Made by a program: the position numbers and the translations under genes
Notes under the pieces: model-generated
Database searches by the model: none
Seen by the model: the letters and a program-made list of their open reading frames with translations, nothing else
Told to the model about the DNA's origin: nothing
Assembly (NCBI GenBank): GCA_016928995.1
Contig: JAFGJS010000069.1
Coordinates: 1-36,318 of the forward strand
DNA length: 36,318 nucleotides
Direction of reading: 5' to 3'
From: Candidatus Sumerlaeota bacterium
GTDB taxonomy: Bacteria; Sumerlaeota; Sumerlaeia; JAFGJS01
Shown here: piece after piece, positions 1 through 36,318 of the stretch
How positions within the stretch are numbered: the stretch's first letter is position 1
How the letters are laid out: every line of letters begins with the position of its first letter

Positions 1-3000
1 CGCCAGGAACATGCCCCAGAAATCGCCGTAGTACTGATCGGGGGCCTCGTTGGCGCCGTCCACCACGCGGAAGTGCATCCAGTGCGTGAAGGGCGCGGGA
101 ACGCCATACAGGTTGAACATTTTATTGCCCATCGCCTCGGCCAGGCCGAAATCGCTATACGGTATCGGCGCGACAGAAGTGTTCCACCACCAGCCCTGGA
201 GGTTGCTGAACATCTTGCCAATCAACAGTTTGCGCCACTTTGTCGGATACTTTTTGCCGTAAATATCACGGGCTTGAAATTCATTGCCGCGGTTGAAGAC
301 GATTTTCCATGAACGTTTTCCATCCAGCAGGTAGCGCGCATTGGTGCCACGCAGGCGATAGCAGATATTATCATAGACGACATCGTCATAGACAAACGTG
401 CCGAACCAATTTTCCTTTCGGCGCGCCGCGATGTATGTCAGACCGGTATTGTTCGAGTCCAACTCATATTGGCTGTCCCAAGCGTTGCACTCTTCGATAT
501 CCTCGTTGCGGGAGATGAGGTGATACACCGGCAGGGAGTTCATCACTTCCTGGGAATACGTATGCGAGCCGCCAAACTCGACGGATGAATCCACGGTGTA
601 GGCCGGCACGCCATCATAGACGTAGTAAGCGCAGTTCAGGCTTGGATCCAAGGGATAGGGCGCTGTGACGCTGACGCCGACTCCGTTCGTGACGGTAATG
701 CGATAACGCACCAAAGTACGGTTGGTGGATTGAACGGGAAGAATCGCCGTGTACTTGCCGTTAAATGGGGTCACATCGCCGTTCGTGCCGTCGTCATACA
801 TCGTGACCGTGGTCCAGTTCGCCGGATTGACGTAATCCGGATTCACCTCGTTCGGCGTATCCGGATAATACTGCAAGGTGTCGTGATCCAACGGCAGATA
901 AGCCGGGATGTAGCTTCCCGGACTGACCACCTGGTAGCTCAGCGTCACGGAGACGATGCCGTCGGGATCGTCAATGTCCGCGGTGATTTTACATGTCTCG
1001 GTCGTCGCGGGCTGATTGGGACTGTGATTGATATCAAGTATGCCCGGCACATGATACCCGTTGAATTCACCGGGAGTCGGCTCGCTCAGGTACCAGGAGG
1101 GCGAGGTTTCAAACGTCGCGGCGGATAGTTCGGGCTGGATGAAAAAGTCGTAATCCGTCGCGCTGCTGTTCAATCCATGAATGGCCAGCACGTTCAGACC
1201 GCTCTGCAAAAGACCGACGTATTCGCTGACCACGATGGTTTCCGTGGTCAGATCTTCCAATGACATGGCGGAGACGGACGTCGTGGCCGTAGAGTCGTAA
1301 GCCACGCTGACTGGCGCGTTGCGCGAGGCGATCTCCGTCCCATTCAAATACGCCACAAAGCCGTCATCATAGATCATCTTGAGTCGCATGATGGTGTAAA
1401 GCAGCGATGGATCGCCGTCGATGGTGAAGGGGATGCGCAGGTAAGCTCCGGAGTTTACGCCATACATTTCCGTGGAGACATCCGTTGTGTATATCGTTTC
1501 CGCCTCTTCAGGCGCCACGTAGCCGAATTCATCGCGCTCGTCGATATAGTTCGCCTTCACCTGGGCCGGAGTCAGCGCGCCGCCATGCACGCGGATACGG
1601 CCGATGCTCAGTTCGGCGCTTTGGGCATAGGTGATGGAGACTCCATTGGTGTCGGTCTGGCAACCCAGCATAATGGGACGATTGTTGCGAGTATCCAGCG
1701 CCATGCCCATGGAATTATCCAGCTCGCCATCGACATAAATGCTGCTGACTGCGCCGTCATAGACATAAGTCAGATGATGCCAGGTTCCCATTTCGGGCAG
1801 GCCGTTCCAGGGCATGTCGCCCGCGCCCCAATTGGCGACGGCTCCCCATGAACCGTGCGATCCATACCCGAACACCATGTGTCGAAGATTAGTGCCGAGA
1901 TAGGCCCAGGAAACCATCGTTTCTTGATCCTTGGCTGCTGGATTCCAGGCCCAGACTTCAATCGTCCGGTCGCTGGCGTCTTCAATGTCAGTGATCGAGT
2001 TGGGTCCCTGATAGCCGGATATTCCATCGAAGGTCACAGCGGGCATGCCGTCAACGGTCTCCTTGACCACATCGTTGCCGACTTCGGCGAAAGTGCCGCC
2101 CAATGTGCCGCTGTTGGCCCAGCTCGATGAGCCGGCTGTGGCGTCGGCGGCGTCCAGGACCACCAGCAGATTGCCAGCTTGTTGAAATCCCGTCACCGGC
2201 ACGCCGGTGAATTCGTTCTTTTCGCGCTCGTAATTCAACAGAACCTGATCAGCGGTTAATTCTTCGCTATGGATGCGCACACGGGCCAGCGATGCGCTCA
2301 ATCCAATGCCGTAATTCGCGCTGGCGGAAAGGCCGGTGTCAGTCGTGGACATACCCAGCATCACTGGTATCGCCTCGCTGACATCACGCAAGGAGACGAC
2401 CATCTGGCGGATGTTGTCCTGTTTGCCGTCCACATAAATTCTCATGTATCCGCCAAGACCGCCTTCATTGGTTAACACCAGATGATGCCATTGCTTGCTC
2501 GGCGGAATGACATCGCATCCCAGATCATTGCTCCAGGCGGTGAAAACGCCCCAGGATCCATGATAACCATAGGAAAACATACCGCTGCCGTTTTGGTCGC
2601 AATGCCAGCAGGAGACCATCACTTCATATTCGCTGAAACTAGGATTATAGACCCAGGCTTCCATCGACCAGCTTTCCGTGCCGCTGATCGACTCTGGGAC
2701 CAAGGCGTCCAGGCTCATCGCATCGTCGCCGTCAAAGCTCACTGCCACGGCGCCGTCTACGGTCTCCACTGTGGGATCGCCCGTGCCGATGCTGGCGAAC
2801 TGCGTGCCCAGCGTGCCATTGTTCGTCCATGTCGAGAGGCTGCCCGCGGATAATCCAGAAGCGTCCAGATCGACGAGAAGGTCTCCGGCGACTTGCAGCG
2901 TGGGAGTCGTGAAATAACCGACAGCCGTCTGGCCGGAAAACCAATTGGGAGCTGAGGTGGAGAAGGCATCCGAGGTCCATGTCGTTCCGAGCGAACCATC

Positions 3001-3513
3001 GGTGGGAATATGGATATCGACATGAGCGCCAAGGGGAACCAGCGTATCGATCCCGCCGAATGCGCGACCGTAAGTCATATCCATCGGCGTTTCGGGATAT
3101 GCATCGAATTCGTCTTCAATAGTCACGCCGTCCGGACGGACCAGCGCCAGATATTCGCCTTCTTCGCTCAGCTTGAAATTCGTGTGCAGTTCTCCCGCCG
3201 GATCAGTCCGGTCCTTGCCGGAGGCGAAGATGACCACCATTTCGCCCGATGACAGGCTCACCGCGGGAATGGTCCATTTGGTGAGATTATCGTCCGCATC
3301 CGTCAAATACCAGCCCGACAAATTGACCGTGCCGGTCGTAACGTTCATCAGCTCGATCCAATCCGGATCTTGATTGTCTTCATCGTCCAGAAATTCGTTG
3401 TACGGGCTGATTTCTGAAATCATTACGCTCTGTGCCGCTGTCAATTGAGGCGCCAGGATTCCTGCCAGAATCCATAACAAACCCCCCACATAAAAAAATC
3501 GTCTTCCCATCAT
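1..3513 (-). CDS. Secreted lamin-tail/LamG/CotH multidomain protein (3' end outside window)
   Basis: The frame is open from the ATG at 3513 to base 1 (1171 codons, no stop), so the C-terminus is missing. Two ATGs are adjacent (3513, 3510), preceded by an AAGGGG ribosome site. Residues 1-28 form a signal peptide ending LTAAQ. Residues about 30-130 match a lamin-tail domain (ISEISPYNEF, DWIELMN, GWYL). Two LamG-like concanavalin folds follow (about 206-428 and 443-648). Both open with the same LDA, GTLG, ETVDG and FDG pattern, so they look like an internal duplication with a period near 237 residues. Next come a galactose-binding-like segment (about 670-790, YLNGTEIASRNAP) and an Ig-like region (about 800-960). 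From about 970 a CotH kinase-like domain begins (YRLRGTNARY, GKRSWKIVF, YYGDFWGMFLA). CotH-family proteins are atypical protein kinases. The catalytic residues lie beyond the edge, so activity cannot be judged. A secreted or surface role is likely; the target is unknown. Confidence 0.85.
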   Translation of the reverse strand, partial: MMGRRFFYVGGLLWILAGILAPQLTAAQSVMISEISPYNEFLDDEDNQDPDWIELMNVTTGTVNLSGWYLTDADDNLTKWTIPAVSLSSGEMVVIFASGKDRTDPAGELHTNFKLSEEGEYLALVRPDGVTIEDEFDAYPETPMDMTYGRAFGGIDTLVPLGAHVDIHIPTDGSLGTTWTSDAFSTSAPNWFSGQTAVGYFTTPTLQVAGDLLVDLDASGLSAGSLSTWTNNGTLGTQFASIGTGDPTVETVDGAVAVSFDGDDAMSLDALVPESISGTESWSMEAWVYNPSFSEYEVMVSCWHCDQNGSGMFSYGYHGSWGVFTAWSNDLGCDVIPPSKQWHHLVLTNEGGLGGYMRIYVDGKQDNIRQMVVSLRDVSEAIPVMLGMSTTDTGLSASANYGIGLSASLARVRIHSEELTADQVLLNYEREKNEFTGVPVTGFQQAGNLLVVLDAADATAGSSSWANSGTLGGTFAEVGNDVVKETVDGMPAVTFDGISGYQGPNSITDIEDASDRTIEVWAWNPAAKDQETMVSWAYLGTNLRHMVFGYGSHGSWGAVANWGAGDMPWNGLPEMGTWHHLTYVYDGAVSSIYVDGELDNSMGMALDTRNNRPIMLGCQTDTNGVSITYAQSAELSIGRIRVHGGALTPAQVKANYIDERDEFGYVAPEEAETIYTTDVSTEMYGVNSGAYLRIPFTIDGDPSLLYTIMRLKMIYDDGFVAYLNGTEIASRNAPVSVAYDSTATTSVSAMSLEDLTTETIVVSEYVGLLQSGLNVLAIHGLNSSATDYDFFIQPELSAATFETSPSWYLSEPTPGEFNGYHVPGILDINHSPNQPATTETCKITADIDDPDGIVSVTLSYQVVSPGSYIPAYLPLDHDTLQYYPDTPNEVNPDYVNPANWTTVTMYDDGTNGDVTPFNGKYTAILPVQSTNRTLVRYRITVTNGVGVSVTAPYPLDPSLNCAYYVYDGVPAYTVDSSVEFGGSHTYSQEVMNSLPVYHLISRNEDIEECNAWDSQYELDSNNTGLTYIAARRKENWFGTFVYDDVVYDNICYRLRGTNARYLLDGKRSWKIVFNRGNEFQARDIYGKKYPTKWRKLLIGKMFSNLQGWWWNTSVAPIPYSDFGLAEAMGNKMFNLYGVPAPFTHWMHFRVVDGANEAPDQYYGDFWGMFLA

Positions 3514-3530
3514 GTAATCCCCTTTGTTGG

Positions 3531-3536
3531 ATTATA
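3531..3536 (-). promoter_or_regulatory. Candidate -10 box for the CotH/LamG gene
   Basis: A perfect TATAAT on the minus strand lies 17 bases before the ATG at 3513, which would give a leader of only about 10-13 nt that still contains the AAGGGG ribosome site. No convincing -35 hexamer is present at 16-18 bp. The rest of the 265-bp AT-rich spacer (3514-3778) shows no gene or RNA that I recognise. Confidence 0.3.
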
Positions 3537-3778
3537 ATGCACTTTCCCTCGATCGATTTTCCAATCAACAAGCTTTTTCCGTGGAATGGCTGTCATCTAT
3601 ATGACGAAATCCGATCCGATTTGGTTTAAAAGCATACAAGGCTAGTTCAGTTTAAATAGTATGGCATTTTCTTCCACGTGTAAAGCTTAACTAATGAATA
3701 TTTTATGTTTTTCATCAAATCTGAATGGGGCGCGCGAATGAAATATCCACTGAAACACATCATGGAACACCACGTAAC

Positions 3779-5233
3779 TCATCGCGATTCAAGGTTAAAT
3801 ATTGACTCAACTGCGCGGGCAAGATTGCGGGCCTTGTCTTGAGTTTCATGCCATTCAGCCAGGGGAACGGAATCCGCGACGATGCCGCCGCCGGCGCCAA
3901 GCGAGAGTTGTCCGTCACGCAACGTCAAAGTGCGGATAGCGATATTCAGGTTGATTTCGCCGTCGGGACAAATCATACCGATGGAACCGGTGTAGATTCC
4001 GCGCGGACAGGTTTCCAGTTCCTGCAGAATTTGCATGGAACGGATTTTTGGGGCGCCGGTGATCGAACCGCCGGGAAACATGGCGCGCAGCAGCTCGGCC
4101 GGTCCACAGCCGGAACGCAACCGGCCTTCGACGGTGGAGGTGAGATGGAAGAGCGTGGGAAGCGTTTCCACAGCGGCGAGTTCCGTCACGCGCACAGTAT
4201 GGAATTCCGATACGCGACCCAGGTCATTGCGCTCCAGATCGACGATCATGACGTGCTCGGCGCGGTCTTTCTCGCTGGCCGCTAGTTCGGCGCGAATTGC
4301 CGCCTCGTCGCGGCCTGGAGTTCGTGGACGCGTCCCTTTGATCGGACGCGTGATCGCACGGCCATCGCCGCAACGCAGAAAGAGTTCGGGCGAGACGCTG
4401 AGGATTTGCCAATCGCCGCCATCCAGCCATGCGGCGTGCGAGGCCGGATTGATCGCGCAAAGCCGTGCGAAGAGCTGCGCAGCGTCGCCGTGGAATTCGC
4501 GAGTGAAACGAACAGTGTAATTCGCCTGGTAAATGTCGCCGGCGCGAATATACTCCAGAATGCGCTCGATGGCCCGGACGTAATCTTCGTAGGGCATGGA
4601 AGGGCGCCAGGCGTCAAGCGGAGCTCTCTTTTCATTGATGCCGCAGATTTGATCCTGCGATGGTTGTTGCATCGCGGCCGCGGCGTGCAGCGCAGCCAGC
4701 AGGCGCTGCGACGATTGATCGAGCATCGCCTCCAGTCCGGAGTCGTCCTGAAACCATCGCCGCAAGACCCTGGCGCCGGAGCCGCCGTTGCGCCATTGCG
4801 CGGTTTGACGTTCTCTGTCGAACTCGATGAGCCGTGGATAATAGCATAATGCGATATCCGGCGTGATATATTCGTCTTGCGGAAACAAATTGTCCGGCGC
4901 GTCGCACCAGCGGCCGGCTTCGTAATTCAAGGCGCCGATGAACGCGCCGCAATCGCCTTCGCAACGCACAGCGTCAAGCAGTTCCGTCAGCGCGTCAAGA
5001 GGATCACCAGTCAGTTCCACCCGCCGTCCGCGCCAATCTTCCAACCATGCGCCGCGCCGGTTCGCCAGCAGGATAAACGCAGGATCCTGTGCGATCCAGG
5101 ACTTTAGGCTCCACGGCCCCAGCCCTCCGCCGCTCAGCAATAACGCGGACCTTCTTCCCTGCATCGCTGAAGGCGCAAGCGCGAGCGACTCGCTATCGAG
5201 ATACGGCGGCGCAGGCAAAGAGGCTGTTTGCAT
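3779..5233 (-). CDS. pabB: Aminodeoxychorismate synthase component I (PabB)
   Basis: 484 residues, chorismate-binding family. The enzyme adds ammonia to chorismate to give 4-amino-4-deoxychorismate for folate synthesis. The C-terminal two thirds carry the family signatures: GDIYQANYT near 232-240, PIKGTRPR at 297-304, DLERNDLGR, PGGSITGAPK, and GAGGGIVADS near the end. Lys299 in PIKGT is the residue that separates PabB (covalent lysine intermediate) from anthranilate synthase TrpE, which has Ala there; this supports the PabB call. The N-terminal part (GAFIGALNYEAGRW) matches the PabB N-domain. No glutaminase (pabA) or lyase (pabC) lies nearby. The ATG is 5 bp after the holA stop, so the two are very likely co-transcribed. 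Length is slightly above E. coli PabB (453). Confidence 0.9.
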   Translation of the reverse strand: MQTASLPAPPYLDSESLALAPSAMQGRRSALLLSGGGLGPWSLKSWIAQDPAFILLANRRGAWLEDWRGRRVELTGDPLDALTELLDAVRCEGDCGAFIGALNYEAGRWCDAPDNLFPQDEYITPDIALCYYPRLIEFDRERQTAQWRNGGSGARVLRRWFQDDSGLEAMLDQSSQRLLAALHAAAAMQQPSQDQICGINEKRAPLDAWRPSMPYEDYVRAIERILEYIRAGDIYQANYTVRFTREFHGDAAQLFARLCAINPASHAAWLDGGDWQILSVSPELFLRCGDGRAITRPIKGTRPRTPGRDEAAIRAELAASEKDRAEHVMIVDLERNDLGRVSEFHTVRVTELAAVETLPTLFHLTSTVEGRLRSGCGPAELLRAMFPGGSITGAPKIRSMQILQELETCPRGIYTGSIGMICPDGEINLNIAIRTLTLRDGQLSLGAGGGIVADSVPLAEWHETQDKARNLARAVESIFNLESR

Positions 5234-5238
5234 GGCGC

Positions 5239-6102
5239 TTACTTTCGCCCGCAGAGTTCGATCAGGAACATTTCGATTTGCAGCTTGATGTCCGGAACAT
5301 ACACATCGCTGCCGATGGGGTATAATGTTTTGTTGATTTCGAGCAGCTGCTGCAGGGCGCGATTCAGTTCCTGCATGGTGTAGCGCCGCGCGCCCTGGGC
5401 GTATTTCTCGCGCACAAAGGGATGTTCGCGCAGCACGCCTACACCCTTCACGTCCGGCAGATGCTCCGCCGCTTCGGGATTGCTCTGCAGCAACCGGGCC
5501 TGAATCAGAAAGCGGACGTGTTTGATCAGATGCGGAAAGATGCGAAAGATGTCCTGCTGACTGCCGACCATTTCGCGGAAACAGTTCAGCGCGCCGTCCA
5601 CGTTCCGCGCCATGATCGCATCGCTCAAGACAAATGACAGGTTCTTCTCGGCTTTGAAGGTGATCACATGGCCTTTTTGTTTGATGAACTTGTACAGCGC
5701 GCCGGCCGTGCGGATTTGCCGTTTGCCGTATTCCTCAAATAACACGAAGATCACCACGTTCGGCGTCTCCGCCAGATCGCGGTCGAGATAGCGGATCAAG
5801 CGCTGCTCCGCCGTGAGTTCATCCTTGTTCTTTTTCCCATCGCGCCCCGCGGCGTAGAGTTCGTAGAGATTGTAAACCACCACGACGCGCTTGGCGTCCT
5901 CGAACATGGAGAGCTGGCCGAGTTCCGCGATCAGTTCTCCCCCGCAGGAAGCGAGTTCCAGGGGACGGTTCGCCGGAGGCTCGATCTCGGACAGGTTCTC
6001 GGCCTGGAATTCAACGGGTAAGTTGCGGTTGACGATCTCGTTCACTTGCCGCCGAACGCGCACTTCATCCTCGCCATGCACCAGGTAGACATTCAACGAC
6101 AT
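5239..6102 (-). CDS. holA: DNA polymerase III subunit delta (clamp loader)
   Basis: 287 residues. Delta opens the sliding clamp within the clamp loader. The N-terminus VYLVHGEDEVRVRRQVNEI matches the delta start, which has an AAA+-like fold without a functional Walker A. Also typical are LSMFEDAKRVVVVYN (family pattern 'lpfF...rlvvv'), NVVIFVLFEEYGKR, and the C-terminal collar helices (FPHLIKHVRFLIQARLL, RYTMQELNRALQQLLEINK). It is shorter than E. coli HolA (343), within the range of diverged homologues. The ATG at 6102 overlaps the end of the DUF4416 gene by 10 bases; an AAGGAG ribosome site lies about 11 bases upstream inside that gene. Translational coupling with its neighbours is likely. 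The sequence is divergent, so the call rests on overall pattern rather than a catalytic motif. Confidence 0.78.
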   Translation of the reverse strand: MSLNVYLVHGEDEVRVRRQVNEIVNRNLPVEFQAENLSEIEPPANRPLELASCGGELIAELGQLSMFEDAKRVVVVYNLYELYAAGRDGKKNKDELTAEQRLIRYLDRDLAETPNVVIFVLFEEYGKRQIRTAGALYKFIKQKGHVITFKAEKNLSFVLSDAIMARNVDGALNCFREMVGSQQDIFRIFPHLIKHVRFLIQARLLQSNPEAAEHLPDVKGVGVLREHPFVREKYAQGARRYTMQELNRALQQLLEINKTLYPIGSDVYVPDIKLQIEMFLIELCGRK

Positions 6103-6647
6103 GATTCAAGCTGCTCCTTGTAGCGTTCGCGGACGCGGTTGAAAAACTCGACGCCGGCCGGGGATTTATAGTCCGCATAGGACCAATCCCCCCCCGCTTC
6201 AAAGCCTCGCTTGCGGTTCCAGCGCAAGGTCAGTTCCGCGTATATGCCGTCACGCAGATAGATGCGATGGCTGAAGTCTTTCGTGCTGGCGAGAATCAGT
6301 TTGCTCATCGCCACATATCCGGGATCCAGGTTCACGGGGCGTCCGCTGCCAGCGCCGCGGAATTTTCGTTCCAGCCACTCCTCCATGCGGTTCGTGTGCA
6401 GCTTGGCCGCGGCCAATTTGTCCGGCTCCATCAGCGTCTCGAAGCTGACCCAGAGCCGTTGAATCGAATCGCCCATTTCATCGTTGTAGTATGTGGTCAT
6501 GTCGAAGTGAATCGCAGGCGAACGCAAGTCGATGGCGCCAAAGTCCAATTCCAGGCGGCGCATGGCCTCCTGAAACGCATCGTCGTGCGAGTAAAGCACG
6601 CCGATGATCAATTTACAGAATTCGGGATGCGGATGAATAACGCCCAT
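6093..6647 (-). CDS. DUF4416 family protein
   Basis: 184 residues from the ATG at 6647. An upstream TTG (6731) would add 28 residues, but it has no ribosome site and the added residues are unlike the family; GAGG lies upstream of the ATG, and the family normally starts just before the K-L-I-I-G-V-L-Y-S strand, as here. Recognisable DUF4416 blocks are KLIIGVLYS, FDMTTYYNDEMG, NLDPGYVAMSKLILAST, KDFSHRIYLRDGIYAELTL and FFNRVRERYKEQ. The biochemical role of DUF4416 is unknown to me. Conserved acidic, Tyr and His residues hint at an enzyme, but that is inference. The 3' end overlaps holA by 10 bases, which ties its expression to the clamp loader subunit and PabB. Confidence 0.85.
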   Translation of the reverse strand: MGVIHPHPEFCKLIIGVLYSHDDAFQEAMRRLELDFGAIDLRSPAIHFDMTTYYNDEMGDSIQRLWVSFETLMEPDKLAAAKLHTNRMEEWLERKFRGAGSGRPVNLDPGYVAMSKLILASTKDFSHRIYLRDGIYAELTLRWNRKRGFEAGGDWSYADYKSPAGVEFFNRVRERYKEQLESCR

Positions 6648-6762
6648 CTGCGGCAGAGCCTCGTTCGAAATCGCTGTCGGCAATTCAACGGATCGTGGGC
6701 GTATTGTAAAGGAATGTTTTTCCCGGGTCAATCAGGAGAGCGAACAAATAAAGGATAGGATC

Positions 6763-7494
6763 TTATGGCGCGGCTTCGCGCACTACAGATTGCAGCGCGT
6801 AGCGATCAAGGGCGTAGCAGATCAAGCGTCCCAGCGCCGGGCGCGTCAGCATCGCCTTGGGCAGGTAATCCATCACTCCCATCGTCATGGCGACGGACAG
6901 GGCGCGGTCCGAGCCGGCATCCGCCAGGCAAACCACGGGGAAATTCAGTCCCTTGTTTCTCCAGCGCCGCAACAGATGCTCCATATGCATAAAACAGCAG
7001 CTATAATCCACCAGCAGGATGTCCGGCGTTTCATCCGGCTCGGTCTCACGCATCAACATGTCCGGAGTCCAGCGATGAAAATGGAACTGGTGCCGGTGAT
7101 CGTTCAAGAAATCCTGCACCACGTTGAAGACTTCCTCGTCCTGGATCACCGTGGCCAGATGAATCTCCAGTCCCTCGGAATTCGTATAGGGGAATTCCAT
7201 CCTGGGCTGGTTTTGATAGAGCGCCTGCACGCGCTTGATCAGATCGTTCAAGGTTTGCGCGGAGCGATTCATGCGATCCAGAAACCGCATCGACTTTTCA
7301 TCGAGCTGCTGACACCGCATGCGCAGCATTTCCATATTGCTGATCAGCACGGTCAAGGGCTGGCTGATTTCATGCGCCAGATCGGCCGCCATCTCCGCCA
7401 TGAGCGCGTTCTCACGAATCGCGGACTGATCGCCTAATGGCTCGCCGCAAGGATCTGCTTTTTTTCCGGTGTCATGCGGTTCTGTCATAGACAT
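6763..7494 (-). CDS. Short HisKA-REC signalling protein lacking an ATPase domain
   Basis: 243 residues, no signal peptide or membrane segment. Residues about 28-95 resemble a histidine kinase dimerisation/phosphoacceptor domain: DLAHEISQPLTVL with His41, followed by a second long helix. No HATPase_c domain (N, G1, G2 boxes) follows. Residues about 112-235 instead resemble a receiver domain: acidic D119/E120/E121, phosphoacceptor Asp163 in DILLVDYS, and Lys213 in MDYLPK. The Ser/Thr switch position after the fourth strand (VVCLADAG) is Ala191, so phosphorylation-driven switching may be altered. It may act as a phosphorelay intermediate or decoy, or be a degenerate remnant of a hybrid kinase. 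No partner kinase is in the window. The two candidate starts (7494, 7488) both lack a clear ribosome site. It lies upstream of DUF4416-holA-pabB on the same strand. Confidence 0.7.
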   Translation of the reverse strand: MSMTEPHDTGKKADPCGEPLGDQSAIRENALMAEMAADLAHEISQPLTVLISNMEMLRMRCQQLDEKSMRFLDRMNRSAQTLNDLIKRVQALYQNQPRMEFPYTNSEGLEIHLATVIQDEEVFNVVQDFLNDHRHQFHFHRWTPDMLMRETEPDETPDILLVDYSCCFMHMEHLLRRWRNKGLNFPVVCLADAGSDRALSVAMTMGVMDYLPKAMLTRPALGRLICYALDRYALQSVVREAAP

Positions 7495-7542
7495 GGAAGC
7501 AATCGTGTGCTATTAGAATCAAAAAGACTTATGAGACAATGA

Positions 7543-7550
7543 ATTATAAT
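7543..7550. promoter_or_regulatory. Palindromic -10-like box in a divergent spacer
   Basis: The 108-bp spacer 7495-7602 separates the minus-strand signalling gene from the plus-strand hydrolase. The sequence ATTATAAT reads TATAAT on the plus strand (7545-7550) and on the minus strand (7543-7548). No good -35 element is visible for either direction, so this is a weak candidate for a bidirectional promoter. Confidence 0.25.
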
Positions 7551-7602
7551 TAATGTTAGAACATCAGCGTTTCGTATTCAATCACTTTTATCGAAAATTT
7601 AC

Positions 7603-8391
7603 ATGAAAAAGAAAAATGATCCATTACGGCTACGGGTGGGGGCGGTGCAGATGCATTGCGAGATGAATCTTTCACGCAATGCCGCCGCCATCCTCGCGTG
7701 GATCGAACAAGCCGCGGAGCGTCAGGCGCAGCTGATCGTTTTCCCGGAATGCGCGCTGACCGGCTATCCGCTGAACCGGCGTCAACATCGGTTCAAGGAG
7801 GCCAGCGCAGGCCAGATCAATAGCGCCATGCAACTGATCCGGGCGAAAGCCGAGGAATGCAATATGGCCGTGGCCGTCGGTTCCGCCTGGCCGGAAGGCG
7901 GCGTCTGGTTCAACCGCTCCTGGCTCATCGCGCCCACGGGACATGAACTGGGGTACTATGACAAGACGCATCTGATGCCGCTCGATGAGCACTGCTTTCA
8001 GCCCGGCGAGGCGTTTCACGCGTGGAAGCTGCTGGGGGTGAAAACCGGCATGCTGATCTGCAAGGATCACCGCTACCCGGAGGCCTGGCGCGCGATGAAA
8101 CGCCGCGGAGCGCAGGTGGTCTGCCATCTGTCCGCCGCATACGGCGACGGCGCATGGAAACTTCCCGTGCTCGAAGGGGTGCTCCGCGCGCGAGCTTCTG
8201 AGAACGGCTTTTTCATCGTCAGCGCCAACGATGCAGGCGCGCCGCAAATGCTGCAATCCGCGATATACGATCCTGAAGGATTGATTCTGGCGCAGGCGAA
8301 TTACTGCAAGGAAGAATTAATCACCGCCGAGATCAGCCTCGACCGAGTGCGCAAAGGCTTCCCGCCTCGCGAGCCGGAATTTTATCAGTAA
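7603..8391 (+). CDS. Carbon-nitrogen hydrolase (nitrilase superfamily)
   Basis: 262 residues. Nitrilase-superfamily enzymes cleave non-peptide C-N bonds (amides, carbamoyl groups, nitriles) with a Glu-Lys-Cys triad. The triad is visible: Glu49 in FPECALTGYP, Lys121 in YDKTHLMP and Cys153 in MLICKDHRYPE. The CFQPGE segment after the lysine and the ICxDxRYPE form of the cysteine motif are typical of the aliphatic amidase / N-carbamoylputrescine amidase / omega-amidase-like branches. Substrate cannot be fixed from sequence alone. No signal peptide; cytoplasmic. The ATG at 7603 begins a lysine-rich MKKKND; no strong ribosome site is seen. It stands alone on the plus strand between minus-strand groups. 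Confidence 0.88.
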   Translation: MKKKNDPLRLRVGAVQMHCEMNLSRNAAAILAWIEQAAERQAQLIVFPECALTGYPLNRRQHRFKEASAGQINSAMQLIRAKAEECNMAVAVGSAWPEGGVWFNRSWLIAPTGHELGYYDKTHLMPLDEHCFQPGEAFHAWKLLGVKTGMLICKDHRYPEAWRAMKRRGAQVVCHLSAAYGDGAWKLPVLEGVLRARASENGFFIVSANDAGAPQMLQSAIYDPEGLILAQANYCKEELITAEISLDRVRKGFPPREPEFYQ

Positions 8392-8406
8392 ACATATCAC
8401 GCATGC

Positions 8407-8652
8407 TTTTTTTGACAGGATCAACAGGATGGCCGGGATTGTAAAAAGAGCCAAACTCAATTCGCATTTTACATCATTGCCAATTCAATCCAGGATGGTT
8501 GTATCGTGGAAAGGCCGTCCTCAGCCCTTGAAGTGGGAGGGGCTGTCCTCAGCCCCGAAGGTTCGCGACCGGAACGGTCGCTCCTGCAACTGAACGGCCG
8601 CGCCTTCCAGAGAACAACATCATGTTGATCCTGTTCATCCTGTCAAAAAAAA
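8407..8652. repeat. 246-bp MITE-like spacer element with 24-bp inverted ends
   Basis: This fills most of the gene-free stretch 8392-8703. The left end (8407-8430) and the reverse complement of the right end (8628-8651) agree at 23 of 24 bases: seven T, GACAGGAT, one variable base, AACAGGAT. Inside are GGGGCT-6 nt-AGCCCC (8539-8556), GCGACCG-GAA-CGGTCGC (8565-8581), and two copies of a GTCCTCAGCCC phrase (near 8516 and 8546). No ORF fits. The ends with internal hairpins look like a non-autonomous repetitive element; no target-site duplication is evident and the copy number cannot be known here. Confidence 0.55.
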
Positions 8653-8703
8653 CAAAGGCGCAACATCACTCAATAAATTGTCAATAAGTCCGGATTGGCG
8701 GCG

Positions 8704-9168
8704 TCAGGTGTTGCGGTTCTGGCGCAGAAGCTGCTGCACTTCCTCGCTGAATTCGCCGACGTCGGCGAAGTCGCGGTAGACGCTGGCGAAACGCACATAA
8801 GCCACTTGATCGACATCGCGCAGGCGCTTAAGCACCATCTCGCCGATGGCGCCCGACTCGATTTCCTTCTCGATGGAGTTCTGCACCTGCTTCTCCACGT
8901 GATTCACGATGCGTTCGAGTTCGGAAAACGGCACGTTGCGCTTGCGGCAGGCGATCTGCAAGCCGCGCAGAATCTTCCCGCGGTCGAAAGGCTCCCGTTC
9001 ATGGCCTTTCTTCACGACGAGCGTGGGTATGTTTTCAATTTGCTCGTATGTGGTGAAACGTTTTTCACACTTAAGGCATTCCCGGCGCCGGCGGATTGCT
9101 TCATCGTTCTGACTCGGGCGGGAATTGATCACCTTGCTTTCCAAATGCCCGCAAAAAGGACACTTCAT
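8704..9168 (-). CDS. nrdR: Transcriptional repressor NrdR
   Basis: 154 residues, the usual NrdR length. NrdR is a zinc-ribbon/ATP-cone repressor that senses nucleotide status and represses ribonucleotide reductase operons. The zinc ribbon uses Cys3, Cys6, Cys31 and Cys34 (MKCPFCGHLES, ECLKCEKRFTTYE). The ATP-cone follows at about 49-139 (LVVKKGHEREPFDRGKI, GAIGEMVLKRLRDVDQVAYVR in two parts). The C-terminal RFASVYRDF is a family hallmark. The ATG at 9168 has an AGGTGA ribosome site 8 bases upstream. No ribonucleotide reductase gene lies in the window, so its targets are elsewhere. It lies 84 bp after trxA; thioredoxin is an electron donor for ribonucleotide reductase, so the pairing is sensible but may be chance. 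Confidence 0.97.
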   Translation of the reverse strand: MKCPFCGHLESKVINSRPSQNDEAIRRRRECLKCEKRFTTYEQIENIPTLVVKKGHEREPFDRGKILRGLQIACRKRNVPFSELERIVNHVEKQVQNSIEKEIESGAIGEMVLKRLRDVDQVAYVRFASVYRDFADVGEFSEEVQQLLRQNRNT

Positions 9169-9252
9169 GGATTTTCACCTGTCTAGCGGGACGTTCTGTT
9201 GCGCATGATCCCACGTTAGCCGTCCCGAATGATGATGTGGCGCCGTTTCGGA

Positions 9253-9579
9253 TTATAAGTGTTTTTCCAGCGTTTCCTGCAATGTCGCCTTGGGCACCAT
9301 GCCGACGATTTTATCCACCACCTCGCCGCCTTTGAAAATCATCAAGGTCGGAATGCTGGTGATGCCGTATTTTCCGGCGACATTGGCGTTGTTATCCACG
9401 TTCAGTTTTCCCACGACTGCTCTGCCGTCGAAATCATTGGCGAGTTCCTCGACAATCGGTCCGACCATACGGCAGGGGCCGCACCAAGGCGCCCAGAAGT
9501 CCACGAGCGCGGGCTTGTCGCTGTTGAGCACTTCCTGCTCGAAGTTGCCATCCGTGATTTCCATCAAGTTGCCAGCCAT
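9253..9579 (-). CDS. trxA: Thioredoxin
   Basis: 108 residues, a canonical single-domain cytoplasmic thioredoxin. The active site WCGPC has Cys33 and Cys36. The buried Asp27 (ALVDFWAPW) and cis-Pro77 ([11 protein letters not shown]) are present, as is the terminal helix [14 protein letters not shown]. It reduces protein disulfides and supplies electrons to enzymes such as ribonucleotide reductase. The ATG at 9579 is preceded by AAAGGAAC, a good ribosome site. Further upstream a TTGACG followed 17 bp later by TAGGCA could be a weak promoter. The spacer to nrdR contains CGGGACG...CGTCCCG arms without a T tract, so no clear terminator separates the two. Confidence 0.97.
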
Positions 9580-9759
9580 CGCTTCTTGTTCCTTTTACTG
9601 GAGTTGTGGCATGTCATCTTTCATGCCTAGTTTTGCGTCAGTTCAGCGTCAAATGCAACAACTTTTTGTGCCTGACGATGCGTTGAGGCGCCAGATCTGA
9701 TGCTTTTCGCAAATATGTCGGGCGAAATAGGCGGTTGCTTACATGAAATGATAAAAATA

Positions 9760-11721
9760 TCAAGTCCAGGTGCGGCGGCAGTAGATCAGCCATTCCAGCG
9801 CCAGCACTCCCAAGGCGGCCCACAGGAACCACATCCAGACCTCGCGATTGGCGGCAAGCCGGCCGGCGTTGAAATTCCGCTGCACGGTCTCGCGGCCGAA
9901 CTGCAATTCCGGCTTGGGCGCGATGTCCGATTCCACGTGCGAGGTTAGATTCAAAGCCAGTTTTATTTGTTCGCCATTTTCACTCGAAATTTCATAAAAT
10001 CCAGCATGCTTGGTGTCGGCGTAGTACGCCGTTTGCCCATCCTCGATCTCGATCGTGTCTGTTCTGCCGTCGGGCTGGCGAATCGTAAAGCGATCCTCGG
10101 CGGCGGACGGCGTCAGGGGGATCACGGTTCCGGTTTTCAGCACGGGCTGCTCCTTCAATTCCTGCGATTGTGAGAGCCAGCGCATCGTGTTCATGAAAAA
10201 AATCGGAAACGACGGACGCAACGGCCAGTCCGATTCGCCCGGATCAAAGGCGCAAACCACCCCGCGCACGCGCTGGCGGTCGAAACTGAGAATCATGGGG
10301 ATCGTCTCGGCCTCCACCATCACGCGCGCCCATGAGGGGTGCTTAATCTCCAGCGCCTGGAGCACCTGCACACCGGTGAAATTCACGTAGCGCGTCAGCA
10401 GATGCACCCGGTTCCAATCGATGATCAACGGATTCTTCACCACCTCCGGCATCAATTCGAAGCCATCCAACGGCGGAATGCTTTTCAGGAATAAATAATT
10501 GCCCGGCCCCAGTTCCTTCGGCGAAAAGTTGTCGTAGATCACGATGTCGAATCCGGCGGGCCGCCGATAGTCGTCAGGGGAAACTAGCGAAAGTTGCGCG
10601 TTCTTCAGCAGACCCAGCAGGCGCTCCAGAAAGACGTTGCCCTTCGACACCAGCAGGACTTTGGTGTCGCGCTGTGGCGAAAGAATGCCGTACGCCGCGT
10701 CATCCACATCGAACGGCTCCGTCAGCGCCGCGCCGCTCTCGTCAGTCAGTTGCAATTCCACGGTGTGCGTCGTGCTCAGCGCTTCGGGCGAGGCTTTCGT
10801 GATGTCCTCGCCCAGCGGATACAGCCGGGTGCGCGCTTCCTGTCCGGCGTCCAGGGTGAAGGATTTGACATCGGCCGCTTTTCCGTCCACTTGCATGCGC
10901 AGCAAACGGGACACTTTCTCCGAGCCGTAATTCTTCACGCTGGCGAAGACCAGCGGCACGCCTTGCTTTTCCAGATCGTTGGTGATGTCCATTTCCGTGA
11001 TGCCCACGTTGGCCGTGAATGTGCTGCCCACGGGCGCATACTCGATGTTCGGCGTCTGAGCCAGGCTGAGGTTCGCCTCCTGCAGGTTGCCGTCGCTGAT
11101 GATGATGATCTTGGTGCGCGGATCGTAGGCCGCGGCGTCGGACGGTGCAGCCTCTCCGCTCTGCACCCAGTCTGGTCGGGCCAGCGAATCCGCGAACGCC
11201 AGCGCGTCGTTGATGTTGGTGCCCGTCTCCTCCGCATCCGCCAGGGAAAGTCTGCTTTTCAGCAGGTTCTTATCGCGCGTTTCGCTTTGCAGGATTTGCG
11301 TCTTGTCGGAAAAGGCGATCAGCGTCATCCGGTCATGCGCGCGCATCTGGTCGATCAGCTGCTGCGTGATATTCTTGGCCTGATCGATGCGCGAAACGCC
11401 ATCCTCGCCGTCCCTGGTCTTCATGCTCGCGGAGATGTCCAGCAGCACGATGTACTTCATCCCCTGTTCGTCGCTGAGTTTCATCACCGGCCGCGCCAGG
11501 GCGAAGGTCAGCAGCGCGGCGATGAGCAGTTGCAGGTAGAGCAGGATGTTGCGGCGCAGTTTCTGGAACGGCGCATTGGCCGTCAGGTCTTCGATGCTTT
11601 TGCGCCAGAGCAGCGTGCTGGAGATGATCTGCTGGCGGCGCTTCAGTTTCAGCAGGTACAGGACCACAATGATAGGAAGCGTGATCGCCGCGATCCAGCC
11701 CAGGGGATTAAGAAAGCTCAT
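9760..11721 (-). CDS. BatA-like membrane protein with VWA domain
   Basis: 653 residues from the ATG at 11721, which begins MSFLNPLGWIAAITLP as BatA N-domains do. An upstream ATG at 11790 would add 23 unlike residues and also lacks a ribosome site, so the exact start is not certain. Membrane helices are at about 6-24 and 58-77, with a third near the C-terminus (WMWFLWAALGVLALEWLIY). A von Willebrand A domain lies between, with the MIDAS motif DISAS (Asp95, Ser97, Ser99), TGTNINDAL and IIIISDGN. The region after it is a long beta-rich and glutamine-amidotransferase-like segment, which is expected to sit outside the membrane. Bat proteins usually cluster with a MoxR ATPase and DUF58; neither is in the window. 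Likely role: envelope metal-dependent adhesion or scaffold for a MoxR-type chaperone; this is family inference. Confidence 0.85.
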   Translation of the reverse strand: MSFLNPLGWIAAITLPIIVVLYLLKLKRRQQIISSTLLWRKSIEDLTANAPFQKLRRNILLYLQLLIAALLTFALARPVMKLSDEQGMKYIVLLDISASMKTRDGEDGVSRIDQAKNITQQLIDQMRAHDRMTLIAFSDKTQILQSETRDKNLLKSRLSLADAEETGTNINDALAFADSLARPDWVQSGEAAPSDAAAYDPRTKIIIISDGNLQEANLSLAQTPNIEYAPVGSTFTANVGITEMDITNDLEKQGVPLVFASVKNYGSEKVSRLLRMQVDGKAADVKSFTLDAGQEARTRLYPLGEDITKASPEALSTTHTVELQLTDESGAALTEPFDVDDAAYGILSPQRDTKVLLVSKGNVFLERLLGLLKNAQLSLVSPDDYRRPAGFDIVIYDNFSPKELGPGNYLFLKSIPPLDGFELMPEVVKNPLIIDWNRVHLLTRYVNFTGVQVLQALEIKHPSWARVMVEAETIPMILSFDRQRVRGVVCAFDPGESDWPLRPSFPIFFMNTMRWLSQSQELKEQPVLKTGTVIPLTPSAAEDRFTIRQPDGRTDTIEIEDGQTAYYADTKHAGFYEISSENGEQIKLALNLTSHVESDIAPKPELQFGRETVQRNFNAGRLAANREVWMWFLWAALGVLALEWLIYCRRTWT

Positions 11722-12056
11722 CGACAGCCGCCGTTTGGTTGGGTTGTTGAGTTTGACAACCGGAAACTCGAAGAGTTCCGCAAATTCCATGAAAGATTAA
11801 CGCCGGGATCAAGGCGATGCAACACGAAATCGTGCGCAGCTGCACATCGTAAATGATCCATTGCGAATTGCCCGTTATCCGCGAAATGCCTCGTCCGCAG
11901 GAAATGGGCTTGCATGACAAACGACGATGGACCACAATTCCGGCTATGAACGCACATCGCCGCCTTATGTCGAATAAAAAAATAGAAAACGGCATCGCTT
12001 GACGCTTATCGAGAGCCAGCCAACCATCGTTCATAAAATTGAAGGAAAGGAATGCC
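11722..12056. other. 335-bp divergent spacer
   Basis: This lies between the divergent VWA gene and the AT-rich orphan. It holds no convincing gene or RNA. An AAGGAAAGG ribosome site for the downstream orphan is at 12042-12050. A short ATTGCGAATTGCC phrase (near 11858) partly resembles, in inverted orientation, a phrase in the adk-dnaJ spacer (near 17478-17505), suggesting decayed intergenic repeats. Confidence 0.4.
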
Positions 12057-12782
12057 ATGCCTACCGCGCCGCACATCAGTATTTATGAAATTTTTCCAGA
12101 CAAGCCAAGCGAAGAGTTGGAAACAATTTTCTCGCCTGACACTTTGTATGCTCTCGCGACGGCCATGAGTTATGTCGAAAACAATCTTCGCGCTCAGGAC
12201 GCGCCGGAGATTAAGGGGATTATCCAGTGGTATAATGAGTTGACCGCTAATGCGCCGGATAGCACGCATAACATATTTAATTGGTATGTTGAAACGAGTC
12301 AGGAACTCGCCGAGGTTACTGACGATGAAAGTTGGAAAACTTCTCCCGAGCGCTTTAAGAAAACAGTCCGCGCTTTTCTTGTTTATGCTTTTATGTCTGA
12401 TTTGACTGTTACGAAGAAGAAAGTGGCAGGGAGCCTCATTATTTTCAAAATATACAAACAATTAATTGAGCACGAAATCGGCGAAACAAAATTAGATGAG
12501 CCGTTCATAAATAAACTGCTGCGTATTGTATTGTTTCCCGTTCGGCCGATTCTTCGGCCGATTGTGATGAAATGGGCGCCGCTCTGGGTGGAGGATTTCG
12601 ATGATGAAATCGGGAAAACGGCTCTGGATCGTATTCAACGCATCTGTCACTTCTATCGATTATGTGCAAAGGAAGACCGGACCTTTACCTTTTCCCAGCC
12701 TAAGGATCAGGTCGAAAAAGAGATCGACGTTGACGGCGTCAAAATCACATCATTGCGCGGGGGCAAAATGTCACTCTCTTGA
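12057..12782 (+). CDS. Hypothetical protein, AT-rich orphan
   Basis: 241 residues from the ATG at 12057, which follows an AAGGAAAGG site; a TTG at 12039 would add six residues but overlaps that site. I do not recognise the family. It is mostly alpha-helical, with no signal peptide. A central hydrophobic stretch (FINKLLRIVLFPVRPILRPIV, about residues 151-171) could be membrane-associated, but is broken by prolines and arginines. Base composition is clearly more AT-rich than in the flanking genes, with A/T-ending codons (for example 12361-12480), which suggests recent acquisition. It ends 64 bp before the convergent end of the next orphan. The function is unknown. Confidence 0.65.
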   Translation: MPTAPHISIYEIFPDKPSEELETIFSPDTLYALATAMSYVENNLRAQDAPEIKGIIQWYNELTANAPDSTHNIFNWYVETSQELAEVTDDESWKTSPERFKKTVRAFLVYAFMSDLTVTKKKVAGSLIIFKIYKQLIEHEIGETKLDEPFINKLLRIVLFPVRPILRPIVMKWAPLWVEDFDDEIGKTALDRIQRICHFYRLCAKEDRTFTFSQPKDQVEKEIDVDGVKITSLRGGKMSLS

Positions 12783-12846
12783 CATTCACTGGCGATTAAG
12801 TCCGGCATAATGCTCCGTTGCGCTTCATGCTTCACGCTGATTCCGC

Positions 12847-13818
12847 TCAACCGTCGGCGACCATTGACGAGCCGGTGGCCAGTGCGATCCAGCAGGCATA
12901 GAGGAACATCTTGAAGCGCCAGACGCTTTCGGCGTCGCCCTCTTCGCTTCGCATGACGAATTCCGCACGCTTCAGGATTGCATTAAATTCCGCTTCGTCT
13001 TCCGCATTGTACGGACCGCACTGCCTTCGCATCAACGTGTTCCCGGGAGCAATATCGATGTTTGATGTAATGCCGCCATCAGCATTCGGCGTCGGCAGCA
13101 CATCCTCGAACCGCGGCGTCATCAGTTCCACCACGCGCTCGCAGTCCTCCGGCGAGGCCTGGATCGCGCCAAACTCCAGGCAGAATCCCCAAAGCAGCAA
13201 TCGTCCAGGACTTGTGGAATCCCAGAGCAGTTCCAAGATCTGGCTGCTGGTGATTTCCTCCGGATCGGGAAGATTGATAATCCGCCAGGCATGCACATCT
13301 TTCAACGCGCGGCGGCACGATTCCGGCGACTCCAGAATCGCCTGCTCGCCGAGTTCATCCGGGCGCTGCGCGTCAACGCGCTCGCCGGTCGCTTCATTCA
13401 TGAAGTCATGGATGAAACTCAGGATCACACTCGGCGCTTCTTGCGGCGGTGTGAAGTGATCCATCCACCACTGCTCGAGTTCCGCGCGAATCGGATACGT
13501 TATCGCTGAAAAACAGCCGATGGGGCGTCTACGAAAATTCAAACGGCAATTGGCGCATTCGCTGTCCGCGACAGGTTCGATCTCGTTCCACTTCGCAGCG
13601 ATCTCACCTAGTGTGGTTTTGACGATTGATCCGTCGGGCTGTTGATGCGTTACTTCTACTTGATCCCAGGTCTTCCCCGGATTCTTTTTCAGAATGTCCT
13701 CTTCATTCTGCTTGAAGTAACCCAGCATGTCGCGATTTTTGGAAAGACCCATAATCTCCATCGCTGAGCGCCCCTGTTGAATCACGCACTCCTTCCGCAG
13801 CAGATAATCAAACGCCAT
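12847..13818 (-). CDS. Hypothetical protein with a cysteine cluster
   Basis: 323 residues from the ATG at 13818. An earlier in-frame ATG at 13824 directly abuts the GAGGAG ribosome site (zero spacing), whereas 13818 has a spacing of six, so 13818 is preferred. Family not recognised. Residues about 85-105 contain three cysteines (SECANCRLNFRRRPIGC), a possible metal site, with more cysteines later (CRRAL, FCLEFG, DCERV, RRQCG). No signal peptide; the C-terminus (FLYACWIALATGSSMV) is hydrophobic and could be a tail helix. It is convergent with the AT-rich orphan and lies 93 bp downstream of the transporter on the same strand, so they may be co-transcribed. The function is unknown. Confidence 0.7.
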   Translation of the reverse strand: MAFDYLLRKECVIQQGRSAMEIMGLSKNRDMLGYFKQNEEDILKKNPGKTWDQVEVTHQQPDGSIVKTTLGEIAAKWNEIEPVADSECANCRLNFRRRPIGCFSAITYPIRAELEQWWMDHFTPPQEAPSVILSFIHDFMNEATGERVDAQRPDELGEQAILESPESCRRALKDVHAWRIINLPDPEEITSSQILELLWDSTSPGRLLLWGFCLEFGAIQASPEDCERVVELMTPRFEDVLPTPNADGGITSNIDIAPGNTLMRRQCGPYNAEDEAEFNAILKRAEFVMRSEEGDAESVWRFKMFLYACWIALATGSSMVADG

Positions 13819-13911
13819 GAGCATCTCCTCATCGAATTAAAATCAGTAATCCTGCCTCAAATCGTGGAGCTATCACACGCTATCAGACAACAAATTCTCA
13901 TTTGGGTTCGC

Positions 13912-15930
13912 TTAAAATGGCAAAATTTCGACGATCTCATACGGCAGGCCGTTGAAGGCGCGGATGCCAGAGACTGTGACCCAGAAGGCGACAGAGAGCA
14001 CTTCGCCGATGACGAGGCCGACGAAAAACGGGCTGGCAGCGCGATAGATGCGCGAACCTCCGTAGCGCAGAATGAGCACCTTGGCGAGCCAGCCGAGAAA
14101 CACGCTGACCCAGACGCGATGCGCGTACCAGGTTGCGACGAAGAGCATGGCCACGGGATGGAACGGCCACCAGGTAAAAGTCAGACACATATATTGAAGG
14201 AAAATGGTGAAAAGCACGCCAAACGAGATATGGCCGATTTCGTTGTAGTTGCCAACGCTCATGGCTCCCTTTTGCTGTTCGAACAGCAGCGCGTTGCTAG
14301 TCCAGCTGAAACAATTGATGCCAAAACCGGAGATGGGGCTTTCACGCCCGTCGAGCGTCACGCTATGGTGATGCGTCGCGTAAAGATGCACGGCGCCGCA
14401 GACGACGAGTGACACGATGATCACAAAAAGGACGATGCCGCCGGTCGAAAGCCGTTTGGATTGCGTGGATTGACGATCCAAGCCGATGGCGTGCGTGGTG
14501 AAAACGGAGACGCACAGGCGGTTGCCGTGGCCGATCATCAGCGACACAAAACCGCCGAACCAGGCCGACACAGGGGTATGCCAGCCGGCCGGGATCAGTC
14601 GCAACAGCCGCATGGTGTAGGATGTTTCCGGCGCGATCAAGGGCAGTCCGGTTTCCGCGACGATGCGCGTCATAACGAGCGCAAAAATCACGGCCATGAT
14701 GATCAGGAAAATGGTGTAATAGACCGGCATCTTGACCCATGTCAGCCATGCAAACATGCCCGCGCAGCCAAAGGCGAAGGCCCAGCCGCTGATGAGATGG
14801 GAGCGTCCTTCGGCGCCGGAGACTTTGCCGATCATGCATTTTATCACGTGCAGCCAATGGGAGCGTCCGAGAAAAATAATGACCACGGCCATGCCGATGA
14901 AGGCGCCGGTGTTGTGGTCCTGCACCAATCCACCGGGAAACGGCGGAAAGTAAGCCGCGTAGATCATAGTATAAATAGCGTAGATAATCTGGAAACTCCA
15001 GATGGAAAAGCCGACGCGGTTGGGCATGAAGAAGGCCATGCCCAGAAACATGAAGTGAATCCGGTTCCATTTGATATACGCAGGCAGATAATTGAGCGGC
15101 TCTTCGGTGAAGAAACGGGCGATGTCCCACGAGACTGGAATCACGGGCACCGTGCCCGGACGGTAAGCCTCAAGCCCCGTAAGAAAGTGCAGCACGAAGA
15201 CGAATCCCAAACCGGCGAGAAAGGAACGCTGGCCAAAGATGGGCGGCAGTTTTTTGCCTTCCGCCGGCGCTTCGATCAAGGATTGCTGAACGGAAAGCAG
15301 CGGAAACGGCAGGCGTTCATTGTCGCGCCATTGGGGAAAGACGATGACGCCCAGGGCGACCATCATCACCCACCAGGGAATCAGAAAGCCGCTCCAGCTG
15401 ATCAACGGCGGAATCCATGCGCTCCAGGGGATCGATTGCCCTGGATTCAGTTCGCCAATGAACGGATCGGCGATCGGGGTTTCCGCGCCATACTCAAGCG
15501 TATCCGGAAAAAGGGAGGCGTGCGGATCGAGCGCCGCATAGGCGTCCGCGAGCATTTTGTCACCGCTGGCGCGAACGGAGGCGTCGGCGATGGCATATGG
15601 CAAGGCGCGCAGCAAACCCTGGCTTGGCGTGACGGCCGCTCCCAGCAGGATAGCGAAAATCAGGGCCAGTTGTTTGAAATTCAGCGCAAGCGAAGGTTTG
15701 ATGATTCGGATCAGGGGATTGATCAGCAGCGAGATGACCGTGATGGCGAACACCGAGGCGACGGGCAGAAAGTCGTCGGAAACGAATGAATTGAAGATGA
15801 TGAAATTATTGTAAGGGGTGACGATCCATACAAATAAGGCGCCGGTGAGGCCGATAATCAGAGCGATGATCCATCGGAAGAATCCCATTGTTTCCGGGGC
15901 GCCGTTGGCGCCTTGCGATGCCGTTGCCAT
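13912..15930 (-). CDS. OPT-like transporter (DUF6785/DUF6784)
   Basis: 672 residues with many hydrophobic helices, roughly 14-16 by eye. The first is WIIALIIGLTGALFVWIVTPYNN (read in two parts, about 20-42). The pattern resembles the oligopeptide-transporter-like DUF6785 family with a DUF6784-type C-terminal domain, seen mainly in PVC and related phyla; the substrate is unknown. Supporting segments are ITVISLLINPLI, WWVMMVALGVIVFPQW, NERLPFPLLSVQQS, RIVAETGLPLIAPE and WWPFHPVAMLFVATWYAH. The ATG at 15930 has a GGGAG ribosome site at a spacing of about 5. It acts in the inner membrane. The upstream spacer 15931-16196 (266 bp) shows no gene. No partner lipoprotein or ATPase is adjacent, consistent with a secondary transporter. 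Confidence 0.8.
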   Translation of the reverse strand: MATASQGANGAPETMGFFRWIIALIIGLTGALFVWIVTPYNNFIIFNSFVSDDFLPVASVFAITVISLLINPLIRIIKPSLALNFKQLALIFAILLGAAVTPSQGLLRALPYAIADASVRASGDKMLADAYAALDPHASLFPDTLEYGAETPIADPFIGELNPGQSIPWSAWIPPLISWSGFLIPWWVMMVALGVIVFPQWRDNERLPFPLLSVQQSLIEAPAEGKKLPPIFGQRSFLAGLGFVFVLHFLTGLEAYRPGTVPVIPVSWDIARFFTEEPLNYLPAYIKWNRIHFMFLGMAFFMPNRVGFSIWSFQIIYAIYTMIYAAYFPPFPGGLVQDHNTGAFIGMAVVIIFLGRSHWLHVIKCMIGKVSGAEGRSHLISGWAFAFGCAGMFAWLTWVKMPVYYTIFLIIMAVIFALVMTRIVAETGLPLIAPETSYTMRLLRLIPAGWHTPVSAWFGGFVSLMIGHGNRLCVSVFTTHAIGLDRQSTQSKRLSTGGIVLFVIIVSLVVCGAVHLYATHHHSVTLDGRESPISGFGINCFSWTSNALLFEQQKGAMSVGNYNEIGHISFGVLFTIFLQYMCLTFTWWPFHPVAMLFVATWYAHRVWVSVFLGWLAKVLILRYGGSRIYRAASPFFVGLVIGEVLSVAFWVTVSGIRAFNGLPYEIVEILPF

Positions 15931-16196
15931 AAAACTCCCTGCCTGCTTTAAATGATAATCATACTGAAGACAAAGCTCCGATCCCGGCTAAAATCATGCG
16001 TAGAGGCGGATTCATACATGGCGGATTTCTAATAGGAAAGAAGAAAAATGAAGAAGTCCGATAAAAAACCGCATGAGATTCGATTAATTTACAGCCTTTT
16101 TTTATCGCGAAGGCGTCTTCAGAGTCTTCTCCTTCATTCCATTGACTGATACATCAGCGACTATTTTCCAGCGATGCAGCGAAATGCCGATGATGT

Positions 16197-17327
16197 TTAA
16201 TTCCCATCAAAGAAATCCTTAACTTTGTCCAAAAGTCCTTTCTCGCCTTTAGGTTGATGGCCGTCTTCTTCCGCGAGTTTGCGGAACAATTCCGCCTGAT
16301 TATCGTTCAGCTTCTTGGGCGTGCGGAGCATCACGCGGATGTGCGCATCGCCGCGGCGCTCTTCACCGGGCGCGGTGGGCAGGCCCCGGCCGCGAATATG
16401 AAACATGGCATGACTCTGCGTGCCGGCGGGAAGATCCAGTTCCTCTTCGCCATCGAGCAGTTGAACGTTGATGCGATCGCCCAGCGCGGCCTGACTGAAG
16501 GTGATCGTCTCGTCGCAGATCAGATCAGCTCCCTCGCGGCGGAAGCGCTCATGCGGTTCGACTTCAAAGGAGACATGCAGATCGCCGCGCGGACCTCCGC
16601 GAAGACCGGCTTCGCCTTCGTCCGTGACGCGCAATGTCATTCCGGTCTCCACCCCTTTGGGAATTTCAAACTTCACCTGGCAACGCCGGTTGACGCGGCC
16701 CTTGCCGTTGCACTGAACGCATGGATCGGCGATGATCTTGCCTTCTCCGCCGCAGCGTTCGCAGGTGGTGTTGATCTGCAGGAAGCCCTGCGAATAGCGC
16801 ACCTGCCCCATGCCGTTGCACTGCGGGCAGGTCTGCGGCTCCGTGCCTTGCCTGCAGCCGCTCCCTTTGCATTCATCACAGAGTTCTAACCGGGTAAGCT
16901 GAATTTCAGCGGACTTGCCGTTGAGCACTTCCTCTAATGTGAGTTGATACCGGATGCGCAGATCGCGGCCGCGATGACGCACGTCGGCGCGGGAGCGTCC
17001 GCCGCCGCCGAAGAAACTGCTAAAGAAACTGCCCAGGATGTCTTCCAGGTCGCTGCCATGAGTGAATTGATCCCAGGTGAATCCCCCGGCGCCAAAGGCG
17101 TTGCGCACACCATCGTGGCCGAAGCGGTCGTAGCGCGAACGGCTGCCCGCGTCGCTGAGAATCTCGTAAGCCTCGCTGGCTTCCTTGAACTTCTCGGCTG
17201 ACGCAGGATCGCCCTGGTTGCGGTCGGGATGATATTTCAGGGCCAGTTTGCGATAGGAACGCTTGATCTCATCCGTGGAAGCGGAGCGATCAACGCCTAA
17301 TATTTCGTAGTAGTCCCGTTTGTTCAT
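16197..17327 (-). CDS. dnaJ: Chaperone DnaJ
   Basis: 376 residues, a full-length type I J-protein. It stimulates the DnaK ATPase and binds unfolded clients. The J domain (5-70) has the catalytic HPD at 33-35. A Gly/Phe-rich segment follows (about 78-110, including FFSSFFGGGGRS). The zinc-binding domain (about 145-215) has all four CxxCxGxG-type repeats (CDECKGSG, CPQCNGMG, CERCGGEG, CVQCNGKG). The two C-terminal beta domains run to about 345, and the tail is lysine-rich. The gene stands alone, without dnaK or grpE. The ATG at 17327 has no strong ribosome site. The 217-bp spacer to adk contains a decayed CAATTCACAATTCGCA phrase of the kind found in intergenic repeats. Confidence 0.96.
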   Translation of the reverse strand: MNKRDYYEILGVDRSASTDEIKRSYRKLALKYHPDRNQGDPASAEKFKEASEAYEILSDAGSRSRYDRFGHDGVRNAFGAGGFTWDQFTHGSDLEDILGSFFSSFFGGGGRSRADVRHRGRDLRIRYQLTLEEVLNGKSAEIQLTRLELCDECKGSGCRQGTEPQTCPQCNGMGQVRYSQGFLQINTTCERCGGEGKIIADPCVQCNGKGRVNRRCQVKFEIPKGVETGMTLRVTDEGEAGLRGGPRGDLHVSFEVEPHERFRREGADLICDETITFSQAALGDRINVQLLDGEEELDLPAGTQSHAMFHIRGRGLPTAPGEERRGDAHIRVMLRTPKKLNDNQAELFRKLAEEDGHQPKGEKGLLDKVKDFFDGN

Positions 17328-17544
17328 CGTAGCTTAATGCCGCTCGATTTGCGAGCGTCGAGGATTGCTTGCCAATAATTTAAGCAGACTAACGGCGGTA
17401 GACAGCTTCATCAAGGGAAAATGCGCAACGGACACAGACGCTGAAACGGATAGTCTCCAGCGCCATCCTTTATTCCTGGCAATTCACAATTCGCAGTGCG
17501 CAATGCTGAATAGTCCGCTCGGATGTCACGCCTGCCGCTGAGCG

Positions 17545-18297
17545 TCATAGCGCCTTGAGTTTTTCCATCGTGAGCTGAAAAACCTGATCCGGGGCGCCGG
17601 AGGCGTCGATGGAAATCAGCAGCCCACGCTCGCGATAATAATCTTCGAGCGGGCAGGTGCTTTCGCGATAGGCTTCCAGCCGGACCTTGATCGATTCAGG
17701 TTGGTCGTCGTCGCGGGTATAGAGCTCGCCGCCGCATTTATCGCAAACGCCTTCTTTTTGCGGTGGACCGAAAGTCATGTGGCAGGTCCATCCGCAGCCG
17801 CGGCAGGTGCGGCGTCCGCCGAGGCGCAGCAGCACGTCATCCATCGTCAGTTCGTAGTTCAACACGCCGTCAAGCTGCACATCGCAGTCTTTGAGCATCT
17901 CGACCAAGGCGTCCGCCTGCACCACCGTGCGCGGGAAGCCGTCCAGCAGGAAGCCGTAGGGGCTCTTCAGGCAGCCGATGCGTTCGCGCACCAGGCCGAT
18001 GACCGTGGCGCTGGGAACGAGCAGGCCTTGCTTCATATAGGAAAGCGCCTCTTTCATCGCGGGGCTGGCGTTCTCCTCGCCGGATTTGAGCGCGGCGCGA
18101 AAGACGTCGCCCGTGGAAAGTTGGCGCGCCTGGGTGGACTGCACGAGTTTCTCGGCTTGCGTGCCCTTTCCCGCGCCCGGGGCGCCCAGCAGGATCAGAC
18201 GATACGCGCGCTCCGGTTTTTGCGCGGAGGGATCGAGCGTCTCCTCACCGCCAAAGAGCCATGCATCTCGCGCGCTGACATTTTCTGTGTTTCCCAT
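17545..18297 (-). CDS. adk: Adenylate kinase with zinc-type lid and N-terminal extension
   Basis: 250 residues. Adk interconverts ATP plus AMP with two ADP. The P-loop GAPGAGKGT is at 38-46, the AMP-binding region has STGDVFRAAL, and DGFPRT is at 119-124. The LID carries Cys165, Cys168, Cys185 and Cys188 (CRGCG, CDKCGGELY), the four-cysteine zinc type, plus an extra Cys172. The catalytic core starts near residue 31; the preceding 30 residues (including DAWLFGGEE) are not part of the standard enzyme. The ATG at 18297 has a good AGGAGA ribosome site 7 bases upstream, so the extension is likely real. An internal start is not supported, because no methionine lies near residue 30. The spacer upstream holds the inverted-repeat remnant listed separately. 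Confidence 0.94.
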   Translation of the reverse strand: MGNTENVSARDAWLFGGEETLDPSAQKPERAYRLILLGAPGAGKGTQAEKLVQSTQARQLSTGDVFRAALKSGEENASPAMKEALSYMKQGLLVPSATVIGLVRERIGCLKSPYGFLLDGFPRTVVQADALVEMLKDCDVQLDGVLNYELTMDDVLLRLGGRRTCRGCGWTCHMTFGPPQKEGVCDKCGGELYTRDDDQPESIKVRLEAYRESTCPLEDYYRERGLLISIDASGAPDQVFQLTMEKLKAL

Positions 18298-18669
18298 TGT
18301 GAATCTCCTGGATTGATAAGTGCAGCGCCCTTGCGCCGGTTGAAAGCGCTAAGCAACGCAAACGGAATATTGTAGTGATCGTGGCGATCAATAATCGTAA
18401 CAAGCGGCTGGATGTTGCCAGCGGAGATCAGTCAAATCAACCGAAAAAGAGCATGGACATTTCTTGCTCTTGCTCTTGCTCTCAATCGGGTTCCGGGCTT
18501 CGTGCTCCGGGTTCGGGGAATTAGGAATGAATGGCCGACACCGCAATCGAGAAACTTACGACCGCATCGTGATTTCAGAGCAAAAGATAGAGCATGAGCA
18601 AAAAATGACACGGGAAAAAATCAAGACACTCTCGCGTAAGACCTGTCTGGACGTTTTTTTTTATGTTTG
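18298..18669. other. 372-bp spacer with decayed repeats
   Basis: This lies between adk and the prenyl synthase, both on the minus strand. Short ORFs here have no credible start site or family. The notable content is an imperfect inverted repeat (separate entry), a CCGGGTT-like duplicated phrase (18489-18518), and a nine-T tract at 18654-18662, which is on the wrong strand to terminate either neighbour. Confidence 0.4.
18458..18607. repeat. 150-bp spacer element with imperfect inverted ends
   Basis: The reverse complement of 18458-18476 and the sequence 18589-18607 agree at 17 of 19 bases (AGAGCA-GAGCA-ATG pattern). The left end also contains a TTGCTC hexamer repeated three times in tandem (18464-18481). 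There is no ORF. It resembles a degraded short mobile or palindromic repeat, distinct in sequence from the one at 8407-8652. Confidence 0.35.
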
Positions 18670-19758
18670 CTAATAGTCGCGGTTGACGACGTAGTTGGCG
18701 AGGTCGAGGAGGAAGTCGCGATCTTTGCTGGCGGGGAGCGGGTGGATCGATTCGGCGGCGCGACGGGCGAAGTCGGCGGCGATGCGGCGCGAGTATTCGA
18801 TGGCGTCGTAGCGCAGGACGGTTTCGATGACGGCACGCGTGTCGAGCGTTGCGCCTTCGGGCTGGGATGATCCGCCGAGTTCGAGCTGCGCCGTCAGGAA
18901 ATCGCGATCCTTGCGATCCGCGACCTGCAAGGCGTGAATCAACGGCAGGGTCTGTTTGCCGCAGGCCACGTCGGCGCCGATGCCCTTGCCCCATTGCCCG
19001 CTTTCCGCAACGTAATCGAGGGTGTCGTCGGTGATCTGGAAGGCCATGCCAAAGCATCGGCCAAATTCGCCCAAACGTTGCAGCGTGTCGTCCCCGGCGC
19101 CGGCCAGGATGCCGCCGAGTTTCATCGCGACGCTGAAGAGATTCGCGGTTTTGGCTTCGATCACATGGTAATAATCATCCGGTGTGAGGATGTCGCGTTC
19201 TTTTTGCAACTGGAACATTTCGCCTTCACACATGAAGGCGGTGGACTCGGCGATGAGCGCCGTGCCGCGCGGATCGAGCTCTTCGACGAAAAGGGAGTAT
19301 CCGCGGGAATAAAGAAAGTCGGCCATCAGGATCGCGATGGAATTATTCCACTTCGCATTGACGCTGGGGCGTCCCCTGCGGGAATCGGCGCGGTCGATCA
19401 CATCATCGTGCAGGAGGGTCGCCAAATGGATCAGTTCGATGGCGGCGGCCACGCGCGTATGACTTTGACCCTGATAGCCGCAAGCGCGAGCGGCGAACAG
19501 ATGCATAGCCGCGCGCAGGCGTTTGCTCTTCGCCTCGCGCAGATAATCCCCCACCTCGCGAGTAAGCCGGGTTTCCGTGGCCATGGCCGCTTCGATGTGC
19601 CGGGACACCAGCCGGAATTCCTCCCGAAGGCAGCCTTGGATCCGTTCGAGAATGCGCGCCGCGTCATGAGTCTGGCGCCAGCGTTGCCGGAGTGAAAGCG
19701 ACATAGTGACGCCAATTATCTGGCGCCAAACGATAAAGTCAAACACGAAGTCATTCAT
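18670..19758 (-). CDS. Long-chain polyprenyl diphosphate synthase
   Basis: 362 residues (ispB/hepT-like trans-prenyltransferase). It condenses isopentenyl diphosphate onto an allylic primer to make the quinone side chain. The first aspartate motif is DDVID at 118-122 (LLHDDVIDRADSRRGRPS). The second is DDTLD at 244-248 (AFQITDDTLDY). Also typical are NAKWNNSIAILMADFLY, a region after the second motif with Lys in GKQTLPLI, and the C-terminal FLLDLANYVVNRDY. The usual GGKRLRP motif near the N-terminus reads AKSKRLRAA, so the two glycines are missing. An internal ATG at 19704 (residue 19) would give a more standard length; neither start has a clear ribosome site. Chain length cannot be fixed, but the sequence favours the octaprenyl/heptaprenyl type. 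Confidence 0.88.
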   Translation of the reverse strand: MNDFVFDFIVWRQIIGVTMSLSLRQRWRQTHDAARILERIQGCLREEFRLVSRHIEAAMATETRLTREVGDYLREAKSKRLRAAMHLFAARACGYQGQSHTRVAAAIELIHLATLLHDDVIDRADSRRGRPSVNAKWNNSIAILMADFLYSRGYSLFVEELDPRGTALIAESTAFMCEGEMFQLQKERDILTPDDYYHVIEAKTANLFSVAMKLGGILAGAGDDTLQRLGEFGRCFGMAFQITDDTLDYVAESGQWGKGIGADVACGKQTLPLIHALQVADRKDRDFLTAQLELGGSSQPEGATLDTRAVIETVLRYDAIEYSRRIAADFARRAAESIHPLPASKDRDFLLDLANYVVNRDY

Positions 19759-19961
19759 GTAACGGGCAATTTTCGTTTAGCAACGGATCCGCCAGCGTGA
19801 AAATCCAAAAAACCCAACATCGCGCCAACGCCGCTGATCATGCTTGCAACACATCCCGATTTGCCGTAAAGATGGACCTAATATGAACCGATAAAAATAA
19901 AACGGCGGCAAAAACGGCTGTTGGGAACATTGTTTTTGCCGACGCAGGAATATTTTATTTG

Positions 19962-20918
19962 ATGAAACCGGAACGCGAGTCTGGACCAGTGGCGTCCATT
20001 CAAATTGATTTGGATGGAGTGTGGGCTATCCGGCGTTGCTATGGCGATCGTTCGCTCTCGCCGGAGGACGCTGACGCGGTGTATAGCGAGGGCTTGCCGC
20101 GCTGGCTGGATTTGCTCGATGAGCTGGAACTGCGCGCCTCCTTTTTCGCGGTTGGCCGGGACGCGCAGGCGGACTGGAAGGCGGAGCTCCTGCGTCAAAC
20201 TGTGCAACGGGGACATGAGATCGGCAATCATTCGATGACCCATCCACTGGATCTGGCTTCCTTGCCGCAGGATGCGCTGGAAAGCGAGGTGTGTTCGGCG
20301 CAACGGGCGTTGAACGCGGCGACGGGTTTCCATCCTCGCGGATTCAAGGCGCCAGGATATTCGATCTCGGACGCACTGATCCGGCTGCTGGATGAGCGCG
20401 GTTTCGTCTACGACGCTTCTCTGTTTTCCACGCCCTGGGGCGGAGCGATGCGCGGCTTGACGCGCTGGCTTTCCCATGGAAAGGGCGAGAACTCCGGCAC
20501 GCAATATGGCGGGAATTGGAGCGGAGGGCGTTTCCTGACGCCGCGCGTCGTCGGCGCCGGACGCGGATTGCTGGAAGCGCCGGTATGCGTGACGCCATTC
20601 TTGCGCTTGCCGTTTCACGGCGGCATTGCGCTGGCGCTGGGCGAGGGCTATTTCCGCCGTTGCCTGGACGCCTGCCGTCGTGCGGAGCTGCCGTTGAATT
20701 ACACGCTGCATGGCGTGGATCTGACGGGCCTTGGCGCGAAGGAATTGACCGGCGGCCGGGGCGGATGGTTTTTCCGGCATGACGCGGAAAATCGCCGGCG
20801 CCGTGTTAAAGACATCTTGCGCCTCATTCAGGAAAGATATAAAATTTTACCAGTCTTGGACGCGACGCAATTATGGAAATCGGCCTTTTTGAAAGAAAAT
20901 TCGGCTTCGGATCGCTGA
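19962..20918 (+). CDS. Polysaccharide deacetylase (NodB-fold, CE4-like)
   Basis: 318 residues from the ATG at 19962; a TTG one codon earlier is less likely. CE4-type enzymes use a metal to remove acetyl (or related) groups from polysaccharides. Motif 1 is IQIDLDG with Asp16 and Asp18. Motif 2 is HEIGNHSMTHP, with metal ligands His90 and His94. Motif 3 is FKAPGYSIS (128-136), where the usual Arg is Lys. YDASLFSTP and the terminal LHGVDL His complete the family pattern. There is no signal peptide, so it probably acts inside the cell, for example on lipid-linked sugars; this resembles the DUF3473/PuuE-like group. The extended C-terminus (RRRRVKDIL, YKILPVLDATQLW) is typical of that group. Substrate unknown. 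Confidence 0.85.
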   Translation: MKPERESGPVASIQIDLDGVWAIRRCYGDRSLSPEDADAVYSEGLPRWLDLLDELELRASFFAVGRDAQADWKAELLRQTVQRGHEIGNHSMTHPLDLASLPQDALESEVCSAQRALNAATGFHPRGFKAPGYSISDALIRLLDERGFVYDASLFSTPWGGAMRGLTRWLSHGKGENSGTQYGGNWSGGRFLTPRVVGAGRGLLEAPVCVTPFLRLPFHGGIALALGEGYFRRCLDACRRAELPLNYTLHGVDLTGLGAKELTGGRGGWFFRHDAENRRRRVKDILRLIQERYKILPVLDATQLWKSAFLKENSASDR

Positions 20919-20959
20919 ACGCCGGAGACCTGGAGTTGTGCAAAGGATGTGAATTTCTA

Positions 20960-20987
20960 TTGACGTGGGCAATAAATCCAGTATCTT
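20960..20987 (+). promoter_or_regulatory. Candidate promoter upstream of the SPOR/LamG membrane protein
   Basis: TTGACG (20960-20965), a 16-bp spacer and TATCTT (20982-20987) form a plausible sigma-70-like promoter. It would give a leader of about 220 nt before the ATG at 21213. The rest of the 294-bp spacer (20919-21212) is AT-richer than its surroundings and shows no gene; a short plus-strand ORF from 20996 has no family resemblance. Confidence 0.35.
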
Positions 20988-21212
20988 GAATCTGCTTGGT
21001 TCACTCGGTTGAGATTTTGGCAAGATTCTGGAAAGGAAACGCTGCGATGGGTTTCTTTTTGGTTTTGATGGTTACGGAGCAGCTTAAACGGCCGACTCCG
21101 TCCAAAAAAAATCCCAATCATGAAAAACGATCTCAGCGTTTCTTGAACCGGCGAAACCAAAACGAAAAAACAGTTTGTATTTTTAGATTCTATCTTTGAC
21201 CAGGAAAAATGC

Positions 21213-24200
21213 ATGAAAATGAAGCATCGAATCACGAATCGGCTGGCGCTCCTGATTCTGACGCTGGCGACGATCCCCTGGGGCTCTGTCTCTGCACAAA
21301 ACGCGATTCTGTTCTCGGACACCTTCGACAATGAAGAGGAAGGAAGCCGTCCGCAGAGCTGGAGCGTGGTTGAAGCGGACGTTCCCGCTTCACGCTATTG
21401 GTACATCAAGGACAAGCAGTACTACACCGGCGAGGGCGACAACATCGGCGGCGACCGGTTAAGCTTTTCCGTCATTAAGGATGTCATCGGCAAAAACTGG
21501 ACGGACTACGAAATCCGCGTGAATTTCTGGATGCCGGACAACAGCGGCCAGCTGCTGGTTGTCGGGCGCTGGCAGGATCGCAGCAATCATTACCGGCTGT
21601 TTCTGCGCAGCAGCGGCTCCGGGCGGCAACTCGGCATTCAACGGATGAAGAACAACGATCTGGAATCGCTGGGGCTGGCGATTGACGGGACTAACGGCGT
21701 GTCGATTCCCAAATTCGAAAGCGCGCAATCGAAAGCGGAAAGTCATGAACTCGTTTTACGCTTCGAAGGTTCGACGCTGACGGCCAAACTCGACGGCCGG
21801 ATGTATTTGACGGCGAATGACGACGCCTTCCATATGGGCCAGGCCGGACTGGGCATTTGGTTCAACGAAGTCTATTTTGACAATGTGCAGGTCAGTTCGC
21901 TGGGCGAGGGCGGCGCAGCGGGGAAATACACCGTTTATCGCATCATCGTGCTGCCCAACGCCACATTCGATGACGCCACTCAATTCAAACAGTTGCTCTC
22001 CAATCAGGGGATCATCGACGTTGAAATGGTCTCCGACGAAGAGGGAAAATTCAATGTCGTGGTCGGCACTTGCTCCACGATGGAAGAAGCTGTGCGGCGG
22101 CGAGCCGTGCTGGAAAGCAGCGGCGTGCTGGTCCATGCGATCAAATCGGTTGAATACGAACGCAAGGGAGTGGAACAGACGCTGAAAATACAAGTGGATC
22201 AAGTTCCCAGCCGCGACGAAGCGCAACGCGTGAAGCGTTCGCTGGAAGCGGACGGCTTCCGACCGGTTTACATCGTCGATCAAAAAGCGCCGCCATATTT
22301 GATCTGCGTCGGCGAGTTCCGCGAGGCTGCGCGCAACGAAGCGGAAGACATGCGGCAAAAGCTCATCCGCTCGGGATACTCGCAAACCCGCATCGTCCGG
22401 TCAGAATTGCACAACATGGACATAGTGAATGATAAAGCCGTGCAGGGCGAGCCGGAAATCGACTCGGATGCGCTTCGCAAACTGATCAATGATAACAAGG
22501 ATGTCTGGGAGGAACTCACCAGAGACCAGCAGAAACAAATGCGCGACATCCTGGAAAGAGAAGTTGATCAGAAGATCGAAAAGAAATTTATCGAAAAAGA
22601 CAAAGAATACCAGAGTTTGATCAAACAGCTGGATGAGCGTCAGAGAAAGGTCTTCGAAGAACTCCGAGACCAGATTCGACAGAGCAAGGAACAGTCCGTT
22701 GAACAACAGCGCCACATCACCGAGATGGTCAATGAGATCAACGATTTCATCACGGCGGGCCGCTGGGATGAGGCAAGCGCTTTATTCGAGCAGATGAAAA
22801 CCGATGCGCCGAATGACGGCCGCATTCCCGAACTGGAGCGTAAAATCAGCTGGCGCCAGGCTGAAGATCCGATGGTGGTGCAGGCCGGTCTGGACAAGGA
22901 GCGCGAAAGGCAAATCGCTTCTCAACTGGCCAATTTGATTACGATGGCTCAACTGTCGGCGCAGGATAAAGATTATCCGGAAGCCATCAGAAACATGAGC
23001 CAATACATCGGGATGACCACGGATCCCGTGAAGAAAAAAGAAGGCCAACAGCTCAAAAAACACTATGAAGAACTGCAGGAACAGCAAGAACGCATCGAGC
23101 GAGAGATAGGCGCGGGCGACCAGATTAAAATCGAGCAGACATTCAAAATCTTGATGGTTGTCGTAGGAATCGTCGGCGCGCTTCTGGTTCTGGTGATCCT
23201 GCTGATGGTGCTGAGCAGCATCAAGCGCCGCCGTGAACGCAATGAGCTGCGCGCCACGCTGCAAAGCCTGTCGATGAAGCCGATGGTGGAGCTGCAGGGC
23301 GAAGCCATGGGCGGCGCCAAAGCGCCAGGAAAGACTCTGAGCGACGGCTCGGCGCCTGCGGTCGCCCGCCTCGAATCGAGCCAGTCCGACGAGGATTACA
23401 GCCAATACGAGATGGAGGAAGAAGAGGACACGTACAGCGGCATGGAAGAGGCCGAACTGGACGCCTCCGATCTTGAACGGACGCAGTTCGACATGGCAAA
23501 CGCAGCCGGCGACGAGTCACAAGACCTGGAGCAGGCTGACGACCAAGACCTGTACGCTGAGTCCGAGGAAGAAGAATTACCGGTCGGCGCCGAAGCCTCC
23601 ACGGATCAGTCCGGTTCTGGAGATGATGGGGACATCATGCTCGATATCGAAGAGCTGGAAGATGAGGAACTCCAGATCTCCACTGGCAAACAACCCACGG
23701 AATCGGTGACTGCCTCCGCCGAGGCGCTGCCGATCGGCTTGGAACTCGAAGGAGTGAACACCGAGGAAAACATCACTGTGGATCCCAAGGCCGCGTTGGA
23801 AAGCGACGTGGAGCAAACGGCGCTTCTGCCGGAAGACGATATGCCGGTGCTCGACGACAGCGGCCCGATGAAACCGCCCGTGCACACCGCGCCGCCCGTT
23901 GCAGCGCAGTCCGGCTTGATTTTCGCGCAGGACTTCCGCGAGGAGCTCGTGGGCAACGTGCCGCGCGGCTGGCAAGGCGAGTTTGATTTCGCGTCGCTGC
24001 AAGTGGCGGATGAAAGCCCGCCAAACGGCAGCAGCCGCTACATGCTGTTTGAAAAACCGCGAGGCGACGGACGGGCGTATTGCTACACGACATTCGACGA
24101 TGTGAAAGGCCGGGTGCGGGTTGAATTCGATCTGCGCTGCAACGACAAAAACAAATACCTGCTCGGTTTTTACATTGAAAAGGATCAGGATTTCAAAAAC

Positions 24201-24479
24201 TCCATTCACACCGTGATCCATCGCGCCGCAAGCCAGACATCGCCGATGCTGCGCATTCATGGCGTTCCAGTGCCGTATGAGATGGGCAAGTGGGTGAATG
24301 TGCGTTATGACATCAACTTGGGCAATGGAACGTTGAACGGATACGTAAACGGTCAAATGGTGGCGTCCAGCGTGCGTCTGGACACCAACCCGGGCAGCCT
24401 GAACACGCTGGCGATCCGCGACAACAATCCGACAACGGGCGTATTGTTGATCGGCAACATCCGCATCTCCCGCTTTTAA
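21213..24479 (+). CDS. Single-pass membrane protein: LamG-like, 2x SPOR-like, coiled coil, TM, acidic linker, LamG-like
   Basis: 1088 residues. The ATG at 21213 has an AGGA site 7 bases upstream. A signal peptide ends near SVSAQ (about 29). Residues 31-230 form a LamG/DUF1080-like beta sandwich (ILFSDTFDNEEEGSRP to VYFDNVQVSSLG). Residues 238-315 and 323-398 read as SPOR-like modules, each ending in a V-x-V-G pattern (NVVVGTCSTMEEA; YLICVGEFREAARNEAE). SPOR domains bind glycan strands lacking stem peptides. A charged coiled-coil region follows (about 410-643). One transmembrane helix (about 646-670) is followed by KRRRER, placing the C-terminus in the cytoplasm. Residues about 722-876 are very acidic, with DIEELEDEEL at 811-820 and two ERTQF/EQTALL-type threonine sites (757, 869). 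Residues 901-1088 form a second LamG-like domain. The giant TPR gene follows after a terminator-like hairpin. Domains are assigned by eye. Confidence 0.8.
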   Translation: MKMKHRITNRLALLILTLATIPWGSVSAQNAILFSDTFDNEEEGSRPQSWSVVEADVPASRYWYIKDKQYYTGEGDNIGGDRLSFSVIKDVIGKNWTDYEIRVNFWMPDNSGQLLVVGRWQDRSNHYRLFLRSSGSGRQLGIQRMKNNDLESLGLAIDGTNGVSIPKFESAQSKAESHELVLRFEGSTLTAKLDGRMYLTANDDAFHMGQAGLGIWFNEVYFDNVQVSSLGEGGAAGKYTVYRIIVLPNATFDDATQFKQLLSNQGIIDVEMVSDEEGKFNVVVGTCSTMEEAVRRRAVLESSGVLVHAIKSVEYERKGVEQTLKIQVDQVPSRDEAQRVKRSLEADGFRPVYIVDQKAPPYLICVGEFREAARNEAEDMRQKLIRSGYSQTRIVRSELHNMDIVNDKAVQGEPEIDSDALRKLINDNKDVWEELTRDQQKQMRDILEREVDQKIEKKFIEKDKEYQSLIKQLDERQRKVFEELRDQIRQSKEQSVEQQRHITEMVNEINDFITAGRWDEASALFEQMKTDAPNDGRIPELERKISWRQAEDPMVVQAGLDKERERQIASQLANLITMAQLSAQDKDYPEAIRNMSQYIGMTTDPVKKKEGQQLKKHYEELQEQQERIEREIGAGDQIKIEQTFKILMVVVGIVGALLVLVILLMVLSSIKRRRERNELRATLQSLSMKPMVELQGEAMGGAKAPGKTLSDGSAPAVARLESSQSDEDYSQYEMEEEEDTYSGMEEAELDASDLERTQFDMANAAGDESQDLEQADDQDLYAESEEEELPVGAEASTDQSGSGDDGDIMLDIEELEDEELQISTGKQPTESVTASAEALPIGLELEGVNTEENITVDPKAALESDVEQTALLPEDDMPVLDDSGPMKPPVHTAPPVAAQSGLIFAQDFREELVGNVPRGWQGEFDFASLQVADESPPNGSSRYMLFEKPRGDGRAYCYTTFDDVKGRVRVEFDLRCNDKNKYLLGFYIEKDQDFKNSIHTVIHRAASQTSPMLRIHGVPVPYEMGKWVNVRYDINLGNGTLNGYVNGQMVASSVRLDTNPGSLNTLAIRDNNPTTGVLLIGNIRISRF

Positions 24480-24524
24480 CAGGCGCCTCGAAACGCCTGT
24501 GATCCCGGCGGAACGGATTATACG

Positions 24525-24579
24525 AATCGGCAGTCCGCGCGACGGCAGTCCGGCGCCGCAGTGCGGACTGCCGATTTTT
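24525..24579 (+). terminator. Intrinsic terminator or attenuator with duplicated 5' arm
   Basis: AATCGGCAGTCCGC (24525-24538) pairs perfectly, over 14 bp, with GCGGACTGCCGATT (24563-24576), and a run of five T (24575-24579) closes the structure. A second copy of CGGCAGTCCG (24543-24552) lies in the loop and can pair with the same 3' arm, giving a shorter alternative hairpin. A smaller hairpin, CAGGCG...CGCCTG (24480-24499), directly follows the stop codon of the membrane protein gene. The spacer 24480-24662 contains nothing else of note. Confidence 0.7.
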
Positions 24580-24662
24580 GACGCTGATCCAGGCCGGCGC
24601 AGAACCACGGAAAACCAGACAGGGACAGACGCTGTAAATTCGATGGTGGATTCACTGACGCG

Positions 24663-27600
24663 ATGACCTCCAAAACTCAAAATCTGTTTTCCGCCATTCT
24701 ACGCGGCCTGAACGGCGATTTCCTATACAGCCGGCTGGATTCCCTGCTGCCCGGCGCGCAACGTTATCCGGTTTACGTCAAGAGCCACTGCCCCTATCAT
24801 GAAGACGGACGCTTTCGTTCCTTTCTGGTCGATCTCAATCGCCGCGTGGCGTGGTGCACGAACCGGCGCTGCGAGGCGCGTCATGAAATCGACCTGGTCT
24901 CCCTCATCGCCAAACTGACCGGCAAGCACCCCATCCAGGTGCTGCTTCAACTCGTGGCCGAAAGCGCCATGCAGTTGGAAAGCAGCTACCGCGAAGACCT
25001 TGAGGAACTCGTGATCGAGGAGGTGCAGGCGCTGGCCTCCATCGGCGATGAAGAGACGGCCCGCATGCTGATCGACATGTGCACAAATCTCTCCGCGGAC
25101 AGCCTGAGCCTGGAATTGCAATCCAATCTGCTCTTTATGCATCAGGACCTGGAGAGCAGCGTGGACAACCTGTTCGCGCTGGCGGAACGGTGCCTGGAGC
25201 GCGACGACATCCTGCTGATCTATCAAATCATGGAGCAACTGGAGTTGTTGGCGTCGGACGACGAACGTCTGCTCGTGCTGAAGGCGCGGATCGCCGAAAC
25301 ACGCGGCGAACGCCGGGCCGCCGCCGACTTCTACCAGGCATACATCGAGCGGCTCGAACAATCGGACAGCACGGACCTGCAAAACGGACGCCAGGCGCGC
25401 ATGCTGGAAAAAATCCTGATGCTCAATCCCAGTTCCATCGAGGCGCGCCGGCGCTACGCGCAATGGCTCGACGGGCAGGGCATGGATGAAGAGGCGCGCA
25501 ATCACTGGAACGTGCTGCTGAAAGTGCTGCATGCCGAACATAAAATGGAAGAGGCGCTGGAACTGTCCCGCAGCATCGTGCAAAAGCGGCCCGGCGATCT
25601 TCAGGCCAAATTGCATCACGCCCGTTTCTGCCAGGAAACCGGACGCATGGATGAGGCCGTGGAGACCTTTGAAAACGTGATGCAGGATTACATCGCCGCG
25701 GAAGAATGGGACGAGGCGGAGCATTACTGCCGGCAACTGATGGACATCCAGCCGGAACGGCAGGATTTGCCGTTCCAGTTGATCCAAATCCTGAATAATG
25801 GCGGACGTCCGGAACGCGCGTATCATCAGACGGAAAAAATCCTGCCGCGCATGGAGCAAAAGGGCGACCGCGAGGGTCAGCTGAATCTGCTGCGTCAGAT
25901 GATGCAATGGAAGCCGCAGAACACGGCGTCGCGCGAGAAACTGGCGCGGCTGCTGTCGCGCGAGGGAAATTCGGAAGAATTGCACACCGTCCTTTGCGAT
26001 TTGGCGCGGCTGTATTTCGGACGCAAACTCAGCGAGGAAGGGGCCAGCCGTCTGCGCAAGGCGACGTCCCTCGCCCAGGGCGATTTGATCCGGCTGCAGG
26101 AGATCGCCGAAATTTATCAGGAGCAGGGGCTAAGCAGCGGCGCATGCCAAATCATGGAACAAATGGGGCGCGCCGTGGTGAGTGATAATCCGGAACACGC
26201 CCTGGCGCTCTCCAAACAGGGATTGGAACTGGAGCCGGACAGCATGAGCCTGATGGCTCTGCAGATCGAGGCATACCGCGCGTTGAACCAAGAGGACAAG
26301 ATCCTCGACGTGCTGGAACGCATGGGCGGTCCGGAAGCCACAAAAGCAGGCAAACGCGGAGCCTTGAGCCTGGAGCGCCTGCGCGGACTGGTGGATGCAT
26401 ATCCGCAGACGCTGGCCTTCCGCCTGCTGCTCGCGGGCGCGCTGGCCGATCAGGGACGCTTCGACGATGCGCTGGACGAAATCCGTCTGCTGGTGAAACG
26501 CGCGAGCAGCGAATCCGAATACAACCAAACGGCGCAGCTGCTGGCGAAAATTCAGGGGCAGCAGGGGCCGCGCATTGAAACGCTCGATTTGCAGACGCAA
26601 ATCTACGAGCTCCTGGGCGATGAAGATCGTTTGTTCACGGCGCTCAACAGTTTGGCCGGACTTTGCGCGCGGATGAAGCAAGGCCAGCGGGCATCGGCGA
26701 TCTACGAACGCCTGAGCGCGATGCGTCCGGATGACGCGACGCTGCTGCAGGAATACGCGGAATTCGCCCGCACTGAGATGAAGCCGGCCGAAGCGGCGCC
26801 CCTATGGCAAAGGCTGCATGAACTCCTGCGCGGCCAAGGCGAGACGGAACGCGCCGCCGACGCCTTGCGGCAAGCCATCCGCGGCCTGCCCGAACCTTAC
26901 GCCCTGCGCAAACAGTTGGCCGATTTCCTGGCCGAAAGTTCCGGTTGGGAAGCCGCGGCGGAGGAATATCGCCGGCTGCTGAACGACATGCGCGGCGTCA
27001 AGCCCGAAGATCCGCTGGTGCGGCAGTGCCTGGACAAGCTTTACGAGCACAACGAAGAGGATCCCGTGCTGCTGCGTGAAATGGCCGAAGAAGCCGAAGC
27101 GCAACGGGACGTCATCCGCTCTGTGGATCTTTATCAGAAAGCGGCTGAACTGCACTATCTGATCGACAACCTGGACGATGCGCGGGAGTGCTACGAGCGC
27201 GCGCTGAAGCTCCGTCCGCATGATCTGGCGCTGATGGCGCCATTGGCGGATGTGCATGAGCAGCAAGGCGCCAAGGATCTGGCCATTGAAATCCATGAGC
27301 GGATGCTGTCGATCTACACGGACCAGCTACAGGCGGAAAAAGTGCTGGAAGCGCAGGCAAAGATCTTGCGCCTGACGCCGCAACGCGAAGACTTGGCGCA
27401 GCAGCGCATCTCACTGCTGCGCAAACTGAACCGCAACGATCAAGCGCAGGAATGCTACGCGAATCTCATCGAGCACTACCGCAAGCAGGCGCAGTGGGAC
27501 GAGGCGATTCGCCTCACGCGTCAATTGCTGGATGACTATCCGGAGCGGCGCGACGCGCGCGAGCAGTTGATCGAATTGCTGACTCAAACCGGCGACACAG

Positions 27601-30600
27601 CGGAAGCGATCGAGGAATACGCGCAAATGGCGGAATTCCTGCTGGCGCGCAAAGAACGGGAAGCGGCGCTGGAGACCATGTCGCAATGGCGGAAACTGGC
27701 GCCGGATGACACTTCCCTGCTGGAGCGCATCGCCAGCCTGCATGTGAAGCTCGGCCGCGTGGATGAAGGCATGCAGCATTATCGCACGCTGCTGGATGAT
27801 TGCCTCAAAATCAACAACCTGGAAGGCGCCGTGAAATACGGGCGTACGCTGATCGAGCTCAATCCGGACAACTGGGAACTGCGGCATGATCTGGCGAAAT
27901 GGCTGCATGGAGCGGGCAAACTGCAAGACGCGTCCGACGTGATGCTGGAAGTCGTGCAACGGCGCTTCAGAGACGGGCAGATCAAAGAAGCGCAGGAAGC
28001 CGTCAAGCCCCTGCTCAGCTGGCTGGACTCGCTGGATTCGCGCCGGTTGAAACTCGCCATGCTGCTGGACAGCTCCGAACTTTCCAGCGAGGCCGAACCG
28101 ATCTACGTCTCCTGGGCTCAGGCCGCGCTTAACGCGAAGCAATACGCCCAGACCGTAGAGTGCTGCGATCAGGGAATCGCCAGCGACGCCGGGCGCAAGG
28201 CGCTGTATGAATTGAAGGCGGAGGCGCTCTCGCAGCTCGGCGATCCGGAAAAGGCCGCGCGGGAATGGAGCCGCCTGGCGCGCCTGCATCACGAAGACAA
28301 ATCGGCTCAGTCGGCCGTCAAAGCGTTTGAACGAGCGATTCAGTTGGAGCCGCAAGCGCTGGATTTGCGCGAGGATTATTGCCGCTACTTGATGAACACC
28401 GGCGTGCTGGGTCAGACGCAAGCGCCGTTGCGCGAGTTGATCAACTTGTGCGCCAAAGCCAAGGACACGGAGCGCGAGCTGACCTGGCGCGAACAATTAT
28501 CCAAAGTGGACGCCCTCGATTACGATAATCGCTTCGTTCTGTCTGAGCTGCTGATCAAAGCCGGGGACGGCGGCAGCGCGGAACGTCAATTGCGTTTGCT
28601 GCTGGACGATGCGATGGCATCGGAGAAAAAGGATGAAGGCTTCCGGACGGCCGAACGCGCGTTGAACATGCTGCGGCAGCTGCTGCCCAATGATGAAGGG
28701 CTGCTGCGTAATGAAATCTCGCTGGCGCAGTCGCGCAAGGACGATGAGCGCGTCGGCGCCCTGCGTCTTGAATTGGCCGATCTGCTGGAGCGCCATAACC
28801 GTTCGGATGAAGCGGCGGAAATTTACCGCGAACTTCTGCGCGAGACACCGGAGGATGACGCGCTCTTTGAAAAAGTGGCGGCCATCCTGAAACGGCAAGG
28901 ACCGAACACGCGGCTCTACGTTCATTGGCTGGAAGACCGCTGCGAATTTGAGCGCAAGCGCAACGGGCATCCGCGCATCCGCGAGCTGCGTCTGCGGATC
29001 GTTGACGCTGAACCGGACAATCTGGAAAATCGCTGGAATCTCGCTTCCGCCTGCATGAAATTGAAACAGCCCGAGGAGGCGATCGAGCATCTCCGCCATG
29101 CGTTAAAAATCGAATCGATGCAGGGCAACACGCGCGCGGCGGAAAAACTGGCCAGCGAAATCCTCAAGATCGATCCGGAACTCGTGGACGTCCGCGAGCA
29201 ATACGCGCAGTTCCTGACCGACCTTAAACAGCAAACCCAGGCCCTGGAAGAAATGCGGCGGCTCGTGGACCATTTCCAGCAATCCGGCGGCGTCGCGAAC
29301 GAGTTGCGCTGGCGCGGCTCGCTCATGGCGATGTCGCCGGCGGACATGAAAAACCGCTTCCGCATGGCCGACTTGTTGAAACAGGAGAGCCGGCTGGATG
29401 AAGCGGCTGACGTGCTGCGTTCCATCATCCGCGAATCCATGGGCCGTTTGACCGAGACCGGGACGCAGGAAGCGGCGCGCAACGCGAGCGCGATGCTCCG
29501 CGAGTGGATGCCGGATGACGAGGACGCGCGCCGCGACGAAATCGAACTCTACACCGCGTTGGGCGAAGGCGAACGCGCGCGTGAGCTGATGGTGGAACTC
29601 GGCGCATGGCTGGAGCGGAACGAACGGTATTCCGAAGCCGTCGACTTGTACCGCAAGCTATTGCGGCGCCAGCCCGGTCAGGACGAGCTCTTCGAGCGCG
29701 TGGCCGCGCTGCTGCAAAAGCAGGGCATGACCGCGGAATACAAGGAATGGATCAACGACCGGGCGGAGTATCAAAGTCAACAGGCCAACTGGAAAGCCGT
29801 CCGCGCCTTGCGCGAACGTCTGCTGGAGGCCGCTCCAGACGACCTGGGCAACCGGGAAAAACTGGCCGACGCGCTGCTTGAATTCAGCGAAACCGCCGCC
29901 GCGGTGAGCCACTTTGAATATTGCATGACGCAATACGCGGAAGAGGATCAACCCGCGGAAGCGGCGGACATGGCACGCCGGATTCTCAGGGCCGAGGGTG
30001 GCGGGCGGATCGACGTGCTGGAGCGCCTCTATCGTTTTCTGATGCAGGACGGACAGGATAAAGAGGCGCTGCGCCCATCGCGCGAACTGGCCGCGCATTA
30101 TCAGCGTTCGGGTGAAATCGAACCGGAAATCCGCTGGCGGCGCGAAGTGCTTCAACTCGAAGCGGAAAATTTCGAGAACCGTTTCCGTCTGGCCGAGGCG
30201 CTGCACGAAACTGGCTCTGAAGACGAGGCCTGGACCCTCGTGGTGGAGGCGCTGGACAAGGCGATGGCCTCGCTCTCCTCCCCGAATTACGCCAAACACG
30301 CCGCATGGGCCGTGGAGACGCTGCGCAAATGGCAGCCGGATAATGAGGAAATCCTGCGCCGCGAGATCGAACTCTGTCAGCAGACCGGCAAGGAGGCGCG
30401 CGTGCTGGATTTGCAAAGCACGCTGGCCCGTCAACTCGAAAACAGCGGCAGGGAAAACGAGGCGCTGGAAATCTACCGGGAGCTTTCCCGCAATCATCCC
30501 GAGCGCCCCGAGCTCTTCGAAAGCGCCGCCAGCATTCTGCAAGCCCTGGGCGACACTTCCGCGTTCGTCGAATGGCTGGAGGAACGCTGCCGCGTCGAAC

Positions 30601-33600
30601 TCAGGCGCACCGTCGGCTCCGGACGCCTGCGCGGACTGCGCGAGCGCATCGCCGAGGCGGAGCCGGACAACCTGAACAACCGGCAGATGCTGGCCGACGC
30701 CTGTTTGAAACTCGACGATGTCGAGACGGCCATTGAACACCTCTCCTATTGCGCTGACAGCCACTCCGCGCAAGGCCGGATCGAAGAAGCGGCGGCGATT
30801 TATGAACGCATTCTGTCCATTGAGCCGTCATTGCATGAGCAGCGGGCAAAATGGACGAATCTGCTGCTGCAACTCGGCCGCACAACCGAGGCGCTGGAGC
30901 AGATCAAGACGCTCGCGGAAGCCAGCCGTGAACGCAACGACGCCGAGGAAGAACTGCGCTGGCGCAAACAGTGGCATGTGGCGGACAGTCAGGACGTGGA
31001 AAACCGCTTCCGCCTGGCCGCGCTGCAACGCGACGCCGGCAAAGAAGACGCGGCCCATGAATTGCTGCTGGGAATCCTCACTGCGGCGATGGAAGCGCTC
31101 GACAGCAAACCGAACAAGAACAGCAACCTCTTCAAGGACAACTCCTCGCACGCAGGGCAGGCGCTGGAATTGCTGCGCACATGGCGCCCGGACGACGAGG
31201 AACTGCTCCATGCGCAAATCCGCTACTATGAAAACGTGGGCAAGGATGCGCGCGCACGCTTGACCAAACGCACCCTGGCGGGCCAGATGGAGCATCAAGA
31301 ACGGCTTCAGGACGCGCTCGAACTTTACTCCGATCTGCTGCGCTCCGAGCCGGACGACGACGAACTCTTCGACCGGACGGCCGACATCCATCGCCGGATG
31401 GACGACATCGATCAGTACTGCTCGATGCTGACAGAACGGGCTACGGCGGCGGCGAAAGCGGAGAATTGGGGCCGCGTGCGCGTATTGCGTCAGCACATCA
31501 TGGACGTGCGCCAGGAGGACACGGAAAACATCGAAGGCCTTGCGGAAGCGTGTCTGAAGTTCGACAAGAAAACCGAAGCGATCCGCTACTTCACGCGGCT
31601 GTTCGAACTCGCCGCGCAAAAAGGCGCGACGGATGCAGCCGTGGGACACGCCCGGCGCATTCTGGATGTGCAGCCGGATCATATGGCCACGCGTGAAAAC
31701 GCCGCGGCGCTGCTGGAAAAAGAGGACGATCTTGACCGCGCTTACCGCATCCTGGAGCCTGCCGGCCGCCGCATGTTCGAAGGCGGCCAGCGCGATGAGG
31801 CGCTGATTTTCCAGCGCACGATGATCGAACGTTTCCCGAACTTGACCCAGCCGCGCGAATTGCTCGTGGATTGGCTGACCGAACTCGGTCAAAGACGCGA
31901 AGCGCTCGACGAGCTGTTCGGCATCTTCGATCTTTACCTGAATTCCGGCGACACGCATTCCGAGGTGGTGCTGGAACTCGAGGAGCGCATGGCGCAATGC
32001 TGCGGAAACGATGTGACGCTGATGATCTCGCTTCCATCGCGCCTGCTGGAGCGCCAGCAACGCAATAAATGCGAGCAGATGTATTGCCGTCTGATCAATA
32101 GCGTGCGTGAGAGCAAAGACCTGGAAGCCCTGACGACGCTCTGCCGCCGCGCTTCTGAGCAAGTCTCGGATTCAATCCGTGTGCATGAACAAATCCTCGA
32201 GGGCATGGAGCAGCTCGGGACCAATGAAGCCGTCGTCGACACTGCGCTGAAACTTGGCCGCTTGTACCAACAGGGCGAGATGCCGGACAAGGCCAGTGAA
32301 ACGTTGCGCAAGGCCGTGCGGCTGGCGCCCAAGAATCCCGCTGCGCACGTCGTCTGGATCGAATTCCTGGAAAAAGAAGGCCGCAAGGAAGATCTGGTCC
32401 GGCCGCTGCTGGCGCTGTGCGATTTGTACGAGGAAAAGGGCCAGTTGGATGACGCGCAGCAATGCCTGGACCGCTTGCTGGCCGTGCAGCCGCAAAACGA
32501 AAAGGCCGTCCAGCGCCGCGCCGATCTTTTAATCCGCCTCGACCGCAAGTCCGAAGGCATCAAGTCGCTCATGGATCAGGCCGCGCGCCACGAGGAGGAG
32601 CTGCGCTGGGATGACGCCGTGCGCTATCTGGAGCAGGCTTTCGAGTACGCGCCGGAGGACATCGGCATCCTGCGCCGCATCGTGCGTGTGACCCGCAATC
32701 AGAAAAGCGACGAACTCAATCTCAAATACAAAAAACAACTCGCCGACATTTACGAATCCCTTGGCAACACGGATCTTGCCATACCGCTGTATGAGGAGAT
32801 GATCGACCAGCGTCCGGAAGAGTACGATATATATGAGAAAGCCGCGGATCTGGCGATGCAGGTGGGCGACGGCGAGCGTGTGAGCAAGGTGCTGCTCGAT
32901 TTATCCAAGGCGCATGAGAAGCAGAATGCGCTGGATCTAGCCATCGCGGCGCGCTTGCGGCTGTATGCCTTCGATCCGGAACAGCGTGAAAATCTGGAGG
33001 AAATCGCGCGGTTCTATGAGCGGCAAGGCGACCAGGCCAACGCGATGAAGTATCTGCGCGAAGCGATGGGGCTGCTGCGATCCCGCCATGATTACGCAGA
33101 AGCCGTCACGGTCGGGCGTAAAATCCTCAACCTCGACTCCAGCCAAGTCGCGGTGCGCCGCGATATCGCCCAGTTGCTGGAGAGCCAGGGCGACCGCTCC
33201 GCCGCCGCCAATGAATGGGTGACGCTGGCGGAATCGACGCAAATACGCAGCAGGAAAGACAAAGACAAGGAATCGGCCAATCAGGCGATTCACGCCTTGC
33301 GCGAGGCGGTGCGCATCGATCCCGAACGCTTCGCGGAGCATCAGCGGCTGGCCGAGCTGCTGTCCAACCAAAAACTCGAAGACGAAGCGGTGGAATGCTA
33401 TTCGCAGCTGATTGAAAAATACGAACAGCGCGAGATGCTCACCGAAGCCATCGCGGTCTGCCTTCAAGCGCTGGCGCTGCGTCCTGAAGACGTTAAGATG
33501 CACGAGCGCCTGTTCCGTTTTTACCGCAACACCGGTGAAACGCGGCTGCAAGTGGCCGAAGCTTTCTGGCTTGGACGCAATGCGCTGCAACATGAAGACC

Positions 33601-36125
33601 TGATCCGGGCCGAGGAGTATTGGATTCAAGCCCTTGAGGCGGATCCGAAAAATATGGAACTGCTGGAGAGTCTCGCGGATTTGTATAATCGCCAAAACCG
33701 GCAGATGGAGGCCGCGGAAACCTATCAGCAGTTGATCGATCTGGCGGAGACCGACGGCGATCCGATGCGCGTGCTGATGTACCTCGAGGAGGCCGTGGCC
33801 TGCCAGCCGCACAACCTCATGCTGCGGCGCCGCATGGTGCGAGCCTTGGTGCGCGCCGAGCAATTCGAGCCTGCGCGCGCGAAATATCTCGAGATGATGC
33901 GCGAGCTGCTGGAACTTGACCAGGATGAGGCGGTCAGCGATCTGCTGCAGAGCGCCCAGACGCTGTTCCCCAACGATCAGCGCCTGAACTTCGAACTCGG
34001 CGACCTCTTTGTCGAATTCAATCAATCCGACACCGCCGCATCGCTCTACCTGGAGGACATCGAGGAACTCACGCTGGCCGGCCGCTGGGATGAGATCCTC
34101 GAAATCTGCGAGCGCCTGTTGCCATTGCGCGTTCGCCCCATTGCGACATATGAATTACTCACGCATGCTCTGGAAATGAAAAACGAAACGGGCCGTCTGC
34201 GGGAGATTTATCCCTCGATGGGCGAGGAATACGAGCGCGCCGGAAAATATGAGATGGCCGTCGAGGTTTACCGCAAACTGCTGGTCCTGGAGCCCGATTC
34301 GACCGACCTGCGCCAGACTCTTGTTTCCCTGCTCTCGCTCTCCGGCGATCACGAGGGCGAAGCGGAAATCTTGCTGGAACTGATTGAAGTCCGCGCGAAA
34401 AACAACGAGTTAGAGGCCATGGCCGGCTCATTGCGACGTTATCTGAATCTGCATCCGGACGATGTCCAGCGGCGCGAGCAGTACATCGAAACCTGGCTGC
34501 AACTCGGCTCCGAGGAAGACCTGCTGCCCGATTACCGTCTGCTGATCGAGCATTACCGCGACCGGAACAATCCATCAAAAGCCGCCGAGTACCTGGAGCG
34601 TTGCCTGCGGCTTCAACCGGACGACATCGAGATGCGCGAGCAGCAGATCGAATGGCTGGAGGCGGGCGGCGAAACGGAAAAGGCGCTGGAGCGCTCGCTC
34701 GAACTCGCCCGCGTGCATCGGGAAAAGGGCTATCCACGCAAAGCCGCCGATTTGCTGCAGCAACGGCAAAAAGCAGCCCCGCGCGACACGCGCATCCACC
34801 TGATGCTGAGCGAGATTTTCACCGAGATGAACTTCAAGGGGCGCGCGCTGGAAACGCTCAAACAAGCCGCGTCAATCCTGAGCGAGACAAATGAGAAAGA
34901 CGAGCTCATCGCAGTCTACCAGCAGATCCTTGAAATCGATTCGCAAAACGCCGAGGTCTATCAAAACCTGGCCAAACTATACTCCGAACTCGGCCGGGAG
35001 TCTGAATCGATCGAAATCTCCATGGCCCTGGCCGAACTCTATCAGGGCCGCAATCTCCCCGATCTCGCCGAAGGCGAGTATCGCGCCATCCTTGAGCGCC
35101 AGCCGGAGAATATCCTCGTGCTGCGTAAACTCATCGACCTGCACGGCCAGCTGGGGCTGCGCGAGGATCTGGAGCACGACTCCTTCCGCCTCGTTGAACT
35201 ATACATCACCCAAGGCTTGGTCGAAGAGGCCGTCGAGGTGCTGCGTCATGGTCTGAAAAACGACTCCGGCAACATCCCCATGCGCCAACAGCTGATCGAC
35301 CTCTATTCGCAGTTTGGCGACGAGCGGGAGCTCGTGGAGGATTACCTGGTGCTGGGCGCGCGACTGCTGGAAGTCGGAGAACGGCAGAAGGCCATCGACT
35401 CCTATCGCCGCATCCTCGCCGTCGAACCGGGAAATGCCCAGGCGCGACAGGCGCTGAAGCGGCTCACGGGCGAGGCGCTCGAGGATCAAAGCAAAAGCGC
35501 GACCAATACTCAAGAGCGGGAACGCAGAGCGGCGCAAGCGAGCAAGGTCGAACCCGAGCCGTTGCCCATTGACATTGATGAGCTCGATGATGAATTCGAA
35601 CTTCCCGAGTCGATGCAAGCGGAACAGCCCGCCGTTAAAAAACCGGAGCCTGTGGAAGAGCCTAAAAAACCGCGCAAAGCTCGCGACCGCAAAGCCGATA
35701 TCACCGATTACGGCGTCATCGCGCACCGCCCGAGTGAAAACGGCGGCGAAGAAGCCCTGAAGAAGCATTCGGCGGAATTGGAACAGGCGATTCAGAATTA
35801 TCAGCTGCTGCTGGAGCGCAATCCGGATAACGCCGAAGCGCGGGAGCGTCTGGGGGACTGCCAGCAGCAGGCGAACAACATCGCCGCCGCCATCGAGCAG
35901 TGGGACACCGCCAGCCAGCTTTATGAAAAAACACAGCAATACGGCAAAGTGATCAAACTTTGCGAAAAAATCGTGGCGCTGCGCCCGAGCCACGCCGGCG
36001 TGCGCAAACGCCTCAGCGAGGCGATCAACAAATCCGAAATGCACCGCGCGCTCGACAGCGCCATTGAGAACATTCACAGACGCCCCTTGACTCCCGACTC
36101 CGAGATCAAGCCCAAGCAGCGCTGA
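24663..36125 (+). CDS. Giant TPR protein with N-terminal CHC2/DnaG-type zinc finger
   Basis: 3820 residues in one uninterrupted frame. No signal peptide or membrane segment, so cytoplasmic. The ATG at 24663 has a weak GGTGGA site upstream. Residues about 35-100 resemble a bacterial primase zinc finger: Cys43-Pro-Tyr-His46, a SFLVD strand, Cys65 and Cys70, then EIDLVSLIAKLTGK, which parallels the D-x-I-x-F-V helix of DnaG. The second cysteine pair has four intervening residues instead of two. No TOPRIM or polymerase domain follows. From about 100 to 3605 the protein is almost entirely TPR-like helical hairpins (recurring A...Y..LL...P patterns). Residues 1275-2382 contain a higher-order repeat of 275 residues. 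A charged Pro/Glu/Lys linker (about 3610-3700) carries IDIDELDDEFELP (3636-3648), and two or three final TPRs end in a basic tail. Probable role: large interaction scaffold; partners unknown. The upstream SPOR/LamG protein is the best candidate. Confidence 0.85.
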   Translation: MTSKTQNLFSAILRGLNGDFLYSRLDSLLPGAQRYPVYVKSHCPYHEDGRFRSFLVDLNRRVAWCTNRRCEARHEIDLVSLIAKLTGKHPIQVLLQLVAESAMQLESSYREDLEELVIEEVQALASIGDEETARMLIDMCTNLSADSLSLELQSNLLFMHQDLESSVDNLFALAERCLERDDILLIYQIMEQLELLASDDERLLVLKARIAETRGERRAAADFYQAYIERLEQSDSTDLQNGRQARMLEKILMLNPSSIEARRRYAQWLDGQGMDEEARNHWNVLLKVLHAEHKMEEALELSRSIVQKRPGDLQAKLHHARFCQETGRMDEAVETFENVMQDYIAAEEWDEAEHYCRQLMDIQPERQDLPFQLIQILNNGGRPERAYHQTEKILPRMEQKGDREGQLNLLRQMMQWKPQNTASREKLARLLSREGNSEELHTVLCDLARLYFGRKLSEEGASRLRKATSLAQGDLIRLQEIAEIYQEQGLSSGACQIMEQMGRAVVSDNPEHALALSKQGLELEPDSMSLMALQIEAYRALNQEDKILDVLERMGGPEATKAGKRGALSLERLRGLVDAYPQTLAFRLLLAGALADQGRFDDALDEIRLLVKRASSESEYNQTAQLLAKIQGQQGPRIETLDLQTQIYELLGDEDRLFTALNSLAGLCARMKQGQRASAIYERLSAMRPDDATLLQEYAEFARTEMKPAEAAPLWQRLHELLRGQGETERAADALRQAIRGLPEPYALRKQLADFLAESSGWEAAAEEYRRLLNDMRGVKPEDPLVRQCLDKLYEHNEEDPVLLREMAEEAEAQRDVIRSVDLYQKAAELHYLIDNLDDARECYERALKLRPHDLALMAPLADVHEQQGAKDLAIEIHERMLSIYTDQLQAEKVLEAQAKILRLTPQREDLAQQRISLLRKLNRNDQAQECYANLIEHYRKQAQWDEAIRLTRQLLDDYPERRDAREQLIELLTQTGDTAEAIEEYAQMAEFLLARKEREAALETMSQWRKLAPDDTSLLERIASLHVKLGRVDEGMQHYRTLLDDCLKINNLEGAVKYGRTLIELNPDNWELRHDLAKWLHGAGKLQDASDVMLEVVQRRFRDGQIKEAQEAVKPLLSWLDSLDSRRLKLAMLLDSSELSSEAEPIYVSWAQAALNAKQYAQTVECCDQGIASDAGRKALYELKAEALSQLGDPEKAAREWSRLARLHHEDKSAQSAVKAFERAIQLEPQALDLREDYCRYLMNTGVLGQTQAPLRELINLCAKAKDTERELTWREQLSKVDALDYDNRFVLSELLIKAGDGGSAERQLRLLLDDAMASEKKDEGFRTAERALNMLRQLLPNDEGLLRNEISLAQSRKDDERVGALRLELADLLERHNRSDEAAEIYRELLRETPEDDALFEKVAAILKRQGPNTRLYVHWLEDRCEFERKRNGHPRIRELRLRIVDAEPDNLENRWNLASACMKLKQPEEAIEHLRHALKIESMQGNTRAAEKLASEILKIDPELVDVREQYAQFLTDLKQQTQALEEMRRLVDHFQQSGGVANELRWRGSLMAMSPADMKNRFRMADLLKQESRLDEAADVLRSIIRESMGRLTETGTQEAARNASAMLREWMPDDEDARRDEIELYTALGEGERARELMVELGAWLERNERYSEAVDLYRKLLRRQPGQDELFERVAALLQKQGMTAEYKEWINDRAEYQSQQANWKAVRALRERLLEAAPDDLGNREKLADALLEFSETAAAVSHFEYCMTQYAEEDQPAEAADMARRILRAEGGGRIDVLERLYRFLMQDGQDKEALRPSRELAAHYQRSGEIEPEIRWRREVLQLEAENFENRFRLAEALHETGSEDEAWTLVVEALDKAMASLSSPNYAKHAAWAVETLRKWQPDNEEILRREIELCQQTGKEARVLDLQSTLARQLENSGRENEALEIYRELSRNHPERPELFESAASILQALGDTSAFVEWLEERCRVELRRTVGSGRLRGLRERIAEAEPDNLNNRQMLADACLKLDDVETAIEHLSYCADSHSAQGRIEEAAAIYERILSIEPSLHEQRAKWTNLLLQLGRTTEALEQIKTLAEASRERNDAEEELRWRKQWHVADSQDVENRFRLAALQRDAGKEDAAHELLLGILTAAMEALDSKPNKNSNLFKDNSSHAGQALELLRTWRPDDEELLHAQIRYYENVGKDARARLTKRTLAGQMEHQERLQDALELYSDLLRSEPDDDELFDRTADIHRRMDDIDQYCSMLTERATAAAKAENWGRVRVLRQHIMDVRQEDTENIEGLAEACLKFDKKTEAIRYFTRLFELAAQKGATDAAVGHARRILDVQPDHMATRENAAALLEKEDDLDRAYRILEPAGRRMFEGGQRDEALIFQRTMIERFPNLTQPRELLVDWLTELGQRREALDELFGIFDLYLNSGDTHSEVVLELEERMAQCCGNDVTLMISLPSRLLERQQRNKCEQMYCRLINSVRESKDLEALTTLCRRASEQVSDSIRVHEQILEGMEQLGTNEAVVDTALKLGRLYQQGEMPDKASETLRKAVRLAPKNPAAHVVWIEFLEKEGRKEDLVRPLLALCDLYEEKGQLDDAQQCLDRLLAVQPQNEKAVQRRADLLIRLDRKSEGIKSLMDQAARHEEELRWDDAVRYLEQAFEYAPEDIGILRRIVRVTRNQKSDELNLKYKKQLADIYESLGNTDLAIPLYEEMIDQRPEEYDIYEKAADLAMQVGDGERVSKVLLDLSKAHEKQNALDLAIAARLRLYAFDPEQRENLEEIARFYERQGDQANAMKYLREAMGLLRSRHDYAEAVTVGRKILNLDSSQVAVRRDIAQLLESQGDRSAAANEWVTLAESTQIRSRKDKDKESANQAIHALREAVRIDPERFAEHQRLAELLSNQKLEDEAVECYSQLIEKYEQREMLTEAIAVCLQALALRPEDVKMHERLFRFYRNTGETRLQVAEAFWLGRNALQHEDLIRAEEYWIQALEADPKNMELLESLADLYNRQNRQMEAAETYQQLIDLAETDGDPMRVLMYLEEAVACQPHNLMLRRRMVRALVRAEQFEPARAKYLEMMRELLELDQDEAVSDLLQSAQTLFPNDQRLNFELGDLFVEFNQSDTAASLYLEDIEELTLAGRWDEILEICERLLPLRVRPIATYELLTHALEMKNETGRLREIYPSMGEEYERAGKYEMAVEVYRKLLVLEPDSTDLRQTLVSLLSLSGDHEGEAEILLELIEVRAKNNELEAMAGSLRRYLNLHPDDVQRREQYIETWLQLGSEEDLLPDYRLLIEHYRDRNNPSKAAEYLERCLRLQPDDIEMREQQIEWLEAGGETEKALERSLELARVHREKGYPRKAADLLQQRQKAAPRDTRIHLMLSEIFTEMNFKGRALETLKQAASILSETNEKDELIAVYQQILEIDSQNAEVYQNLAKLYSELGRESESIEISMALAELYQGRNLPDLAEGEYRAILERQPENILVLRKLIDLHGQLGLREDLEHDSFRLVELYITQGLVEEAVEVLRHGLKNDSGNIPMRQQLIDLYSQFGDERELVEDYLVLGARLLEVGERQKAIDSYRRILAVEPGNAQARQALKRLTGEALEDQSKSATNTQERERRAAQASKVEPEPLPIDIDELDDEFELPESMQAEQPAVKKPEPVEEPKKPRKARDRKADITDYGVIAHRPSENGGEEALKKHSAELEQAIQNYQLLLERNPDNAEARERLGDCQQQANNIAAAIEQWDTASQLYEKTQQYGKVIKLCEKIVALRPSHAGVRKRLSEAINKSEMHRALDSAIENIHRRPLTPDSEIKPKQR
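28485..31808 (+). repeat. Four tandem copies of a 275-residue TPR super-repeat inside the giant gene
   Basis: A landmark Trp in the ELRWR-type motif occurs at residues 1275, 1550, 1825 and 2100 (codons at 28485, 29310, 30135, 30960), a spacing of exactly 275 each time. Further landmarks recur in the same order: NRFRLA-like, LR-W-PDDEE-like, an ALEIYRELLR-like TPR, ELFE-AA-IL, EWLEDR, AEPDNL-NR, and ACLKL-AIEHL. The fourth copy carries an insertion of about 8-9 residues (around KPNKNSNLF), after which the register changes and the pattern fades. The copies are diverged at protein level. Confidence 0.85.
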
Positions 36126-36215
36126 GTTACAACGATTCCCGAAAATATCGCCGCATCATTTGGATGGGGCACAGCCGCCCCCGGCAGTAGCGTTTATAGG
36201 TTTCCATCGATAAAA

Positions 36216-36230
36216 AGCGCTGAAAGCGCT
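36216..36230 (-). terminator. Weak hairpin with T tract on the minus strand
   Basis: AGCGCT-GAA-AGCGCT on the plus strand. Read on the minus strand it is followed by TTTTTA, as for a short terminator of a gene entering from the right. The stem is only 6 bp, so this is tentative. The final 193 bp (36126-36318) otherwise show no gene. Confidence 0.25.
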
Positions 36231-36318
36231 AGACATACCAGCATAGCGCGGCGTAGCCGCAACCAAAAGGAATTTATCTGGAAATGGTGTCACTCCATGA
36301 AATAAAAATGTTATCGGC

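Follow-up and report, generated by a model that had tools for sequence, protein, structure and literature searches.

A divergent CHC2-type domain heads a giant TPR-derived solenoid in Candidatus Sumerlaeota and recurs beside a SPOR-domain partner gene

In this study, we analyzed a giant predicted protein of Candidatus Sumerlaeota, encoded in a window that comprises an entire contig of 36,318 bp from a source genome of 4.5 Mb. Our analyses showed that a giant solenoid headed by a CHC2 domain is a real and recurring design, and apparently an undescribed one, given that no published description of the architecture was found in the open-access literature. Elsewhere, CHC2 domains are known to occur in primases and in replication proteins related to them. 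The domain described here appears to be a stable module, independent of replication and present in multiple copies, that has a ligand spacing of its own and heads very large proteins throughout the phylum. The most informative context for the giant is the gene directly upstream, encoding a transmembrane partner with SPOR and lectin-like domains, which was missing from the preliminary description of this DNA and which points the finger-solenoid system to the envelope (Table 1). The system provides a handle on a putative cytoplasmic scaffold in uncultivated bacteria, as well as a way to test the capabilities of a CHC2 domain without a primase.

Table 1. Positions of the giant gene, its partner and their domains in the window.
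Feature	Coordinates	Strand	Size or residues	Remarks
Partner gene (SPOR/lectin-like)	21213..24479	+	1088 aa	183 bp gap to the giant gene, same strand
Partner C-terminal lectin-like domain	23952..24476	+	~175 aa	Single-copy marker of the system
CHC2-capped giant solenoid protein	24663..36125	+	3820 aa	ATG at 24663; frame open to the stop ending at 36125
Divergent CHC2 (DnaG-type) domain, zinc binding predicted	24663..25001	+	Residues 1-113	Profile, alignment, model
Predicted zinc ligands C43, H46, C65, C70	24789..24872	+	Residues 43-70	CX2H-X18-CX4C; invariant in 29 sequences
Solenoid of TPR-derived three-helix units	25161..36053	+	Residues 167-3797	~60 detected 54-residue units, 46 in exact register

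Elsewhere in the window, positions 1-3513 encode a secreted-looking protein that combines a lamin tail domain with a laminin-G-like domain, and two open reading frames (12039-12779, 247 aa; 12850-13824, 325 aa) matched no Pfam family.

The CHC2 domain and the solenoid behind it

Profile, alignment and structural model confirmed the N-terminal domain of the giant as a divergent CHC2 domain of the DnaG type, zinc binding itself being predicted. The preliminary description had named Cys43, His46, Cys65 and Cys70, followed by an IDLVSL helix, as a primase-like finger; translation placed all of them as noted, and when 29 homologous N-termini with 17-30% identity to the window copy were aligned, the four cysteine and histidine columns, and no others, were invariant (29/29). 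The finger is called divergent because its ligand spacing differs from that of DnaG and because the Pfam family PF01807 misses the window copy. The order of the ligands, C-H-C-C, is indeed that of DnaG, but the spacing, which had been thought to be DnaG-like as well, is CX2H-X18-CX4C versus CX2H-X17-CX2C in DnaG. The former was found in nearly all of 64 non-DnaG rows, of which L052 and L060 probably represent DnaG nonetheless, and the latter in 26 of the 27 rows labelled DnaG, the exception probably being a finger-solenoid protein (L115). In addition, the EKTPSF and CFGC features that are invariant in DnaG were replaced in the finger family.

The comparison of residues 1-110 with CHC2 profiles, proposed at the outset, gave a confident result at the level of the family but not for the window copy alone. 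For the latter, PF01807 produced no match at E <= 0.01 nor at E <= 1, and searches of Pfam, PHROG and PDB with the window finger returned nothing useful, designed alpha-solenoid proteins being the sole matches in one of them. For the family, hhalign against the DnaG zinc domains of Sumerlaeota gave P=98.2 and E=5e-14 over 101 columns, 16 of the 29 members matched PF01807 individually, and several relatives exceeded its cut-off in the genome search. The family profile also reached the Aquifex aeolicus primase (2AU3, E=2.4e-6) and the Bacillus stearothermophilus zinc domain (1D0Q, E=0.007), and, in about 30 genomes of the phylum, recovered DnaG itself.

Residues 1-113 and 1-298 were each modelled with AlphaFold2, at a mean pLDDT of 90.1. 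The structure search with the longer model was swamped by TPR proteins, and for this reason residues 1-113 were modelled alone. The shorter model consists of two helices, a three-stranded zinc ribbon and two further helices, and it bore out the expected primase zinc-domain fold, with Z 10.1 against 2AU3 (100 residues) and Z 9.4 against 1D0Q (102 residues), followed by Twinkle (Z 8.2) and phage T4 primase (Z 7.5), the next unrelated row scoring Z 4.0; Foldseek agreed on a primase zinc domain (E 1.2e-4). That the cysteines and histidine fell into this pattern by chance or convergence, with no CHC2 domain present, is hardly credible: such an account would fit the miss by PF01807 and the spacing unlike that of DnaG, but not the reciprocal profile matches, the invariant ligands or the structural match over the whole domain.

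As first described, no catalytic primase domain follows the finger. Among the best 25 of 36 Pfam families, TPR models and sub-threshold noise were found and neither a TOPRIM nor a primase domain, and TPR-derived units fill the protein as far as residue 3797 of 3820. The early reading of TPR hairpins almost to the end of the protein thus stands with regard to origin and extent and fails with regard to the unit, which has a period of 54 residues and three helices, not a period of 34. The TPR_19 profile matched at E 7e-98, other Pfam TPR models matched too, and sequence similarity was to TPR proteins; model and profile described the repeat as a TPR plus one extra helix. Autocorrelation of the window protein revealed a dominant period of 54 (z 6.2) with harmonics at 108, 162 and 216, a weaker signal at lag 34 and, in the giants, background at lag 68. 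The same period was observed in every relative tested, across phyla. An iterated 54-residue profile detected 60 units in the window protein and 0 in the shuffled sequence, counts that are descriptive, the profile having been trained on these same proteins. Self-BLAST of the solenoid returned no off-diagonal rows, and higher-order duplication stays suspected from reading the sequence. The giant as a whole has a net charge of -190 and, by hydropathy, is without a transmembrane segment.

Recurrence of the family and its separation from DnaG

The finger profile (A1) matched 38 of the 40 Sumerlaeota genomes searched, and after removal of DnaG matches a non-DnaG copy was present in 37 of them, usually in two to four copies. 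Strong non-primase copies outside the phylum were detected in four of 346 other genomes sampled (G167/G304 and G221/G076), representing two small phyla with two genomes each in the sample. The pairing of CHC2 with TPR, first seen in a single protein, accordingly recurs in 37/40 Sumerlaeota genomes and in two other small phyla. Named relatives belong to Candidatus Sumerlaeota or candidate division BRC1, with the exception of one "Bacteroidetes" contig (L083, HGW-Bacteroidetes-14); this candidate was rejected as a Bacteroidetes relative, since it is very likely a misbinned Sumerlaeota contig whose gene and neighbours are near-identical to those of L078. No finger relative was found in the viral contigs, phages and plasmids searched.

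The finger was N-terminal in every copy examined, and the proteins that carry it vary widely. Some, about 140-180 aa long, consist of the finger only and constitute a supported clade conserved in two families, and in L121 (4386-5243) a GGDEF-like domain (Pfam GGDEF, E 1e-5) is joined to the finger. Several further forms were observed. Mini finger-TPR proteins of ~270 aa occur in a third phylum (L117 4608-5423; L118 5025-5828), flanked on one side by V-type ATPase-like genes with a lipoprotein gene and on the other by an AAA ATPase plus T2SSE/MshEN secretion ATPases. A finger-solenoid paralogue of ~1370 aa lies directly 3' of a nadC-like gene in three genomes (L122, L124, L125), and paralogues of ~500-620 aa (L065, L068, L062) carry, after a Pro-rich linker, a conserved-looking C-terminal helical segment with no family name. 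L120 (3924-6185) bears CHC2 on a DnaB-like helicase protein and belongs to a distinct primase-helicase-like family.

In the finger tree, which has only 113 columns and in which the window copy is a long branch, DnaG stood apart from all non-DnaG fingers (SH-aLRT 100). Most giants adjacent to a SPOR gene, including the window copy, fell into one group of 25 (SH-aLRT 99), and seven finger-only proteins and seven proteins of ~500 aa each formed a group of their own (both 100). In addition, a separate DnaG is encoded on another contig of the same genome, and the primase core was absent from the copies of finger proteins examined. Because these copies are without a primase core, DnaG is encoded separately and the non-DnaG fingers group apart with full support, the CHC2 domain appears, on sequence grounds, to have left replication. 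Neither a replication nor a DNA-repair gene was found as a conserved neighbour among the neighbourhoods inspected. Reading of the sequence also placed the giant gene tail-to-tail with the ribosomal L17 gene in four relatives (L073, L074, L078, L080), followed in the first three by rpoA and rpsD-like genes.

The SPOR/lectin-like partner

The N-terminal part of the partner comprises a signal-like N-terminus, a lectin-like region, SPOR domains and a coiled-coil or helical region; its C-terminal part comprises one transmembrane segment (646-664), basic residues, an acidic and Pro-rich linker and the conserved lectin-like domain. SPOR scored above the Pfam cut-off in the window copy and in relatives (E 1e-5 to 1e-39). 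A single copy of the C-terminal domain was present in each of 38/40 Sumerlaeota genomes and in each of the two genomes of a second phylum; the domain was 41-53% identical to that of the window across phyla, and was found in 0 of 344 other genomes searched. By coordinates, a finger-solenoid gene directly follows the partner on the same strand in 22 of the 38 Sumerlaeota genomes and 2/2 second-phylum genomes; in the other 16 of the 38 the two genes are unlinked, a few of them at contig edges. The pair was also found in each of the eight relatives from the genome collection whose inspected sequence extended upstream (L073, L074, L075, L077-L080, L082). In two genomes (G022, G027) the partner was present with no finger-solenoid protein detected, and in one (G005) fingers were present with no partner detected. 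In the second-phylum partner (L114, L116), an NHL-type propeller replaces the lectin-like N-terminus and the SPOR domains, transmembrane segment and C-terminal domain are kept; FtsN and RlpA models matched this protein below cut-off.

Proposed role and comparison with known systems

Sequence and model analyses support the predicted zinc fold with its conserved ligands, the repeat of 54 residues, the division into paralogous subfamilies and the conservation of the gene pair. As for function, we hold with evenly balanced confidence that the giant is a SPOR-linked cytoplasmic solenoid docked on its envelope partner, with the finger as a cap and terminal docking module. First, the partner would expose its SPOR and sensor domains on the outer side of the membrane and keep its C-terminal lectin-like domain cytoplasmic, an orientation suggested by the signal-like N-terminus, the single transmembrane segment and the basic flank. 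SPOR domains bind denuded glycans of peptidoglycan (PMC6895207). Second, the giant is most simply cytoplasmic and docked on the tail of the partner, because it is without a transmembrane segment; the conserved tail would dock the solenoid, which may in turn bring client proteins together at those sites of the envelope where peptidoglycan is bound. Third, the finger would cap the first solenoid repeats and act as the terminal docking module. Its partner is likelier a protein than nucleic acid, since CHC2 lacking a primase core is expected to bind DNA poorly.

The preference for docking over nucleic-acid binding draws on DnaG: the isolated zinc domain of the Bacillus subtilis enzyme bound no ssDNA (PMC5429622), which weakens the earlier statement that CHC2 fingers recognise single-stranded DNA. 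In Aquifex DnaG the zinc domain packs on the polymerase domain (PMC5429622). There is a serious rival, which we regard as possible but on the unlikely side, namely a tether: bound to nucleic acid by its finger, the scaffold would be anchored to the nucleoid or to RNA, and its SPOR partner would extend this link to the envelope. The zinc fold is kept with all its ligands, and the zinc domain of DnaG is needed for template binding by a fragment of zinc plus polymerase domains (PMC5429622). In addition, the finger is basic like that of DnaG (net charge +3 in the window, family mean +4.0, DnaG +4.1), position K40 being basic in 29/29 sequences and positions 52, 61 and 64 in 97, 83 and 72%, and the solenoid is strongly acidic (-191). 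A basic finger against an acidic solenoid is compatible both with binding to nucleic acid and with docking on an acidic protein. Against the tether stand the B. subtilis result, the replaced EKTPSF and CFGC features and the lack of a conserved replication or repair neighbour.

A second alternative, that the finger is a structural N-cap only, kept for folding stability and having no partner of its own, is improbable. The helices that follow the ribbon continue without a break into the first repeats in the 1-298 model, with high confidence, and the invariably N-terminal position would also suit a cap; but a mere cap is unlikely because finger-only proteins and a finger-GGDEF fusion exist, in which it would be useless. 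A bolder reading, which we consider distinctly improbable, would link wall and chromosome: at the division site, peptidoglycan would be marked by the SPOR partner, a solenoid of up to ~60 units would extend from the cytoplasmic tail of that partner, and the distal finger would hold nucleic acid. If true, such a link would tie the position of the nucleoid to the envelope, both in Sumerlaeota and in the second phylum.

The giant and its partner resemble several known systems in part. The CHC2 domain of DnaG (PF01807; 1D0Q, 2AU3) shares with the finger the whole-domain fold, ligand order and profile, but differs in spacing, in its EKTPSF and CFGC motifs and in being joined to a TOPRIM/polymerase domain instead of a solenoid. 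The zinc domains of Twinkle and phage T4 primase share the fold at lower scores, but are parts of primase or helicase proteins. TPR superhelices such as those of O-GlcNAc transferase, LGN and consensus TPR proteins are like the solenoid in repeat sequence and helix packing, whereas their unit is of 34 residues and two helices. LapB/YciM, which combines TPRs with a rubredoxin-type metal domain, is like the giant an envelope-related TPR protein with a metal-binding module; however, it has an N-terminal transmembrane segment and a C-terminal rubredoxin, whereas the giant has no transmembrane segment and carries CHC2 at its N-terminus. Finally, FtsN and RlpA have SPOR domains in common with the partner, which differs from both in its mid-protein transmembrane segment, its large sensor region and its C-terminal lectin-like domain predicted to be cytoplasmic.

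Follow-up and report, generated by a model that had tools for sequence, protein, structure and literature searches.

Why does a bacterial protein carry the same long segment four times in a row, and does the length of that segment matter? The question is raised by a frame of 3820 aa on the plus strand (24663-36125) of the window, the whole stretch of DNA analysed here, which comprises 36,318 nucleotides of a Candidatus Sumerlaeota genome (a 4.5-Mb assembly in 161 contigs). The frame is open throughout and encodes a giant alpha-solenoid protein, in which a hydropathy scan finds no transmembrane segment. TPR-family matches dominate its Pfam search; several of these families exceed their cut-off by a wide margin (best E 7e-98), and curated models match the TPR consensus. 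A preliminary description had placed at 28485-31808 four copies of an exact 275-residue repeat, within an array whose base repeat it took to be about 34 residues. It read the constant length as a sign of constraint, possibly one superhelical turn or one repeated binding site.

Four blocks of 275 residues

The four-copy repeat is real. Landmark Trp residues stand at 1275, 1550, 1825, and 2100, giving a constant period of 275, 275, and 275, and the blocks around them are homologous. In ungapped self-comparison, lag 275 scores 601 over 688 residues at 26% identity (1186-1873 against 1461-2148), and lag 550 scores 516 over 386 residues at 35% identity (1211-1596); five whole-sequence shuffles, each over one seventh of the diagonals, scored 41-51 at best. 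Over residues 1186-2148, lags 550, 825, and 275 stand out most (z 9.0, 8.1, and 7.5); lag 54 reaches z 2.9, and lag 34 falls outside the top 15. The preferred 275-residue offset that a self-alignment had been expected to reveal is thus present.

With boundaries chosen as the best-scoring, self-comparison and a unit test place the copies on the plus strand at residues 1230-1504 (28350-29174), 1505-1779 (29175-29999), 1780-2054 (30000-30824), and 2055-2338 (30825-31676), each with its units in the order 2-3-4-5-1, numbered from residue 1176. The region first described begins on the Trp codon at 28485; the blocks themselves span 28350-31676. Pairwise identity among the four blocks ranges from 0.307 to 0.401. 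The best partner of every sub-unit (20/20) is the same position in another block, and none of 2000 within-block permutations equalled the observed difference; the mean unit score is 75.8 at the same position in another block (30 pairs) versus 10.9 elsewhere (160 pairs), with unit 3 of copy 4 scored at full length. Duplication of a multi-hairpin segment, as originally proposed, is strongly supported by these comparisons.

The spacing is exact for the Trp landmarks but not for every position. For residues 1713-1778 and 1989-2054 the matching lag is 276 rather than 275, so single-residue indels within the blocks cancel. Copy 4 does hold the insertion noted earlier, 9 residues in the loop of unit 3 (about 2152-2160; 31116-31142, plus strand, from the block alignment); across it the period is 284, and a local lag of 276 is also present. 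The insertion had been taken to mark the end of the array, but the array continues for about 1,250 residues further. Units of 54 residues are detected to about residue 3586 and then once at 3721-3773; those on the C-terminal side of the four blocks (about 2556-3586; 32328-35420, plus strand) do not form 275-residue blocks.

A 54-residue unit of three predicted helices

The base repeat is 54 residues, in the giant protein and in its relatives, and not the 34 first supposed. In the parts of the protein beyond the blocks, lag 54 leads (residues 2495-3544, score 444), and strong matches to a unit profile are spaced at about 54 residues or multiples of it in the giant protein and 18 related frames. 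The giant protein thus lacks the 34-residue, two-helix period of the canonical TPR, with 54-residue spacing and, in a structural model, three helices per unit. With this base period, the 275-residue block is five units (54+58+54+55+54), or fifteen helices. An AF2 model of residues 1176-1779, built on an alignment of 38 sequences, has a mean pLDDT of 93.9 and a pTM of 0.71; it contains 33 helices in all, in a regular succession of about 13, 17, and 14 residues, and the 54-residue unit is accordingly predicted to be three helices of these lengths (13-17-14).

How such a unit relates to the TPR is suggested by a three-unit profile aligned to solved TPR chains, which carry 14 extra residues. Profile positions 25-137 align to chain residues 226-352 (113 positions to 127), 1-141 to 676-830 (141 to 155), and 24-123 to 3-116 (100 to 114). 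The surplus fits a unit equal to two TPRs minus one helix. In our reading of the unit consensus, the middle helix would begin like a TPR B helix and end like an A helix. A comparison of even with odd unit separations, made to look for alternation between two faces, gives no clear effect: the means are 0.563 and 0.524, the even one including a peak at twelve units. The giant protein points to a relative of the TPR whose unit has 54 residues and three helices.

Block length in the family

A block of 275 residues might have been fixed by selection, if each forms a single superhelical turn or a whole ligand site. The three Trp spacings of exactly 275 speak for this reading, as do 41 columns invariant in all four copies (W1275, nine Arg, and two Asn among them) and a separate duplication of a 279-residue block, 38% identical, in a relative (L045, 1595-6589). 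Several observations weigh against it. Two relatives, L043 (5673-14978) and L056 (9959-19189), repeat a block of 649 residues, or twelve units, and the family as a whole has an excess at twelve-unit separation (0.695 versus 0.49-0.59 for other separations). With relatives' blocks of 649 and 279 residues, the suggestion of one superhelical turn finds no support. The twelve-unit block of L043 and L056 also shows signs of a third copy.

Indels, moreover, are rare elsewhere in the family: six relatives of family f5 measure 2598-2604 residues after script trimming, and, judged from these sequences, the rarity of indels is a property of the family and not of the block. The exact spacing also conceals the compensating indels inside the blocks. 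A special constraint on length is then not needed, and we regard selection for a fixed length as unlikely. One repeated binding site per block is possible given the 41 invariant columns with their nine Arg; the four blocks are acidic, with a net charge of -8 to -18, which we count against our preferred explanation.

Origin of the array

The explanation that we prefer, and consider likely, is that a five-unit segment of a TPR-like solenoid was expanded fourfold in a Sumerlaeota lineage. Searched with a profile built from the four blocks, the copies themselves score 410-424 bits; among 1,111 frames at least 150 aa long in the fetched loci, the window's own gene (L077) scores 419 bits and the best of the other open frames 75, so the block array is absent from the relatives examined. 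A global alignment with 12 relatives, in which the register of the repeats is ambiguous, is nearly full in 12/12 at residues 1-660 and 2311-3080. Nothing aligns to residues 1211-1320 in 11/12 relatives or to 1321-1430 in 12/12, and coverage of 1431-2310 is partial, with 30-100% aligned in several bins between 1651 and 2310. Elsewhere, L041 and L042 lack most of residues 661-880; these two, like the six f5 proteins, also lack part of 881-1210. The last 190 residues are absent from 7/12, including L060, which ends at a contig end.

Since no relative has the block, and since relatives align with much of the rest and are mostly gap here, the four-block array is probably a lineage-specific tandem expansion. 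Identity points the same way: the blocks are 31-40% identical to each other, whereas identity between the giant protein and its relatives is 13-32% within the bins that align, which favours expansion within its own lineage. The family to which the giant protein belongs (f1) has one genome in the searched set, and close relatives therefore cannot date the event. In this expansion, the five-unit segment would have been copied in-frame, by duplication or unequal crossing-over, to four tandem copies, which would then have diverged to their present identity. The outcome would be a longer solenoid in which one set of surface residues is multiplied fourfold.

An ancestral array, lost or blurred in the other families, could account for the partial alignment of relatives to the block region, and the single f1 genome in the set leaves room for it; the higher identity among copies than to relatives, together with the 75-bit ceiling of the block profile in those relatives, makes it very unlikely. 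An assembly artefact, which a genome in 161 contigs might suggest, can be practically discounted, as the copies differ at 60-69% of residues, too much for mis-assembly of one copy, and the reading frame stays open throughout.

The N-terminal zinc ribbon and its family

At its N-terminus (residues about 17-105; 24711-24977, plus strand), the giant protein carries a zinc ribbon of the DnaG type (CHC2) with ligands C43, H46, C65, and C70. These four are invariant in 22/22 aligned members and follow the CHC2-like pattern C-x2-H ... C-x4-C. Pfam PF01807 matches 14/20 members (E up to 1, the lowest being 2.1e-6) and does not match the ribbon of the giant protein taken alone. Searched against PDB sequences, the zinc-ribbon profile matches only DNA primase, 2au3 (2.6e-5) and 1d0q (0.025). 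For a model of the N-terminus (pLDDT 90.9), Foldseek ranks 1d0q, a primase zinc domain, first (E 7.6e-4, TMt 0.66) and gives no other match at E up to 0.001; the ribbon thus shares the primase zinc fold. With VIA-align, TPR chains fill the best 50 matches listed for the N-terminal model, and the primase domain is not among them. Searched at full length, the giant protein gives 20 Pfam matches (E up to 0.001), none of them the catalytic TOPRIM domain of DNA primase.

The ribbon is found in 36/39 genomes of the class and 37/40 of the phylum sample, in one to five copies where present. The window's genome has three such proteins: the giant, a 596-residue protein, and a 1379-residue protein ending in a DnaA-type AAA+ domain (L078:1887-6026, AAA+ E 1.7e-59). 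Paralogues of this last kind, in which a DnaA-type AAA+ domain lies C-terminal to the same combination of zinc ribbon and TPR-like units, also occur at L044:6193-10356 and L083:1961-8395. One 131-aa open frame (L082, 1143-1538) has little beyond the zinc ribbon, and similar short open frames of 136-183 aa are seen in several genomes.

The family of the giant protein occurs across Candidatus Sumerlaeota, a little-studied phylum. An alignment of relatives' N-termini found 16 named loci, of which 14 are labelled Candidatus Sumerlaeota, Sumerlaeaceae, Sumerlaeia, or candidate division BRC1; one of the other two is labelled only "bacterium" and one Bacteroidetes. A record labelled Bacteroidetes (L066) has a gene whose block-scan pattern is nearly that of L040 and L055, which makes mis-binning likely. 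A contig scan with the giant protein's own N-terminus alone recovered no relative; scanning with a closer subset of relatives' N-termini recovered them.

The upstream membrane protein

Directly upstream of the giant gene, at 21213-24479 on the plus strand, lies a gene for a partner protein of 1088 aa. Its start resembles a sugar-hydrolase/lectin family weakly (2.9e-4, below cut-off). It has a SPOR domain in two stretches (1.1e-8, 35.7 bits against a cut-off of 21) and one transmembrane segment near residue 646, and its C-terminal domain (about 901-1088) has only a weak Laminin_G match (0.0032). If the start is exported, the C-terminal domain probably faces the cytoplasm. This domain is 44-50% identical to its relatives, versus 11-27%, in 60-residue bins, for the rest of the protein. 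Neither that remainder of the partner nor the giant protein comes near it in conservation.

The C-terminal domain is single-copy in 37/39 genomes of the class and in 20/20 of the better genomes. Positions compared by eye show a same-strand zinc-ribbon gene immediately after the partner in 22/37 genomes; in 15/37 the two do not adjoin, some of these cases lying near contig ends, and we count this against our preferred explanation.

A possible function

What might the giant protein do? Since it has no transmembrane segment, and since export of the partner's start should leave the partner's conserved domain on the cytoplasmic side, the protein would sit in the cytoplasm as a long scaffold. The solenoid might dock on the upstream SPOR/transmembrane protein, at its conserved and probably cytoplasmic end, and the likeness to DnaG hints that the zinc ribbon might contact nucleic acid or a replication partner. 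Taken together, a cytoplasmic scaffold docked on the conserved end of its partner, with the ribbon holding nucleic acid or a replication partner, is a tentative picture, possible but rather doubtful.

A bolder version describes a tether specific to the phylum Sumerlaeota that would link the cell envelope to the chromosome, in which a SPOR-bearing transmembrane protein docks the solenoid and the ribbon holds DNA or the replication machinery. The highly conserved cytoplasmic domain of the partner would dock the giant, with the primase-like zinc ribbon at the other end of the solenoid. An odd number of helices per unit would let each helix alternate between faces, so that curvature cancels and a straight rod results, which five-unit blocks would lengthen stepwise; control of replication would fall, within this system, to the paralogues fused to DnaA. 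We consider this version improbable. The giant protein and its partner offer a testable protein pair across a barely studied phylum, which joins a primase-type zinc domain and a giant scaffold to a cell-wall-linked membrane protein.

Comparison with known systems

In the openly accessible literature, we found no paper that brings together the CHC2 zinc domain and the tetratricopeptide, or a three-helix repeat, tetratricopeptide, and solenoid; no paper title there pointed to a protein joining a DnaA domain, tetratricopeptide, zinc ribbon, and primase, and papers there with Sumerlaeota in the title yielded no mention of the tetratricopeptide.

The DnaG primase zinc-binding domain (CHC2, PF01807) has the same ligand pattern and fold as the N-terminus of the giant protein; the giant differs in having no primase catalytic family among its Pfam matches. 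The top Foldseek matches of the block model are TPR arrays (for example OGT, IFT139/TTC21B, Ctr9, and SKI3), and VIA-align relates it to gamma-SNAP (2ifu; Z 15.4, rmsd 3.2, 213 aligned) and Sec17 (1qqe; Z 14.4, rmsd 3.6, 197 aligned). Among the 50 Foldseek matches listed, no solved chain covers the model in full (TM-score by query 0.26 at best). The TPR has 34 residues and two helices, whereas the unit described here has 54 and three.

The duplication itself is real but of a familiar kind, a known mode of growth in repeat proteins. In other repeat proteins, several units are described as duplicated together, often mid-array, and nebulin is given as the case of a seven-domain unit (PMC1553488). 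The giant protein resembles nebulin in that its repeats were duplicated several units at once; it differs in that its block is five units of a bacterial three-helix solenoid, and in that relatives in its family use other block sizes. Very long bacterial solenoids, then, grow by copying several units at once, and the size of the block varies by lineage within one family.
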